A stretch of DNA of 64,000 nt from Bifidobacterium sp. GTDB taxonomy: Bacteria > Actinomycetota > Actinomycetes > Actinomycetales > Bifidobacteriaceae. The stretch's first letter is position 1, and each line of letters begins with the position of its first letter. Positions 1 through 64,000 of this stretch are shown here, in pieces. A program made the translations under genes and the position numbers. Below the pieces are notes generated by a model. That model made no database searches and was not told the DNA's origin. It saw only the letters and a program-made list of their open reading frames with translations. The stretch spans positions 1 to 64,000 of the forward strand of contig JAGGHK010000006.1 in the NCBI GenBank assembly GCA_024104275.1. Direction: 5' to 3'.

Positions 1-611
1 TAGCTTTTGCGTTTCTTGAGGAGCTCCGTTTTACGCTCGCAGGCAGCGATAAGATCATCCAGCGTCTTGAAGAACTCACCAATACGAGACTGCTCTACTT
101 GTGAACCGGGAATATTTATACTGGATGAGAAGAAGGAATCCGGCGCGATATTTAGTAATCCATGATTTCTAGCACCCTCTGCAGCATTCTTGCTGACTTC
201 TTTATACCATTTCGTTGAATCAAAATACGAAACTAAATATTGTGAATCACCATCCGTGGGAGCAAAAGCAATGTAAAGTGTTGATACTACCCCTAAATCA
301 TAGTGTTCGAGACGTTTTATTGCTCCCCATGGATATTCTTTGGAATAGCTTTTGTTATATGCAAACTCCCCTCGTTTAATCAAATAATATCCACTTAAAT
401 CTTTACTTGCTATTTGCTTGTCAAAAAATGTTGCTTGATCTATTAGCCCATATTGAGCTGAAATAGTAAGAGGGAGATTGCTTTCAAGATTTGAATTTTT
501 CCGAGTTACCCTTTTGACTAAATCCCCTAACTTACGCTGCTTCCAAGCTCCAGTGAAGCCTTTAAAACGTAGCTGCGGCACCAATTCTTGGCTCTTTTGT
601 TGCCTGGACAT
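1..611 (-). CDS. hsdS: Type I restriction-modification specificity subunit HsdS (partial, 3' end beyond left edge)
   Basis: About 203 N-terminal residues are present and the frame is open to the window edge. HsdS holds two target-recognition domains that choose the bipartite DNA site for the HsdM2-HsdR2 complex. The N terminus has the usual entry into target domain 1 (LRFKGFTGAWKQRKLGD, about residues 14-30). The last residues visible, GEFFKTLDDLIAACERK, are the coiled central conserved region, so the cut lies just before target domain 2. The ATG at 611-609 follows a GGGAG ribosome binding site that sits inside a hairpin (619-657). It is the last gene of hsdR-hsdM-hsdS and lies 107 nt after hsdM. 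A silent or second half-gene may lie further left, outside the window. Confidence 0.9.
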   Translation of the reverse strand, partial: MSRQQKSQELVPQLRFKGFTGAWKQRKLGDLVKRVTRKNSNLESNLPLTISAQYGLIDQATFFDKQIASKDLSGYYLIKRGEFAYNKSYSKEYPWGAIKRLEHYDLGVVSTLYIAFAPTDGDSQYLVSYFDSTKWYKEVSKNAAEGARNHGLLNIAPDSFFSSSINIPGSQVEQSRIGEFFKTLDDLIAACERKTELLKKRKS

Positions 612-618
612 ATGAAAA

Positions 619-657
619 CTCCCTAACTTACGCTTGTTTACAGCGTAAGTTAGGGAG
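619..657. promoter_or_regulatory. Perfect 16-bp hairpin in the hsdM-hsdS gap, covering the hsdS ribosome binding site
   Basis: Arms 619-634 and 642-657 are exact inverted copies with a 7-nt loop. The GGGAG that serves hsdS lies within the arm next to the start codon, so folding of the mRNA would hide it. A TTTT follows the arm on the minus strand, so weak termination is also possible. The arm sequence repeats the hsdS codons for QRKLGD: 15 nt at 641-655 are an exact inverted copy of 525-539, and 14 nt at 621-634 are a direct copy. Confidence 0.75.
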
Positions 658-718
658 AAGACTCACAGAATTTTATTCAGTGTCGGATTCGTTACTTGAA
701 ACACCTACAAGTATTGAG

Positions 719-2392
719 TCATTTACCATTAGTCTCTGAATCCGTCGGCACCAGCTCTTTTACCATGGCATCAAATTTCGCTTGTAATTCGGCAATTTCT
801 TTATCGGTTTCAGCTAGCTGTCGATTGACCTCATCGATATCGATTGGTTCTTCTTCCTCGAATGTGTCAACATAACGGGGAATATTGAGGTTGTATTCAT
901 TCTCCTTAATTTCATCGAGTGCTGCTACATGAGCGTATTTGTCCACATCTTTACGTGTCGCGTAGGTATTGATAATCTTATCGATATCCTCATCACGCAA
1001 ATGGTTTTGGTTTTTACCTTTTTCAAACCCTTTGGAGGCGTCAATGAAAAAGATATCGTCGCGAGTGCGGTTCTTCAAGAAAACCAAAACGACCGTAGGT
1101 ATCGAGGTGTTGTAGAACAGATTCGCCGGCATACCGATAACGGCATCAAGATAATTCTTGTCGATTATCGCCTTGCGAATCGTCCCTTCTGCCGCACCTC
1201 TGAACAGGACGCCATGAGGCAACACGATAGCCATTCGTCCGGTATCTTTTAGATGGTAAATACAGTGCTCCACGAATGCAAAATCAGCCTTTGATTTCGG
1301 CGCTAGCTTGCCATAATCCTTAAAACGCGGGTCCTTCATTTTCGACTCGGCATTGTCCCAATGTTGAGAATATGGAGGATTTGCTACTACGGCATCAAAA
1401 AACAACGGATGGTCAATACCATTGGCATCTGTTCCATCAGGCCAGTCAGATTCCAGCGTATCGGCATTTCGCAGATTCATGCTTTCAAAGCCGACACCAT
1501 GCATCATTAGATTCATACGAGCAAGGTTGTAAGTAGTCCGGTTAAGCTCTTGCCCATAAAACACAGTCGAGGCAAACTCAGTACGCGCGGGCAATTCCTT
1601 CTGTACTGTCAGTAACAATGAACCAGAACCCATCGTGGGATCATACAAAGAGAAATTCCGAGCAGAATTCCATAACGGGTTTTCGCTTTTATTCGCGACC
1701 TCTGAATCTTTGAATGTCACCAAACGTGCCAAAACTCGGGAAACTTCGTGAGGAGTATAAAATTCCCCTGCCTTCTTTCCAGAATCACTCGCGAATTCAG
1801 AAATCAGATATTCGTATACGTCCCCAAGCAAATCATGCCCTTGCGCATCCATGAAATCGACAGTATCGATTTTCTGAGCGATATTGGAAAGGCTCTTTGC
1901 CCTTGCAGCAGTTGAATTTCCCAAGCTTGAATCGGAAAGATTGATATCCGAAAACACATCTCGGAAATCCTTCTCACTCTTTGAATTATTCCTTTCGGCA
2001 GCTAATTCGGCATTACGCTTGAAACTGTCAAACATATTCTGGAAATAGTCAGGATGAATTGTCTGATCAGCAATGCCCTGCATCATGGAAGTCCAGGTGT
2101 ATTCAGGATCAATCGCATAGCCCAAATCATGAGCTATATCTTCCCGCCATTCTTCTATGCCATCTACAGGTGCTTGGCGTTTGTATGCATCATTAATGCT
2201 TTCGTCAGCTTTTACATCCAGTAGGTTCTCACTGGCAATGTAATTCTCCTGCTTATCAGAAAGATAACGATAGAAGATGAAACCAAGGATATAATCGCGA
2301 AACTCGTCGGCCGACATCTTGCCACGAAGATCATTGGCCATCGCCCATAATTGAGAAGTAAGCTGTCTGGCTTCATTCTGTACATCACTCAT
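719..2392 (-). CDS. hsdM: Type I restriction-modification DNA methyltransferase HsdM
   Basis: This 557-residue protein is the N6-adenine methyltransferase subunit; with HsdS it protects host DNA and with HsdR it forms the nuclease. Visible motifs are the HsdM N-terminal four-helix domain, FYTPHEVSRVLA (about 213-224), the AdoMet-binding DPTMGSGSLLL (about 251-261), GQELNRTTYNLARMN, and the catalytic NPPY tetrad (about 338-341). The C terminus is charged and coiled. The start is an ATG 17 nt after the hsdR stop, behind a GAGGAA ribosome binding site, which fits one operon with hsdR upstream and hsdS downstream. The length is normal and no lesion was seen. Confidence 0.96.
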   Translation of the reverse strand: MSDVQNEARQLTSQLWAMANDLRGKMSADEFRDYILGFIFYRYLSDKQENYIASENLLDVKADESINDAYKRQAPVDGIEEWREDIAHDLGYAIDPEYTWTSMMQGIADQTIHPDYFQNMFDSFKRNAELAAERNNSKSEKDFRDVFSDINLSDSSLGNSTAARAKSLSNIAQKIDTVDFMDAQGHDLLGDVYEYLISEFASDSGKKAGEFYTPHEVSRVLARLVTFKDSEVANKSENPLWNSARNFSLYDPTMGSGSLLLTVQKELPARTEFASTVFYGQELNRTTYNLARMNLMMHGVGFESMNLRNADTLESDWPDGTDANGIDHPLFFDAVVANPPYSQHWDNAESKMKDPRFKDYGKLAPKSKADFAFVEHCIYHLKDTGRMAIVLPHGVLFRGAAEGTIRKAIIDKNYLDAVIGMPANLFYNTSIPTVVLVFLKNRTRDDIFFIDASKGFEKGKNQNHLRDEDIDKIINTYATRKDVDKYAHVAALDEIKENEYNLNIPRYVDTFEEEEPIDIDEVNRQLAETDKEIAELQAKFDAMVKELVPTDSETNGK

Positions 2393-2409
2393 CGATATTC
2401 CTCTTTTCC

Positions 2410-5400
2410 TCAGTAATGGGCAACAACATAATCCGCAAACTCGCGGAATGCGGCACGAAACTCATTTCGATATTTTACAGGAGAAAGTTCGCGAACTGCA
2501 GGATCTTCGGCGGCCTGCTTATAAACCCTTCCCTTTGTCGCCATTCCAAGCAACTGTGAGAGTTCCTCACCATCGCGCAAATCATCAGCGTCGATAGTAT
2601 GCCGTTCTAGCATCTTGTCAATAAGCAAATCGGCAGTCATGACATCGACCAGACCCCAATGGTGACGAAAATCAGCAACGGCATTTTGGCGGTTGTTCTT
2701 CGTTCTCTGTCGAACCAGTTTTTCCACAGAATTTGGTTGGACAGGGTATTCTACATCCAAATCCTCACCTTTCATCGCCGCATCAGCAGTATCCTTCATC
2801 TGTCCTGCCAAACGACGATCTTCTAGCTGGTCAGTCGCTCTCACGAATGTGCCATAGGTCTCCTGAGCATCTTTACCTTCGTGAACCTCATTGAGCACCT
2901 GGGCCAAAAGCTCAGCTATATAGTCATAATTAATCTTCACTTCTGCAATATGCTCAACATCAAAGTCCAGCATGGAAAGATCAAGCATGTCATCCTTCGG
3001 GTGTTTGGCAGCCCAATCCTTCAGAACGTTACGTGCAGAATTATTGATCCAATTATCATTATCTTCTGTGATTCCAAGTTCTTGACACAGTTTTTCAGGG
3101 CGGTCATAATCGTATTCTGTATACTGCTTCAGCTGAGAGACTTTTGTGCCATACTTGCTGATGAGATTGGCTAGCTCTTGTTTTGCGTTTTCGCTGGAAG
3201 GCACCTCAGTGAATCCATCTGAAAGGTCGCGAATTTCGTCCACCACTTTCTTTGCTGCCGACAGCGTTTTATCAAAGTCTCCCGCAACAACTCCAATGAG
3301 TCCTTGATCCTCAAGCTCCCCCTGTGCAGACGCCGATTCACGATTTGCGTACACTTTCAGAGCTGCGTCCATCAGTCTCTTCGAGGTTTCCGGCCAACGA
3401 TAATTGACGATAATTCCCCACGGCTTGTCTTTGTGGTTGTCAATACGGTTTGTACGCGAATAGGCCTGAATCAGATTCGCTCCAGCCAATGTGCGGTCAA
3501 CATACAACGTGTTGACTTTAGGAGCATCATAGCCCGTAAGCAACTGGTCTATAACTATAACCAAATCAAGCTTCGGGCCATCATCTTCCCCACGAAGGCG
3601 ATCCATGACATCTTTGAAATAACCGTCAACGGTTTCATCATCATATGAAGTGCCGAATGTAGCGTTATATGCATCCATTGCACGTCGTAATCCCTTGTTC
3701 TTCTCTAACTGATGCTCGGAATTATCAGTTGCATACGAGAAGGTCACAGCAACGTTTAAAGGCTTCTTATGTTCTGCAATAAGTTCTTGATTCTTTTTTT
3801 GGAACTCATCAAAATACTGCAACGCCATCGGAGCGGAAGCCTGGAGACCGCCAACATGCGTGGTCAAAATCGCACTGTATTTGCCTTCTTTAGAACGATT
3901 TCGCCAATGCTTGACGATATCATCCACGACAGCTTCAACGTGTCTGGCGTTGTTATCGTACAAGTCGGAATCAATATAGCCATCAACTTCCTCGGGAGAC
4001 ATGTTCGCGATTTTTTTATTGATTGCTTTTTCGCTCCAATTCGGATATTTTTCTTCCAGCATCTTGGGCAAAAGCTCATCTTTGATTTCGGCTTCTTTAA
4101 GCGTATGCTCAAAATCAACTTTGAACCCGAGCACATTCCCATCAGCTATCGCTTCACGAATGGTATAGGTATGCAGGACGTCGCCAAAAGCCTGCCTGGT
4201 CAAGTCTCCCTCAAACACCGGGGTACCCGTATAGCCAACCCATGCAGAACGAGGGAAACTCTTTTTAATACGTTTGAGCATGTCGCCGTTAGTGGAACGA
4301 TGAGCTTCGTCTACGATGAAGACAAAATTCTTATCTGGAACGACAAACGAAGCTCGTCTACATAAACGGTCAAGCTTCTGAATGGAAGTCACCACAATGG
4401 TGTTGTTTGCCAGTCTGCTACGCAACTTTTGCGCCAGAACACTGGTGTTGGCCGTATCAGAAACGACACCATTATTGTTTTCGTCATCCGTATCAGGATC
4501 GTATGCGTTGTATTTAGCGAACGTCTGATCCGTAAGAGCAACTCGATCAACTACAAATACTACTTTGTCAACGTTAGGTAGACGAGATGCCAGCCAAGCG
4601 GTCTTAAAGCTGCTGATTGTCTTGCCCGAGCCCGTAGTATGCCAAATATAGCCGACCTCGTGTTTATCGATTCCGAAGGTATATTTCTTTAAGGCATTAA
4701 TTACACGTTTTGTAGCATATACCTGGTATGGGCGCATTACGATAAGGTTCTTATACTTTGGGTCACCGTCCAGAATCATATAATTGGTAGCCATCTGGTG
4801 CGCCATTGGAATGGAAAGCATAAGATCGGCAAACTCACGCCAGCCCCAAACTGGTTTACTGTCAGCTTCCCGTTGCCATTGGAAGGCAAAATCAGTATTA
4901 AATGATTCCGAATCAGTATTGGCCATATACAAGGCTTGATCGGGCGTCATACCAACCAATATCTGGACTGTCGAATAAATATCACTGAACTGGCCTTCGT
5001 CGATATATTGACGAATCTGATTCAATGCCTCATGCGCATCATGGTGATGGAATTTTTCTTCAATATGAATAACAGGTAAGCCATTAATCAACAATGTGGT
5101 GTCGAAGCGACGCTGCTTTCGGCCCGCCAAAACTCTTGGATGCTCAATCTGGTTAACAATCTGATAAACGGTATTCCCCGCGCCGACATTGGACTGATCA
5201 AAAACCGTCAAAAATATATGATCGCCTTTACTGCCATCAGACTTATCGTCTCGATCAACCTCGACCTGTGTGACCCCATTCATACCGTAAATCCAACGCC
5301 CGGCTTCATAAGGAGAACCTAAATTGCAAATAACTTTTTTAACTTGTGCAAATTCACTATCGGAAAGAGGAATTCCCTGCAATTTCTCCTTGTTATTTCT

Positions 5401-5535
5401 TTCGAGAATAGAACGAAAGTTCACCCACAACGCTTCTATCGTCTTCACTTTTGGCAAGTATTCCCACTGTTTGGTCCCGCCAATGGACTCAAGATGGTGA
5501 ATCAGCTCCATTTCAAAATCAAGTTCACCGTTCAT
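2410..5535 (-). CDS. hsdR: Type I restriction enzyme R subunit HsdR (translocase/nuclease)
   Basis: This 1041-residue protein is the motor and nuclease of the type I system. The N-terminal domain has a PD-(D/E)xK-type core ending in IHIEEKFHH (about 155-163), where the ExK pair fits the nuclease active site. The superfamily 2 translocase follows with TTGSGKT (Walker A, about 300-306), DEAH (about 410), GYTGTP (motif III) and the C-terminal motor motif QAYSRTNR. Start ATG behind GGGAGAAATGTC, a 7-nt spacing. It is the first gene of hsdR-hsdM-hsdS. The 108-bp region upstream is AT-rich and probably holds the operon promoter, but I could not define the boxes with confidence. Confidence 0.96.
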   Translation of the reverse strand: MNGELDFEMELIHHLESIGGTKQWEYLPKVKTIEALWVNFRSILERNNKEKLQGIPLSDSEFAQVKKVICNLGSPYEAGRWIYGMNGVTQVEVDRDDKSDGSKGDHIFLTVFDQSNVGAGNTVYQIVNQIEHPRVLAGRKQRRFDTTLLINGLPVIHIEEKFHHHDAHEALNQIRQYIDEGQFSDIYSTVQILVGMTPDQALYMANTDSESFNTDFAFQWQREADSKPVWGWREFADLMLSIPMAHQMATNYMILDGDPKYKNLIVMRPYQVYATKRVINALKKYTFGIDKHEVGYIWHTTGSGKTISSFKTAWLASRLPNVDKVVFVVDRVALTDQTFAKYNAYDPDTDDENNNGVVSDTANTSVLAQKLRSRLANNTIVVTSIQKLDRLCRRASFVVPDKNFVFIVDEAHRSTNGDMLKRIKKSFPRSAWVGYTGTPVFEGDLTRQAFGDVLHTYTIREAIADGNVLGFKVDFEHTLKEAEIKDELLPKMLEEKYPNWSEKAINKKIANMSPEEVDGYIDSDLYDNNARHVEAVVDDIVKHWRNRSKEGKYSAILTTHVGGLQASAPMALQYFDEFQKKNQELIAEHKKPLNVAVTFSYATDNSEHQLEKNKGLRRAMDAYNATFGTSYDDETVDGYFKDVMDRLRGEDDGPKLDLVIVIDQLLTGYDAPKVNTLYVDRTLAGANLIQAYSRTNRIDNHKDKPWGIIVNYRWPETSKRLMDAALKVYANRESASAQGELEDQGLIGVVAGDFDKTLSAAKKVVDEIRDLSDGFTEVPSSENAKQELANLISKYGTKVSQLKQYTEYDYDRPEKLCQELGITEDNDNWINNSARNVLKDWAAKHPKDDMLDLSMLDFDVEHIAEVKINYDYIAELLAQVLNEVHEGKDAQETYGTFVRATDQLEDRRLAGQMKDTADAAMKGEDLDVEYPVQPNSVEKLVRQRTKNNRQNAVADFRHHWGLVDVMTADLLIDKMLERHTIDADDLRDGEELSQLLGMATKGRVYKQAAEDPAVRELSPVKYRNEFRAAFREFADYVVAHY

Positions 5536-5643
5536 GACATTTCTCCCTCACCTGCTACTCCATTAATAGCGCCATCAAGCTAACGGTATTCACGTTATCT
5601 TATACAATTTACAAACTATGGGTTGGCTAATTCGTCCAACTGA

Positions 5644-6480
5644 TTAGCCTCTATACAATTCGCTCATGGAGCGGCCTTCACAGTTACGCCACTCGGACCA
5701 ACCGTTGTTCGAGCCGCCAAGCACGAAATTTGCAGCTCCACTTGGAGATTTGAATTCGACCGACTTCTTCAACGTCCATGCATTTCCGTCGGACTCCACC
5801 AAGTCGCCGGAATCGATGAGGCTTTGGCGCAGATGCCCATATTTGGCATCCCGCGGCTTACGATTCATATCGATGACGGAACCATCCAAGACGGTGAATT
5901 TCTCCTTATACACACCAGTCGCTCGTATACCACGACGATGCGTATAAAGTAATTCATCCGCTGAAGCGGAAGTAGTAGGTGAATCCAAGGCATACCCAAG
6001 CGAAGACATGATAAATTCGATCTCCTCAAAGACCTTTTCAACGATAACCTCTTGGGACTGGTTGATATGATATTTCGGCTCCACGGTGTTTTCCACGGTG
6101 TAGCGATGTGATTCATTGGCTCTGACAATGCCATATTTCTCAAGAGCGCTGATAAGATCAAGCGAAAACACATCATCGTCTGCGATAAACATGATCGCCT
6201 TGTTCCAGAAGTCCTTTTTGACATTGTGATCAACCAAACGTAAAACACCCTGGGTCGTCTGGCCAACGTAAATACGAACCAAAGCGCCATCCTCCTCATC
6301 TATGAGGTAATAGATGCCACGTACTGGCAGATTTTCGATTCGCTTGACATCAGACAGCAGACGACGTGGAACGACCAACGTGGTCATGGCCGAAAGCATC
6401 CTTCTACAGACGCGAATCCCCTCCGGATTGCCATCCACATACTGCGTAGTGATGATTTCAAGCCTGTTCATCTTCGTCAT
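5644..6480 (-). CDS. GIY-YIG nuclease family protein with C-terminal DUF4357
   Basis: This 278-residue protein has a GIY-YIG-type core: GIYYLIDEED (about 54-63), then IYVGQT (about 69-74) and LVDHN, a layout typical of the family. The C-terminal 80 residues match DUF4357, with KEKFTVLDGS, SPSGAANFVLGGSNNGW and a final aromatic residue. Such fusions are common next to restriction systems, but their substrate is unknown. It lies upstream of hsdR in the same orientation, separated by 108 bp. A 6-bp-arm hairpin (5625-5649) overlaps its stop codon. Start ATG at 6480 has a weak GAAAGAG site; the ATG four codons later is an alternative. Confidence 0.85.
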   Translation of the reverse strand: MTKMNRLEIITTQYVDGNPEGIRVCRRMLSAMTTLVVPRRLLSDVKRIENLPVRGIYYLIDEEDGALVRIYVGQTTQGVLRLVDHNVKKDFWNKAIMFIADDDVFSLDLISALEKYGIVRANESHRYTVENTVEPKYHINQSQEVIVEKVFEEIEFIMSSLGYALDSPTTSASADELLYTHRRGIRATGVYKEKFTVLDGSVIDMNRKPRDAKYGHLRQSLIDSGDLVESDGNAWTLKKSVEFKSPSGAANFVLGGSNNGWSEWRNCEGRSMSELYRG

Positions 6481-6794
6481 ACTCTTTCACTCATCGAACC
6501 AAATGTGCTTTCAAAAGTAACCATCAGAATACTAGCGAAACCGGACCCATGAACTATGTAAATAAATCAGTCTGCAACTAGACAGAATTCCATTAAAAAA
6601 TATCCATGGACTAAAGCAACCGAGCTCTTCAGGGAGATCGATGAAATCTAAAATGGAACGAACTCATCTAGATATTTAATAGAGTATTAGAAATTTATGG
6701 CTTATAACAATACGAACAAAATATTATCGAGTTTTGCGACACTGCAAAATTTATAAGCTATACCAATTTTGTAAGTAATGACATCAAGATTGCA

Positions 6795-6845
6795 TTCGAG
6801 TATTACCAATAAACCACTTTAATCTTTTCGAATATTTCGAATATT
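6795..6845. promoter_or_regulatory. Candidate operator: tandem TTCGAATAT repeats upstream of the HTH gene
   Basis: TTCGAATAT occurs twice head to tail at 6827-6844, and a variant TTCGAGTAT occurs at 6795-6803. They lie 40-90 nt before the start of the excisionase-type gene at 6883, a usual place for autoregulation. This is inference from position and repetition only. The rest of the 402-nt gap (6481-6882) is very AT-rich and shows no gene. Confidence 0.4.
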
Positions 6846-6882
6846 ATGATATTGTTATTAGAAGAAAACAAGGAGTGGCATC

Positions 6883-7407
6883 TTGGCAACGAAGACTTTA
6901 ACGAATGAATCAGCAACATTTATGCCCCAAAAAGTAGATCGCAAGAAACTTATTGACATTAAGAAAAGCCTGACCGAATCTCAGCAAAAGCAACAAAATG
7001 ACGCGAAATTTAAAGATAACGCTTCAGAAAAGGACTTCCCTGTTGTCACGATAAAGGTTCCTGAAAAAGAGGCAATGCCTCTTACAAATGAACTCGTGGA
7101 AGCACTAATCAATGTCTCTAATCAATTGTCCCGAGGCAAAGCGGTTGTCATTAGTCCTCTAAATACTCTGCTCACTACTCAGGAATGCGCGGATATGCTT
7201 GGGATGTCTCGTCCGACCTTTGTCAAAATCTTGGAACATGGAGATATACCGTTTGAAAAAGTTGGCAGACATCGCAGGATTTTACTGACCGATCTTGAAA
7301 ATTATGCTAAGCAACGTCATGCCGAATTCATCAAGGAATTTGACGAGTTGTCTGCCGAGACAAATCCAGAACTCACTCTCGACAACCCACTAATCGACAA
7401 TAAATAA
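6883..7407 (+). CDS. Excisionase/antitoxin-type helix-turn-helix DNA-binding protein, without partner
   Basis: This 174-residue protein is a predicted DNA-binding regulator. The C-terminal half holds an excisionase-family (MerR-like) winged helix: LTTQECADMLGMSRPTFVKIL (about 104-124), then IPFEKVGRHRRI and a final helix. The N-terminal 70 residues are Lys/Gln-rich. Start is a TTG with an excellent AAGGAG at 6870-6875, seven nt upstream. Proteins of this build in Actinobacteria often precede a PIN-domain toxin, but here the next gene is convergent and begins 20 nt away, so no toxin is present. It is AT-rich like the restriction block. It could be an orphan antitoxin or a lone regulator. Confidence 0.75.
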   Translation: MATKTLTNESATFMPQKVDRKKLIDIKKSLTESQQKQQNDAKFKDNASEKDFPVVTIKVPEKEAMPLTNELVEALINVSNQLSRGKAVVISPLNTLLTTQECADMLGMSRPTFVKILEHGDIPFEKVGRHRRILLTDLENYAKQRHAEFIKEFDELSAETNPELTLDNPLIDNK

Positions 7408-7427
7408 AGAACCTTGCACAATCTCAA

Positions 7428-10400
7428 CTATCCCAGCAACTGCAACAAATCGTCCTTAGTGAGGTTCGAGATGCCGGCGGAGGTGCCGGTGCCGGCGTTG
7501 TCCACGAAACGATGGGCCAGGTCGCTCTTGGACTGCTGCATCTTGAGGATGCGCTCCTCGATGGTGTCCTTGGCGACGATCTGGTAGACGTTGACGTCCT
7601 GGGTCTGGCCGATGCGGTGGGCACGGTCGGTGGCCTGCTCCTGCGCGGCGGCGTTCCACCACGGGTCGGCATGCACCACCACGCACGCGCCCGTGAGGTT
7701 AAGGCCCGTGTTGCCGGCCTTCAGGGAAATCAGGAAAACCGGGGTGTCATCGGCATTGAACCGGTCGACCAGCTCAAGGCGCTTGCGCTTGGGGGTGGCG
7801 CCGGTGATGACGTTGTAGGCGACGCCGTTTTTACGCAGACGTTCGGCGATCAGGTCGAGGAAGCTGGTGAATTGCGAGAAGATCAGCATCTTGCGGCCGG
7901 CGTCCTGGCAGCTGGAGACCAGTTCCTCGATGGCGTCGAGCTTCGCCGACGTGACTTTGCGGGACTTGTTGGCTGAGGTTCCAACTTTCGAGGTATCCGA
8001 AGCGTTGGAACCTGACAATCCACCATCCCCCACAATCGCGTTCGCCGAAGCATCAGCGGTTTCACTGAGCTCATCAATCGGTTCATCGTCGGCACGCTCG
8101 ACTTCACGGCTCGGTGCGCCCCAGACATGCGCATCCTTCTTGACAACGTTGCTGCCGACATTGCTGAACAGCAGTCGCGGGTCGCAGCAGGCCTGGCGCA
8201 GGCGGGTGAGCTGGGCCAAAATCTGAATCTTGCCGGTCTTGTATTCGATATCGCGCTGCTTGTTGAGCGTGGCGCGTAGCTGCTGCTCGAGCGCGGCGTA
8301 GAGCCTGCGCTGCTCCCCCTCGAGCTGGACGGTGATGACGTTCTCGATCTTGTCCGGAAGATCCTTCAGAACCTGCGACTTCAAACGCCGCAGAATGAAC
8401 GGGCCGACGAACGCCTGCAGCTTGGACTGCGCGTTTTCGTCGCCGGAGAGGATCGGCATTTCGAAACGGTCGCGGAAGTGCTTGTAGGCTCCGAGCATGC
8501 CGGGCATGAGGAAATCGAAGATGCTCCACAATTCGGAAAGCCGGTTCTCGATCGGCGTGCCGGTCAGGGCGAAACGGTGGCATGCGGTAACGGTTCGTAC
8601 GGCGTGGGCGGACTTGGTGGCGTGGTTCTTGATATACTGCGCCTCGTCAAGCGTCATACAATAGCATTCAAGCCCGTCGTAATCATCGATATCGCGGCGC
8701 AGCAAGTCATATGAAGTAATCAACACGTCCGGCGCAACCCATTGCGCTGTGTCCTCGTCATCGCTCAGTTGCGGGCTATCGGCGCTTTGCCAGCCGTCGT
8801 TTTTATTCTGCTTACTATCAGCAGTCTCAGAAATGCTGTTGACTTTGCCGCCTTCATACCACGCCTTGGTGTTCTTGAGCATGGCACGGCGGGCAGCCTT
8901 GGAACCGGCGAGCACCTGTACGTTGAGTTCGGGAGCGAATTTGGCGCATTCCGCGGCCCAGTTGTAGACCAGCGACGCCGGGCAGACGATGAGGTTCGGC
9001 CCGATTTGGCGCTGTTCGTCGCGCCGCGAGACCAGATACGAGAGCATTTGTACGGTCTTGCCCAGGCCCATCTCGTCAGCCAGGATGCCGCCGAAACCTT
9101 TGTCGGAGACGGCATTAAGCCAGCGGAATCCCTCGATCTGATACGGTCGCAGCACATGCGCGAGCGACTTCGGCACCTTATAGGTCTTCGGGTCGATGAC
9201 GCGCAGATCGTTCAGATAGCTGCGGAATTCGTCGCTTTTGTCTTCGTCTTCCGCTTCGTTGTCGAGATAATAAGCCTCGTAAGCGGGCACGGAAACCGCC
9301 CCTAAATCGAGATCGACCGGCTTCAGTCCCAAGTCACTGCTGACCTCGTCCAACTTGCTGGTGTCGACGTCGGCCATGTTGACGAAGGCGCCGTTGCGCA
9401 GACGATGGAACTTGCGACGCTTGCGATAGCTGTTCAAGAGCGCCGGCACTTCTGACGGGTCAATTTCGTCGGCGATCGGCGAGATCTCGACCAAGCCGGA
9501 TTTAATCGACAATCCGATCTTGAACACAGGATGCGGCGAAGAAGTGAGCCCGTCGAAACTCGGCGTGGAGAACACCTCTCCGAGGCCCCGCAAAACGGGA
9601 AGCCCCTCGTTCAGCAGCTTGTAAATCGCCTTGTCGTTGTCCTCTTTGATGCGCGCGATCGGACCGTCGGGCATCGGGAAATACTGGCGCACGGCTTCCA
9701 CGGCAAGGCGTTCGGTTTCACGGTCTCGCGCGACCGGTTCGTTCGGGCCGATACCGGAGAAAACATGGAAGCGTTCGTCACCGTAACGTGCCTGGACGTC
9801 GCAGGTAATGCCGCTCTTATCCCTGTCGAGGTACGTTTCGATATGGCAGGGCACGCGGCGCATTTTGATGAGTTCGGGCGGCAACTTGACGGCGATGCCG
9901 TGATGTGAGGTGCCGCGCGATGTAGCAGGTGTGAGGTCACCGGTCACCGCGGATTTCGTACCGGAGGTTTGTCCTGTTCCGTTTTGCGACGAGCCGTCTG
10001 AAGCCGTTTTGCCGTTATCGTTTTGTGACAGGTTATCCGGGTCGGTTTCGGTTGATACGGAATTATTGCCGGATTCGTTATTATCGCTATCGTTACCGGC
10101 GTTGCCAGCATCTTCAGAATTGCCGGAATCGCCAATACCATCATCCTCGCCATCCGCAGGAACCGGGTCGAGCGCTGGCAGCACGGTGCGCGAGAACTCC
10201 TCGATATCGTCGCTGCTCAGGTACAGATCGCCGCGTTCGTCTGAAGCGCAGAGCACGCCAAGCAGGTTGCGGTTCGTGGTCATCGCACTGGAGCAGCGGT
10301 GGATTTCGGGGGTATCCAAACCGAACGCGCGGCTCGTATCCGGCGATTCGACGACTACGAACGACGACCCACGTCCGATAATGAATTTCTGAATATTCAA

Positions 10401-11648
10401 AGAATGACGGATAACGTAACCGATTTTTTGCGACGATTCTTTATTATTTTGTCTTGTAGATTTACGTTGCGATAACGCCTTGTTATCTTTTTCGCCATCC
10501 TCATCATCCGCGCGAACGACTTCAAGACCCAGCTCAGGGTCACCATCGACGACGCGAACAGGAATGGCCGAAGCGAAATTGCCATGAAGCGGCACGTAAT
10601 CTAGCGTGACATCGGCATCGACGAACAAATCGAGCAATTCCGCAGTCTCGTCGTCGGAAAGCCGCATTTCCTGGGCTTCCGCCTTGCTCTGGTAAAACTC
10701 ATAGTCGCCGGAAACACTTTTGCGGATTTCGATGGCACGGCCGAGAATCGCCAGAATCGAACGCGACCGTTCGTCGAACGAATCACGGGAATGCACGAAT
10801 GCCAGCTTTTTGCCGTAGGTGACGAATTCGCGGCGCTGCACCGCCTCGACCAACGCGTGCACGTCCTTGACCACGTAGGAAATTCCCTTCGACGGCACCG
10901 CAATATGCAGACGCAAATACCAGTCGCGAGCGGAATTCTCCAACATCGGACGCAGCACGACCGAGCCGATGGGCATGTGCCGACTCAGCGCCACACCGCT
11001 GCCGATGTCGCCGGAAGCGCGGCTGCTGACCTCTTTGAGCAAATCGAGCTGACGGTTCTTGGCCTGCTCCTCAAGCGCCGAATCCTCTTGTTGCATGAAC
11101 GAGCGCAACACCCGCGACGTGCGGCGGACTACCTTGCGCTGGCGAGCGCCGAGCCCCGCACCGCCCCGCGAGCCGGAGGCAGCGACACCGTTGCCCAGTT
11201 CCTCGAACTTCTGCGGCGTGTCGTTGTATTGCATAATCAGCGCAATGACATGCTTGCAGATCGCACCAAAACGTCCGAACGCCGGGCAGGTGCAGTCCGA
11301 ATCGATGATCTCACCATGGTTCTCGTCGATGCGGGCGCTCACGGCGTAATCGTCCGCGAATTCGTCGGCCGGCTCTACCGATGCGGCCAGCAACGTGCCG
11401 TCCTCACCGGGAGTACAGGTCAGAGAGTGCATGCGTCCGCTGGAAATGACCTCGTAGGCGCGGTAAAAGGCCTTGCCACCTCGCTGCCTCAGCACCTTTT
11501 CGGGGACGGCCGGCTCGGCAGCACCAAACGTCACGCCGCCATCAGGGTCGACAATCCCACCGAACGTATCGTTGTCGGAACCTGATCCAAGCCCGAATCC
11601 GCCCGAGCTCCCGGTTCTCGACCCGTACACCGACGCATGCCAATCCAA
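7428..11648 (-). CDS. SWIM zinc-finger SNF2-family ATPase/helicase
   Basis: This 1406-residue protein is a putative Swi2/Snf2-type DNA translocase. An N-terminal SWIM zinc finger is visible (CTCPAFG then CKHV, about 128-143). A long middle region includes an Asn/Ser/Gly/Asp-rich low-complexity stretch (about 500-570). The motor follows: LADEMGLGKT (Walker A), LDEAQYIKNH (motif II, DEAQ), LTGTPIENRLSELWS (motif III), and in the second lobe ATDRAHRIGQ (motif VI). Large SWIM-SNF2 proteins are widespread in Actinobacteria; their role, probably in transcription recycling or repair, is poorly known. Start is TTG with AAGGGG upstream. The 3' end is convergent with the HTH gene. Confidence 0.93.
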   Translation of the reverse strand: MDWHASVYGSRTGSSGGFGLGSGSDNDTFGGIVDPDGGVTFGAAEPAVPEKVLRQRGGKAFYRAYEVISSGRMHSLTCTPGEDGTLLAASVEPADEFADDYAVSARIDENHGEIIDSDCTCPAFGRFGAICKHVIALIMQYNDTPQKFEELGNGVAASGSRGGAGLGARQRKVVRRTSRVLRSFMQQEDSALEEQAKNRQLDLLKEVSSRASGDIGSGVALSRHMPIGSVVLRPMLENSARDWYLRLHIAVPSKGISYVVKDVHALVEAVQRREFVTYGKKLAFVHSRDSFDERSRSILAILGRAIEIRKSVSGDYEFYQSKAEAQEMRLSDDETAELLDLFVDADVTLDYVPLHGNFASAIPVRVVDGDPELGLEVVRADDEDGEKDNKALSQRKSTRQNNKESSQKIGYVIRHSLNIQKFIIGRGSSFVVVESPDTSRAFGLDTPEIHRCSSAMTTNRNLLGVLCASDERGDLYLSSDDIEEFSRTVLPALDPVPADGEDDGIGDSGNSEDAGNAGNDSDNNESGNNSVSTETDPDNLSQNDNGKTASDGSSQNGTGQTSGTKSAVTGDLTPATSRGTSHHGIAVKLPPELIKMRRVPCHIETYLDRDKSGITCDVQARYGDERFHVFSGIGPNEPVARDRETERLAVEAVRQYFPMPDGPIARIKEDNDKAIYKLLNEGLPVLRGLGEVFSTPSFDGLTSSPHPVFKIGLSIKSGLVEISPIADEIDPSEVPALLNSYRKRRKFHRLRNGAFVNMADVDTSKLDEVSSDLGLKPVDLDLGAVSVPAYEAYYLDNEAEDEDKSDEFRSYLNDLRVIDPKTYKVPKSLAHVLRPYQIEGFRWLNAVSDKGFGGILADEMGLGKTVQMLSYLVSRRDEQRQIGPNLIVCPASLVYNWAAECAKFAPELNVQVLAGSKAARRAMLKNTKAWYEGGKVNSISETADSKQNKNDGWQSADSPQLSDDEDTAQWVAPDVLITSYDLLRRDIDDYDGLECYCMTLDEAQYIKNHATKSAHAVRTVTACHRFALTGTPIENRLSELWSIFDFLMPGMLGAYKHFRDRFEMPILSGDENAQSKLQAFVGPFILRRLKSQVLKDLPDKIENVITVQLEGEQRRLYAALEQQLRATLNKQRDIEYKTGKIQILAQLTRLRQACCDPRLLFSNVGSNVVKKDAHVWGAPSREVERADDEPIDELSETADASANAIVGDGGLSGSNASDTSKVGTSANKSRKVTSAKLDAIEELVSSCQDAGRKMLIFSQFTSFLDLIAERLRKNGVAYNVITGATPKRKRLELVDRFNADDTPVFLISLKAGNTGLNLTGACVVVHADPWWNAAAQEQATDRAHRIGQTQDVNVYQIVAKDTIEERILKMQQSKSDLAHRFVDNAGTGTSAGISNLTKDDLLQLLG

Positions 11649-12044
11649 ATCGTGTTCCCCTTTTCGCCGCCTGCCACAGCCGATTTAATACCAAATTCTC
11701 GCTGGTTCCGATATCGTCAAATATGATCACCGAATGTCACCCGTCGGATATCAAAGACCGCAAAGTTCTATCTTACCCCTTTTCGAAATCCGGTGAAATG
11801 CTGTTTCTTCCAAAAGGCAGAGCAAAAAATCAAAATGAAAGGGACACGGCGGAGACGGCGTCGAAAAGCAGATAAAACTGCATAAAAGATATACTGGAGA
11901 AATCACAGGAAATGCGAGAAAACACCGAAAAACGCAACCTTTCAGCCTTGGCTGAACGTTCCATGTCCTTTTGCGCAGGTTTGTGGCACACTGTGAACAA
12001 CGCAATGGATAATTGAAATAGCAGGAAACGGATATGGAGGACAC
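11649..12044. other. Divergent intergenic region between the SNF2 gene and msrAB
   Basis: This 396-nt stretch must hold promoters for both genes. On the minus strand a TTGACG lies at 11715-11720 without a convincing -10. On the plus strand TATACT-like and GATAAT-like hexamers occur (around 11890 and 12006), neither with a good -35. No coding region, RNA or strong hairpin was seen. Confidence 0.4.
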
Positions 12045-13118
12045 ATGGCAGGCACAGACGATTTCTCTCGCAAGGCAGACGAGGCTTCGAATACCGAAGC
12101 TTCCGGCACCAACGCAAACGACAATGATGCGGCGGCACGAAACGAAGGTAAGAACATGAACGACAACACATCCAAAGCGGAAACCCAGACCGCTTACTTT
12201 GCGGGTGGATGCTTCTGGGGCGTCGAACGATATTTCCAAGGCGTCGACGGGGTGACCGATACGCAGGTCGGCTATGCGCAATCCCGCAAGGAGAATCCAT
12301 CGTATGAAGAGGTTTGCTCCGGAGATACCGACGCGGCCGAAACCGTGCGCGTCAGCTACGACCCGTCTCGCGTGACCTTGCGGACGTTGACACTGCTGTT
12401 CCTGGACGTCATCGACCCGTTCTCGGTGGACCGGCAGGGCAACGATACCGGGCGGCAGTATCGCAGCGCGATGTTCTGCCTCGATGAGGTGCAGAAAGCC
12501 ATATACGAGAAGGCTTTGCAGGAACTTGCTGCGCGTGAGGGGCACCAACCCGCGGTGATCGTCGAACCGCTGCGCAACTTCTATCCCGCCGAGACCTACC
12601 ATCAGGATTATCTGGACAAGAACCCGGGCGGATACTGCCATATCCCGGTGGCCAAGTTGCTCAATGTCGGCAAGCGTCAGCGCTATATCGAGCGCGTCTG
12701 GAACCTCGACACCGAGCAGTATGCGGTCACCCAGGAGGCCGCCACCGAGCGCCCGTTTGCGAACAAGTACGACCAGAATTTCGAACCGGGCATCTACGTG
12801 GACATCGTAAGCGGCGAACCGCTGTTCCTCTCCACCGACAAGTTCGACGCGGGCTGCGGCTGGCCGGCGTTCTCGAAGCCGATTGACGGTTCTTCCTTGA
12901 CCGAGCACCGCGACACTTCGCTGCCGGGGCGGCCGCGTATCGAAATTCGCACCGCCGACTCGCAGATTCATTTGGGGCATGTCTTTGATGACGGACCGCG
13001 CGACCGCGGAGGGCTGCGCTATTGCATGAACTCGGCCTCACTGCGCTTTGTGCCGCGCGACCAGATGGAGGCGCAGGGGTATGGCAAGTACGTGAAGTTG
13101 CTAGATGAAGCGCAGTGA
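12045..13118 (+). CDS. msrAB: Bifunctional peptide-methionine (S)-S-oxide / (R)-S-oxide reductase (MsrA-MsrB fusion)
   Basis: This 357-residue enzyme repairs both diastereomers of oxidised methionine in proteins. The MsrA domain comes first, with its catalytic Cys56 in AGGCFWG. MsrB follows, with [17 protein letters not shown] and the catalytic Cys327 in RYCMNSASL. The paired CxxC zinc sites of some MsrB proteins are not seen. The ATG at 12045 follows GGAGG. The first 40 residues are a Ser/Asn/Asp/Ala-rich tail with no counterpart in the family, so a start at the ATG near 12156 (MNDNTSK) is possible. No signal peptide, so it is cytoplasmic. A transcription terminator follows at 13283. Confidence 0.95.
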
Positions 13119-13256
13119 GATGCGGCTCAATCTAAGTTGAAACAAATTTAGCCGGAATATGAAGTGAACGAAATCGGAATTTGAATCGACAACTTGAACT
13201 TTGCTTGGGAAACCAAACCGGAATCACAATTTGGCCTAAGCCAAAACCAAAAATGA

Positions 13257-13326
13257 CAATGACCAACGTTTTCGGTCATTGCATGGCGGTGTAGATAAGA
13301 AAATAGTTATCCACACCGCTTTTTCT
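13257..13326 (+). terminator. Hairpins after msrAB, the second a rho-independent terminator
   Basis: An 8-bp hairpin (CAATGACC/GGTCATTG) is followed by a longer stem GCGGTGT-A-GATAA / TTATC-C-ACACCGC with one mismatch, and then TTTTT. The rest of the 424-nt gap before the antitoxin gene holds TATACaG/CATACTG/TATACTG repeats at about 13469-13500 that could be promoter or operator elements of the toxin-antitoxin pair. Confidence 0.75.
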
Positions 13327-13542
13327 ATGCCAAATCGGCTTCGTTCCAACGGTTTCGAACATTCGACCACAGTACCCGTTTCAGCTTGCATTGAGGCGTA
13401 TAGCACCAATAGACTTGATAGTTAAGAGAAATCATACGGCTATTGAGAGGTTATTATGTGCACATTGACTATACAGCATACTGCTGCTCGTCCTATACTG
13501 AAGATACCTAAAAATACGGTACGACACTTCGAAGAGGACGAC

Positions 13543-13854
13543 ATGGCGAAATTGACGATGAACATCGATCCGGAACTCAAGACGGACGCGGCGGAGCTTT
13601 TCGAGGACATGGGGCTCAACATGACCACGGCCATCACCATGTTCTTGAAGCAGAGCGTACGCGACGGCATGCTGCCTTTCCAGCCATCCTCCTACCCCAC
13701 CGGGTTCAAAATCGGATATCCGAAAAACGATTACGATGCAGACAAAATGATTGCAGACGCCAAAGCGGCCAGAGCAGCGGTAAAGTTACCTTCCTACGCA
13801 GGAAAGTTAAGCCCAGAAGATATTAAAGAGGAGCTGTCGCATCGTGAAAAATAA
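13543..13854 (+). CDS. RelB/DinJ-family ribbon-helix-helix antitoxin
   Basis: This 103-residue antitoxin has the DinJ hallmark fold: MNIDPELKTDAAELFEDMGLNMTTAITMFLKQSVRDG (residues 5-41), in which the first strand binds DNA and the helices dimerise. The C-terminal part would neutralise the toxin. ATG 13543 is chosen because the homology begins there and GAGG lies 5-8 nt upstream; an in-frame ATG at 13456 would add 29 unrelated residues. It overlaps the downstream PIN-domain gene by 11 nt, so the two are translationally coupled. DinJ proteins normally pair with YafQ/RelE toxins, so the PIN partner is unusual. Confidence 0.88.
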   Translation: MAKLTMNIDPELKTDAAELFEDMGLNMTTAITMFLKQSVRDGMLPFQPSSYPTGFKIGYPKNDYDADKMIADAKAARAAVKLPSYAGKLSPEDIKEELSHREK

Positions 13855-14284
13855 AATTCTCATCGATACCAATTTCATCCTTGACGCTATGCTCCCCGAT
13901 CGCCCAAATTCACAGTCCGCGTTCGTGTTGTATCAAAAAGCTTTGCATCGCGAGTTGACATGCGAAATCGCAGTTTGTGCCGGAAGTCTGAAAGATGCTT
14001 ACTATATCGCGCGTAAAGACATCACAGAACCGGAACGCCGCCAATGGATTCGTGGATTCATTGCCGCATTTACGATACTTCCCATCGATACGAAAACTTG
14101 CAACGAAGCAGTCAATGCGGACGAGCCAGACTTTGAAGACGGGATTATTCGTGCATGCGCCGAGCGTTGGCAGGCCGACTGTCTTGTCTCACGTGATGCG
14201 AAGGCATTCCTTAACTCGTCAGTGCCCAAAATCAGCAGTGACGAATTTGTCAGCAACCTTGAAAGCAACCCGTTGGAAGGATAA
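13844..14284 (+). CDS. PIN-domain toxin (VapC-like ribonuclease)
   Basis: This 146-residue protein is a predicted Mg-dependent RNase toxin. The PIN signature is present: LIDTNFILD (acidic Asp8), a mid-protein acidic site in DEPDFEDGIIRACAERW, and the last acidic strand LVSRDAKAF. It starts at GTG 13844 inside the end of the antitoxin gene, with GAGGAG 11 nt upstream. By established biology VapC-like toxins cleave tRNA or rRNA, but the target here cannot be inferred. An AT-only hairpin (AAAAATAAT/ATTATTTTT, about 14318-14340) lies between it and the convergent UvrA-like gene. Confidence 0.85.
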   Translation: MKNKILIDTNFILDAMLPDRPNSQSAFVLYQKALHRELTCEIAVCAGSLKDAYYIARKDITEPERRQWIRGFIAAFTILPIDTKTCNEAVNADEPDFEDGIIRACAERWQADCLVSRDAKAFLNSSVPKISSDEFVSNLESNPLEG

Positions 14285-14333
14285 CCGGCGTTTGGCTGTG
14301 TCGCTTGGGAGATAGCTAAAAATAATCAGCTCA

Positions 14334-16958
14334 TTATTTTTTCATCTTGCTGCCAGCCAAGTGCCCGGCTAGGTAACGACCGGTGATGCTGGCTGGATTG
14401 GCGGCGATTGCGTCTGGGGTACCGGTGGCAACGATGGTGCCGCCTTCCTCACCGCCACCTGGACCCATGTCGATGACGTAGTCGGCGTTGGCGATCATGT
14501 CGAGGTCATGCTCGATGAAGACCACCGTGGCGCCGCCTTTGATCAGCCGTTGCAGCACGTCAATCAGCGTGCGCACGTCCAGCGGGTGAAGACCAGTGGT
14601 CGGCTCGTCAAGGACGAAGAGCGAAGTGTTCTGCCGTTTGCCGAGTTCGTTGGAAAGCTTAAGACGCTGGGCCTCGCCGCCGGAGAGGTTCGGGGTGTCC
14701 TCCCCCAACGTGAGATAACCGAGGCCAAGATCGTGAAGCGTTTCGAGCGCCTTGTGGATTCGCTTGAGCAAAGCGGGGGTGATCATATCGCCGGAAGCCG
14801 AACCGAAGTCGTCATCGAGCGCAAAGACGTCAAGGGCATCGTCGACTTCCAAATCGAGCACTTCGGGAAGCGTGAGACCTTCCGGATGGGTCGGCGTCGT
14901 AAGCCGAATATCGTTCACCTCAGGGCGATACCGACGGCCTTCGCAGGTCGGGCAGGTGATGGTAACGTCCGGCAAGAACTGGATGTCGAGGCTGATCTGG
15001 CCGGTGCCGTCGCATTGCGGACAGCGCAGGGATCCTGTGTTGTACGAAAATGCGGAAACCTTGAGCCTGCGCTTTTTGGCTGCAGCCGTCGAGGCGAACG
15101 CCTTGCGTAGTATGTCCATGATGCCGGTGTAGGTGGCGACCGTCGAACGCACGTTGATGCCAATGGGCGTGGAATCGACCAGACGCACGCGGGTAATGCC
15201 GGCGGCACCGAGCGAACACACATGGGATGGAAGCAGCGCGTGGTTCTCCTGAGCCTGCAACGCCGGAATCAAGGACTCCAGAACCATCGTGGTCTTGCCG
15301 GAACCGGAAACGCCGGTGACAGCGGTCATCCGTCCACGCGGAATGGAAACATCAAGCGGATGCACAGTATGGATGGCCTCAGTCTGCATCGAAATCCAGC
15401 CAGTCTCGGAAGCTGGTGGCAACGCAAGACGTTTGCGAACGACCACGGGCTGGGAGCCGTCGAGAAAACCGGCGATACGCGATTTCGGGTTACGCAGTAT
15501 TTCCTCTGGTGCACCCTGCGCAAGGATGCGTCCGCCTCGGCTGCCGGCGCCCGGGCCCATCTCGATGAAATAATCGGCGGCGTTGAGCACGTGGACGTCA
15601 TGGTCGACGAACACCACCGAATTGCCGGATGCCAGCAGATCCCGCATGACGCCAATCAGTCCTTCGATATTCGCTGGATGCAAACCGGTGGAAGGCTCGT
15701 CGAGCACATAGAGCACGCCGGTGGTCTCGTTGCGCACCGCACGCGAAAGCTGGGCACGCTGCCGTTCACCGGTGGAAAGCGTGGCGCTGGCGCGGTCGAG
15801 CGTCAAGTAGCCCAAGCCGAGCTGGATAAGCCTGCGACCCATATCCTCCAAGGTATCGACCAAACTATCGGCCATCTGCCGCATATCCTGTGGTAAGGAA
15901 TCCGGAACCGTTTTCGCCCATGAAAGCACCTTGCGCAACGGCCAAGCCGTGACCTCGGCCAAGTTGTAATCGCCGATTTTCGGGGCTCTTGCCGCTTCGT
16001 TCAACCTCGACCCGCCGCAATCCGGGCAGGTCCGTTCGACCAGGAACTTCGAGACCTTGGCCATTCGCTTCTCGTCATTGGCTCGGTCAAGTTCCTTGGT
16101 CACCGTCAGGCGCGCGTTGCGGAACGTGAAATCAAGATGATGCACGCCCTTGACTGAAGTGATGGTGATGGGTTTCTTCTCTTCCGGTCCGTTGAAGACG
16201 ATGTCGCGTTCCTTGTCGGTCAGTTCCTTGAACGGCACATCGGTGCGCACGCCGAATTCGCGCACGATATCGGGCTGGACGTTGAACCCGAACGTACGCC
16301 ACGGAACCACGGCACCCTCGTCGATGGTGAGGTTTTCATCGGGGACCAGCGCGGCGTCGTTGACTTCGTGGATGGTTCCGGTACCCTGGCATTTCGGGCA
16401 GGCACCGGTGGAATTGAACGCCATCTGCTCCGCGCTGGGAGGCTCTACAAGAGCGCCACAAACCGCACAGTGAATGGGAATTTCGGCGGCGACATCGAGC
16501 GTCGGCTGCTGGTAATGCCCGTTCGGGCAACGATGCGACGCCAAGCGCGAGAACATCAGCCGCAGCACGTTCAACGCCTCGGTCGAAGTGCCAAATGTCG
16601 AACGCATTCCTCCGACGCCCGGACGCTGACGCAGCGCCAAAGCCGGCGGAACGAATCGCACCGAATCAACCTGTGGCTTCTCCGCCTGCGTCATGCGGCG
16701 GCGGGTATAGGTCGAAAGCGCGTCCAGATAGCGCCGCGAACCTTCGGCATAGAGCACACCAAGCGCCAGCGACGATTTGCCGGAACCGGAAACCCCTGCG
16801 ATGCCAACGAGTTCGTTCAACGGAATGGAAACGTCGATATCCCGCAGGTTGTGGACGCGAGCGCCGCGCACTTCAATCGCCTGCGGTATCGAGGAACCGG
16901 TTACACCAATCCCGCTACGTTCTTTGGGGTTACTACCGTTGTTCGTCACGCTCACCAT
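14334..16958 (-). CDS. UvrA-like excinuclease ATPase, short form without UvrB-binding domain
   Basis: From ATG 16958 this is an 874-residue tandem ABC ATPase. Both sites are intact: GSGKSSLALGVLYAEGSRRYLDA and LSTGERQRAQLSRA with DEPSTGLH in the first, GSGKTTMVLE and LSGGEAQRLKLS with DEPTTGLH in the second. The UvrA zinc modules are visible (ACPKCQGTG; LRCPQCDGTG with TCPTCEGRRY). Only about 40 residues separate RCPNGHY from the zinc module ACPKC, so the roughly 120-residue UvrB-binding insert of canonical UvrA is missing. Such proteins are UvrA2/drug-resistance-type paralogues. An upstream in-frame ATG at 17084 would add 42 unrelated residues that overlap the repeat region. A true uvrA should lie elsewhere. 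Confidence 0.9.
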   Translation of the reverse strand: MVSVTNNGSNPKERSGIGVTGSSIPQAIEVRGARVHNLRDIDVSIPLNELVGIAGVSGSGKSSLALGVLYAEGSRRYLDALSTYTRRRMTQAEKPQVDSVRFVPPALALRQRPGVGGMRSTFGTSTEALNVLRLMFSRLASHRCPNGHYQQPTLDVAAEIPIHCAVCGALVEPPSAEQMAFNSTGACPKCQGTGTIHEVNDAALVPDENLTIDEGAVVPWRTFGFNVQPDIVREFGVRTDVPFKELTDKERDIVFNGPEEKKPITITSVKGVHHLDFTFRNARLTVTKELDRANDEKRMAKVSKFLVERTCPDCGGSRLNEAARAPKIGDYNLAEVTAWPLRKVLSWAKTVPDSLPQDMRQMADSLVDTLEDMGRRLIQLGLGYLTLDRASATLSTGERQRAQLSRAVRNETTGVLYVLDEPSTGLHPANIEGLIGVMRDLLASGNSVVFVDHDVHVLNAADYFIEMGPGAGSRGGRILAQGAPEEILRNPKSRIAGFLDGSQPVVVRKRLALPPASETGWISMQTEAIHTVHPLDVSIPRGRMTAVTGVSGSGKTTMVLESLIPALQAQENHALLPSHVCSLGAAGITRVRLVDSTPIGINVRSTVATYTGIMDILRKAFASTAAAKKRRLKVSAFSYNTGSLRCPQCDGTGQISLDIQFLPDVTITCPTCEGRRYRPEVNDIRLTTPTHPEGLTLPEVLDLEVDDALDVFALDDDFGSASGDMITPALLKRIHKALETLHDLGLGYLTLGEDTPNLSGGEAQRLKLSNELGKRQNTSLFVLDEPTTGLHPLDVRTLIDVLQRLIKGGATVVFIEHDLDMIANADYVIDMGPGGGEEGGTIVATGTPDAIAANPASITGRYLAGHLAGSKMKK

Positions 16959-17050
16959 ATGTATTCCGTTCTCGCCATCATTCACAATGTCCAACTCTAT
17001 TCGCCACACCCGCCCGGCTTCTTGTGCGGGCATAATCGCAGTTTCTACAT

Positions 17051-17200
17051 CGGAAAAGCGCACTGTATTCAACGAAATGTGCACTTTTCCGACGCCAGCG
17101 TGGCAAAAGTGCGCTTAAGGAGTGCTCGGCTGCATTTTTCTGACGCCAGCGTCTCAGAAGTGCGCTTTATACGACGCAAGATGCACGTTTCTGACGGCCA
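17051..17200. repeat. Cluster of related inverted and direct repeats (38-nt hairpin unit)
   Basis: Two 38-nt units at 17079-17116 and 17130-17167 agree at 32 positions and share the core GACGCCAGCGT. Each folds on itself (GCACTTTT/AAAAGTGC; TTTTCTGA/TCAGAA). A further partner arm, CGGAAAAGCGCAC (17051-17063), pairs with 17079-17091, and a partial copy begins near 17183. They fill most of the gap between the UvrA-like start and the DEAD-box stop. The function is unknown; they resemble REP-type intergenic elements. Confidence 0.7.
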
Positions 17201-17206
17201 ATACAA

Positions 17207-17240
17207 AGGTGCCATGGGAATCCATGACACCTTTGATAAG
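17207..17240 (-). terminator. Hairpin downstream of the DEAD-box helicase gene
   Basis: The stem CAAAGGTG-x-CATGG / CCATG-x-CACCTTTG has a short loop and lies 50 nt past the stop codon. There is no long T run, so termination may be weak or this may be an mRNA end structure. Confidence 0.45.
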
Positions 17241-17289
17241 CCAGGTTGGCAACTAGCAGACAGCCAACGCTAAACCTTCATTTACCGCG

Positions 17290-19461
17290 TCAGCGCGAAC
17301 GCCGGAACGGGGTGGAGTGGCGCTTGCCACGCGAACGGTGGAAACCGTCGGCCTTGCGCGAGCGCTGGCCACGGTTGCCGGAACGGCCCTCGTCACGTCC
17401 ACGGCCACGGCCACCGGAACGTCCGCCTTCGTAGCCTTCGTAGCGTCCGCGGCCACCGGACTTGCCGTAACCACCGTGGCGGTTCGACTTGCCGGAACCG
17501 TAGGAGTCGTATCCGTCAGAATAACCACCGTGACGACGGCCATTACCCTCATAGCGACGGTTCTTGCCTTTACCGCCACGGTTGCCGCGATCATCGTAAT
17601 CGGAATGATGCCGCTTGCCGCTACCCTTGTGATAGTCATCGTCATAGAAATCGCGCGAGCGACGGTCGTCACGACGGCCACGCGAAGAACGGCTATCGAT
17701 TGGACCCTCACCATCGTCATAACGTGGGTTGCGGTTCTTGTGTCCATCATGGCGCTTGTTGTTCGAACGAGTTTCGTTAAAGTCACCGTCACGACCGCCA
17801 CGGGAACGGGAATCGTTGAAACCGCCACTGCGGCCACCGCGTTCGTTAAAGTCCTCGCCGGAATCCTCACGGCCGCGCTTGCCGAACGAGCGCCCGGAAT
17901 CGCCATGCCGGTTGTTACGGTCACGACGTCCGCCACGGTCCTTACGGCCATAACCACTGCGTCCGCCGCGCCCGCCGCGGCCTTCGTTGCGTCCGCCGCG
18001 CCCGGTACGTCCGGCCCTGCGATTGACGACCGGCACAGTAAGCGTCCAGCCTTCGACCAGCGGGGTGTGCTCCCCCACCAGTTCCTCCAGTTCGGGAGCG
18101 CCCGGAACGATCTGCTGGCTCTTGGCCTTGATGCCGGCGCGATGCAGCATCTGCCGGGCGTCACGGCGCTGCTGCGGCAGAACGAGCGTCACCACGTCAC
18201 CGGATTCACCGGCGCGCGCGGTACGTCCGGAACGGTGCAGGAAGGACTTCGGGTCCTCCGGCGGTTCGGTCTGCACGACCATCGTCACGTCGCTGACGTC
18301 GATGCCGCGCGCGGCCACGTCGGTGGCCACCAGCACGTTGACATCCCCGGAAGTGAACGCGGCCAGATGCCGGTCACGCTGGTTCTGCGAAAGGTTGCCT
18401 TGCAGGTCGACGGCGGGGATGCCTTCTTTGACCAGTTTGTCGGCCATCTTCTTGGCCTGGTATTTGGTGCGGGTAAAGAGGATGCGTTTGCCCTTGCCGC
18501 TGGCGAGTTCGCGAATGACCTCGTATTTGTTGCCTTGCGAAACCTCGAAAACGTGGTGGGTCATGGTGTCGACCTGCGCGTCGGCGGGGGCGATCTCGTG
18601 AATCTTCGGGTCGTGCAGGAATTGCTTCACGACCTTATCGACGCCGTGGTCGAGCGTTGCGGAGAAGAGCATGCGCTGGCCGCTCGGATCGACCTGCTCG
18701 AGCAGGCGCTGCACGGAAGGCAGGAATCCCATATCAGCCATTTCGTCGGCCTCGTCAAGCACAGCAACCTCAACGTCTTCGATGGACAGCGCGCCCTGGC
18801 GGAGCAAATCTTCCAAACGTCCGGGGCAGGCGACGATGATTTCGGCACCGGCCTTGAGCTCGGAAATCTGGCGGCTATATTTGACCCCGCCGTAAATGGT
18901 GGCGGTCTGCATGTCATAGGCGGCGGCGAGCGGCGACACGACGTCGTTGATCTGGTTGACGAGCTCACGCGTTGGAGCAAGAATCATTCCGTGCGGATGA
19001 GGCAGCATCGCGCGCTTCTGCGCCTTGCGGTCGCCGCGGTCCATGCGCTCGAAATCACGCATCGCAGCCTCGCCCTGGCCTTGTTCTGCAAGCCGGGCGA
19101 CGAGCGGGATGGCGAATGCCAGCGTTTTGCCGCTTCCGGTTTCGCCACGGCCTAGCACATCACGCCCCGCCAAAGAATCGCCGAGGGTGTCGGCCTGAAT
19201 CGGAAAGGCGACGGTCTTGCCATCGCGGGCCAGCACGCTTACCAACGGGCCGGGAACACCGAGTTCGGCGAAGGTGCGTTCGGGCTGGTCGCCGGTTTTG
19301 GCGTACGCAGCCGCGCTTTCGGCCGCTTCTTCGGCCTGTTTCGATTGGGAACGATTTGAGTTATAGAAATCAGGATTATTCATTTCCGAGCCTGCATAGT
19401 CTCCGCGCGTAAAATCGGCAGAGTTGTCTGAATTATTTTTATGAGTACGACGCTTCGGCAC
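17290..19461 (-). CDS. DEAD-box ATP-dependent RNA helicase with Arg/Gly-rich C-terminal tail
   Basis: This 723-residue protein unwinds RNA, probably in ribosome assembly or mRNA decay. The core has the Q-motif region (TFAELGVPGPLV), RGETGSGKT (Walker A, about 104-112), PTREL, DEAD in VLDEADEMADMGF, SAT, and HRSGRTARAGESG (motif VI). From about residue 480 to the end it is low-complexity, with repeated GRGGR, RDRGG and SR/GY stretches that bind RNA non-specifically in related cold-shock helicases. The third-codon composition of the tail is repetitive and makes long spurious frames on the opposite strand. Start GTG with AAAGG six nt upstream. Confidence 0.95.
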   Translation of the reverse strand: MPKRRTHKNNSDNSADFTRGDYAGSEMNNPDFYNSNRSQSKQAEEAAESAAAYAKTGDQPERTFAELGVPGPLVSVLARDGKTVAFPIQADTLGDSLAGRDVLGRGETGSGKTLAFAIPLVARLAEQGQGEAAMRDFERMDRGDRKAQKRAMLPHPHGMILAPTRELVNQINDVVSPLAAAYDMQTATIYGGVKYSRQISELKAGAEIIVACPGRLEDLLRQGALSIEDVEVAVLDEADEMADMGFLPSVQRLLEQVDPSGQRMLFSATLDHGVDKVVKQFLHDPKIHEIAPADAQVDTMTHHVFEVSQGNKYEVIRELASGKGKRILFTRTKYQAKKMADKLVKEGIPAVDLQGNLSQNQRDRHLAAFTSGDVNVLVATDVAARGIDVSDVTMVVQTEPPEDPKSFLHRSGRTARAGESGDVVTLVLPQQRRDARQMLHRAGIKAKSQQIVPGAPELEELVGEHTPLVEGWTLTVPVVNRRAGRTGRGGRNEGRGGRGGRSGYGRKDRGGRRDRNNRHGDSGRSFGKRGREDSGEDFNERGGRSGGFNDSRSRGGRDGDFNETRSNNKRHDGHKNRNPRYDDGEGPIDSRSSRGRRDDRRSRDFYDDDYHKGSGKRHHSDYDDRGNRGGKGKNRRYEGNGRRHGGYSDGYDSYGSGKSNRHGGYGKSGGRGRYEGYEGGRSGGRGRGRDEGRSGNRGQRSRKADGFHRSRGKRHSTPFRRSR

Positions 19462-19606
19462 AATAGCCTTTCAAAAGATTGAAGCCGACCTGTCTCTCAT
19501 ATGCGGACCCCGGCTTCTCAATGGACAATTCACTATATCAGACGTGCCCCACAAGAACGATTCGCATAACGACAACAAACCTATTAAGGCAAGAGAAATA
19601 TAAAGT

Positions 19607-19635
19607 GGTCGTTCACCTGCAACAGGTAAACGACC
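19607..19635 (-). terminator. Terminator hairpin after the barrel-protein gene
   Basis: GGTCGTT-x-ACCTG / CAGGT-x-AACGACC with a three-base loop lies just past the stop at 19664. A T-rich tail (ACTTTATATTTC) follows on the minus strand. Confidence 0.65.
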
Positions 19636-19663
19636 GTACAATATCACTACTGAATATTTTGTA

Positions 19664-20554
19664 TCAGTTCGACTCGACGATGGCGTCGCTCGGCGGAGTC
19701 TGCTTCTTGTGGCGCGGGCTCGGCTGCTTGACCGGAGGCACATCCGTGTAGGGATGGCCCATGCTGGCCGTAGAGGTATAGAAACTCTTCGTGGTCCCGT
19801 TCGGATTGGCGTTCGGCAACGGCGAACTGGGAGCGCTTTGGCCGCCATCGGCGTGCCCGGTTTCGCCACGGCGGTAACGGTCCATCATCTGCTTCTGCAG
19901 CTCGGTGGCGCTCGGCGGCGTCCACGAGAGGGCATTCGCACCCGCCTCGATGGTCTCACGAATCGATTGCGCGGAACCGCCGGAACTGGCGACCACGGGA
20001 ATCTCCGGGTAACGGTCTTTGACATGAGCCACCACTTCGGCGGTGTTCCTGCCGGCGGCGACGTTGATGATCTTCGCGCCGGCCTCGATCTTGCGCTGCA
20101 CCATATCGTCCCATTGCACGACGGTGGCCATGACGGGAACGTGTACGGTCATCGCGACCTCGCGCACGATTTCGACCTCACTTGGCGCATTCAGCACAAC
20201 CCCGGCAACGCCTTGCATTTCGGCGAACACGGCAAGTTCAAGTACGCGCGTACCGGTGGTGGTGCCTCCCCCGACACCGACGAAAACCGGAGCCTGCGCC
20301 ACGGAAAGTACGGCCTGGTTGATGACCGGCTGGCCGGTGAACGGGTAGACGGCGAGAATCGCGTCGGCATTGGTATTATGTATTACAGCAGCGTCGGTGG
20401 TATAAGCGAACGAACGCAACCGCCGGCCCTGCAACAGCAGCCCTGAAGACTGCTCAATCTCGGCCGGCACCCGGGCATCGGCCGAGCTCAGCGGGTTTTC
20501 AATAGGCAAGGCCTCCGGCAGATTCGCCGGGAGGTTGGTCATTTCCTGTTCCAT
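19664..20554 (-). CDS. Conserved protein, probable TIM-barrel-like enzyme of unknown function
   Basis: I do not recognise this 296-residue protein as a named enzyme. Residues about 60-235 alternate short hydrophobic strands and helices, with glycine-rich turns VFVGVGGGTTTGT and VVASSGGSAQSI. The second resembles a phosphate-binding loop at the end of a barrel, as in ThiG- or IGPS-like folds (inference). The C-terminal 60 residues are Pro/Ser-rich and look disordered, and the first 30 are also Pro-rich. No signal peptide. Start ATG behind GGGAG, seven nt. It is transcribed divergently from ettA and has its own terminator, so it appears to be a single-gene unit. Confidence 0.6.
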   Translation of the reverse strand: MEQEMTNLPANLPEALPIENPLSSADARVPAEIEQSSGLLLQGRRLRSFAYTTDAAVIHNTNADAILAVYPFTGQPVINQAVLSVAQAPVFVGVGGGTTTGTRVLELAVFAEMQGVAGVVLNAPSEVEIVREVAMTVHVPVMATVVQWDDMVQRKIEAGAKIINVAAGRNTAEVVAHVKDRYPEIPVVASSGGSAQSIRETIEAGANALSWTPPSATELQKQMMDRYRRGETGHADGGQSAPSSPLPNANPNGTTKSFYTSTASMGHPYTDVPPVKQPSPRHKKQTPPSDAIVESN

Positions 20555-20720
20555 CGTGCCGCTCCCTTCACGGGTTTCCAGTACTTCTCAATCTGCCAAT
20601 TGCGGTCGTCATGTCCAATACAACATAATCGTATGACGTCACAACATACAGGTTGAAACGAGCACATTACCAGACCCAACATATCACCGCCGTGATTTGT
20701 TCCCAACTGAACGTCATTTC

Positions 20721-20748
20721 TTGACGAAATGCACAAAACCGCTATTAA
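20721..20748 (+). promoter_or_regulatory. Promoter of ettA
   Basis: TTGACG (20721-20726) and TATTAA (20743-20748) are separated by 16 nt. Transcription would begin near 20755, leaving a leader of about 125 nt before the TTG start. The rest of the 327-nt divergent gap (20555-20881) shows only weak palindromes. Confidence 0.5.
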
Positions 20749-20881
20749 ACCGAGCGCAAAGATTCCCGGAAACGTCTACTCGATATGCCAAAATTGGCTT
20801 GAATCCGCGGGTAAATCAAACCTTGCGGAATGCTTGAAACGCAATGAGACAAAGCACACATCAGAACGAAGGAACGAATAC

Positions 20882-22558
<1,677 letters not shown>

Positions 22559-22578
22559 ACTGAACAACAGAAACATTG

Positions 22579-22616
22579 ACGGTGCCCCGATTCCTATAGT
22601 CGGGGCACCGTTTTTA
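22579..22616 (+). terminator. Rho-independent terminator of ettA
   Basis: ACGGTGCCCCGA / TCGGGGCACCGT with an 8-nt loop, then TTTTTA. Confidence 0.92.
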
Positions 22617-22727
22617 TCACAGCCTCATGAAAATCCAACAGGTTCAGATACTGGCGAAATCCGGGCGGAAAGTTGGGCGGCGCGGATAGACTCGCATAAG
22701 CGTTATTCGACAGAATCGAGGAGTGAC

Positions 22728-23642
22728 ATGGCGGAAGTCAAGGCAAGCGACGCAGCCCAGCAAGCGGTTGAAGCGCTCAAGCTCAAGGCCGGGCAAGAGC
22801 AGAACGGGCGAACCGTCTTCCACGACGCCACGAACCTCTACTACCCCACCGAGCGCATCTACGGCGGCCAGATGACCGCGCAGGCCATCGTCGCCGCGGC
22901 CGACACCGCCGATGACGACAAGGTCGCCAACTCCATTCATGCCACGTTCATCAAGGTCGGCAAGCTCGACGAGGAAACCCGCTATGAGGTCGAATCGCTG
23001 CGCGACGGCCGCTCCTTCTCCACCCGCCGCGTCGACGCCAAACAGGGCGACCAGCTGCTTTTCACAGCAACGGTAAGCCTGCAGAAGGCTGGTCAGGCCG
23101 GAGTGGAGTTCAACGATGATATGCCGCGCAACCTTCCCGCCCCCGAAACCCTTATGAGCGCCAAGGACCTGATGGAGCCTTACGCCGACAAGTCCGGATT
23201 CGCCAAATACTATGCCTCACAGTCGCCCTTCGACATCCGCCACATCGGCTCGACCGTCATGCTCGAGCCCGACAAGGAAAGCGCCGACAAGGATTCCGGC
23301 AAGCAGATTGTGTGGATGCGCATGGCCAGCCCTGTCAAGGCCTCGCAGAACGTCTACCGCGCGTTGCTGGCGTTGGAATGTGACCAGGTGATGATGGAGC
23401 CGGATCTGCGGCGAGCGGGCCTGAGCATTTCCACACCGGGAATTTTCTACGCTTCAATCGACCACTCGATGTGGTGGTATGACGACATCGACATGAATGA
23501 ATGGCACCTTTACGTGCAGGATGCCCCAGTGGCCGGTCACGGCCGCGCTCTGGGCATCGCCAAGGTCTATTCGTCCGACGGCAGGCTTCTGGCTGCGATG
23601 ACGCAGGAAGCCACCATCCGCGTGCCAGAAAAGAAGGATTAG
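22728..23642 (+). CDS. tesB: Acyl-CoA thioesterase II (TesB family)
   Basis: This 304-residue double-hotdog thioesterase hydrolyses medium- to long-chain acyl-CoA. Visible motifs are RIYGGQMTAQA (about 43-53), GRSFSTRRVDA (about 93-103) and the second-hotdog SIDHSMWWYDD near 243, where the Asp corresponds to the catalytic Asp of TesB. GHGRALGIAKVYSSDGRLLA closes the domain. ATG behind GAGGAGTGAC. Its stop overlaps that of the convergent DUF3180 gene by 4 nt. The usual bacterial role is acyl-CoA detoxification; the physiological substrate is not known. Confidence 0.93.
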   Translation: MAEVKASDAAQQAVEALKLKAGQEQNGRTVFHDATNLYYPTERIYGGQMTAQAIVAAADTADDDKVANSIHATFIKVGKLDEETRYEVESLRDGRSFSTRRVDAKQGDQLLFTATVSLQKAGQAGVEFNDDMPRNLPAPETLMSAKDLMEPYADKSGFAKYYASQSPFDIRHIGSTVMLEPDKESADKDSGKQIVWMRMASPVKASQNVYRALLALECDQVMMEPDLRRAGLSISTPGIFYASIDHSMWWYDDIDMNEWHLYVQDAPVAGHGRALGIAKVYSSDGRLLAAMTQEATIRVPEKKD

Positions 23643-24166
23643 ACTCCGGCAGCAAGCTTGCGCTGGCGTTCGCGACGCTGGGCGGCCTTGATCTTCGGGT
23701 TCTCTGCGCCTTCGCTTGGCGGTAGCTGGCAGAGCCATTCGCCGATGATGCCAACCACCATGTCGGCGATGCAGATGATGGCGGTCACCGCACATTGGAT
23801 GACCACGTTCTGGAAATACGGGATACCCCAATGAGGCAGGCACAGCAACGCCTGCGCCAGATACCAGCCGGCGAGCCCCGCACCGGCGATGCCCAGCGCC
23901 TTGCACAGCACCAGCGTGTAGACGGCTTTGGTCGGGTCGATCCAGCTCTTACGCCTTTTCGGGTCGGTGATAGCATATTGATGGACTTGCAGGGCCAGTA
24001 TCAGAACCGCAGCACCAAGCAATATCAAAACGAACGCGACAAACCACGGGGCACCAATCAGCGAAAGACCGCTTACTTCATCGGACTTGACCAGCATGGC
24101 ACCGAACAGCAAGCCGATCAGCGCCGCAATTACGTAATACCACCATGGGGTCCGTCGTGCACTCAT
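23639..24166 (-). CDS. DUF3180 domain membrane protein
   Basis: This 175-residue protein has four predicted membrane segments (about 10-28, 38-60, 85-105, 115-140) and a basic C-terminal tail rich in Arg/Lys/Gln. It matches the actinobacterial DUF3180 family, which follows folK in many genomes. That position is kept here: its ATG (24166) overlaps the stop of the FolB/FolK-like gene as ATGA, with GGGGGAG five nt upstream. Function unknown. Last gene of the dacB-to-DUF3180 operon, convergent with tesB. Confidence 0.82.
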   Translation of the reverse strand: MSARRTPWWYYVIAALIGLLFGAMLVKSDEVSGLSLIGAPWFVAFVLILLGAAVLILALQVHQYAITDPKRRKSWIDPTKAVYTLVLCKALGIAGAGLAGWYLAQALLCLPHWGIPYFQNVVIQCAVTAIICIADMVVGIIGEWLCQLPPSEGAENPKIKAAQRRERQRKLAAGV

Positions 24167-25248
24167 TGCGTCTCCCCCAGTATCCAGCGGTCGTCCACCT
24201 TGCCGACGCGCGCGGCATCGGGCGCCATCGCGAGCAGGAAGGAGACCGGGTCGCCGTCGAGCCTTGCATCGGGGTCCATATCGAGCCACGGCGCAAGGAT
24301 TTCGGCCTGTTTTTTGGCTTCCGCCAACGGCAATTCGATGGCGTAAGCGATATCTTTTGCCGCGTCTTCAGCGGCATTGTCAACGAGACTATCGGCCGCA
24401 TTCTCAGCGGCATTGCCACGCGTATAGTCAGAAATATTGTCATTCTTACGTTGAGGCGTATCCTGCGGGCTCATGCTCTCACCTTCGACATCAACCAAAC
24501 GCAGTGTGACGGCACCTTCGTGCGCGGCCGACAGGGAATCGAGCAGCGAAACGATGGCCTGCGGCTTCAGCTTGGTGGTCAGCTGGATGACGGCGGCGCT
24601 GGCATCGGAGCTGTCGACGCCCATGACGTGGTAGAGCGGCGAAATGCCTTCGACCTGGTTGCCCGGCACCGCATCCAACGAGACGATGACAGAGCGGAAC
24701 CGCTTGGCGGCATCACTGGTCTTGCTACGCATGGCGATGATGGCGCGACACGGAACGGCATAGACGTCATCGGCATTGTCCTGCCGCTGCGCCTGCTTTT
24801 TGTCGGCCTCGTCGCGACGCTGCTGCTCGGCTATCGTCGCACCGGCCAGTGAAGCCTTCGTAGGAGCGGTGCCTTCGGCCGCCTGCAATGTTCCGGTTCC
24901 GTTTTCATCGGCAGCCTGGCCTGTACCAAGCGTTACCGGAATATCGGCAAATGTGATATTTTCTATCGCGTCACTGCCCAATCCATCTGAGCTGTCCGCA
25001 CTTTCGCTACCACTGTTTTGGGCGTTGGCCGTGTCCTCGAGCTTCAGCCTGACTTCGGCATGCACTTTGCCGCTTCCAACGGCTTCAAGCACCCGCTGCC
25101 ACACCTCAGTTCCGACAGCAACATCCTCACTCATCGTCTCGTCGAACGAGAGCGAAAGCCGCGCCTGAACGCCGAGGGGCGTGCCATCAGCTGTCACGCC
25201 CCTCGATCCTTGCGAATCATCGATCAATAGATTCGACATGTCATTCAC
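24163..25248 (-). CDS. Degenerate FolB-FolK-like protein (folate biosynthesis relic)
   Basis: This 361-residue protein sits where folB and folK normally lie, between ftsH and DUF3180. Residues about 195-280 align by eye with HPPK (FolK): [18 protein letters not shown] at the GSN start, ISPLYHV for the SSFYRT region, [13 protein letters not shown]. The essential RWGPRTLDLDI motif is replaced by a stretch around [11 protein letters not shown], and the later PH...R motif by LPLAEAKKQ, so kinase activity is unlikely. Residues about 25-115 resemble the end of FolB ([11 protein letters not shown] ... [12 protein letters not shown]) but lack its N-terminal half. The linkers are Asp/Ala/Asn-rich. GTG 25248 overlaps the ftsH stop by 4 nt; ATG 25239 is an alternative. 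The frame is intact, so it may keep a non-enzymatic role. Confidence 0.6.
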
Positions 25249-27404
25249 TCGGATTCTTCCGGCTTCATGCCGACCGAACGCTTGAGCGATTCCGGAATCG
25301 GCACCGGCGGGATGTCGGAATCAGGACGAGACGAATCGGAAAGCCAAAGCTTGCGTTCCGGAGCCATCTTCAGGTTGGCGAAGATGACCTTCAATTCCTT
25401 CTCGTTCAGGGTTTCCTTGACCAAGAGCTGACGCACCAGCTCGTCGAGCACATCGCGGTTTTCGGTAATGATCTGCCATGCCTCGGTGTGCGCGGTCTCG
25501 AGCATGCCGTGAACCTCTTCGTCGATGACGTCCTGCGTACGCTCGGAATAGTCATGGATGAAGTTGTTGGCGGAATCCTCGCCGTGCTCGGAATCGCCCC
25601 ACTTCACGGCACCCAGCTTGGAAGACAGACCGAATTCGATGACCATCTTGCGGGCGATCTGCGTCGCCTTCTCGATGTCGTTGGAGGCGCCGGTGGTCGG
25701 GTCGTGGAAGACGATCTCCTCGGCCGTACGACCGCCCATGGCGTACGCCATCTGGTCCAAGAGCTCGTTACGCGACTGGGAATAGCGATCCTGCGTGGGC
25801 ATGACGGCTGTATATCCTAGGGCACGGCCTCGCGGCAGAATCGTCACCTTGGTCACCGGATCGGTGTGGTGCAGCGCGGCGGCGACCAGTGCGTGTCCGC
25901 CTTCGTGGTAAGCGGTGTTGCGCATCTCGTCCAGGGCCATGCCGCGCGACTGGCGCTTCGGGCCGGACTGGACGCGGTCGATGGCCTCGTCGATGGCGCG
26001 GTTGTCGATCAACTGGGCTCCCACACGGGCGCAGAGCAACGCGGCCTCGTTCAGGACATTGGCCAGGTCGGCGCCGGTGAAACCGGGCGTACGCACGGCC
26101 ACGGTGTGCAGGTCGACGTCGGGCACGAACGGCTTGCCCTTGGCGTGCACCTTGAGGATTTCCTCGCGGCCTTCCAGATCCGGGGCCTCGACGGCCACCT
26201 GACGGTCGAAACGGCCAGGACGCAGCAGCGCCTCGTCCAAAACGTCCGGGCGGTTGGTGGCGGCGATGATGATGAGGTTGGTGTCGTTGTCGAAACCGTC
26301 CATCTCGACGAGCAGCTGGTTCAACGTCTGTTCGCGTTCGTCGTGCCCGCCGCTCATGCCGGAGCCGCGCTTGCGGCCGACGGCGTCGATCTCATCGATG
26401 AAGATGATGGCCGGCGCGTTCTTCTTGGCCTCATCGAAAAGGTCACGCACACGCGAGGCGCCAAGGCCGACGAACATCTCGACGAAGTCGGAACCTGCCA
26501 TGGAGTAGAACGGCACGCCCGCCTCGCCGGCGACGGCTCGCGCAAGCAGCGTCTTGCCGGTTCCGGGAGGGCCGTAGAGCAGCACACCACGAGGGATGCG
26601 AGCGCCGAGCGCCTTGTACTTCGAGGGATCCTTCAAAAAGTCTTTGATTTCCTCGACCTCGGCCACGGCGGCTTCTTCGCCGGCCACGTCGGAGAACTTG
26701 GTGGTCGGGGTCTGCCCGTCGAGCAACTTGCCGTTGTCCTTCTTGCCACCCATGCCGAGCATGCCGTTCATGCCGCCGCTCATGCGGCTGAACAGCCACC
26801 AGCAAAGCACCAGCAGAATCACGAATGGCAGCAACGTGGAAATGAGATACGCCATCATGGAATCGGACTGCATGTCCGCTGTCCAGCCGTTCTTCGGGTC
26901 GGCCTTCTTCACGGCTTTCAGCACCTCTGGCCCTTCGGCCTGGGTGTAATAGAACTGGACATCGCGGCCGTAGTCGTGGTTGGATTTCGTATTCGGGTCG
27001 ACCTTGTTGAAGTCCTGGTCGAGCTTCAGCTTGACCATCTGTTTGTTGTCGATGACTTGGATGCGGTTGGTGCTGCCCTGTTGGATGAGCTCCATGCCGT
27101 CCTTGGTATCGATGGTCTGCGTGGCGTTGGAGTTGAACAGCTCGAAGCCGGCGAAGACCAGCAGGACCAATACGACGATCCAGAGTACCGGCGACTGCCA
27201 GAACGGACGTTTTTCGTTGGGGTTGCGGTCGCCCTTGTTGCTGTTGCGGCGGTTGTTGTTCTTGTTGCTGTTACCGTTGTTGCGGTTATTGAGATTGTTG
27301 CCGTGGTTGAAGGGGTTGAACGGATTGTTGTTCTGGTTGTTGTTCGGCCCATTCGGATTGCCCATCGGCCCCATGGGATTACGAGGATTCTGAGGATAGC
27401 TCAT
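25245..27404 (-). CDS. ftsH: ATP-dependent zinc metalloprotease FtsH
   Basis: This 719-residue membrane AAA+ protease degrades misfolded and regulatory membrane proteins. A 60-residue Asn/Pro/Gly-rich N-terminal tail precedes two membrane segments (about 70-90 and 185-205) flanking an external domain. The AAA module has GPPGTGKT (Walker A), [15 protein letters not shown] (Walker B) and the second region of homology [17 protein letters not shown]. The zinc site is HEGGH. ATG 27404 overlaps the hpt stop as ATGA with AAGGAG seven nt upstream. The Asn-rich cytoplasmic tail is longer than in most FtsH. Confidence 0.97.
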
Positions 27405-27973
27405 GCTGCTGCTCCTTGGTAGACAGACGGCTTCAAAACCGCGATGGAATCAAGATTGCGGAAATGTTCTTTATAGTCAAGCCCGAAGCCGACAACGAAT
27501 TCATCGGGGACTTGGTAACCCTTGTATTTCAGCGGCACTTCGACCTCACGCCGGGAAGGTTTCTCCAGCAGCGCGAACACCTCCACACTGGCCGCGCCAC
27601 GTCCCTTAAGCTCGTGGACAAGCCAATCGAGCGTACGTCCGGAATCGATGATGTCTTCGACGATAAGTACATTGCGTCCCTTGACATCACAGGAAAGATC
27701 CTGGCGGACAGTGATTTCCCCACTGCTTTCAAGTCCTTCCCCATAGCTCGACAAGCTCATGAAATCCATCTGCACATTGATGCTCAACGCCTGCGAAAAC
27801 GCGGCCAGCGTGTTGACGGCCCCCTTGAGCACGGCCACAAGCAAGAGATCCTTACCTGCGTAATCCTTGCTCACCTGAGCTGCCACATCTTTGATTTTGC
27901 GTTCAATCTGTGCTTTCGATACCAATTCATGATCGATTTCGTCCTGTACATCCGCAATTTGCATATCACCCAT
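27401..27973 (-). CDS. hpt: Hypoxanthine phosphoribosyltransferase
   Basis: This roughly 190-residue enzyme salvages hypoxanthine and guanine using PRPP. The PRPP loop is [14 protein letters not shown] (about 108-121), [16 protein letters not shown] holds the pyrophosphate loop, and LEKPSRR and [16 protein letters not shown] close the site. ATG 27973 overlaps the tilS stop; ATG 27964 directly after it is equally possible, and a longer in-frame start at 28039 would run far into tilS. The tilS-hpt-ftsH order is conserved across Actinobacteria and Firmicutes. Confidence 0.93.
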
Positions 27974-29054
27974 TTTTACACACGCGAATGACGTGTTTGC
28001 GCCTATTGACTGAATATCCGCTGGGAAGTGAAAGGGCACCCTGGCCGTGCCAATCGGTCACCAGTTCCTCAATGGACAAAACGTGCGACGAAGCAAACGG
28101 TATTTGAAGCTCGGCAAGCGCCCGGGCAATGGTTCGGCGGCGGATTGCCGGATGGGCCTGCGCAAGCGGTTTGACCTGCATGGTAACCAGTGCGCCTTCG
28201 GTGTTTAAGCGCACGGTTTGACGATACACGTCATCGGTGGCCGCGTCGAGAAAATCCCTGTCCTCGCCTGCCACAACCGCCGCCTGCGACAAATGGGCCG
28301 ACACATCAGCGCCGAAAAAGTCGGAAAGATAAGGCATCAAGGTGTGCCGCACGCGGGAACGCAGCGGATAGTGTTGCGACAACGGTTGTCCAACAGGAAC
28401 CTCGTCACCATTGGTCGGATCGTCCCACCAAGTCAGGTTCAGTTCCCGGCATATCGCAGTGGTCTGGACACGGGTCATGTCGAGGAACGGACGAAGGAAA
28501 CGAACGCCATCGCGGACGAAGGCGGACGGCATGCCGGCCAACGCATCGATACCGGCGGATAGGGTCAGCACGTCCATCACAACCGTTTCCGCCTGGTCGT
28601 CGCGGGTGTGCGCCAGCAAGACCACCTCGGCACCCGTATCGCGCGCGGTGTCGATAATCGCTTCATAACGCGCCTGCCGCGCGGCATCCTCGCCACTACG
28701 ACCGCTTCCGACCCCTTTGACACTGACGGTACGTATGACAACAGGATTGAGCCCCAGGTTTGCGCAACGTGCCGCCGCGTTTTGTGCCACCTCGTCGGAA
28801 CCGGCCTGAAGCTGGTGGTCGACGATCACCGCCCCGCAACGAACCCCCAGCATCCCACAGACGGTGTGACTCACGGCCGCGAGCGCCATCGAGTCCCGCC
28901 CGCCGGAACAGGCCACCAGAACCGTTGGCGCATCGGGTTCGGGGGCATGCTCACCATGTTCGGCGAAGCGAACGTCCTGTCGCTCGATTCCTGCCGTGGC
29001 CAGTGCGTTGCGAACGTCTCCGATGGCCTTTTTGAGTGTTGCCGAATATGCCAT
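27966..29054 (-). CDS. tilS: tRNA(Ile)-lysidine synthetase
   Basis: This 362-residue protein converts C34 to lysidine in the minor tRNA-Ile so that it reads AUA. The ATP-pyrophosphatase loop SGGRDS (about 49-54) and the second motif LLAHTRDDQAETVVMDVLTLSAG are present, followed by RPFLDMTR and DDPTN. ATG 29054 is chosen because homology starts there and it lies 8 nt after the dacB stop; the open frame further upstream is antisense-like sequence inside dacB. It overlaps hpt at its 3' end. Confidence 0.92.
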   Translation of the reverse strand: MAYSATLKKAIGDVRNALATAGIERQDVRFAEHGEHAPEPDAPTVLVACSGGRDSMALAAVSHTVCGMLGVRCGAVIVDHQLQAGSDEVAQNAAARCANLGLNPVVIRTVSVKGVGSGRSGEDAARQARYEAIIDTARDTGAEVVLLAHTRDDQAETVVMDVLTLSAGIDALAGMPSAFVRDGVRFLRPFLDMTRVQTTAICRELNLTWWDDPTNGDEVPVGQPLSQHYPLRSRVRHTLMPYLSDFFGADVSAHLSQAAVVAGEDRDFLDAATDDVYRQTVRLNTEGALVTMQVKPLAQAHPAIRRRTIARALAELQIPFASSHVLSIEELVTDWHGQGALSLPSGYSVNRRKHVIRVCKNG

Positions 29055-29062
29055 GATTCTGC

Positions 29063-30550
29063 TCACAGCCCGGCAAGCGCCGAAATGAAGGTGTCGACCG
29101 CGTTTTTGGCGGCCCCATAGTCCTGCGGGTTGTTGACGACGACTGCAAAGGCCAGCACCCCGCCATTCTTGCGCGAAACGTTGCCGGCCATCGAAGTGAC
29201 CTGATCGAGAGACCCGGATTTCACACGCAGCAACCCAGCGGCGCCCGGATCGGCCAGACGGTTCCTGGCGGTGCCCACAAGTCCCGGAATCGACAATCCT
29301 TCGGCAGCCGCCGCGCCCAGGCCGCCTTTGAGATTGCGGCTCTGCACTTCGACCAAGGTCTTGACCTCCAGCGTTGAACCTTCCGAAAGGCCCGAACAAT
29401 CGGCCATGTGAAGGTTCGTGGTGTCGATACCGAGTTTGTCAAGCCTGGCCTTGACGGCCTGCGTCGCACCTTCCGGACTGTCGGCGGCCCCGGTTTTCAA
29501 GGCCAGAAGCCTGCCGAACTCCTCGATCAGGGTGTTGTCGGAATGACGCATCGTGAAGGCCATGACCTCGGCCAACGTCGCGGAAGTGAGGGTTGCGATG
29601 GGTTTGGCATTGCTCGCGGCCTTGCCGGAGGCGATGTCGCCGTCCACACCGATCCCACGTTGGGCGAGCAGGGAGGCAAACGTTGCCGCCGCATCGTTGG
29701 CCGGCGTGGTTGACATTTCCGGATAGACACTATAGAGGTCGGGATCGTGGTCCATGCCAGCCCATTGCCGGCCCCCGTCCACAGCCATCGACGAGATGCC
29801 GGTGTAATTGGTGTTGCCCACGTTGTTGGAAGCGATGGTGGCCGGGTAACGCACGGAACCGAAAAGGGAATCGTCGTATTTGAGATGAACCTGGCTGATA
29901 TTTTGCTTTTTGAGCTGCGTCGCACTCTGGTCGGCGAGGGTGGCAAGACCCGCTCTGCCGTTGATGTGGCCTGGGTCGCTCGCTCCCGCCCCAAGCAGCA
30001 TGTCCCCGTCCGATTTGAGCGTCAGGTTCGCCTGCCTGTCCTGCCCTGTAGTGGCAGGCACGGGGTCGAGCAGAGCGTTGGTGTGGAAAGTCGAACCCAT
30101 ATCGAGCGTCGAAGAGGCCGCAAGCGCGGTCAAGGTCTTCATTGTAGAGGCCGGTTCGCGCGGTGCGTCAGGGTTCAGGGAACTAACGATTTTGCCGTCG
30201 GCATCAGCCACGGCCACCGAAAAATCGCCGCCCAATCCCGTTGTGGCCGCGAAAGCGTTGATCAGTGCGTCCGTCGCGTTTTTATCGATAGGCTTGCTGA
30301 GATTAGCCGGACCTGCAACGGATTTGGCAGGACGCACAGAGCCGGAAAGCGCGGATGTGGTTTTGCCTGCGGGAAGGACGGTAAGAGGACCGGGCATAAC
30401 CCCGTTGATATCGGCGAAGAAGTAACCTGCCGCCACCAACAGAGTGACCAGACTGGAAACAGCGACGCGCCATGCACGATTGCGTGCCACACGAACCGTC
30501 CTGTTCGCGTGCGCTCCGTGACCTCTACGAGATGGTCCCGATGTATTCAC
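29063..30550 (-). CDS. dacB: D-alanyl-D-alanine carboxypeptidase/endopeptidase (PBP4, S13 family)
   Basis: This roughly 495-residue peptidoglycan peptidase trims or cleaves peptide cross-links outside the membrane. An N-terminal membrane anchor (about 27-47, VSSLVTLLVAAGYFFAD) follows a basic stretch. Active-site motifs are STMK (SxxK), SDN in MRHSDNTLIEEFGR, and KSG in RVKSGSLDQVTSMAG. GTG 30550 is preferred for its GGGGAG five nt upstream; a TTG at 30574 is possible. First gene of the dacB-tilS-hpt-ftsH operon. Confidence 0.92.
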   Translation of the reverse strand: MNTSGPSRRGHGAHANRTVRVARNRAWRVAVSSLVTLLVAAGYFFADINGVMPGPLTVLPAGKTTSALSGSVRPAKSVAGPANLSKPIDKNATDALINAFAATTGLGGDFSVAVADADGKIVSSLNPDAPREPASTMKTLTALAASSTLDMGSTFHTNALLDPVPATTGQDRQANLTLKSDGDMLLGAGASDPGHINGRAGLATLADQSATQLKKQNISQVHLKYDDSLFGSVRYPATIASNNVGNTNYTGISSMAVDGGRQWAGMDHDPDLYSVYPEMSTTPANDAAATFASLLAQRGIGVDGDIASGKAASNAKPIATLTSATLAEVMAFTMRHSDNTLIEEFGRLLALKTGAADSPEGATQAVKARLDKLGIDTTNLHMADCSGLSEGSTLEVKTLVEVQSRNLKGGLGAAAAEGLSIPGLVGTARNRLADPGAAGLLRVKSGSLDQVTSMAGNVSRKNGGVLAFAVVVNNPQDYGAAKNAVDTFISALAGL

Positions 30551-30593
30551 AACCGCTCCCCTATGTTCTTTCAAACCAAGCTTGTCCTTGTTG

Positions 30594-31820
30594 CTATTCG
30601 CCCTTGTGCTCTATAGGCTTCCACTGGGCCTTCGAGAAAATCGCCTGGAAGGAAATCGGTATGTAGCTGGCCATATAGATCGGGAAACTCAGTACATAGG
30701 CCAAAAGCTCCTTGTTGGAAGCGCCAATCTGACCACGTTCCGCGAAGACGGTGAGTGCCGCGAGGAACATCATTCCCAAAAGGCCAAGCGCTCCGCCGAC
30801 CACCCAGGATGCCAGGGAATCGACCTGACTGGACCATGAGACGAAACCGAAGGCCGCGAAGAGCAGACCGAAGACCACACGCAGGACGCCGAGCACGGTA
30901 AACGGGCAGATCAGCATAGTGAAATCCACGGCCGAAAAATCGCGTTCCCGCACCGCCCTTTTAATCAGCTGCGGCCCGTAATAACGGAACACCTGCAGGA
31001 ACCCCTTGCTCCAGCGCAGCCTCTGCCGCCAGCTCTGGCCGAAGGAATCGGGTTGTTCGTCGTAGAGGATGGCCGTGCCGCAGTAGCCGATGCGGTCGCC
31101 GTGCAGCACCGAATCCATCGTGAACTCGAGGTCCTCGGTCAACAGGTGGAACTTCCAGCCGTTGTTGCGCTGCATCACCTCTCGCGAGAACATGAAGCCG
31201 GTGCCGCCGACGTGGCAACTGGAACCGAACAGCATGCGCGAGTTGTTGAGGAATCGGGATTCTCGGATGAACCAGAGCGCGGAGCCGGAGGAGACCCAGT
31301 TGTCGGAAAGGTTGGTGGAGTTGCGGTAGCTCGTGAGGATCTTGAAGCCGGATTGGAAGGCCTTGTTCATCTCCTCGATATAGTGCTTGTCGAGTCGATT
31401 GTCGGCGTCGAAGACGAAGAAGGCGTCGTAATCGTCGGCCACACCCTTGTCGATCATCGCATCGAGCAGGTAGGTCAGCGCGTAGCCTTTGCCGATCTGC
31501 TGCAGATTATGGCGTTCCACGACGTGACATCCCATGCCGCGTACGACTTCGGCGGTTTTGTCAGTGCAGTTGTCGGCCACGAGCCAGATATCGACAAGTT
31601 TTGCCGGATAGATCTGCGCCCGAATGGAATCGATGAGGTTCGGCACGACGTTTTCCTCGTTGCGTGCCGAGATCAGCACCGCATAGCGCTTGTCCATCGG
31701 CGCGGGCGGAAAGGTGATGCGGTGGTGAAAAAGCGACGCGACGATGCAGACCGCCTGATAGCCAAGGCTTACAGCACCCAGAACGAACATCAGGATGTCC
31801 AGGATATTCAGCAATACCAT
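30594..31820 (-). CDS. Membrane glycosyltransferase family 2
   Basis: This 408-residue protein has an N-terminal membrane helix (about 5-28), a cytoplasmic GT-A domain and three to four C-terminal membrane helices. GT2 landmarks are ISARNEENVV, VADNCTDKT, DAD (DxD, about 136-138), LTEDLEF (acceptor Asp) and QRLRW (QxxRW), the pattern of processive cellulose/hyaluronan-type synthases. It probably makes or extends a cell-surface polysaccharide; the sugar is unknown. Its ATG follows the AI-2E permease stop by one base (TGA-A-ATG), so the two are translationally coupled. Confidence 0.85.
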   Translation of the reverse strand: MVLLNILDILMFVLGAVSLGYQAVCIVASLFHHRITFPPAPMDKRYAVLISARNEENVVPNLIDSIRAQIYPAKLVDIWLVADNCTDKTAEVVRGMGCHVVERHNLQQIGKGYALTYLLDAMIDKGVADDYDAFFVFDADNRLDKHYIEEMNKAFQSGFKILTSYRNSTNLSDNWVSSGSALWFIRESRFLNNSRMLFGSSCHVGGTGFMFSREVMQRNNGWKFHLLTEDLEFTMDSVLHGDRIGYCGTAILYDEQPDSFGQSWRQRLRWSKGFLQVFRYYGPQLIKRAVRERDFSAVDFTMLICPFTVLGVLRVVFGLLFAAFGFVSWSSQVDSLASWVVGGALGLLGMMFLAALTVFAERGQIGASNKELLAYVLSFPIYMASYIPISFQAIFSKAQWKPIEHKGE

Positions 31821-31821
31821 T

Positions 31822-33426
31822 TCAGTGCCACCTGCTCCTCGGGTTGTCCGTTCCTTCGTTCTTCGCTTTCCTTTTCACCACTTTACCTTGGGTGGCGTCC
31901 TTGACTTCCGGGGCGGGTTGGGCAGGCTTCACTGCACGGCCGTCTTTGCTTCCCCCTTTACGCAACTCCTGGGTATCGAGGCCATCGGAGTCTTTCTCCT
32001 GGGTACCCTTAAGAGGTTTGCGCTCGGCCTTTCCGCCATCCGCAAGTACGCCCTTGGGAATGGCGATGGTCTCGGATTCGTCGAGGTCGTGTCCGGTGGC
32101 TTTTCCGCTCGATTCAGCGGAGAGGCGATAGACCTCATCTCGAATATTGCGCAGATTGTCATCGACAGGCACCCTGGCGCTCGAACCTTTCGCGGCACGC
32201 GGCATACGCTGGGCGACCGGCTGGACCACATGCTCGTTGAACGCTTCGGCCCCAGCCACGACCTTCGACTTCCTGACCGGCACCGGATCGCTCATCAACG
32301 GCGACTCGACAAGCTCATAGCGCTTGGTATACACCTTGAACAACGCCTGCAGACTCGCGGTGATGGGCAGCGCCAGAAATGCGCCAAGGGCACCGAACAC
32401 CGCGCCCAAGACCAGCACCGAAAGGAAGGCGATGGCAGGGTTCAGGTCCATCGTGCGCTGGGAGACCTTCGGCGAAATGATGAGGTTTTCGATCTGCTGG
32501 TAGATGACGATGAAGACGACCACGGCCACGCCGTAAAGGAACCCGCGGGAAGACCAAGCGAAGATGACCGGCAGCGCGCCGCCGATATAGGTGCCGATGG
32601 TCGGGACGAACTGCGAGACGATGCCGCAGAAAAGCGCCAGCGGCAGCCAGTTGGGCACCTTGATGATCATCAGGAATATCGAGGTGAAGAAAGCGTTGAA
32701 CGCGGCGAGAATCGTACGAGAGAAGAGGAAGCCGGAAATCTGGTCCTGCACGATGGTCCAGGCCAGGAGGAAGCGGCGCTGGGTGACCGGACCGAGCCAT
32801 TGGCACAGGCTCCTGCGCATCTTCGGGCCCGCCGCCGAGACGTAATACGTGACCATGACGATGGTGAGAATATTGATCAGCGCGCTGACCAGGCCCACAG
32901 TGGTGCTCAACGCCTGACCGGCGAAATCGGTGACCCACGAGGTCTGCAGGTTCTTGGCGATCTCGCTGCCGAGATTCGACATTTCCGGGAGCTTGAAATC
33001 GGTGTATTGCGCCACCAGATTGCGCGCCTGCTCGTAAAGGTCGGGAATCCCCTTGATCATGGAAATCATTTGCTGGACAAACATGTTGCCGAACAAGCCC
33101 AGCAATGCCAGCACGATAATAATCAGACCGACCAGGGTGGCCGCGGCAGCCGCACCGCGTTTCCAGCCGTGCTTCACCAGACGGACGACCAGAGGTTCCA
33201 TGGCAAGCGCGACGAAAATCGAAATGACGATGTCAAGGACGATGAAGGAGACCTTGCTCCACGACCTGAAAATGAAAATGCAGACGAAAACGGCTATCGC
33301 CGTATAGAGCAAGGCCCGACCCCACCAATCCGGGGGCCTGCGGGAATCCCCTTTCTGGGGAAAAACCGAGGCGAAATCGATCTTTTGGCTTTCGCTGCCG
33401 CCATCTTCCTGTCCACGTTCCTTCAT
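31822..33426 (-). CDS. AI-2E family transporter (PerM/UPF0118)
   Basis: This 534-residue membrane protein has about eight hydrophobic segments between residues 35 and 350 and the family signature around PALALFCGIVSQFVPTIGTYIGGALPV. The 190-residue C-terminal part is hydrophilic, rich in Lys/Glu/Ser, and much longer than in most relatives. Substrates are uncertain: the family includes TqsA (AI-2 export) and Na+/H+ antiporters. ATG 33426 has AGGA nine nt upstream; a TTG three codons earlier is the alternative. It is followed without a gap by the GT2 gene. Confidence 0.85.
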   Translation of the reverse strand: MKERGQEDGGSESQKIDFASVFPQKGDSRRPPDWWGRALLYTAIAVFVCIFIFRSWSKVSFIVLDIVISIFVALAMEPLVVRLVKHGWKRGAAAAATLVGLIIIVLALLGLFGNMFVQQMISMIKGIPDLYEQARNLVAQYTDFKLPEMSNLGSEIAKNLQTSWVTDFAGQALSTTVGLVSALINILTIVMVTYYVSAAGPKMRRSLCQWLGPVTQRRFLLAWTIVQDQISGFLFSRTILAAFNAFFTSIFLMIIKVPNWLPLALFCGIVSQFVPTIGTYIGGALPVIFAWSSRGFLYGVAVVVFIVIYQQIENLIISPKVSQRTMDLNPAIAFLSVLVLGAVFGALGAFLALPITASLQALFKVYTKRYELVESPLMSDPVPVRKSKVVAGAEAFNEHVVQPVAQRMPRAAKGSSARVPVDDNLRNIRDEVYRLSAESSGKATGHDLDESETIAIPKGVLADGGKAERKPLKGTQEKDSDGLDTQELRKGGSKDGRAVKPAQPAPEVKDATQGKVVKRKAKNEGTDNPRSRWH

Positions 33427-33482
33427 GATTTCCAATCCTACCCCGCCCCATGTGTAGACAACTAGGAATATCCTCGTATATC

Positions 33483-34346
33483 ATGGTCAATGTTTCTATT
33501 GTGATACCCGCGTACAACGAACAGGATCGCATCGTCAGCTGCCTGGCGAATGCCGTCTGCCAGTCCGTCGCACCCTACGAGGTCATCATCGTCGACAACA
33601 GGTCGAACGACCATACCTGTGAACTGGTCGAACGATTCATTGCCAACCATACGGATTCACACGTGAAATTAGTCCATCAGGATAATGAGCAGGGTCTTAT
33701 CCCCACACGCAATTACGGATTCTCAGTAGCCATGGGAGACGTATACGGCCGCATCGATGCGGACTGCATGCTCAAACCGGACTGGGTCGAAGTCGTTTCC
33801 GACATCTTCGACCGTGATCCGAGCGCCATGGGCGCCACCGGCCCTGCGGTCTATTACGATATGCCGGCCAAGCACCTCGGTCTTGAAGGCGACAACAAGG
33901 TACGCAAGGTCACCTATCGCGCAGACAACGACAAGGTGCTGCTGTTCGGCTCCAACATGGCGGTGCGCGCCAGCGCATGGGAGAAGATCAAGGACAAGGT
34001 GTGCCGCGACAAGCCGGACATCATGCACGAGGACATCGATATCTCACTGCATCTGCTCGACCAAGGGCTCAAAACCGTTTATAGCGAAAAGATGATCACC
34101 GGGGTCTCGGCGCGCCGTATGGACACCTCGTTCTCCTCGTTCCGCAAGTATATGCAACGCTTCCAGAACACCTTCGACGCCCACCCGAACCACACAAGAG
34201 CGCACGATACCGAACGCACGCTTTACGCCCTTTATCCGGCATTGCGGGCCTTTTACCCGATCTACCAGAAATACCTCAATCACAAGAACGTCAATCCTGC
34301 CCAACGCATTTGGAGCAAAGAACAGCATCAAATCCAAAACCACTGA
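33483..34346 (+). CDS. Glycosyltransferase family 2
   Basis: This 287-residue soluble GT-A transferase begins with VSIVIPAYNEQDRI, followed by IIVDNRSNDHTCE, RIDADCML (DxD) and HEDIDISLHLLDQG (catalytic Asp region). There is no membrane helix, so it is cytoplasmic or peripheral. The sugar and acceptor are unknown. It is transcribed divergently from the AI-2E gene with only a short gap. ATG 33483 fits the family start; AGGA lies 15 nt away, so initiation may be weak, and an ATG at 33450 would add 11 residues. Confidence 0.85.
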   Translation: MVNVSIVIPAYNEQDRIVSCLANAVCQSVAPYEVIIVDNRSNDHTCELVERFIANHTDSHVKLVHQDNEQGLIPTRNYGFSVAMGDVYGRIDADCMLKPDWVEVVSDIFDRDPSAMGATGPAVYYDMPAKHLGLEGDNKVRKVTYRADNDKVLLFGSNMAVRASAWEKIKDKVCRDKPDIMHEDIDISLHLLDQGLKTVYSEKMITGVSARRMDTSFSSFRKYMQRFQNTFDAHPNHTRAHDTERTLYALYPALRAFYPIYQKYLNHKNVNPAQRIWSKEQHQIQNH

Positions 34347-34390
34347 TTGTGAGCGCTAACATTTGGTGAGTGAAATTAGACAATGCATAG

Positions 34391-35212
<822 letters not shown>

Positions 35213-35234
35213 GCCTGATTTCGCTTAACTGAAC

Positions 35235-35279
35235 AAAAAATGTGGGTGCCCGCAACATTCGTGGCACCCACATTTTTTG
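35235..35279 (+). terminator. Rho-independent terminator of butA
   Basis: AAAAAATGTGGGTGCC / GGCACCCACATTTTTT flanks a 12-nt loop; it works in both directions in principle. Confidence 0.92.
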
Positions 35280-35349
35280 TTACGTTCGTTCTGTCGTAGA
35301 TACTTTGCATTCCAACGATGATTGCAAATCCACACGATTCTCGGCTAAG

Positions 35350-35358
35350 TGATACAAT
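35350..35358 (+). promoter_or_regulatory. Extended -10 promoter element upstream of the MgtC-like gene
   Basis: TGATACAAT is an extended -10 (TGnTACAAT). Transcription would start near 35365, giving a leader of about 155 nt to the preferred start codon. Confidence 0.4.
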
Positions 35359-35521
35359 ATATAACCTATTCGGCGAAAAATTAGCAAAGACGACGAGATG
35401 TGCCTAAGGGACAACCATGGTTATTATCATGGTAGTGAATTGTCTGAATGAGGCCAATGACGCGACTCTATGCGATAAACCGCCGGCTTATCGACGATAC
35501 AAAGGGAGAAGAGCGAAACCT

Positions 35522-36241
35522 ATGGAAGTGCAACTGGCGGTGTGGGGCTGGCAGGCCCTTTATCTTCTCGAAGCGTTGGTTTTATCGACTTCCATAGGCC
35601 TTGAGCGTCAGGCGAGGCACAAGGACGCCGGCACGCGCACCCACGCCTTGGTGGGCGTCGGCTCGGCCCTGTTCGTCATCATCAGCAAATACGGCTTCAT
35701 CGACATGCTCACGGCCTCGCCCAACATCAGGGTGGATGCGTCACGCGTGGCCGCGCAGATTGTCTCCGGCATCGGCTTCATCGGCGCTGGCGTCGTTTTC
35801 ACCCAACGCTCGCACGTGCGCGGTTTGACGACGGCGGCCTCCATCTGGATGACCGCTGCGATCGGCTCGGCCTGCGGTGCAGGACTTTTCGTCCCGGCCT
35901 TGGTCTGCACGGCCCTCTACTTCCTGGCGGTGACGCTGTTGCCCTTCCTCACCAGGATCATCGCCCCCAGCATCGGCAACGACGACATGCTGCGTTTGCG
36001 TTATCGCGACGGGCATGGCATCCTGCGTTCAATCCTTTCGGTCTGCGCCCAACATGGGGTTTCCGTTGAAGGCTTTTCGACAAGAAAATCAAAAAACGAG
36101 GATGGCGAGGAGCCTGGAAGCCGCGGCCACGTCGTTTCCGCCGATCTTGAAGTACGCGGGCGCGACAGCAAGGAGCTTATCGGCGACCTGAGCGACATCG
36201 ACGGAGTGATTTCCGTCACAAGAATCAATAATAACGATTGA
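35522..36241 (+). CDS. MgtC/SapB family membrane protein
   Basis: This 239-residue protein has four to five membrane segments in the first 150 residues and a soluble ACT-like C terminus. Family marks are SIGLERQARHKDAGTRTHALVGVGSALF (conserved Glu/Arg and RTH) and GIGFIGAGVVF. MgtC proteins help survival at low Mg2+ by acting on the F-type ATP synthase; that role is inferred here. ATG 35522 matches the family start. An in-frame ATG at 35417 has a better ribosome binding site (AAGGGA, five nt) and would add 35 unconserved residues; it sits inside a 6-bp hairpin ACCATG/CATGGT. Confidence 0.82.
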   Translation: MEVQLAVWGWQALYLLEALVLSTSIGLERQARHKDAGTRTHALVGVGSALFVIISKYGFIDMLTASPNIRVDASRVAAQIVSGIGFIGAGVVFTQRSHVRGLTTAASIWMTAAIGSACGAGLFVPALVCTALYFLAVTLLPFLTRIIAPSIGNDDMLRLRYRDGHGILRSILSVCAQHGVSVEGFSTRKSKNEDGEEPGSRGHVVSADLEVRGRDSKELIGDLSDIDGVISVTRINNND

Positions 36242-36319
36242 CATAATGCGAATCTGCAATATCTGATGCAACTGACCGGAAAGTTTTGGCTGTTCAGTCA
36301 CCTTTAATATCGGCCATCA

Positions 36320-36328
36320 TGCTATATT
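36320..36328 (+). promoter_or_regulatory. Extended -10 element upstream of the polyprenyl synthase
   Basis: TGCTATATT is an extended -10, placing a start near 36335 and a leader of about 40 nt. No clear -35 was found. Confidence 0.4.
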
Positions 36329-36375
36329 AGGTACGTTCGTCAGATTAGTAGAGACTTTCGAGAGGTCGGGTACGC

Positions 36376-37347
36376 ATGCCAAATCAGCAGGAACTCCTGT
36401 TGCGTGATGATCTAAAGCGCGTGGTGCAAACGATGCACTCTGAAGAGGATAACTTGACCCCCTATCGTGAGGATTACCGCCACCTGCTCGACAATTATGG
36501 CAAGATGATTCGCGCATCGCTGGTTCTGCTTTTCTCCTACGTCGTCCAAGACGGCAAGCCCTATCACGTCGACGACAAGATCATCACCGGTGCCGCGGCG
36601 ATCGAAATGCTGCATTTGGCCACGTTGGTGCACGACGACGTGCTCGACAATGCCTCGGTCCGCCGCAATGAACCCACTATCCAGACCATCCATGGCAACA
36701 AGGCCGCGATTTATCTGGGCGACCTCATTCTTTCGCGTTATATGGAAATCATCGCGACCATCGCGCCGGACACGGCTTTCATCGCCGAACAGGCCCATAC
36801 CGTCAACGAGATTGTTTCCGGGGATCTGCTGCAGGAAGCCGCGAGACACAACATCGGCACTTCCAAGGAATACTATTTGCGTGCCATCACCGGCAAGACC
36901 GCTGCACTCTTCCGTCTGGCTGCGATCACCGGCATCAAGCTCACCACCGACTCTCCTTCACCCTCAGCGCTCGAGCAGGCGGCAAAATTCGGAGAGCATT
37001 TGGGCATCGCCTTCCAGATTCTGGACGATGTAGAGGATTTCGACGTCGCCCACGACACCGGCAAGCCAAAACTTGAGGACATCCGCGACGGCATCTATAC
37101 CTTGCCCGTCATTCTGGCGATCGAGGCCGACCCGTCGTTTACAGACATCGTCAAGCTTGACGACCCGTTGAAAGTCCTCGACTACTTCAAGGCACACCCA
37201 CAGTTCATCAACAACGCCAAGGATGAAGCACGCGAACATCTGGAAGCGGCCAAGGCCGTGATTGCCGACAGCAAATACCCGGCGATCAGGCCGGGCACGG
37301 TCAAAGCTCTGGTTGACGTCATCGACAAATTCATCAAAACGCTCTGA
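36376..37347 (+). CDS. Polyprenyl diphosphate synthase (long-chain trans type)
   Basis: This 323-residue enzyme condenses isopentenyl diphosphate onto allylic diphosphates. The first Asp-rich motif is DDVLD in LVHDDVLDNASVRR (about 91-104) and the second is DDVED in QILDDVEDFD. KMIRASL replaces the usual GKRIRP region. The residues before the first motif are small or aliphatic (MLHLATLV), which suggests a long product, as in quinone side-chain synthases; the exact length cannot be read. It is convergent with cydC, so its likely role is to supply the tail for MenA (59199). ATG behind AGAGG at 10 nt. Confidence 0.88.
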   Translation: MPNQQELLLRDDLKRVVQTMHSEEDNLTPYREDYRHLLDNYGKMIRASLVLLFSYVVQDGKPYHVDDKIITGAAAIEMLHLATLVHDDVLDNASVRRNEPTIQTIHGNKAAIYLGDLILSRYMEIIATIAPDTAFIAEQAHTVNEIVSGDLLQEAARHNIGTSKEYYLRAITGKTAALFRLAAITGIKLTTDSPSPSALEQAAKFGEHLGIAFQILDDVEDFDVAHDTGKPKLEDIRDGIYTLPVILAIEADPSFTDIVKLDDPLKVLDYFKAHPQFINNAKDEAREHLEAAKAVIADSKYPAIRPGTVKALVDVIDKFIKTL

Positions 37348-37445
37348 CGTTTTCAAGCTTCGACAGTTCTGCACATTGACATTTCCATGCTTTGGTTCTA
37401 GCCGTTTTCAAGCATTATCGATAGCAAATCAGTGATAGCAAAATA

Positions 37446-37487
37446 GTTGAGGGCCCGATGCTCAGGCTGAGTCATCCGGCCCTCAAC
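37446..37487. terminator. Bidirectional terminator between the polyprenyl synthase and cydC
   Basis: GTTGAGGGCC / GGCCCTCAAC arms enclose a second small stem (GATG.CTCA / TGAG.CATC). It is placed between the two convergent genes. Confidence 0.7.
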
Positions 37488-37522
37488 TCATATTGTTGTG
37501 GTTTCGGTTTCGATGCCGTCTT

Positions 37523-39451
37523 TCACCGCGTGGTTTCCAGCTCACCGACATCGAGGCGGTAGAGCTCGCGGAAACGCTCGTTGGTGCGGTAAAGCTCCGT
37601 GGGAGCGCCCTGCATGGCAATCTTGCCATTGTCGAGGAAGATGACCTTGTCGGACTGCTCGAGCCCTTGCAGATGATGAGTGACCCAGAGCATCGTGCGG
37701 TCGCCGGCAGCGGAGAAGATCATCGACATCAGCTCTCGTTCGGTGATCGGGTCAAGGCCGATGGTCGGCTCGTCCAGCAAAATCACTGGGGTGTCTTTGA
37801 GCACGATACGGGCCAAGGCGATGCGCTGACGTTGGCCGCCGGAGAAGCGCTGCCCCGCCTCGTCGACGGAGGTGTCGATGCCATCGGGAAGCACACGAAC
37901 GGCATCATCAAGCTGAACGGCCTTGAGTGCATCCCACACATCCTCGTCGGTGGCATCAGGAGCACCCAGACGCACATTTTCGGCGATGGTGGAATTGAAG
38001 AGGAACGCCTGCTGGTTCAAGTAACCGAAGATGCGGGCACGTTCGTCCTGCAGAGCCGCCACAGGAATCCCATTGATGGTGATTGCACCCTTTTGCGGCA
38101 CCAGATCGCCGAGCAGCAGCTGGAGAATCGTGGTCTTGCCTTCACCGCTGGGGCCAAGCAGCGCGACCTTCTCGCCGGCCTTGATATGCAGGGTGAAATC
38201 GTCGAGCAACGTCGGCTGTCCGGGTCCGTAGGCAAAAGTGACATGGTCAAAATCGATGGATTCAATCGGACCATCAAGACTCTGCTGCGCCACCGGCTCC
38301 TGCTGACGCGACTCGACGCGGTTGGTCAAGTCATTCAAATGCTCGAGCGAATCGCTATAGAGCGGTATCTCGGCGGTGGCCTGGGCAACATTGATGAAAC
38401 AGTCAACCAACGGGAAAACGGCAAGCACGATGGAAGCGGACCAGTCGGCTATGGACTTGGAACCCGTCATGGTCAAGCCTGCTCCGACCATCAGGCCGAT
38501 GGCGATGACGCCGAAGACGACCTGGATGGCGAAATTGCGCCAGCGTTCAAAAGTTTTCTGCTGGTCCTTGCTCTCCTGGATACGCCGGTATTCATCGGCT
38601 CCGATGGAGATGAAATCCTTGTCTTTGTGGGTGATGACCCAATCGCTCAGGCCGAGGTAGCTTTCGGTGACCTTGGTGTATTCCTGCGCCTGCTGCTGCT
38701 TTTCGAGCGCGAAGTGGCCGGTCGAGAAGCTCAGCGAGACCAGCGGAATGAGAATCAGGACCAGTGCGAGCATCAGGAAGAGCAGCAACGAGGAAGTCCA
38801 CGAGAAGACACCCATGGCGATGGTGACGATAATCCAGAGGATATAGGCCACCACGGTGGGGAAAATGGTGCGCAGGTAGAAGTTCTCGAGGTGGTCGAGA
38901 TCGTCCGCCAAAAGGCTCAATACGCTGCCCGTACGCTCATGCTCGTTGAGGAACGCGGCGTCCTTGGAGAGGGTGCGATAAAGCTGCACGCGCAGCTTTG
39001 AGATGACGTGAAGCACCCAGTCGTGGCTTTTGAGCTGTTCGACGTATTTGAACACAGGGCGGCCGATGCCGAAGGCGCGCGTGAGTACGATGGGCACATA
39101 GACCATGAGGATGTTATAGGGCATGCGCGCCGAACGGTTGATAAGGTAGCCAGCGGTGAACATGAGGGCGGCGGCGCACACGAAAGTCATCGAGCCGAGG
39201 AAGAAGATCAGGGCGAGCGTGCGCTTGTTTTCCTTCAGATACGGCCAGAACCAGTGGTCGTTGTCCCAGATTTTGAGGTAGTCGCGCAGTCTTGGCTTTT
39301 CCTGCCTAGAATCCGAAGACGAACCGGCGACATTCTCCCCCACGCCGTTGCCGGCCTTGCCGTTTTTCGTCTCACCATGCATGTCTTTTGGGGCTTTCAC
39401 ACTGCTCAAGACTTTTGCGTTTTCAGTGTCGTTCGTACTTGTTGAGTCCAT
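37523..39451 (-). CDS. cydC: Cytochrome bd biogenesis ABC exporter subunit CydC
   Basis: This 642-residue half-transporter has six membrane helices then an ATPase domain. With CydD it forms the heterodimer needed to assemble cytochrome bd (thiol export/heme handling). Walker A GPSGEGKTT, signature FSGGQRQRIALAR, Walker B VILLDEPTIGLD and the switch His in LWVTHH are intact. A 60-residue polar N-terminal tail precedes the first helix. ATG 39451 has AAGG five nt upstream and lies 40 nt past the cydD stop. C versus D is assigned by order only. Confidence 0.88.
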   Translation of the reverse strand: MDSTSTNDTENAKVLSSVKAPKDMHGETKNGKAGNGVGENVAGSSSDSRQEKPRLRDYLKIWDNDHWFWPYLKENKRTLALIFFLGSMTFVCAAALMFTAGYLINRSARMPYNILMVYVPIVLTRAFGIGRPVFKYVEQLKSHDWVLHVISKLRVQLYRTLSKDAAFLNEHERTGSVLSLLADDLDHLENFYLRTIFPTVVAYILWIIVTIAMGVFSWTSSLLLFLMLALVLILIPLVSLSFSTGHFALEKQQQAQEYTKVTESYLGLSDWVITHKDKDFISIGADEYRRIQESKDQQKTFERWRNFAIQVVFGVIAIGLMVGAGLTMTGSKSIADWSASIVLAVFPLVDCFINVAQATAEIPLYSDSLEHLNDLTNRVESRQQEPVAQQSLDGPIESIDFDHVTFAYGPGQPTLLDDFTLHIKAGEKVALLGPSGEGKTTILQLLLGDLVPQKGAITINGIPVAALQDERARIFGYLNQQAFLFNSTIAENVRLGAPDATDEDVWDALKAVQLDDAVRVLPDGIDTSVDEAGQRFSGGQRQRIALARIVLKDTPVILLDEPTIGLDPITERELMSMIFSAAGDRTMLWVTHHLQGLEQSDKVIFLDNGKIAMQGAPTELYRTNERFRELYRLDVGELETTR

Positions 39452-39491
39452 GGTCGCCTTGGATGGGTTCGAGTGCAGATTATTCTGTGAT

Positions 39492-41504
39492 TCAGTCGAG
39501 GTACTGGTCAATCTGGTTGCCTCCCATCTCGCCGATGAGGTGGTCCAGCGGGCCACCTGCGCCAATCAGTTCCTTCGGAGTTCCGGATTCGACCACCCGG
39601 CCTTGGTCGAGCACGAGCACTTGGTCGACGTTCGCCAGCCAGTGCAGCCGGTGCGTGGCGAGGATGACCAGATGGTTCTCTATGATCGGCAGCAGCGTCT
39701 TTTTGAGGTCGTATTCGGTTTCGATATCGAGGTGTGCGGTGGGTTCGTCGAAGAGCAGTACCTCGCGGGATTTGTCAAGCAGGACTCGGGCAAGCGCGAT
39801 ACGCTGGGCCTGGCCGCCGCTGATGCCGCGGTTGCCCTCCCCTATCAGGGTGTCAAGTCCGTCGGCAAGCTCGGCGAGCCATTCGTCAAGACCAGCCTCG
39901 TGGGCGGCCGCGTTGACGTCTTCATCGCTCGCGTCCGTAACGTAGAAACGGATGTTGTCGGCGATGGAACCGCTGAAGATGTATGGGGTCTGGGGAATAT
40001 AGCTGATATGGCACTGCCACGCGGCAACGTTGAAATTCTCGAGTTTGTGGCCGTCGAGCTCAATGGAACCGGCGTGCGGAATGTTGAATCCGGCAAGCAG
40101 GTTGACCAATGTCGACTTGCCGGCGCCGGATTTGCCAATGACGGCGATTTTGCCGTAACCCTTGAACGTCATCGACACATGGTGCAGCGCATTAGGTTGT
40201 GTTGGGTCTTCAATCGCGACAGTCTTGCTATCGCTATCGTCGGTTGCGTTGTCGACGGCTTCATTATCGGCTTTCTGACCCTTGTCAGCACCTTTCTTAC
40301 CGTGTCCACGACGACGTTTGGATTTGGAGCTGTTGGAGTCGTTTGAATCGTCGTCGGACTTCTTTTCGTCCTCCCCCTCGCGCTGCTGCTCCACCGCGTT
40401 CATGGCCACGTTGTGGCTGGCGACGGCCTTCGTATCGTCCGCATCCTGTGGCTTGCTGCCGGCGGGATAGGCGAAGTCTACATCCTCGAGCTTGAGCTCG
40501 CTGTCGTCCTTCCAGCCATCCCACTTGGTTTCAGTGTCCTGCGGGGTCTCGGGGCTGTCGATGAAACTCATGATGTCGTGCAAAGCGTTCTTGCCGTCAA
40601 GCGTGGCATGGTAGTTGTCGCCGAACTGGCGAACCGGCAGGAAATAGTCAGGAGCCATGATCAACGCGAACATAGCCGGGAAGAGCGGCATGGTGCCGTT
40701 GACCAGGCGCAATCCGAGGAACACGGCCATAATGGCGATGCCAAGTGTCGTGAACCAGTCGAGGGCGAAGGTCGAGGTCATGGCCACCTTGAGCACGTCG
40801 ATGGTGCGTTTGCGGAAGCGTTCGCTGACGCTGTAAATCTCGCCTTCGTATTCCTTGTCGACGCCGAGCATCTTCAAAGTCGGCAGACCCAAGATGCTGT
40901 CGACGAATTTGGTATTGAGAATATTGAATTGCGCATATTGCTTGTTGGAACGGTCGCGGGCGGCGAGTCCCAGAATGACCATAAAGAAGATAATCAACGG
41001 GTACATCAAGAGCAGAATCAACCCGCTGACCCAGTCCTGCCACCAGACGGCAATGAGAATAACCAGAGAAATGATCATCATGTCGGTCATTTTCGGCAGG
41101 AGGATCTCGATATAGCTTTTGACCTGGTCAAGGCCGTCGATCAGCATCGTCACCGTCGAACCGGTGCCGCGGGAGGCCAGTGCCTGCGGGCCCAAACGGA
41201 AGATTTTTTCCTGCAGTTGGGGACGAATCTGTCCGGCGACATATTTGCCGTATTTGCTGGAAATACGCTGTTTGGCGACGTCGCAGAGATGACGCATCGC
41301 ATAGAAAGCAAGGAATTCAATGGCTGGAGAGACCAACGTCGAAACCGAGTGAAGTTTCCATATCTCCACCAGCCCTCGGGCCAAGCCGTGGGCCTGTCCG
41401 ACGATGCACAGCGCCTGCAAAAGCGAAAGCAGGGCAAGAAGCCCCATGCGCTGCCGCACCCCGTCGAACCTGAATAGACTTTTATCGATCACGACCAGTC
41501 CCAA
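39492..41504 (-). CDS. cydD: Cytochrome bd biogenesis ABC exporter subunit CydD, with charged insertion in the ATPase domain
   Basis: This 670-residue protein is the partner of CydC. Six membrane helices lie between about 20 and 300. The ATPase domain starts at DVDFAYP (about 341-347), is interrupted by roughly 80 hydrophilic residues (349-430) with runs of Asp/Ser/Lys/Arg, and resumes with Walker A GKSGAGKST (457-465), signature ISGGQAQRIALAR and Walker B LLFDEPTAHLD. The interruption lies between the first strand and Walker A, an uncommon place. Start TTG 41504; GTG 41492 is possible. It follows cydB after a 142-nt gap with a large hairpin. Confidence 0.88.
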   Translation of the reverse strand: MGLVVIDKSLFRFDGVRQRMGLLALLSLLQALCIVGQAHGLARGLVEIWKLHSVSTLVSPAIEFLAFYAMRHLCDVAKQRISSKYGKYVAGQIRPQLQEKIFRLGPQALASRGTGSTVTMLIDGLDQVKSYIEILLPKMTDMMIISLVILIAVWWQDWVSGLILLLMYPLIIFFMVILGLAARDRSNKQYAQFNILNTKFVDSILGLPTLKMLGVDKEYEGEIYSVSERFRKRTIDVLKVAMTSTFALDWFTTLGIAIMAVFLGLRLVNGTMPLFPAMFALIMAPDYFLPVRQFGDNYHATLDGKNALHDIMSFIDSPETPQDTETKWDGWKDDSELKLEDVDFAYPAGSKPQDADDTKAVASHNVAMNAVEQQREGEDEKKSDDDSNDSNSSKSKRRRGHGKKGADKGQKADNEAVDNATDDSDSKTVAIEDPTQPNALHHVSMTFKGYGKIAVIGKSGAGKSTLVNLLAGFNIPHAGSIELDGHKLENFNVAAWQCHISYIPQTPYIFSGSIADNIRFYVTDASDEDVNAAAHEAGLDEWLAELADGLDTLIGEGNRGISGGQAQRIALARVLLDKSREVLLFDEPTAHLDIETEYDLKKTLLPIIENHLVILATHRLHWLANVDQVLVLDQGRVVESGTPKELIGAGGPLDHLIGEMGGNQIDQYLD

Positions 41505-41536
41505 CTACTAACGAATGTTTTTTAAAGACAAAGAAA

Positions 41537-41605
41537 GCCCGATGTTCCCCGACGTACCGATGAATATTATTGGTCATTCATCGGTACGCCACGAGAACAT
41601 CGGGC
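41537..41605. terminator. Large inverted repeat between cydB and cydD
   Basis: GCCCGATGTTC and CGTACCGATGAAT in the left arm pair with their exact complements on the right, around a 5/6-nt internal loop and a 10-nt terminal loop. It may end ndh-cydAB transcripts partly and so lower cydDC, or protect the upstream mRNA. There is no long T run. Confidence 0.6.
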
Positions 41606-41645
41606 ATTGATTTAACTTTCCATTGAAAGGACGAGCATCAGTTCG

Positions 41646-42716
41646 TCACTGTGCCAAAGCCGCCTTGATGGCTTCCGGCGTATTGTCCGTGAGCAAACGC
41701 TTCCTCTGGATGAAGTAGGACCAGATGAAGTAGATTAGGACGATCGGCAGGAGGCAGCAGAGCACGATGGTCATGATTTCCAGCGTGTACTGCGAAGACG
41801 AAGCCGCAGACACGGCCAGGCTCTTGGACGGATCGGTCGCAATCATCACGTTCGGGAAAAGCCCGTTGAAGATGAAGGCAATGATGCCGGCAAGGGTGAC
41901 GCCCGAGGAAATGAAGGCGAACCCGCCACGCTTCTTGTACGCGGAAAGGTGACCACAAATCGTCGCAGCCAGAATGACCACGGTGATCAGCAGTGTCGAC
42001 TTGGTGCGACGCTGATAGAAATCAGTGAAGATGAACGCCAAGATGACGAAGACCACAAGTGCCGGGTAGGCGATCCAATAAACCTTCTTGGAGGTGTTGA
42101 GCATCCTCTCGGAGGTCTTCTCATCAAGCTTGAGGCTCAGGAAGTGCAGTCCGTGCAGGAAGCTGAAGAACACCACAGCCACGCCGCCGACAATGGAGAG
42201 CCAGTTGACCACGTCGAAGAACCCGGCGTGAACGTTGCCCTGCGCATCCATCGGGACGCCCTGGATGACGCTGGTGAGCATCATGCCCAGGCCGAACGGT
42301 GCGATGACGCTGCCTGCGAAGTTGGCCCACTGCCAGACGTTGCGCTCACGATCGGTGACCGCATGTGCGGCGAACTCGAAGGAGACACCACGCAGGATAA
42401 GGCCGACCAACACGATGAAGAGCAGTAGGTAGTAACCAGAGAAGAGGCTTGCGTACCACAGCGGGAAGGAGGCGAACATGGCGCCGCCGCCGGTGATAAG
42501 CCAGACCTCGTTGCCGTCCCAGTGAGGGCCGACCGCGCGCATGTAGAGCGCACGTTCGTCGCCGTTGTGGGCGAGGACTCGAGTGGCCATGCCGACACCG
42601 AAATCGATGCCGTCAAGGAAGAGGAAGATGGCGAATACCAGCGCAATCACAAAGAACCACAGCAATTGCAGGAAATTGTTGCCATCGATCAATGGCTTAG
42701 CGAGAAACTCGGTCAT
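41646..42716 (-). CDS. cydB: Cytochrome bd ubiquinol/menaquinol oxidase subunit II
   Basis: This 356-residue membrane subunit has about nine hydrophobic segments and the CydB signature near the N terminus (LFLDGIDFGVGMATRVLA, then VGPHWDGNEVWLITGGGAMFASFP). It stabilises the two b/d heme pocket of subunit I. Its ATG overlaps the cydA stop as ATGA, the normal coupling. The C terminus ends in a short cytoplasmic tail. It is full length compared with about 340-380 residues in relatives. Confidence 0.95.
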   Translation of the reverse strand: MTEFLAKPLIDGNNFLQLLWFFVIALVFAIFLFLDGIDFGVGMATRVLAHNGDERALYMRAVGPHWDGNEVWLITGGGAMFASFPLWYASLFSGYYLLLFIVLVGLILRGVSFEFAAHAVTDRERNVWQWANFAGSVIAPFGLGMMLTSVIQGVPMDAQGNVHAGFFDVVNWLSIVGGVAVVFFSFLHGLHFLSLKLDEKTSERMLNTSKKVYWIAYPALVVFVILAFIFTDFYQRRTKSTLLITVVILAATICGHLSAYKKRGGFAFISSGVTLAGIIAFIFNGLFPNVMIATDPSKSLAVSAASSSQYTLEIMTIVLCCLLPIVLIYFIWSYFIQRKRLLTDNTPEAIKAALAQ

Positions 42717-44179
42717 GCCAACGCCACCTTTCTGTTAGCTGCGTGGGCACCGACATGAGAACCTTCGGTAGCCGGCTGCGTAGCTCCTTCCGGATCCGGC
42801 TCCGGCCCCTGATGGAGTACACGACGCGAGTAGAAGATCATCACGCCGCCCATGAGGCAGAAGAGCAGGAAGTACACGATATTGGTGAACAGCAGGCTCG
42901 GGACGGTAGCCGTCGGAGAGACTGCGTCAGCGATGGTCTGCAGGCCATAGACAATCCACGGATAACGGCCGAGTTCGGTGATGAGCCAGCCACCGGTGGT
43001 GCCGATGAACGGCAGGTAGGTGCAAACGCCCAAGACCCAGAGCTTCCAGCGGCTGTCCGCCAGGGTGTTCTTGGACTTGCGGGTGAACCACAGCGTGCAG
43101 ATAGCGAGAATCAACACCGCGAAACCGACGGCGGCCATGAAGCGGAAGCTCCAGAACAGCACGTTGGTGGGCACATAGTAATCCGAGATCTCAGGATGGG
43201 CAATGCCGTTCTTGATGATCTTTCCACGCTCGCCGAGGAACTGCTGGTTCAAGGTGTTCATGCCTTGAATGGTTCCGCCATAAAGCTTGTGGAACGCAAG
43301 CAGGGAGAGCATGCCGGGAATCTCTAGGCCAGCGGACTTGTGCGCGCCTTCGTTGATGAGGCCGACGACCATCCATGGAGCCGGGCTCTTGAGATCCTCG
43401 TAAATGCCTTCAGTGGCGGCGAACTTCATCGGCTGGTCCTTGATGATCTCAAGGGTCTGCAAGTCGCCGGTGATGATGACAAGGATGGAACCGATCAACG
43501 CGATAATCGCGCCAACACGAATCGAACGGGTGAAGAAGGCCCTATCGGCATTCTTGTGCATGAAGCCGAAGGCGCTCATGCCGACAACGACCATGCCGCC
43601 AAGCATCAATGCGCCGGTGGCGACGTGCGGGAATTCGCGCCAAAGCTGGGGATTGCCGATAACCGCGGCGAAATTCGTCATTTCGGCGTGGCCGGTCTTC
43701 TTGTTGATGCCGTAACCCACAGGGTTCTGCATGAAGCTGTTGGCCGCGAGAATCCAAATGGCGGAGACTGTGGAGCCAAGCCATGTCAGCCAGATGAAGA
43801 CAACGTGGACACCCGGCTTGAACCGGTTCCAAGTGAACATCCAGACGCCAATGAAGGTGGACTCCATGAAGAACGCCAGCAGGGCCTCAATGGCCAGCGG
43901 CGCCCCGAAGATGTCGCCCATGAAACGCGAGTAGTTCGACCAGTTCATACCGAATTGGAATTCCTGAATGATGCCGGTCACTACGCCAACAGCGAAGCTC
44001 AGAAGGAAAATCTTCCCCCAGAACTGTGCCATGCGTTTGTAAATGTATTTCCTCTTCACTACGTATAACGTTTCCATTACGGCAACAGTGAATGCCAAAC
44101 CAATAGATAACGGTACGAAGAAGAAGTGGAAGACCGTCGTCATCGCGAACTGGAATCGCGATAACCCTAAAACAGTCAT
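42713..44179 (-). CDS. cydA: Cytochrome bd quinol oxidase subunit I
   Basis: This 488-residue subunit oxidises quinol and reduces O2 to water at the di-heme site. From ATG 44179 the heme ligands fall at His18 (VFHFFFVP), His185 (PHVATGALML) and a Met downstream; the quinol-site residues Lys252 and Glu257 lie in QPMKFAATEG, in the same register as the E. coli enzyme. GWLITELGRYPW is conserved. The Q-loop is short, as in Gram-positive enzymes. ATG 44179 has AAAGGA six nt upstream; an upstream start at 44209 is less likely. It lies 46 nt after ndh and is coupled to cydB. Confidence 0.96.
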   Translation of the reverse strand: MTVLGLSRFQFAMTTVFHFFFVPLSIGLAFTVAVMETLYVVKRKYIYKRMAQFWGKIFLLSFAVGVVTGIIQEFQFGMNWSNYSRFMGDIFGAPLAIEALLAFFMESTFIGVWMFTWNRFKPGVHVVFIWLTWLGSTVSAIWILAANSFMQNPVGYGINKKTGHAEMTNFAAVIGNPQLWREFPHVATGALMLGGMVVVGMSAFGFMHKNADRAFFTRSIRVGAIIALIGSILVIITGDLQTLEIIKDQPMKFAATEGIYEDLKSPAPWMVVGLINEGAHKSAGLEIPGMLSLLAFHKLYGGTIQGMNTLNQQFLGERGKIIKNGIAHPEISDYYVPTNVLFWSFRFMAAVGFAVLILAICTLWFTRKSKNTLADSRWKLWVLGVCTYLPFIGTTGGWLITELGRYPWIVYGLQTIADAVSPTATVPSLLFTNIVYFLLFCLMGGVMIFYSRRVLHQGPEPDPEGATQPATEGSHVGAHAANRKVALA

Positions 44180-44225
44180 TTTAATCCTTTCTTCCCAACT
44201 ATTCCCCACCTATAAAAGCGAGGAA

Positions 44226-45401
44226 TCAATCATCTTCAAGCATAGTACGAATATTGGTCAACTCCAAAGTGGAACGGTCTGCGATGAACTTTTTGGCCAC
44301 GCTGGCAACCCACCCCTTGAGGTTCCAATGGCCAAACATGTCAATCGATGCAATTCCCGCTTTCGGTCCCAACGAGCAAAGTGTGCCGAGGGACTTGTAA
44401 ACGAACTTCTTCGGGTCCTTGCCTTGAATACGCGCGACGATGTTGTCCGCTGCAGTATCGGCTTCTGCGATGGAAATCTGCGCGGTGGTCGGATAGAGAC
44501 GACCGTTGTCCGGGTTCGGGACGGCGGAGACGTCACCCACCAGGAACTCCTCGGGATGGCCTTTGATCGACAGATCGTCTTGGACGACCACGCGGTTGCG
44601 CTTCTGGTCGTATCCCGAATTCGCGATGACGTGGCTGCCGTGCACGCCGGTCGTCCAAATGATGGTATTGGCCGGGAATGCGGTGTCGTTGCTCATCACT
44701 GCGTTCGGCTTGACCTCGGTGATCGGGGTGCCTGCATGGAAGGTGACGCCGTGGTCTTCGAGGTACTTGACGCCCCACTCAGCAAGCTTGGGGTCGAACA
44801 TCGGCAGGATCTTCGGAGTCGCCTCAATGCAGTCAATCTTTACCTTGTCAAGCGGGAAGTCATCTTCCTTTGCCAGTTCGGGCAGACGATAGACCAGTTC
44901 GCCCAAGTACTCGATGGAGGTGAAGCCGGCCCCGCAGACGACAATATGAAGGTCGTTCTCGTCGTGACTGGTCTTGTAGTCCTTGAGCGTGTCTTCAAGA
45001 TGCTTGCGCGCGGCGACGGCGGTATCGATATCGATCAGCGGCCAGCCGTTCTCGTCGGCACCTTTGATGCCAAAGGTCTCGGACTCGAAGCCCAAGGCGT
45101 TGACCAGATAATCGTAGGAAAGCGGTTCGCCGTTCTTCAGTTCGACCTTCCTGGCATCCTGATCGACCTTGGTGACTTCATCGATGACTACCTTGACCTT
45201 CGGATCGACGGCTTTGCGCACGTCGAACGTGATCTGATTGGGTTCCTTTGTGCCTGCGGCGACCTCGTGCAGTTCGGTGGACTGGTAATGGTATGGATTC
45301 TTGTTGACCAGGATGATGTCGGCATCAACATTGGCCTTCGCAAGTTGCTTCGCGGCACGCATGCCGCCATAACCTGCGCCAAGAATAACGATCGTAGTCA
45401 T
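44226..45401 (-). CDS. ndh: Type II NADH:quinone oxidoreductase (NDH-2)
   Basis: This 391-residue flavoprotein passes electrons from NADH to quinone without pumping protons. The FAD-binding site is VILGAGYGGMRAAKQLA (about 4-20) and the NADH site is IVVCGAGFTSIEYLGEL (about 160-176). VGDVSAVPNPDNGR and PTTAQISIAEADTAA are typical of the family, and the C terminus has an amphipathic helix for membrane docking. ATG 45401 follows GGGGGTAAA; the upstream start at 45446 adds 15 unrelated residues. It opens the ndh-cydABDC block behind candidate Rex and cre-like sites. Confidence 0.92.
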   Translation of the reverse strand: MTTIVILGAGYGGMRAAKQLAKANVDADIILVNKNPYHYQSTELHEVAAGTKEPNQITFDVRKAVDPKVKVVIDEVTKVDQDARKVELKNGEPLSYDYLVNALGFESETFGIKGADENGWPLIDIDTAVAARKHLEDTLKDYKTSHDENDLHIVVCGAGFTSIEYLGELVYRLPELAKEDDFPLDKVKIDCIEATPKILPMFDPKLAEWGVKYLEDHGVTFHAGTPITEVKPNAVMSNDTAFPANTIIWTTGVHGSHVIANSGYDQKRNRVVVQDDLSIKGHPEEFLVGDVSAVPNPDNGRLYPTTAQISIAEADTAADNIVARIQGKDPKKFVYKSLGTLCSLGPKAGIASIDMFGHWNLKGWVASVAKKFIADRSTLELTNIRTMLEDD

Positions 45402-45428
45402 TTTACCCCCTTCGTTGGGAATTGTATA

Positions 45429-45460
45429 AGAATGAATACTATTCATTTGATATTCATTCT
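45429..45460. promoter_or_regulatory. Inverted repeat just upstream of ndh
   Basis: AGAATGAATA (45429-45438) and TATTCATTCT (45451-45460) are perfect complements with 12 nt between. A further ATTCATT half-site in between lets the element form two overlapping palindromes. It lies 28-60 nt before the start codon, so it could be an operator or a leader hairpin. Confidence 0.45.
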
Positions 45461-45556
45461 CGTTTGTTGCTTACGATATTAAAATATCTATTCGCAATAA
45501 GAAAAACGATTTAATTTGCATAATCAGATACATTTCTGCACGATTCGACTACTTAA

Positions 45557-45572
45557 TATGACATATTTCACA
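45557..45572. promoter_or_regulatory. Candidate Rex operator upstream of ndh-cydABDC
   Basis: TATGACATATTTCACA matches the Rex consensus TGTGAANNNNTTCACA at 10 of 12 defined positions, with the right half perfect. Rex is a redox-sensing repressor that releases DNA at high NADH and controls cydABCD and ndh in several Gram-positive bacteria. The site is about 155 nt upstream of the ndh start. Confidence 0.4.
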
Positions 45573-45598
45573 AAATATACCGTCACTGAAAAATAATT

Positions 45599-45612
45599 GG
45601 AAAACGTTTGCT
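45599..45612. promoter_or_regulatory. cre/LacI-type palindrome upstream of ndh
   Basis: GGAAAACGTTTGCT has the central AACGTT and matches the 14-nt cre pattern TGnAAnCGnTTnCA at 8 of 10 fixed positions. It lies 27 nt from the Rex-like site. A LacI-family regulator is a possible partner (inference). Confidence 0.3.
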
Positions 45613-45706
45613 GTAATTAGATAGAACAATTATTTTGTATGGTAATGGAACCTGACTCAACGATGTTTCGAAAACCAGAAGCCATACTTTTAAACTCTCG
45701 AAAAAG

Positions 45707-45778
45707 TACCCCCCAAGAGAGTCGAACTCTTGTTGTCAGATTGAAAGTCTGGTGTCCTAACCGTTAGACGAGGGGGGC
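45707..45778 (-). tRNA. tRNA-Glu (anticodon TTC)
   Basis: A cloverleaf can be drawn: acceptor GCCCCCC pairing with GGGGGGT, D-stem GTCT/GGAC, anticodon loop CTTTCAA with TTC, T-loop TTCGACT on a 5-bp stem. The lower end of the anticodon stem has a C/A mismatch. CCA is not encoded. A TATAAA-like -10 lies upstream at 45794-45799. Confidence 0.95.
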
Positions 45779-45876
45779 TAACAGCCTACTCAGTTTATAA
45801 TAGGAGCTCGCTATGAGCAAGTATCGGCGTGTTGGCAATCGACTTGCCGATTGCAATACTTTTATCGCACGTAATC

Positions 45877-46674
45877 TCAAACGGCACGATATGTGAAGTC
45901 ATGAATCACACGGCCCGCTGCCAGTCCCTTTTTCTCGAAATTGGTGAGCACCCTGCCTTCGTAGCGTTCCGACTCTTTGAAATCGGCATGAGGCAGCGAT
46001 GCGGCTCTGCCGGCGGTCCCTTTGCCCACATGCTCGATAGGCAACGAAACCGTCAGGTCGCCTGCATTCGCGAAATCAGAACGCCCATCCATAACTTCGT
46101 GAACATGAAGAGCATAATCCTCGATGTCGGTGGCGATTCTCCAAACGCTTCCCTTGCAAAGCGACTTGCGAATATCGTCCGCGAGCGCCGGCTGAACGAT
46201 GCGACGTTTGTGATGGCGCATTTTAGGCCACGGATCGGGGAAAAACGTCCATACCTCTTCGGCCACACCGGGCTCGCTCGCCTTGAAGAGCTCCGGGGCA
46301 TTGACCTGAGCGATGCGCAGATTGGCCAACCTAAGTTTGCCGCCACGCAACATGGTGTGAGCGACACCGGGATCGTAAACCTCCACCGCAAGGAAATTGG
46401 TTTCAGGACGTGCCTGCGCCGCGGCGATGATATTTTCGCCCTGGCCTGTGCCGATTTCAATGACCAACGGATTTTCGTTGCCCCAAGCCTTGCGCACGAA
46501 ATCACGATCAAACACAAATCCGGGCGTCAGATCAAGCAAGCCATCCCCCGCATTGATGTCAAGCAGGAAATCCGGCGAATACCGTTGCCATGCCCGCTTC
46601 AGCCGGTCGTCAAGACGTCCCGTTCGACGCACGTATGAGAGCACATGATGGATTCTTTTGTCGTTTTCCTGCAC
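45877..46674 (-). CDS. trmB: tRNA (guanine(46)-N7)-methyltransferase
   Basis: This 265-residue AdoMet enzyme makes m7G46 in tRNA. The AdoMet loop is [12 protein letters not shown] (about 69-80), [10 protein letters not shown] follows, and the family's [17 protein letters not shown] (about 138-154) supplies the catalytic Asp and the Arg/His cluster. The start is GTG 46674 with no good ribosome binding site. It is divergent from the DUF4190 gene and lies next to tRNA-Glu. Confidence 0.92.
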
Positions 46675-46737
46675 AAACGTTAAGTTTAACGGAAGGCAGA
46701 CCCGGAAACTTCATCTTGCGTGCGTAGACTATCGGTT

Positions 46738-47574
46738 ATGAACAACAACGACTTCAACGTAGACTCAGGGCGGAATCCCCAAGGCGGGCCAGATACGGAA
46801 AACAGCCAAAGCGCTCAGGACGGGTACGATGGGCAGACTCCACGAACCCCAGCTGATTCACATGATTCCCAGAAAACAATCCATGAATACGGGGCACCAC
46901 AGTTTGGGCAACCAAATCAGAACCCTTCGTACTTCACCAATGGAGCCCCGCAACAGGCGACCGGCACACAGAATCCCGGATATTCTGGAATGGACTTTCC
47001 CGGCTACGGCTACCGGCAACCCGTAGAGCCCTCCTACCAATACACCTCTGCAAATCGACAAACGCAACCGGGACCGGCCCCCTACCAATATGGCGCAAAC
47101 CAACAAATGCAGAATTCCCAGCCATTAGACTCCATGCCACCCATCGGACTCCAGGGCTACTACATCCCGGCGCCGAACCAAAAATGGAACACCCTGTGCA
47201 TCATCGGCTTCATACTGTCGTTCTTTATGCCGATCATCGGGTTGGCGCTTTCTGTAGTCGCGCTTATTCAGATCAATCACAGCGGCGAAAAGAGCAAAGG
47301 CGTGTCGGTCGCCGGAATCGCCATCGGTGCGGTGTTGACGATATTGGACGTCATCCTGGCCATCGTGCTCGTTTCCGCATTCGGAAGCATAGTGAGCCAC
47401 ACGGATTCGGATTACCCCAACTGCCATGGCTCGGATTGCAGCTCGAACCCCTTTGACGACGGTGACGATCCGGACGCCGAAGACAACGAGGATACGAGCT
47501 ACGCCTATTACCTTTATGATTTCGGCCAGGCTGCCACCACCACGGATATGGACGCCTTGCCTGATATCGCTTGA
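46738..47574 (+). CDS. DUF4190 domain membrane protein
   Basis: This 278-residue protein has a 140-residue Gln/Pro/Tyr/Asn-rich cytoplasmic N terminus, then two membrane helices (about 150-172 and 184-210) separated by INHSGEKSKGVSVAGIAIG, the DUF4190 hallmark. The C-terminal 60 residues are acidic (Asp/Glu) and probably external. Function unknown; relatives are common in Actinobacteria. No clear ribosome binding site precedes ATG 46738; translation could be leaderless. Confidence 0.75.
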   Translation: MNNNDFNVDSGRNPQGGPDTENSQSAQDGYDGQTPRTPADSHDSQKTIHEYGAPQFGQPNQNPSYFTNGAPQQATGTQNPGYSGMDFPGYGYRQPVEPSYQYTSANRQTQPGPAPYQYGANQQMQNSQPLDSMPPIGLQGYYIPAPNQKWNTLCIIGFILSFFMPIIGLALSVVALIQINHSGEKSKGVSVAGIAIGAVLTILDVILAIVLVSAFGSIVSHTDSDYPNCHGSDCSSNPFDDGDDPDAEDNEDTSYAYYLYDFGQAATTTDMDALPDIA

Positions 47575-47792
47575 GACAAATTCGGATAGACGTGCCCGTT
47601 GACATCGGTTTGCCTTTGCCTTAGCCAATAGGTAGGTGGGCTGTAGACGAATAGGCAGTAGGCAGATATCTTTCCCTGAACCCTGCGTGCCGGAACTTCT
47701 TGTGTTTCCATCAACGATTTTGAATTACAAATGATTCATCATGTCGGATAAATCATTGCCATCATACGCGACACGCTGAAATGGCTCTGGGG

Positions 47793-47820
47793 TTGCGTTT
47801 GGCCTGAATCTGAGTAGTAT
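47793..47820 (+). promoter_or_regulatory. Promoter of the tRNA-Asp/tRNA-Phe unit
   Basis: TTGCGT (47793-47798) and TAGTAT (47815-47820) are 16 nt apart, giving a start near 47827, about 26 nt before tRNA-Asp. Confidence 0.5.
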
Positions 47821-47852
47821 TAACACTCGGCTGCTTGATGAAGGCAAGCCAC

Positions 47853-47926
47853 GGCTCCGTAGCTCAGTTGGTTAGAGCGCCGCCCTGTCACGGCGGAGGT
47901 CACCAGTTCAAGTCTGGCCGGAGTCG
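47853..47926 (+). tRNA. tRNA-Asp (anticodon GTC)
   Basis: Acceptor GGCTCCG pairs with CGGAGTC, the D-arm is GCTC..GAGC, the anticodon stem GCCGC/GCGGA encloses loop CTGTCAC with GTC, and the T-arm carries TTCAAGT. CCA is not encoded. Confidence 0.96.
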
Positions 47927-47942
47927 CTTGAATGGTCTTGAG

Positions 47943-47961
47943 CCCGGTTCGCCGGGTTTTT
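47943..47961 (+). terminator. Short hairpin with T run between tRNA-Asp and tRNA-Phe
   Basis: CCCGG / CCGGG with a TTCG loop is followed by TTTTT, 12 nt before tRNA-Phe. Partial read-through would be needed for the second tRNA unless it has its own promoter. Confidence 0.65.
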
Positions 47962-47972
47962 GATTTATTCAT

Positions 47973-48045
47973 GGCTCTGTAGCTCAGTTGGTAGAGCGAA
48001 CGACTGAAAATCGTTAGGTCAGCGGATCGATGCCGCTCGGAGCCA
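47973..48045 (+). tRNA. tRNA-Phe (anticodon GAA)
   Basis: Acceptor GGCTCTG pairs with CGGAGCC, anticodon loop CTGAAAA gives GAA, stem ACGA/TCGT, and the T-loop is TCGATGC. CCA is not encoded. Confidence 0.95.
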
Positions 48046-48052
48046 CCACTCA

Positions 48053-48093
48053 GGTCTCGAAGCCAAGTAATCACAATGGTTTCGAGGCTTTTT
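48053..48093 (+). terminator. Terminator after tRNA-Phe
   Basis: GGTCTCGAAGCC pairs, with G-U pairs, to GGTTTCGAGGC around a 13-nt loop, then TTTTT. Confidence 0.75.
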
Positions 48094-48161
48094 CACTTCT
48101 CGGCGGCGAACAGCTTCCGCCCAGCCCCATCGTTTACCCAGCAGATTCGCGTTACAGGACA

Positions 48162-48215
48162 GAAACGCCTAAGGTCTCGGCACGAATCGCTTCATACCGA
48201 GACCTTAGGCGTTTC
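48162..48215 (-). terminator. Perfect 19-bp stem downstream of the phosphatase gene
   Basis: Arms 48162-48180 and 48197-48215 (GAAACGCCTAAGG...) are exact complements around 16 nt, and end in A- and T-rich flanks. It lies just past the phosphatase stop at 48228 and may serve both directions. Confidence 0.8.
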
Positions 48216-48227
48216 AACCCATCAGAG

Positions 48228-48737
48228 TCAGAGCTGCTTGGCGACCCAATCGACGATGTACGGAGCGACGCCATCGATCTGATCGATGGCGATATCGAAA
48301 TCACGCGGGCCGCCGTACCACGGGTCGACCAGGTCAATGTCGCTTTCGTGGCCAGGTGCAGGCTCGGGCAGGTTGGGGTCAAAGCTACGGTAAAGATGTA
48401 CTTCGGGCTTCTTGTCGGCCGGCAGGAGGCGCAACAGTCCCCTTTCGTGCGACCATGTCATCGGCAGGAACAGGTCGCTTTCGTCGATTTCCTCTGGCGT
48501 GATGCGGTGCGCGAAATGATGCTTGGGAATCTCATAGCCTCGTTGGCGCAGCACACGCACGGCACGCGGGTCGATGGGGTGACTGTGTTCCTCATCACTG
48601 ACGCCGCTGGACATCACACGTACCTTGTCCCCCAGCCCGCGCTCCTCGAAATTGGCGCGCAGGATGATCTCGGCCATAGGGGAACGACATATGTTGCCGG
48701 TGCAGACGGTCATGACGGTATAAGGGTGATTGGACAT
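48228..48737 (-). CDS. Low-molecular-weight protein-tyrosine phosphatase
   Basis: This 169-residue phosphatase has the P-loop CTGNICRS (Cys12, Arg18) near the N terminus, a conserved Ser/His-rich middle, and the general acid Asp in DPWYGG (about 147-152). Cytoplasmic. Such enzymes control exopolysaccharide export or stress kinases, but there is no tyrosine kinase in view. It is a single-gene unit. Confidence 0.92.
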   Translation of the reverse strand: MSNHPYTVMTVCTGNICRSPMAEIILRANFEERGLGDKVRVMSSGVSDEEHSHPIDPRAVRVLRQRGYEIPKHHFAHRITPEEIDESDLFLPMTWSHERGLLRLLPADKKPEVHLYRSFDPNLPEPAPGHESDIDLVDPWYGGPRDFDIAIDQIDGVAPYIVDWVAKQL

Positions 48738-48881
48738 AGCTGAAGTATCTTTCCTCTATAAAAAACGAACGGTATTCGATACAGCCATCTTAACGAACAG
48801 ACCGTAATATGCCATAAACAAACAACACAGATACAACGGCAAAACCATCGTATCTGTGTCAATACTTAAAAACCGCTCTCG

Positions 48882-49538
48882 CTAATTCTTGTGATAAGTG
48901 ACGAAACGGTACGCTTCAACGGCACCTTCCTGCTTGCCGGGAGTCATCCATGGTCCGTCATCCTTGAGACTCCAAGCCCCGGCTCGCACCAGCTCGTCCA
49001 TATCCGGCGCATAGGTGTCCGCATCGAAACGGCCACGGATATAGGTGACGTACGCTTTGTTGGCGAACGGCATGATGGATCGGAACAGCTGCGCTCCCCC
49101 GATCACCCAGATCTCGCTGCGGTCCAAACCGTCGTCGGGGATGGCTTCCTGGCGCGCGAAATCGAGTGCCGCTTCAATATCGTTGGCAGTGGTAGCCCCG
49201 GCAGCACGCCAGTTCGGGTCATGAGAGACTACGATATTGTCGCGATTGGGCAACGGGCGGTATTTCGGATCAAGCGAATCCCAAGTCTTGCGACCCATAA
49301 TCACCGGGTGCGAAACCGTCAGTTCCTTGAAACGCTTCATGTCCTCGGCAAGATGCCAAGGCATCCCGCCCTTGAACCCCATCGCATCGGGACGGCCCTG
49401 CATGTCTTGCCCGCACGCCCAGATGAGATTCACCGAAAACGTCTTGACGACATCGTCTCCCCAGTCCTCGGTGACTTTTTGCCCGGCAAGTCCGGGCTCG
49501 GGTTCGTGATAGCCAGTACGGCTACTGTCATGCTCCAT
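48882..49538 (-). CDS. folA: Dihydrofolate reductase
   Basis: This 218-residue enzyme regenerates tetrahydrofolate for ThyA. Visible are NLIWACGQD (NADPH/substrate start), MPWHLAEDMKRFKELT (catalytic Asp and the helix), MGRKTWDSL, PLPNRDNIVVS and EIWVIGGAQLF. A 30-residue polar N-terminal tail is longer than usual. ATG 49538 has AAGGAG seven nt upstream. It lies 177 bp downstream of thyA in the same orientation. Confidence 0.94.
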   Translation of the reverse strand: MEHDSSRTGYHEPEPGLAGQKVTEDWGDDVVKTFSVNLIWACGQDMQGRPDAMGFKGGMPWHLAEDMKRFKELTVSHPVIMGRKTWDSLDPKYRPLPNRDNIVVSHDPNWRAAGATTANDIEAALDFARQEAIPDDGLDRSEIWVIGGAQLFRSIMPFANKAYVTYIRGRFDADTYAPDMDELVRAGAWSLKDDGPWMTPGKQEGAVEAYRFVTYHKN

Positions 49539-49714
49539 TTCATTACTCCTTGAATTAGGCAATATTGCCAGTCTAACCAACGGCTGAGACGCGATTTCGC
49601 GTCGATTGAAACCTACCTGAACTCGCCCTTATCGTGCGTCAGCTGGTTCTTGACTCCGTGCCGAACAAACAGAACTCGAAGCTTAGTCCAGCCTTTCAAT
49701 TCCGTAATCTCGTC

Positions 49715-50584
49715 TCAGACCGCGACCGGCGCCTTGATGGCGGGATGATGCTGATAATTGACGATCTTGAAATCCTCGTACCGGTAGTCGAAAATCGAAT
49801 CGGCTTTGCGGATCTCGATCTGCGGGTATGGATAGGGCTCGCGTGAAAGCTGGGTCAGCACCTGGTCGATATGGTTGTCGTAGACATGGCAATCACCGCC
49901 GGTCCAGACGAACTCCCCCGGCTCAAGGCCGGTCTGCTGCGCCATCATCAACGTAAGCAGCGAATAAGAAGCAATGTTAAACGGCACACCGAGGAACATG
50001 TCGCAGGAACGCTGGTACAGCTGGCAGGAAAGCTTGCCGTCGGCCACGTAGAACTGGAAGAGGGCGTGGCAAGGCGGCAGAGCCATCTGCTCGACCTCTG
50101 CCGGATTCCAGGCGGTGACGATCATACGACGGGAATCGGGATGCGTCTTGATGAGATTCAGCACATTCGAAATCTGGTCAATGGTACGGTTTGGATTGTC
50201 CTTGGTCGGTGCCGGCCAGCTACGCCATTGCACGCCGTAGACTGGGCCCAAATCGCCGTTCTCGTCGGCCCACTCATCCCAGATGTGCACGTTGTGCTCC
50301 TGCAGCCAGCGCACGTTGCTCGAGCCTTTGAGGAACCATAGCAACTCGTAGGCAATGCCCTTAAAATAGACCGTTTTGGTGGTCAGCAGCGGGAAGCCTT
50401 TGGAAAGGTCGAAGCGCATCTGACGGCCGAACAGCGAAATCGTCCCAGTGCCAGTACGGTCGGTTTTAAGCGTGCCTTCCTTCAGAATGTCACGTACCAG
50501 ATCCTCGTACGGCATGGGGATGTCGGTTTCCGGACGTGCAGGGATCCTCTGACGAATTTCTTCGAGCTGTTCTTGAGTCAACAT
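49715..50584 (-). CDS. thyA: Thymidylate synthase
   Basis: This 289-residue enzyme converts dUMP to dTMP using methylene-THF. The catalytic Cys is in [24 protein letters not shown] binds phosphate, and [13 protein letters not shown] and [10 protein letters not shown] are conserved. The normal length and the ThyA-DHFR pair show a complete dTMP cycle, although local de novo folate genes look lost. Start ATG 50584; the ribosome binding site is weak. Confidence 0.96.
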
Positions 50585-50690
50585 AACTGCTCATTCTAGC
50601 AACCCGGGCGGCCACGTCGATGCCGAGGCAACGAAAATCTGTCTATCTGAAGACACTATGGGGTTGAAGGCTGCTTGAGGGAACGTAACG

Positions 50691-50797
50691 GTGTCTTTTT
50701 ACTTGCTTGCTCGTAGCAACTAAGTAAAAAGTAACAATTAGAGCTGCTATTTGTGCCTTTTTACTTAGAACAGCCAAGCAAGCAAATAAAAAGACAC
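50691..50797. repeat. Nested inverted repeat of about 107 nt
   Basis: The outer arms 50691-50711 and 50777-50797 are 21 nt with one mismatch (GTGTCTTTTTAcTTGCTTGCT). Inside, CTAAGTAAAAAG and CTTTTTACTTAG are exact 12-nt complements. Together they can form a long two-stage hairpin. No gene, transposase or clear target duplication is seen. It fills the 385-nt gap between thyA and osmC; the rest of that gap is featureless. Confidence 0.7.
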
Positions 50798-50969
50798 AAA
50801 TAGACGGCCAACATCACGCAACCGACTACGACGCTTTCATTTCACTGATAGAAAAGGGACTCATTCGGATGTATCCTAACCTCCACCCCACCGCCATTCG
50901 AACGACGGGGCTTGGGATTAGATTGGTAAGTGAAGGCCTGCAAAAGGCACAACCGCGAGGAGGTACACA

Positions 50970-51386
50970 ATGGCAAAGAAACTGTGGGTGGAGCGCAACA
51001 AGGACGGTTCCTGGGATGCGTTCAGCGACGAGGGGGCACACATCAAGTTCGGGCACGGCAAAGGCCTGTTCAACCCCGGCGACCTGATGAAGGTGGCGTT
51101 GGCGGGCTGCGGCGCGCTTTCCAGCCAGATGACCATCGAGAATTCGCTGGGCGAAGGCAAGGGCGCGAAGATCACCGTCGACGGCGATTACGACCGTGAG
51201 GCCGACGGCTACACCGCTTTCCGCGAGCAGGTTGTCGTTGACGCCCAGAGCGCCGGTATCCATGGCGAGGACGTCGAGAAGCTCAAGGACCGCGTCGAAA
51301 AGCACATCGAGAAGTCCTGCACCGTGATGCACACCTACGAGGTCGCCACGCCGGTGAGTATGGAAGTCAAGGTGCTCACCAAGTAG
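50970..51386 (+). CDS. OsmC/Ohr family peroxide-resistance protein
   Basis: This 138-residue thiol peroxidase-like protein has the two reactive cysteines, in LAGCGAL (about 47) and KSCTVMHTY (about 116), and the family arginine region. OsmC proteins reduce organic hydroperoxides. ATG behind GAGGAGGTACACA. A defence against oxygen fits an organism with a terminal oxidase. It is a single gene. Confidence 0.88.
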   Translation: MAKKLWVERNKDGSWDAFSDEGAHIKFGHGKGLFNPGDLMKVALAGCGALSSQMTIENSLGEGKGAKITVDGDYDREADGYTAFREQVVVDAQSAGIHGEDVEKLKDRVEKHIEKSCTVMHTYEVATPVSMEVKVLTK

Positions 51387-51667
51387 CTTCAGCAGCCTTG
51401 GAAACGTGGCTGTCGTCGCTTTTCTCGACGTCGCAACGAACATGCACCGGATAGATTCCATCGTCTCGGGCACGTTGCAACTGAGCGTCGTTCCAGAAAC
51501 GACTTGGACTGCATCGGCATAATGCAAACTACAGCAAGAGCTGTCGCCGCAAACGCGATAGAACAACCACGTCAGCAATACGTTGCATTTCAGACGTTAT
51601 TGCGGACATATTGCAGCAAACACGAATGTGGCCATAAGCATGTTGCAACCGACATTGCTTAGAGGGC

Positions 51668-51714
51668 AAAAGGGCGGTGCCGATATCCTTTATGGAAATC
51701 GGCACCGCCCTTTT
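51668..51714. terminator. Bidirectional terminator before the UspA gene
   Basis: AGGGCGGTGCCGAT / ATCGGCACCGCCCT with a 12-nt loop, flanked by A's and followed by TTTT. It ends the UspA gene on the minus strand. The other parts of the 384-nt gap (51387-51770) show nothing recognised. Confidence 0.88.
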
Positions 51715-51770
51715 ATGGTTGATGACGTTCTCGACTGATTCGTCAATCAGCACGGCAGTCAGGCAATCAA

Positions 51771-52778
51771 TCAGCTCTTGTGCTCAGGGTCGATGGAGGA
51801 TTCGATCGCTTCGGCGGCGGAGCTGTCGGCGGTCTTCACAGAGACCTGCTCGACACCTTCGATGCCTTCGATGGTGCCGTCGGAGCGGGACTTTTCAGCC
51901 TCGACATACTTGCGGGGAACCACGTAGACCGGACCGGCAGCGTGCTGGATAAGGCCCTGGCTGGTGGAACCGACGAGCAGGCCGGTGAACCCGCCCTTAC
52001 CGCGGGATCCGACCACCACGATGTCGTGGTCGTAGCTGGCCTTCGTGAGAGCACTGACAGCGGATTCAGGAACGATGGTCTTGGTGATCTTGAGCTCCGG
52101 ATGAGCCTTGCGCACCGGGGCGATCTGGGTTTCAAGGTCTTCCATATAGGAATCGTAAACGCCATCCTCGTCGCTCACGCCCTGCAGGCCTGCCACAGCG
52201 TCGATGACGTCGAGTTCGGCGCCACGGTCGGCGGAAAGGTCGGCCGCGATCTGCAGCGCCTTCAGCCCCCACGCACTGGCATCGATGCCGACGGCCACAC
52301 GCTTGATGGTGTTGTTCAAATGCATCGTTTTGCCGTCGTCGTCGGTGTAGGGCACCACGATGATCGGGCAATAGGCGTATGCCGGCAACGAGGAGCTGGT
52401 GGTTCCCAGCAGACGCTCGGCCAGACCACCCTTGCCGCGGTTGCCGATGACAATGAGGTTGTAGTTGCGGGAAAGCTCGACGAAGACCGAAGACGGGTCG
52501 CCGGTGACAATCAAGGTCTGCGCCTCGACGCCCTGCTCGTCGGCGATGGCCTTGGCCTTGGAAAGGATCTCCTGCGCGTCAATGTGCGCCGCGTTGTCAT
52601 CGCCCATGGAAGTGTAGGTGGAATCGAACGAAACCGCCGCATAGCTCGGCAGCGAATACGCGCAGACAATCTGCAACGTCAACCCTGCGTGCTTGGCGTA
52701 ATTTGCGGCCCACCAGGTCGCCTTGTAGCTGGCTTGCGAGCCATCCACACCTACCAGAATAGCCTTGTCGTTTACCAT
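51771..52778 (-). CDS. Universal stress protein, tandem UspA domains
   Basis: This 335-residue protein has two UspA domains (about 3-145 and 160-295). Each begins with a hydrophobic strand ending in VGVDGSQAS or AVGIDASAW, and each has an ATP-binding G-rich loop: VIGNRGKGGLAERLLGTTSSS and VVGSRGKGGFTGLLVGSTSQG. ATP binding is therefore likely in both. The last 50 residues are acidic and Ser-rich. ATG 52778 has a perfect AAGGAGG five nt upstream. Well expressed in actinobacteria under stress or low oxygen. Confidence 0.92.
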   Translation of the reverse strand: MVNDKAILVGVDGSQASYKATWWAANYAKHAGLTLQIVCAYSLPSYAAVSFDSTYTSMGDDNAAHIDAQEILSKAKAIADEQGVEAQTLIVTGDPSSVFVELSRNYNLIVIGNRGKGGLAERLLGTTSSSLPAYAYCPIIVVPYTDDDGKTMHLNNTIKRVAVGIDASAWGLKALQIAADLSADRGAELDVIDAVAGLQGVSDEDGVYDSYMEDLETQIAPVRKAHPELKITKTIVPESAVSALTKASYDHDIVVVGSRGKGGFTGLLVGSTSQGLIQHAAGPVYVVPRKYVEAEKSRSDGTIEGIEGVEQVSVKTADSSAAEAIESSIDPEHKS

Positions 52779-52872
52779 GACTACCTCCTTGACATACGTG
52801 ACACCGCTCATAACGGTTCTACTTAAAGAATACCAGCCTTGCAGGAGAGGCACGAATTATGCGCATATAAAG

Positions 52873-52910
52873 AAACGCGCCCCGAAAGGGAACGCGTCTC
52901 TTATATCGAC
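52873..52910 (-). terminator. Terminator of the NlpC/P60 gene
   Basis: An ACGCG-CCC / GGG-CGCGT hairpin with a GAAA-type loop, followed on the minus strand by TTTCTTTAT. Confidence 0.65.
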
Positions 52911-52933
52911 TTTTTATAAAAGCTATTACAAAA

Positions 52934-53650
52934 CTACAGCACTCGACGGATGGAATAACCTCCAGAGAAGACAGTCGGCACCGAATCGTACTGGGTTCCG
53001 TTAAGCTGGGCGTTGACTACCTGACCATTGCCAATATAGATGGCGGCATGACCGGCATTAGCGATGATATCGCCCGGCATCGCCTGACTCAAATCAGCGA
53101 CCGGCTGGCCGACCGTTGCCTGAGCGCCAGACGTGCGCGGCAGCGCTATGCCCATCTGGGCATATACATACTGGACGAACCCGGAACAATCCCAACCTGC
53201 GGGAGAGGTGCCGCCACTGACATATGGAACCTTGCCGATGAACTGATTGGCGAAAGCGAGCAAGCTGGAGACCGACTGGCCATTAGGAGGCGTGACAGTG
53301 AAATTCTGTGGCGTTGCCGGCAGGGAATCCCTGGCTGCAGAACGGGAAGCAGCTGCAGCGTCAGCTGCCCGCTGCTGTGCGGCGGCAGCATCCTTTTCGG
53401 CCTGCGATTGCGTCTGAGGCACATCGAGCGATTCGATGCCTCCCCAATTCGACTTGGCGTCGACATCGGTGGAGGTGGACTCCTTCAGCAAGTCTTTACG
53501 AACGACATTGACCTTGCGAAACGAACGTGAGGAAGTGACCGGGTCGTTGTCCTCGTTGGCAGCGGAGGCGGCGGGAGAGAATGCAATGAGGGCCGAGGCG
53601 CTCAATGCGAGCGCGGCCACGGATGCACAGATCTTCGAAACTTTCATCAT
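52934..53650 (-). CDS. Secreted NlpC/P60 peptidoglycan endopeptidase
   Basis: This 238-residue protein has a signal peptide (residues 1-31, MMKVSKICASVAALAL...AASA), an Ala/Gln-rich helical spacer (about 85-115) and an NlpC/P60 domain. Catalytic Cys in WDCSGFVQYVYAQMG and His in GHAAIYIG are present; the third polar residue follows in VVNAQL. It cleaves D-Glu-diamino acid peptide bonds in muropeptides. The ribosome binding site is poor; ATG 53647 is also possible. It lies just downstream of the CHAP gene. Confidence 0.92.
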   Translation of the reverse strand: MMKVSKICASVAALALSASALIAFSPAASAANEDNDPVTSSRSFRKVNVVRKDLLKESTSTDVDAKSNWGGIESLDVPQTQSQAEKDAAAAQQRAADAAAASRSAARDSLPATPQNFTVTPPNGQSVSSLLAFANQFIGKVPYVSGGTSPAGWDCSGFVQYVYAQMGIALPRTSGAQATVGQPVADLSQAMPGDIIANAGHAAIYIGNGQVVNAQLNGTQYDSVPTVFSGGYSIRRVL

Positions 53651-53855
53651 GTGATTCAGATTACCATACGGCTGCAACATAATCCGTTCGCGACGGCTTG
53701 CCAAAACTATAATTCAGGGCAAACAAAGCGCTGATTTTAGGAGTTAGGATTCCCTTGAACACTATGCAAAACATGGAAACAAAAGTTTCGCTGTCGCAAA
53801 GTATAACCTTCACAAATTTCTGTGAAAGCAAAATCGAAAAAGAGGAAATGCAGAC

Positions 53856-54779
53856 TCAGTAATGAATGATCTGGTGGGCGGCAACCTGATCGGCCGTGTA
53901 GGTCCTCGAGAAGGTCTTGCCCTGGAAGGAAGCACCGCATTCGGAAGTGACGACGGAACCATCAGGATTGATCTGCTCGATGATGGCCACATGTCCGCAA
54001 ACCGGATCCGAACCGTCTTGACCGCCCGCGAACACCATGATGTCGCCGACGTGACGAGCTGTGCGATCAACCCAATAGCCCAAAGAACAAGCCGTATCGG
54101 CCCACTGAGCACCGTTACCCATCTGGGAGCCCGCGGGAAGCCCGAGCTGATGCCTGCGCACGTACACCCACCAAGTGCACTGGCTGAACTCATAATTATT
54201 GCCGAAATCCCCCGTGGCGTGATTGGGATTGAACCCAGCAGGCAACACCTTATAATCCTGATCCATCAGGTTAGCGATCTGCGGATTATCGGCAATCGAC
54301 TTCGACATCGCGGAAACGTCGAGCGAGGTATTGGAATCTCCGAGACTCCACGTGCCTTGCGCACCATTGGACTGCAGAGGAACACGCTCTTCCGAACGCG
54401 ATGCCGCATTGATTGGCTTCATTGTGGAAGTGGTGGTGGCTTCCCCACTGGCATTGAAGCTTGGCTTACTCGGATTTCCAGCCATTGCGGCGGTGGCAGC
54501 AGCGCCCACGAGCGCCGCCAAAGAAGCGGAAACGACTGCGGCATGACGTCGGTTCTCGGATTCCCGAGCCAAACGAATGGAACGACGGGTTTCAGGTACG
54601 ATCTCGTTGAGCTTGTCGATGACCTCTGGGGTCAAGCCGACCATGGCGCCATTAGTGGCAACAGCCTGCGCCTGCCGCACCGCCTTGAGCGAATGCGACC
54701 CCTTTGCAGGAGAGAAGAGGGATGAAACGGCAACAGACCGTTTCACGCCTCTCCGTGCCTTGTGCGCACCGTGAACCAT
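53856..54779 (-). CDS. Membrane-anchored or secreted CHAP-domain peptidoglycan hydrolase
   Basis: This 307-residue protein has a basic N terminus, one hydrophobic segment (about 79-100, VVSASLAALVGAAATAAMAG) that anchors or exports it, and a C-terminal CHAP domain. Catalytic Cys in FSQCTWWVYVRR and His in GHVAIIEQI are seen, with GNGAQWADTA between. It cleaves within peptide stems or the amidase bond. ATG 54779 has AAGGAG seven nt upstream. It is followed by the NlpC/P60 gene in the same orientation, a pair likely to work in cell separation. Confidence 0.9.
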   Translation of the reverse strand: MVHGAHKARRGVKRSVAVSSLFSPAKGSHSLKAVRQAQAVATNGAMVGLTPEVIDKLNEIVPETRRSIRLARESENRRHAAVVSASLAALVGAAATAAMAGNPSKPSFNASGEATTTSTMKPINAASRSEERVPLQSNGAQGTWSLGDSNTSLDVSAMSKSIADNPQIANLMDQDYKVLPAGFNPNHATGDFGNNYEFSQCTWWVYVRRHQLGLPAGSQMGNGAQWADTACSLGYWVDRTARHVGDIMVFAGGQDGSDPVCGHVAIIEQINPDGSVVTSECGASFQGKTFSRTYTADQVAAHQIIHY

Positions 54780-55113
54780 AAACCAACTCCTTGCGGACAA
54801 CGTTTCTGTAAAGAATGCCTTGCTGAACTTTACCGGTATAACACCGTATCAATAAGACACCGTAAAGTGCATCTGCTACTTGTTAATTTCTGCTACAAGA
54901 ATACTTCAAGCCCTAATTTTTTGAAAGCACAATCCGACCTCCACTTTCTAAAAGCCGCAGAATCAAATCGGTTCGTCGGCGTGTCACATTTCCTTCACAT
55001 TAAATACGTCAATATAAGAGACAAAGTCTTAATACAAACGAACAAAGCACACAAAACGCAGCAATCCCCCACCGGCCCTTTCTCGATCAAGGAAACGTGA
55101 GGATTCGATCGGT
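54780..55113. promoter_or_regulatory. Upstream region of the CHAP gene with repeats and promoter
   Basis: On the minus strand TATACC at 54840-54835 has TGT before it (extended -10). TACGGTGT occurs twice, 16 nt apart (54841-54848 and 54857-54864). GTGAA-N6-GTGAC at 54983-54998 resembles the MtrA direct-repeat site. No coding region was found in these 334 nt. Confidence 0.35.
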
Positions 55114-56760
55114 TCAGACCTGCGTGGAAGCCATGATGAACGTGCCGACTTCGCTATCCGAATCCAATTGCACCCGGCCGTCGGCGGCGGGAACGAAAAC
55201 GGCCTCGCCCTGATGCAAAACCCTGGATTCGCGGGAACTTACGACCCTTATGGACCCTTCGATACACACGACGACCCTCGGGCCAAAATGCCGGTTGGAC
55301 AGCGAAACCCTGGTCATCAGCTGGCCGTAACGACGTGACAAACGTTCCATCATCGGCCAGGGGCGCTGCTGCGTGCCGACCCTGCCGTAACTCAACATAA
55401 ATTCATCAATCTTCGGACGGTAGATGACCCGATTGCCGAACATCCCACCCCAATCCGCCATCCAGCTGACGCTCGGGTCGACGGGCAAGGACGAGTCGCA
55501 ATCGAGACTTTGCAGAAAATCGGGAATATCCTTGTGCTTCACCGTCATTCCTGCACGTAATACGTTGTCGGAATTGGTCATGATTTCGACGCCGGTGCCG
55601 CGGATATAGGCATGCGGCGTGCCCGCAGGGATAAAAACAGACTCGCCTTCCTGCAACGCCACAGGATTCATCATCAGCAACGCCAGCACGCTCGGGTCGC
55701 CCGGGAACGCCTCTTCGGCGGCGAGAGCATAACGGAACGCCAGCTGAGAGCGCTCGTCGGAAACTTCATAAGCCGCGTCCGTCAAAGCCTCGCGTAAACC
55801 GCTGGCAGGGGCGGCGGTTACAGCCGTATGAAACGCTCGGAAAATCCTTTTGTGCGAAGGCTGCCAAACCGCGGATGCTATGGGCATCAGCGCATCGGCT
55901 TCCCAGAAATCCTCGGTTTCCGGTTCCACGGCCTGATCAGGAGAATTGTTATTGAACATTTTGTACATGCCATAAATCACATTCATGCCATGATGAGATT
56001 GCGGGGTGAGCGCCTCAACCATACGCCGGGCGAGCGGATGGTCCACCAACGTCAAATTGGCAAGCATGAATGTCGGTGTCGCAAACCCTACAGACGCTTG
56101 GAAAGGCTCCAAAGCGACGACCATCTCGTTTTTCGCCACCGGATCCTTGAAGGAGCGCTCGGGCGCATTCATCGGCACATGTTGCGCATTCTGCGCGTTG
56201 AAGCCGGCACGGGCCTGGAAATCGATGGGATGGACCTGCAGGGAAAGCGGGATACGCGCGGAAATGACCTTGAGAAGATAGGGCAGGACCGGCCCGAATT
56301 TATCGGAGCACCTGGCACCAAGCATCCCTTCGGGGTCCGCTCGGATGAGGTCGGTCAACGCCATTGAGGTATGCAACCCGCCGGGCTCTTCCCCGCTCTC
56401 GCCCGACACGCGCGAATTACGGAACCTCGCCAATGCCCTGTTGTGTTTACGCTGATCATTGCGCGATAACCCTTCCAAGCCTTGTTGCGCATTCAGATCC
56501 ACCGGCGAAGGCCATTGGGCATGGCCGCTGAACCACATCTCAGCAAGCGGGCCATCGCCGGTAGCGGTACCGATTCGAGCGTCTGATTGCGTTCGCTGGA
56601 GCAAGGCGGTCTGCTCGCCGCCCACAGATGCACGAATCTCGCTTTTGGCAGCCAAAGAGGCATTCTGCGAGTCCAATTGGGAAGCGAACATCGCTTGCAA
56701 ACGGGTATAGGAGCCCCAGGCATACCGCTTGGCGACCGGGTAAATCGAATACACTGGCAA
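55114..56760 (-). CDS. manA: Mannose-6-phosphate isomerase, class I, long form
   Basis: This 548-residue zinc enzyme links fructose-6-P to mannose-6-P. PVAKRYAWGSY opens the fold. The metal and active-site motifs are LSLQVHPI (Gln/His), FKDPVAKNEM (Glu ligand; the common KPE is KNE here), IPAGTPHAYIRGTGVEIMTNSDNVLRAGMT and VKHKDIPDFL. About 100 residues are inserted between 40 and 150, and the C terminus is extended, so it is longer than the usual 390-420. Start TTG 56760; GTG 56754 has better AAGGAG spacing. Confidence 0.9.
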   Translation of the reverse strand: MPVYSIYPVAKRYAWGSYTRLQAMFASQLDSQNASLAAKSEIRASVGGEQTALLQRTQSDARIGTATGDGPLAEMWFSGHAQWPSPVDLNAQQGLEGLSRNDQRKHNRALARFRNSRVSGESGEEPGGLHTSMALTDLIRADPEGMLGARCSDKFGPVLPYLLKVISARIPLSLQVHPIDFQARAGFNAQNAQHVPMNAPERSFKDPVAKNEMVVALEPFQASVGFATPTFMLANLTLVDHPLARRMVEALTPQSHHGMNVIYGMYKMFNNNSPDQAVEPETEDFWEADALMPIASAVWQPSHKRIFRAFHTAVTAAPASGLREALTDAAYEVSDERSQLAFRYALAAEEAFPGDPSVLALLMMNPVALQEGESVFIPAGTPHAYIRGTGVEIMTNSDNVLRAGMTVKHKDIPDFLQSLDCDSSLPVDPSVSWMADWGGMFGNRVIYRPKIDEFMLSYGRVGTQQRPWPMMERLSRRYGQLMTRVSLSNRHFGPRVVVCIEGSIRVVSSRESRVLHQGEAVFVPAADGRVQLDSDSEVGTFIMASTQV

Positions 56761-56873
56761 AGGCTCCTTGAAGTTAACGCTTTCTCTATGGTCTCATAGC
56801 TCTCATACCGATTCACGAAAAGAATCAGCGTATAGCCAACTTAAGGTTAACCCCAGATACTACAATCACGGGT

Positions 56874-57131
56874 ATGAAGTTTGCCCCGATCATCAACCCC
56901 GATGTCTGTAAGCCCGCACCGAAGCCCGTCCAGGTGGATTTGCGCAAGACGTTCCTGATTATCGCCAGCTGGTGGCTTATCGCCCTTGCGATCAGTGCCA
57001 TATTGCTTGCATGCGGATTCCACGTCGTCGAAGCGGTTATTCTATGCTCGGCAGGCGTCCTCATCGGTGTGCTGATGCTGATTTGGGAGCATTTTGACCG
57101 CTGGGACTATCGCAGGCTCGGCGCCAACTAA
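56874..57131 (+). CDS. Small two-helix membrane protein (DUF2530-like)
   Basis: This 85-residue protein has two hydrophobic helices (about 25-45 and 52-70) around a short turn, a Pro/Lys-rich N terminus and a C-terminal WDYRR. The layout recalls the actinobacterial DUF2530 family, but the match is by eye. Function unknown. The ribosome binding site is weak. It is divergent from manA and precedes phoU by 153 bp. Confidence 0.6.
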   Translation: MKFAPIINPDVCKPAPKPVQVDLRKTFLIIASWWLIALAISAILLACGFHVVEAVILCSAGVLIGVLMLIWEHFDRWDYRRLGAN

Positions 57132-57284
57132 GACTTTGGGAAGTCCTAGCGCTTCTTACCGAACCTTTCTGTCAATCCCAATCAGATAATCCTCAACCAG
57201 TAATTTATAATTCATCAATATTTACCAATATTTAATATCTCCACCGCATACCCGGCGTATCCAACCACTACGAAAGAAGCTCAT

Positions 57285-57962
57285 ATGCGCGTCATCTACA
57301 ACGAAGAACTCAAAGCGGTCGCCGACGATATAGAGAGCATGGCCAACGGGGTTTGCGCTGCGATTCACGGGGCAGGAAAAGCACTGATGGACAAAGACAT
57401 GGACGCAGCCAAATCCGTAATCGACGGCGACGCGGCCATCGACGCGCTGGAGAAACAGATTATCGACCAGTGCGTGAAATTACTGGCCCAGCAAAGCCCT
57501 GTGGCCACGGATCTGCGGGTGGTCGTCGCCACGTTGCGTTTGGCCTCCACCATCGAGCGTATGGGCGATTTGGCACAGCACATCGCGCAAACGGCTCATC
57601 GAGCCTACCCTGATTCGGCGTTGCCAGACGATGAGAAAACCCGTCATATCTTCGAGAGCATGCGCGAATTTCTTGACATCACCGCGGACAGATTGCCGGA
57701 AATGCTCGCCGACCGCGACACGACTCTGGCGCAGCAGGTCATCGCCGACGACAACAAACTCGACGAGCTTCATCAAGAATCCTTCGAACTCGTGCTCGAC
57801 GACTCATGGAAGGGCACAAAGCAACAGCTTATCGACGTGGTACTGACCGCTCGCTTCATGGAGCGTCTCGGCGACCATGCCGTCTCCACGGCCCGCCAGG
57901 TGGTCTATATCGTCTCCGGATTCGACCCGAGCAAGGAGCCCCGCGACCTCGACGAGGACTGA
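57285..57962 (+). CDS. phoU: Phosphate signalling complex protein PhoU
   Basis: This 225-residue all-helical protein has two PhoU repeats. The first metal-binding motif is DLRVVVATLRLASTIERMGDLA (about 79-100), the second is LIDVVLTARFMERLGDHAV. It links the Pst transporter to the PhoR-type sensor. No pst genes are in view. ATG follows GAAAGAAG. A long intergenic repeat region follows it. Confidence 0.93.
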   Translation: MRVIYNEELKAVADDIESMANGVCAAIHGAGKALMDKDMDAAKSVIDGDAAIDALEKQIIDQCVKLLAQQSPVATDLRVVVATLRLASTIERMGDLAQHIAQTAHRAYPDSALPDDEKTRHIFESMREFLDITADRLPEMLADRDTTLAQQVIADDNKLDELHQESFELVLDDSWKGTKQQLIDVVLTARFMERLGDHAVSTARQVVYIVSGFDPSKEPRDLDED

Positions 57963-58022
57963 AATTCGTTCGATTAGGATTTCTGTGCACGTAACCGCAA
58001 CTCTGGCATAGATCCCCATTAG

Positions 58023-58235
58023 TGCCTCTAACAGGTCAATCGTGCCCCTCGACGTATGTTTTAGCGGTAAAAAACAAACGGAAAGAGGCAGGAGTGACCT
58101 GTTAGGGGCACGACCAGACGGCTAGAGGGCAGGACTGGCCTGTTACCTGTTAAAAGACAGGACTGACCGGTTAGCAGGGCTGACCTGTTTGCACGACCGA
58201 CCGGTTAAAGGCACGACTGACCTGTTAGAGGCAGC
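58023..58235. repeat. Degenerate direct-repeat array (GACCTGTTA family)
   Basis: The unit is close to GGCACGACTGACCTGTTAGAG. GACC(T/G)GTT(A/T) cores occur at 58096, 58165, 58182, 58199 and 58219, with the variant GGCCTGTTA at 58137; the spacing is 17-41 nt. The first copy (58023-58049) is inverted. No ORF spans them, no CRISPR spacing, and there are no cas genes. It lies in the 362-nt gap between phoU and gpmA. Function unknown. Confidence 0.75.
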
Positions 58236-58274
58236 AATAACGGACGATGGAGGGGCGTCTTGCCTTTGACAGCA

Positions 58275-58310
58275 AAAGGGCGGTTCATGACATCGCATGA
58301 ACCGCCCTTT
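58275..58310 (-). terminator. Terminator of gpmA
   Basis: AAAGGGCGGTTCATG / CATGAACCGCCCTTT arms around six nt end just past the gpmA stop at 58325. Confidence 0.9.
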
Positions 58311-58324
58311 GAAAAGTCAGTGAC

Positions 58325-59071
58325 TTACTTCTTGGCCTGGCCTTGGGCAGCCACGGCAGCAGCGCCGGCGGCGGCGGCTTCGGGGTCGAGATACTCGCCA
58401 CGAGGCTTGATCGGTTTCATGTTCTCGTCGAGCTCGTAAACCAGCGGAATGGCCGTCGGAATGTTGACCTTGGAGATTTCCTCTTCGCTCAAGCCGTCAA
58501 GCATCTTGACGATGGCGCGCAGGGAGTTGCCGTGCGCGGCGATCAGGACGGTCTTGCCGCTCTTCAACTCAGGGACGATCTCGGATTCCCAGTACGGGGT
58601 GACGCGGGTGACGACGTTGGCCAAGGCCTCGGTCTCGGGGACCGGATCGCCGGCGTAACGCGGGTCGCTGTTCTGCGAGAACTTGTCGCTCGGATCGATT
58701 TCCGGCGGCGGGGTGCCATAGGAACGACGCCAGATCATGAACTTCTCGTCGCCGTACCTCTCGCGGATCTCGGACTTGTTCTTGCCTTGCAGGGCGCCGT
58801 AATGACGCTCGTTAAGCCTCCAGCTGCGCTTGACCGGAATCCAGAGGCGATCGGCCTCATCCAGTGCGTAGTTGGCGGTGTTGATCGCGCGACGCAGCAA
58901 CGAAGTGAAGACGATGTCGGGAAGGACGTTCTTCTCCTTGAGGAGCTGGCCACCGTGCTTGGCTTCCTCGACACCCTGCTCGGTGAGCGGGACATCGACC
59001 CAGCCGGTGAATTGGTTTGTTTTATTCCATGCGCTCTGGCCGTGCCGGAGCAATACTAATCTATAAGGCAT
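58325..59071 (-). CDS. gpmA: 2,3-bisphosphoglycerate-dependent phosphoglycerate mutase
   Basis: This 248-residue glycolytic enzyme interconverts 3- and 2-phosphoglycerate. [12 protein letters not shown] carries the phospho-His (about His10), [32 protein letters not shown] and the second catalytic His in [11 protein letters not shown] are present. The C-terminal Ala/Gly-rich tail is longer than usual. The codon bias is strong, as for a highly expressed gene. No good ribosome binding site precedes the ATG, so it may be leaderless. Confidence 0.95.
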
Positions 59072-59198
59072 AGTTCAATGGTAGGCGATGAATGGGACGG
59101 TATGGCGGCAAAATTGTGAACGTTAACAGTACTGTCCGCCACGCACGCTCAAATCCCCTATGAACCTATTGCCACACCAAAGCCACACCAATGGCCCA

Positions 59199-60236
59199 TT
59201 AGAGCGTCAGAGCGATCTCCACGACGATGAAGACGATCGAGAAGAGCAAGACCGTCATGCTCGCCATCGGCAGGGCCTTGACGAAGTTGCCGCCGTTGAT
59301 GCTTTTGACAAGACCCGTTGCCGCCTTGATGCAGACCAGCGCGACGAGAATCGCAATAACCGCCCAGATAAGGCCGGCCACGCTGAAGTGACGGAACAAC
59401 ATCACCAAAGGAACGAAAGCGCCGACAACCGTGACGACCAGCGGAACCAGATAGGTGACGAACAGCACGGTCTGGGCGTTCTTCTGTCCGAGGCGCACAC
59501 CGAGGGTCATCTTGCCGCTGATTTTGTCTTCATCGACATCACGGAGGTTGTTGACCATCAGGATGGCGCAGGAGAAGAGACCGCAGAGCACCGCGCCCAG
59601 GATACCTTCGGCGTTGACACGGCCGGTGAGCACGTATTGAGTGCCGAGCACCGCCACCAAGCCGAAGAAGATGAAGACGCCGACTTCTCCGAAACCGGCG
59701 TAGCCGTAAGGATGCTTGCCGCCGACATAGAACCAGCCTGCAAGCAGGCAGACGATGCCAAGCGCAATAAGCCACCAGTGGCCGGTGATGATAGTGAGGG
59801 CGAGACCTGCGACGCAGGCGATGAAGGCGTTGACACCGGCGGCGGCGAGCACCTGACCCGGCTTGACACGTCCGGAAACGGTCAAACGCTGCGGTTTGGC
59901 GGTCTTGATTTCCGCGTCACCTCGGCCTTCATCGGTGCCGCGGATGCCATCCGAATAGTCATTGGCGAAATTGGCGGCGATCTGGATGAACAGCGCTACC
60001 ACCACGCAGAGCAGCGCAAGCAAAGCGAACTTTCCCCATGGCATGCTGGCTGCTGGGGCGCTCAAGCCGCTGGGCTCAGCCACACAAGTTTGAAGTTCTT
60101 TTGAGGCGGAAGCGCAACCTGCCGGTTGCAGTTTCAAAAGACGATATCCTGCAGCGACACCGACCAATACAGATGCAATGGATGCCGGTAACGTTTTCGG
60201 ACGCAGCCCGTTGACCCACAAATCCAAGTTCTTCAA
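59199..60236 (-). CDS. menA: 1,4-dihydroxy-2-naphthoate polyprenyltransferase (MenA, UbiA family)
   Basis: This 345-residue membrane enzyme attaches a polyprenyl chain to DHNA. It has eight to nine hydrophobic helices. The two Asp-rich loops are ANFANDYSDGIRGTD (about 85-99) and NNLRDVDEDKISGKMTLGVRLG (about 228-249), in which the DxxxD pairs bind Mg2+-diphosphate. A 40-residue insertion with three Cys follows the first helix (about 38-75), not typical. No other men gene lies nearby. Start TTG 60236 behind GGGA. It probably uses the product of the polyprenyl synthase at 36376. Confidence 0.92.
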   Translation of the reverse strand: MKNLDLWVNGLRPKTLPASIASVLVGVAAGYRLLKLQPAGCASASKELQTCVAEPSGLSAPAASMPWGKFALLALLCVVVALFIQIAANFANDYSDGIRGTDEGRGDAEIKTAKPQRLTVSGRVKPGQVLAAAGVNAFIACVAGLALTIITGHWWLIALGIVCLLAGWFYVGGKHPYGYAGFGEVGVFIFFGLVAVLGTQYVLTGRVNAEGILGAVLCGLFSCAILMVNNLRDVDEDKISGKMTLGVRLGQKNAQTVLFVTYLVPLVVTVVGAFVPLVMLFRHFSVAGLIWAVIAILVALVCIKAATGLVKSINGGNFVKALPMASMTVLLFSIVFIVVEIALTL

Positions 60237-60412
60237 CGCGATCCCAACTTCCTTAAAGGCGTATCGACGCTATTTTGCGACCGTACACTACTTAAACCAG
60301 TAGAAACTATAGCAGGTTTGACCAAACCAGACTTTATACAAAAGTTGCTGTCCTATTAGAAGGCCAGCAACTGGTTCACATCAATCGATGCATCAAGCAG
60401 ACAGCATCAACA

Positions 60413-60447
60413 GTGCTTTGCTTGACAATCTTTATCAAGCAAAGCAC
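60413..60447 (-). terminator. Hairpin downstream of lysS
   Basis: GTGCTTTGCTTG / CAAGCAAAGCAC are exact 12-nt arms with an 11-nt loop, about 75 nt past the lysS stop. No T run follows. Confidence 0.6.
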
Positions 60448-60522
60448 CTTCGAAAATGAACCGAAAGCACAACACAGATGACGACAAAAGAATGACGGGA
60501 ACATTTCCCGTCTTCTTAGCGA

Positions 60523-62187
60523 CTAGTTCAGCGGCTTCACCAGCGGGAAGGTGATGGTCTCGCGGATGGTCGCGCCCGTGAGGGCAATGAGCAGACGGTC
60601 GATGCCCATGCCCATGCCTCCGGCCGGCGGCATGCCGACGCCCAGCGCCTCGAGGAAGTCCTCGTCGATGTCCATCGCCTCGACGTCGCCCGCGAGCGCG
60701 TCCTTGGCCTGGTCGACCAGGCGCTGACGCTGCACCACTGGGTCGTTGAGTTCGGAATAGCCGGTCGCCAGCTCGAAGCCGCGCACGTAGAGATCCCACT
60801 TCTCCACGACGCCCTTCTTGCTGCGGTGGGCCTTGACCAGCGGGCTGGTCTCGACCGGGAAGTCGCGCACGAAAGTCGGAACCTCGGCGCCCAGGCCGGC
60901 CTCGTAGAAGTGCTCCCAAAGGTGCTCGACCAGCTTGCCGTGATTCTCGACCTCGTCACGCTCCACGCCGAGCTTGTCGGCGATGGCGCCCAAGTGCTCC
61001 ACGGACGTTTCCGGCGTGATCTCCTCGCCGAGCGATTCGGAAAGCGACTCGTACATGGAAATCTGCTTCCATTCGCCGCCGAAGTCGTATTCGCTGCCGT
61101 CGAGCAGCGTCACCTTGGCGGAGCCGAACGCGTCGATGGCCGAGCGCTGGATGAGCTTTTTGGTCAACGCGGCGATGGTGTCGTAGTTGCCATAGGCCTG
61201 ATAAGCCTCGAGCATCGTGAACTCCGGGGCGTGCGTGCCGTCGACGCCCTCGTTGCGGAAGTCGCGGTTGATCTCGAAGACGCGCTCAATGCCACCGACC
61301 AGGCAGCGCTTGAGGAACAGTTCCGGGGCGATGCGCAGGTAGAGATCGATATCGAAGGCGTTCATATGAGTGATGAACGGACGTGCCGCCGCTCCCCCGT
61401 GCACCGTCTGCAGCATCGGGGTCTCGACCTCGAGGAAGTCGTCTTTGGCAAACGTATTACGAAGCGAACTGACGACCTTGGAACGCTTACGAACCATGTC
61501 ACGAATCTTCTCATCGGCGATCATGCCGATATACGGCTTGCGGGTGCGGGTGTCTTCCGTGAGCTCCTTGTGCAAAGCGGGCAGCGGCTGCAACGCCTTG
61601 GCGGCGATCTTCCACTCGCTGGCGAAAACGGAAAGCTCACCGGTCTTGGAGGCGATCACGCGTCCCTTCAAATAAAGGTGGTCGCCGAGATCGACAAACT
61701 GCTTGAACGCTTTGAGCGAATCCGCGCCGATCTCCTTCTTGGAGATCATGCCCTGGATCTTGGTGCCGTCACCTGCGGCAAGCTGCACAAAACACAGGCC
61801 GCCGCCGTTGCGCAGGAAAAGCACACGTCCGGCGATGGAGACGACATCCTGCGTCTCTTCACCCGCGTTGAGCTTGCCATCATATTTGGCGCGAACCTGC
61901 GGAATCGTGTCGTTGACCTCGACCACGACCGGGTAAGGCGCGACGCCGTCTTTGAGCATCTGGGCACGCTTGGCCACGCGCATCTGCACCTGCTCGGGCT
62001 GACCTTCCGGGCCGAATTCCTTGTTGGTCGGGTCGATGGACTCGTCGAACGACTTGCCTTCATTGATATTGGCCGCGATGGCCTCGTCCTGCTTAAGGCG
62101 CAATTCCGCACGCTCGACAGTGGACATTACCGGGGTCTGCGCCTCTTCTTCATTCCGGTTTTCGCCGGTTTCATTTGTTTCGTTCAT
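60523..62187 (-). CDS. lysS: Lysyl-tRNA synthetase, class II
   Basis: This 554-residue enzyme charges tRNA-Lys. An OB-fold anticodon domain (about 80-190, VVSIAGRVLFLRNGGGLCF) precedes the class II core: motif 1 around DFLEVETPML, motif 2 FEINRDFRNEGVDGTHAPEFTMLE, motif 3 GMGMGIDRL at the end. The first 60 residues are acidic and disordered. ATG 62187 has AGGA only two nt away; an upstream frame at 62280 lacks family similarity. Strong codon bias. Confidence 0.95.
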   Translation of the reverse strand: MNETNETGENRNEEEAQTPVMSTVERAELRLKQDEAIAANINEGKSFDESIDPTNKEFGPEGQPEQVQMRVAKRAQMLKDGVAPYPVVVEVNDTIPQVRAKYDGKLNAGEETQDVVSIAGRVLFLRNGGGLCFVQLAAGDGTKIQGMISKKEIGADSLKAFKQFVDLGDHLYLKGRVIASKTGELSVFASEWKIAAKALQPLPALHKELTEDTRTRKPYIGMIADEKIRDMVRKRSKVVSSLRNTFAKDDFLEVETPMLQTVHGGAAARPFITHMNAFDIDLYLRIAPELFLKRCLVGGIERVFEINRDFRNEGVDGTHAPEFTMLEAYQAYGNYDTIAALTKKLIQRSAIDAFGSAKVTLLDGSEYDFGGEWKQISMYESLSESLGEEITPETSVEHLGAIADKLGVERDEVENHGKLVEHLWEHFYEAGLGAEVPTFVRDFPVETSPLVKAHRSKKGVVEKWDLYVRGFELATGYSELNDPVVQRQRLVDQAKDALAGDVEAMDIDEDFLEALGVGMPPAGGMGMGIDRLLIALTGATIRETITFPLVKPLN

Positions 62188-62282
62188 AATCCTCGAGTGT
62201 ACCGAGCAGCCGATACACGCTATGATTTTGCGGTTCAATGACCAATAAACATGTAGGTAAATATGCATGCCGACACGCATAC

Positions 62283-62311
62283 TGGACTCGTCCGCGGGGT
62301 CGTTGTATCAT
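62283..62311 (+). promoter_or_regulatory. Promoter of tRNA-Pro
   Basis: TGGACT (62283-62288) and TATCAT (62306-62311) are 17 nt apart and place the start about 10 nt before the tRNA. Confidence 0.45.
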
Positions 62312-62327
62312 GATTGCTGTTGTTCAT

Positions 62328-62404
<77 letters not shown>

Positions 62405-62408
62405 ACTA

Positions 62409-62436
62409 GAAACCCCTTGTTTTGCAAGGGGTTTCG
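62409..62436 (+). terminator. Terminator after tRNA-Pro
   Basis: AAACCCCTTG / CAAGGGGTTT stem with a short loop and T residues at the end. Confidence 0.85.
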
Positions 62437-62607
62437 TCATGTCTAAGACGTAGCGGATACGTCGTTTCACCTCATTATTATGGCATTAACGAGAAGAGGA
62501 CTCCCGACCATTATCCGTGTCTGGTTTGCCAGGTCTGTATCTATAAGACGTTACTGCTATAACGCGGCACCACGGAAAATTACGGAGTCGATTCGCAAGG
62601 AGTCAAG

Positions 62608-63795
62608 TTGAAGAAAAGCCTGCTCGCACTAGCCTGCGGTGCGTTCACATACGGGGCCTCGGAATTCGTGATGATGGGCATCCTGCCCCAAGCGGCACGG
62701 GACATGCACGTCAGCATCCCCACGGCCGGCAATTTCATTTCGGCCTATGCCATCGGCGTGTGCATCGGCACGTTGATGCTTATTTTCGGCCGTAAAATGG
62801 GACCGAAAAAGCTTATCCTCATCTTCATGTCCATCGCCTTTATCGGCGACCTGTTCAGCTCGTTCGCCCCGAACGCCACGCTGCTCGTCATCGGTCGCTT
62901 CATCTCCGGGCTCCCGCATGGCGCATTCTTCGGCACCTCAGCCCTCGTAGCCAAAACGCTGGCCGACCCCGGAAAGGAAGCCAAAGCGGTCAGCCTCACC
63001 ATCACCGGCCAGACAGTCGCCAATATGCTTGGCGTGCCGGCCGGGACGTTCATCGCGGAGTATGTTTCCTGGCGTCTGGCATTCCTTATCCTTGCCGGCG
63101 TCGCAGCCCTGACCGTCGTACTGGTGGCGGTGTGGGTGCCGCATATCGAACCGGTCAAGGACACCGGCATCCTCGGCCAGTTCAAATTCCTGAGAAAGCC
63201 GGGGCCCTGGGTTATTCTGCTCGCGGTGTTCACCGGCAACACCGGCATCTTCAGTTGGTGGAGCTACGTTTCCCCATGGCTGCAGAAAGTCGGCGGCTAC
63301 GCTTCCGGCACCGTCCCGTTCTTGATGATGCTTGCCGGTTTCGCAATGGTGATCGGCGGGCTGGCCGGCGGACATTTGACCGACCGTTGGCGCAGTGCGG
63401 GAACGGCAGGACTTGGCCAGTGCTTGAGCGTCATCGGCATGGTTCTGGTCTTCTTCGTACCCGGCAACAAAATCGACACGGCTATCTTCACGTTCGTCAT
63501 TGCTTTCGCCATGTTCTTCGTCTCCACCCCGCAACAGCTGCTGATGGCCGAAGCCGGTGAAGGCGGCGGCGAACTGATCGGCGGTGCCGCAGTGCAGGTC
63601 GCGTTCAATTTCGGCAATGCGGTCGGTTCCATGGTCGGCGGCGGCATGCTCACCATGTCGCATATGAACTATCATTTCATCGCTCTGGGTGGCGTCCCCT
63701 TCGCCTTGGCAGCCACCACCCTGCTCGCCGTCTATTCATTGCATTACGAAACCGATACCGACGCCTACGAACGCTTGCAGCCTATTGACGTGTGA
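62608..63795 (+). CDS. MFS transporter, DHA1/AraJ-like efflux family
   Basis: This 395-residue protein has 12 predicted membrane helices. ACGAFTYGASEFVMMGILP opens helix 1, and the helix 2-3 loop carries the family motif FGRKMGPKKL. IGRFISGLPHGAFFG and GVPAGTFIAEYVSWRLAF are typical of the sugar/drug-efflux AraJ-like group. The substrate is unknown. TTG start with AAGGAG six nt upstream. It lies 200 bp after tRNA-Pro, as a single gene. Confidence 0.88.
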   Translation: MKKSLLALACGAFTYGASEFVMMGILPQAARDMHVSIPTAGNFISAYAIGVCIGTLMLIFGRKMGPKKLILIFMSIAFIGDLFSSFAPNATLLVIGRFISGLPHGAFFGTSALVAKTLADPGKEAKAVSLTITGQTVANMLGVPAGTFIAEYVSWRLAFLILAGVAALTVVLVAVWVPHIEPVKDTGILGQFKFLRKPGPWVILLAVFTGNTGIFSWWSYVSPWLQKVGGYASGTVPFLMMLAGFAMVIGGLAGGHLTDRWRSAGTAGLGQCLSVIGMVLVFFVPGNKIDTAIFTFVIAFAMFFVSTPQQLLMAEAGEGGGELIGGAAVQVAFNFGNAVGSMVGGGMLTMSHMNYHFIALGGVPFALAATTLLAVYSLHYETDTDAYERLQPIDV

Positions 63796-63890
63796 GAAAC
63801 CCGTAGTCTGGATTCGTCCGCGGGAAAGCGCTTAGGCATAGTCGGATACCGTTGCTTCATATGACGGATTCGCAACCTACATTTCAGAAA

Positions 63891-64000
63891 TCAACGCTTG
63901 GAATCAGCTGAATCGGCTCCGGTCGATGTGTGGGATTCGCGGCCTGAGCATAGGAAGCCGATCACCATGGGGGTAATCAGCACCAGCTGAAAAACGAACC
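63891..64000 (-). CDS. C-terminal end of a membrane protein (partial)
   Basis: About 36 codons are visible before the stop at 63891. The visible end reads FVFQLVLITPMVIGFL, a hydrophobic segment, then a Ser/Asp-rich tail (SGRESHTSTGADSADSKR). The rest lies beyond the right edge. The family cannot be determined; a transporter or permease is likely. Confidence 0.6.
   Translation of the reverse strand, partial: FVFQLVLITPMVIGFLCSGRESHTSTGADSADSKR

Follow-up and report, generated by a model that had tools for sequence, protein, structure and literature searches.

A lactobacillal-like cytochrome bd module and a genus-wide menA in a Bifidobacterium related to insect-gut species

The cyd cluster and menA in the window

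The window analyzed here, a stretch of 64,000 nucleotides from a Bifidobacterium sp. related to insect-gut species, carries genes for NDH-2, CydA, CydB, CydD and CydC together with a convergent polyprenyl synthase gene, all intact, at 36376-45446, and menA at 59199-60236. These seven open reading frames were found where the initial annotation had placed them and all match their families; for NDH-2 the bound that it gave, 45401, is an internal ATG, and the frame extends to 45446.

36376..37347, plus strand: all-trans polyprenyl diphosphate synthase, predicted long-chain type (PF00348, 176.5 bits), convergent with cydC
37523..39565, minus strand: cydC, half of the CydDC transporter (TIGR02868, 472.5 bits, cut-off 329)
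39492..41504, minus strand: cydD, the other CydDC half (TIGR02857, 538.6 bits, cut-off 435)
41646..42716, minus strand: cydB, cytochrome bd subunit II (TIGR00203, 270.8 bits, cut-off 117.3; PF02322, 303.8 bits)
42713..44209, minus strand: cydA, cytochrome bd subunit I (PF01654, 504.8 bits, full length)
44226..45446, minus strand: NDH-2 (PF07992, NDH-2 type, 135.3 bits; best solved match 5na1)
58325..59071, minus strand: phosphoglycerate-mutase-type phosphatase gene (PF00300), a conserved menA neighbour, given for context only
59199..60236, minus strand: menA, 1,4-dihydroxy-2-naphthoate (DHNA) prenyltransferase (TIGR00751, 199.6 bits, cut-off 102)
60523..62280, minus strand: class II tRNA synthetase gene, presumably lysS (PF00152, 259.4 bits), a conserved menA neighbour, given for context only

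NDH-2 is named by homology, which extends over its whole length to solved NDH-2; the best solved chain is the NADH dehydrogenase-like protein SAOUHSC_00878 (5na1, E 8.6e-82), 4nwz was also matched, and the curated cut-off of every NCBIfam model was left unreached. The cydA gene encodes the sole CydA of the genome. What we take to be its N-terminal heme His and b558 His, and the presumably functional Lys and Glu of QPMKFAATEG, are all kept in alignments with the solved bd oxidases 7nkz, 7d5i and 7ose, which confirms the conservation of His18, His185, Lys252 and Glu257 claimed earlier (His18 being numbered from M11 of the longest frame). The match of cydC to its model begins at residue 105, so that its true start probably lies downstream of the annotated one. 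With these CydA residues, CydB and CydDC, a transporter required in bd assembly, all present, the locus is predicted to encode a bd oxidase. The product of the synthase, long-chain as far as its sequence indicates, would serve as the quinone tail. MenA exceeds the cut-off of an equivalog model and has intact Asp-rich motifs, as previously noted; the two motifs are kept in 71-72 of 72 rows, and DHNA prenyltransferase activity is predicted for it. Upstream of NDH-2, a candidate Rex-like operator at 45556-45573 is the single 3-mismatch match in the window, against 2.29 expected by chance; among 24 regions upstream of NDH-2 the best score, 11 of 14, was reached in 4.

Distribution and origin of the module

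Our genus survey covered 112 Bifidobacterium genomes, 25 with cydA and 87 without. NDH-2 and the synthase track cydA, occurring in 23 of the 25 positive genomes and in 0 of the 87 negative ones; relatives of NDH-2 (at least 59% identity) and of the synthase (at least 51% identity) were each found in 23 of the 112 genomes, every one of which is cydA-positive. The initial annotation had counted menA as part of the module, a view that the survey does not support: menA is a genus-wide gene outside the cyd module, found in 112 of 112 genomes, 87 of them without a CydA match. Among 42 menA stretches drawn from 41 genomes, the phosphatase gene lies near menA in 32, and relatives of the tRNA synthetase are present in 28 of those 32.

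Respiratory modules of insect bifidobacteria are already published; in the passages available from PMC3447821, PMC4449606 and PMC5540593, cydABCD respiration is described for such bacteria, B. asteroides PRL2011 among them, and menA is noted too. These bacteria have genus, genes and insect niche in common with the host of the window, but the order in B. asteroides-cluster loci is NDH2-cydB-D-C-A, whereas that of the host is NDH2-cydA-B-D-C. The host order, including the convergent synthase, is the one found in Schleiferilactobacillus harbinensis (L014), which belongs to the sister group in CydA, and the module gene order is also that of Oenococcus kitaharae and Apilactobacillus. The synthase is similarly placed in most lactobacillal cyd loci and shares just 42-43% identity with its Schleiferilactobacillus counterpart. 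Compared with the Lactobacillaceae, bifidobacteria belong to another phylum, and their menA lies elsewhere, mostly near the phosphoglycerate-mutase-type gene and lysS.

Among the module genes, CydA alone was used for phylogeny; its Lactobacillales rows had been picked by a scan for similarity, and several branches carried flags for length or unusual composition. In this tree the bifidobacteria form one clade (100/99) within Lactobacillales, with Schleiferilactobacillus as sister (100/97), and in a rerun with 15 additional actinobacterial rows a single clade of bifidobacteria and actinobacteria was rejected (p 0.0126). The CydA scan covered 84,980 species genomes, and the best 80 of its 158 confirmed matches comprise 21 Bifidobacterium and 59 Lactobacillales loci.

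These results bear on the published view that respiration was ancestral to Bifidobacterium, was inherited vertically and was lost in mammal-associated species. This view is argued in the available parts of PMC3447821 and PMC4449606, the latter pointing to a module GC content that resembles that of the genome, and the single bifidobacterial CydA clade would also fit one old gain followed by losses. That clade is nested within Lactobacillales, however, and the rejected actinobacterial grouping, the make-up of the best 80 CydA matches and the lactobacillal gene order likewise tell against ancestry, which we consider quite unlikely. The module looks instead to have been acquired from lactic acid bacteria, an origin that the initial annotation had not foreseen; a middle position, in which the genus ancestor gained the module and descendants later lost it, is allowed by the data. 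Titles and abstract openings in the open-licence literature searched gave no report of a lactobacillal origin of bifidobacterial cyd. The B. asteroides papers infer ancestry and, in the passages available, leave VKOR and a genus-wide menA untreated; the apparent lactic-acid-bacterial origin, the genus-wide menA and VKOR, and the decay of host pathways described below go beyond those passages.

Decay of the heme and quinone routes and the predicted chain

The initial annotation had stated that neither heme nor DHNA synthesis is encoded here, which holds for the annotated parts of the window; elsewhere the genome encodes MenB (380.7 bits) and a MenI-like thioesterase, both intact and about 93% identical to those of genome G082. 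The menE gene has been deleted at this locus, with 43 bases in its place, and neither the 76-kb contig nor the other host stretches read yielded a MenE. Of the genes that the initial annotation proposed to look for, MenB is present, but no host protein matches MenD over the cut-off (best 70.4 bits against 244.2), and the draft genome has no ferrochelatase over the cut-off, only a 5' remnant of the gene being left. In addition, hemQ has an internal stop. The two deletions, of menE and ferrochelatase, lie within contigs with collinear flanks, and MenD, MenB and ferrochelatase are retained in two close relatives. MenB occurs in 12 genomes; 10 of these have no MenD over the cut-off, some being single-contig assemblies, and menE is retained in two of those read. 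A shortage of heme and of quinone precursor across the genome is supported, although the missing step is not cleanly the DHNA supply that had been proposed, since MenB, the DHNA-CoA synthase, is still encoded.

Two candidates were set aside. MenD-like genes of 267-275 bits occur in four other genomes; the one that was read (G071, L144) lies, as judged by eye, among surface-sugar-like ORFs and was not taken as evidence of menaquinone synthesis. A HemY between hemQ and hemH was rejected because the protein is an MFS transporter. The retention of MenB would be surprising if the strain relied solely on DHNA.

Other readings of this gene content deserve consideration. The host assembly is 94.85% complete in 19 contigs, and genes may be missed elsewhere; were the men and heme genes in the unsequenced 5%, the strain would make its own cofactors, as the genes kept in the two relatives might lead one to expect. 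We judge this very unlikely, given that menE and ferrochelatase disappeared inside contigs with collinear flanks, that hemQ is interrupted and that MenB without MenD over the cut-off recurs in 10 of 12 genomes, some of them single-contig. The MenB and MenI-like genes might instead be in use, with a MenE encoded elsewhere and DHNA made from imported o-succinylbenzoate. Their intactness, the score of MenB and the ten genomes with MenB but no MenD over the cut-off, two of them read and found to keep menE, favour this reading, which the deletion beside menB and the failure to find MenE in the contig and stretches read nevertheless render unlikely. NDH-2, the prenyl synthase and MenA could also serve extracellular electron transfer to minerals, cytochrome bd being secondary; the available text of PMC10746273 links Ndh2 and DMK-forming MenA/prenyl-synthase-type enzymes to this process in L. 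plantarum, with a need for exogenous DHNA. In Bifidobacterium, however, NDH-2 and the synthase follow cydA across the genus and sit in the cyd cluster, and we give this proposal very little chance.

There is good support for a need of the host for external heme and a precursor of the quinone, presumably DHNA, and the host probably depends on such supplies. We favour as probable a model in which a lactic-acid-bacterium-type module (NDH-2, CydAB, CydDC and a long-chain-type synthase) would have entered Bifidobacterium from Lactobacillaceae and plugged onto the MenA carried genus-wide. Electrons would pass from NADH through NDH-2 to demethylmenaquinol or menaquinol and via cytochrome bd to O2, a likely wiring already suggested by the initial annotation and supported here; the chain would regenerate NAD+, remove O2 and yield some proton motive force from bd. 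Because the host apparently cannot finish heme or the quinone head group, with ferrochelatase and menE deleted, hemQ stopped and no MenD over the cut-off, the chain should work only when heme is supplied from outside together with DHNA or a different precursor of the head group. A chain of NDH-2 and bd alone that requires outside heme and quinone has been described in S. agalactiae (PMC6030563, in the part available), and the likeness lies in this short chain with its external needs. The host, in contrast, retains MenB and the MenI-like gene, and its heme-gene remnant shows recent loss.

menA, VKOR and a possible genus-wide quinone circuit

VKOR is a quinone-dependent disulfide-forming enzyme, and a VKOR gene (PF07884) was found in 112 of 112 Bifidobacterium genomes. 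The host protein has the loop Cys pair CDVNSVLSC and the CPWC motif, with equivalent cysteines in five further loci. The available text of PMC5478893 describes MdbA/VKOR disulfide formation with menaquinone in Actinomyces oris, an actinobacterial VKOR that needs a naphthoquinone and so offers an oxidase-free role for MenA; A. oris makes its own menaquinone, whereas in Bifidobacterium the link of MenA and quinone to VKOR is one of co-occurrence alone. No report of a genus-wide MenA-VKOR link was found among titles and abstract openings of the open-licence literature.

An ECF S-component is present in 12 small-genome relatives and is the first gene of an ECF-menA operon at all eight loci read, which suggests precursor import in these relatives; it is absent from the host genome, and no ECF transporter adjoins menA in the 16 gaps read in mainstream species. 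At two annotated loci SdhAB is followed by an O-methyltransferase-like gene, and SdhC is not there. We tentatively propose, while regarding it as rather doubtful, that all bifidobacteria run a non-respiratory quinone circuit in which scavenged DHNA-type head groups would pass through MenA to VKOR for disulfide formation in exported proteins, with reoxidation by SdhAB or another sink. The ECF transporter of the small-genome operon would import the head group, and aerobic respiration in the insect lineages would reflect the lactobacillal module plugged into this older circuit.

If true, a lactic-acid-bacterial origin of the module reverses the published ancestral story and means that a whole respiratory chain crossed phyla. 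B. bohemicum reportedly lacks O2 uptake; from the decay of the heme and quinone routes one would predict that feeding hemin and DHNA could restore it. Stimulation of bifidobacteria by propionibacterial DHNA is an old observation; the presence of menA and VKOR in all 112 genomes, including the 87 without cytochrome bd, offers a concrete, testable reason for it, and the quinone circuit, if true, would account for it.

A respiratory unit in a minority of bifidobacteria

The strain (2.16 Mb in 19 contigs, 94.85% complete) carries one CydA copy, and all the genes that the initial annotation had joined into a respiratory chain are present in the window as ORFs with profile matches; the CydA residues that it had listed are likewise all kept.

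Respiratory genes of the window
45446-44226, minus strand: NDH-2 (profile search and homology)
after NDH-2 and reaching 37523, minus strand: cydA, cydB, cydD and cydC, in that order (profile search)
36376-37347, convergent to the cyd genes: polyprenyl synthase (profile search)
59199-60236: menA (profile search)

The best solved chain for the window's NDH-2 is 5na1, and a two-enzyme respiratory chain is treated in PMC6030563. Among the best 80 of 158 confirmed CydA matches (21 Bifidobacterium and 59 Lactobacillales loci), the nearest to the window's came from Bifidobacterium sp. ESL0784 (95% identity), followed by ESL0682, ESL0763, B. commune, B. bohemicum and B. bombi, the last three being included among insect isolates in PMC5540593.

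NDH-2, the cyd genes and the synthase form one unit. We found cydA in 25 of 112 Bifidobacterium genomes, our own counted; judged from gene order, these 112 seemingly include no member of the B. asteroides cluster. Relatives of NDH-2 (at least 59% identity) and of the synthase (at least 51%) each occur in 23 genomes, and the two sets of 23 coincide; the cydA-containing genomes with neither relative, G095 and G096, are split into about 360 and 340 contigs. In the 87 genomes without a CydA match, NDH-2 matches were only weak (24-28% identity, 15 genomes) and synthase matches only distant (roughly 27-39%). Ten relatives have a tandem pair of NDH-2 genes before cydA (L002 7209-9975), and the window has a single one (44226-45446). 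A further NDH-2 paralogue (46-52% identity) was seen in eight genomes, and the match to it in our genome covers residues 154-378 only (C13:115850-116542).

Origin of the cyd genes

The window shares its gene order, NDH2-cydA-B-D-C plus a convergent synthase, with Schleiferilactobacillus (L014, L016), Oenococcus kitaharae (L050) and Apilactobacillus (L078, L079, L081). At eight loci of the B. asteroides cluster (L017-L024), the order is changed to NDH2-cydB-D-C-A, with cydA relocated downstream of cydC. The window's CydB is 73% identical to that of Schleiferilactobacillus and 69-72% identical to those of the eight B. asteroides-cluster loci.

Besides the window, a first CydA tree contained every one of the 21 Bifidobacterium loci and 26 of the 59 from Lactobacillales, together with 30 loci of actinobacteria, the top-scoring ones from a class-wide draw with a CydA match in 86 of 118 genomes. 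The bifidobacteria formed a single clade (100/99) within Lactobacillales, sister to Schleiferilactobacillus (100/97) and then to O. kitaharae (100/98); for this tree there were warnings that long branches had been joined and that the composition of five actinobacterial rows was odd, and long rows were flagged in both trees. Because its actinobacteria had been picked by score, 15 further actinobacterial rows, eight belonging to the same taxonomic order as the window, were added to a second tree (20 bifidobacterial, 22 lactobacillal and 29 actinobacterial rows), which recovered the same groups and in which constraining bifidobacteria and actinobacteria together was rejected (p 0.0126). The nesting of CydA within Lactobacillales and the rejection of a clade with actinobacteria favour a transfer, and these sequence comparisons argue for acquisition of the cyd module from lactic acid bacteria. 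The trees do not date the transfer, and an early gain followed by many losses is possible; cyd respiration has been inferred to be ancestral in published work (PMC3447821, PMC4449606).

A genus-wide menA and a candidate importer

The initial annotation had counted menA as part of the module, which is not borne out, as MenA scored over the cut-off (the curated threshold of the model) in 112/112 Bifidobacterium genomes and has other neighbours. The surroundings of MenA matches were read in 41 genomes (42 stretches): a phosphoglycerate-mutase-type gene lies near menA in 32 stretches, with lysS also present in 28 of these as in the window, and menA stands at the end of an ECF operon in eight; both menA stretches of genome G002 match neither arrangement. 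In G002 (L234 4481-7549, contig G002:C61), menA adjoins the polyprenyl synthase, and cydA lies on the same contig about 13 kb off. The MenA Asp motifs are conserved in 71 or 72 of 72 rows (71 of 72 loci plus the window, some genomes appearing twice), alike in genomes with and without cydA.

VKOR and SdhB were also over the cut-off in all 112 genomes, versus 3 and 9 of 14 controls, respectively. In A. oris, reoxidation of MdbA/VKOR requires menaquinone (PMC5478893), and by analogy MenA may be linked to VKOR in Bifidobacterium; the link rests on A. oris because both genes are ubiquitous, leaving no within-genus correlation to be drawn. At both annotated loci (L209 6333-10642, L210 4808-8478), SdhA-SdhB is followed by an O-methyltransferase-like gene, with no SdhC-like gene next. 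An effect of DHNA on bifidobacteria has been described (PMC5488095, PMC10746273), for which an alternative mechanism has been offered in which NAD(P)H enzymes use ACNQ as redox mediator (PMC5488095). For quinone incorporation in L. plantarum, the pathway remains to be identified according to PMC10746273.

The ECF-MenA operon, found in small-genome Bifidobacterium relatives and so in a lineage other than that of L. plantarum, is a candidate importer of the quinone head group.

ECF-menA operons
L212, 2744-7931: operon ending in menA and containing one or two TrpP-like S-components; like loci at L230, L231, L246 and L250-L253

Its S-component is weakly TrpP-related (26.1 and 33.5 bits, cut-off 27.2) and occurs in 12 of the 112 genomes, each of 1.5-1.8 Mb, with 17 copies in total; the search of these 112 genomes did not find it in our own. 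The order S, (S), EcfA, EcfT, MenA was kept in all eight S-component loci read. These small genomes are perhaps reminiscent of Gardnerella.

Erosion of quinone and heme genes

MenD was over the cut-off in only 6/112 genomes, scoring about 421 bits in the near relatives G082 and G090, and G082 has the operon menF-menD-menH-menC. MenB was over the cut-off in 12/112 genomes, every one with cydA and our own among them. In the three relatives read, menB is accompanied by menE, whose product exceeded the MenE cut-off in both proteins tested, and by a MenI-like thioesterase, below the cut-off of the MenI model. Our genome retains menB and the MenI-like gene (93% identity to G082), and between collinear flanks 43 bases stand in place of the 2.84 kb that hold menE. 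The initial annotation saw neither heme nor DHNA synthesis in the window, and the annotated parts of the window do not contradict this; elsewhere our genome has MenB and the MenI-like gene, but no MenD over the cut-off. Another MenD-like protein (274 bits, L144 2892-4676), in surroundings that look by eye like a surface-sugar cluster, may match the model without a role in menaquinone synthesis.

Ferrochelatase was over the cut-off in 8/112 genomes, four of which have three copies in tandem; at L156 8416-11470 and L157 7045-10120 such paralogues are neighbours of an MFS transporter and hemQ, and those of L156 are 47-49% identical to one another.

Heme locus of our genome (L155, contig C11)
about 8342-8548: ferrochelatase remnant
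9922-10881: hemQ

Here, what is left of ferrochelatase corresponds to the first 68 residues of one copy, about 2.8 kb being deleted in comparison with G082, and hemQ has an internal stop; the hemQ of G082 is intact (250.3 versus an NCBIfam cut-off of 253, and 165.6 versus 25 in Pfam). Judged by its sequence, L155 is a heme salvage locus in decay. For menC (L142 6997-8121) and hemQ (L156 12889-13908) of G082, the highest scores come from low-GC or general models rather than from actinobacterial ones, a hint that Bacillota were the source of some cofactor genes as well.

Oxygen uptake was reported for B. asteroides; none was found for B. bohemicum or for three more insect species credited with the respiratory genes (PMC3447821). 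In a putative B. bohemicum genome (G012; first contig G012:C1, 579,125 bases), MenB is over the cut-off, and MenD and ferrochelatase are not, so that the null result would fit a chain without its cofactors. From its gene content, our strain appears to have become auxotrophic for heme and the quinone head group only recently.
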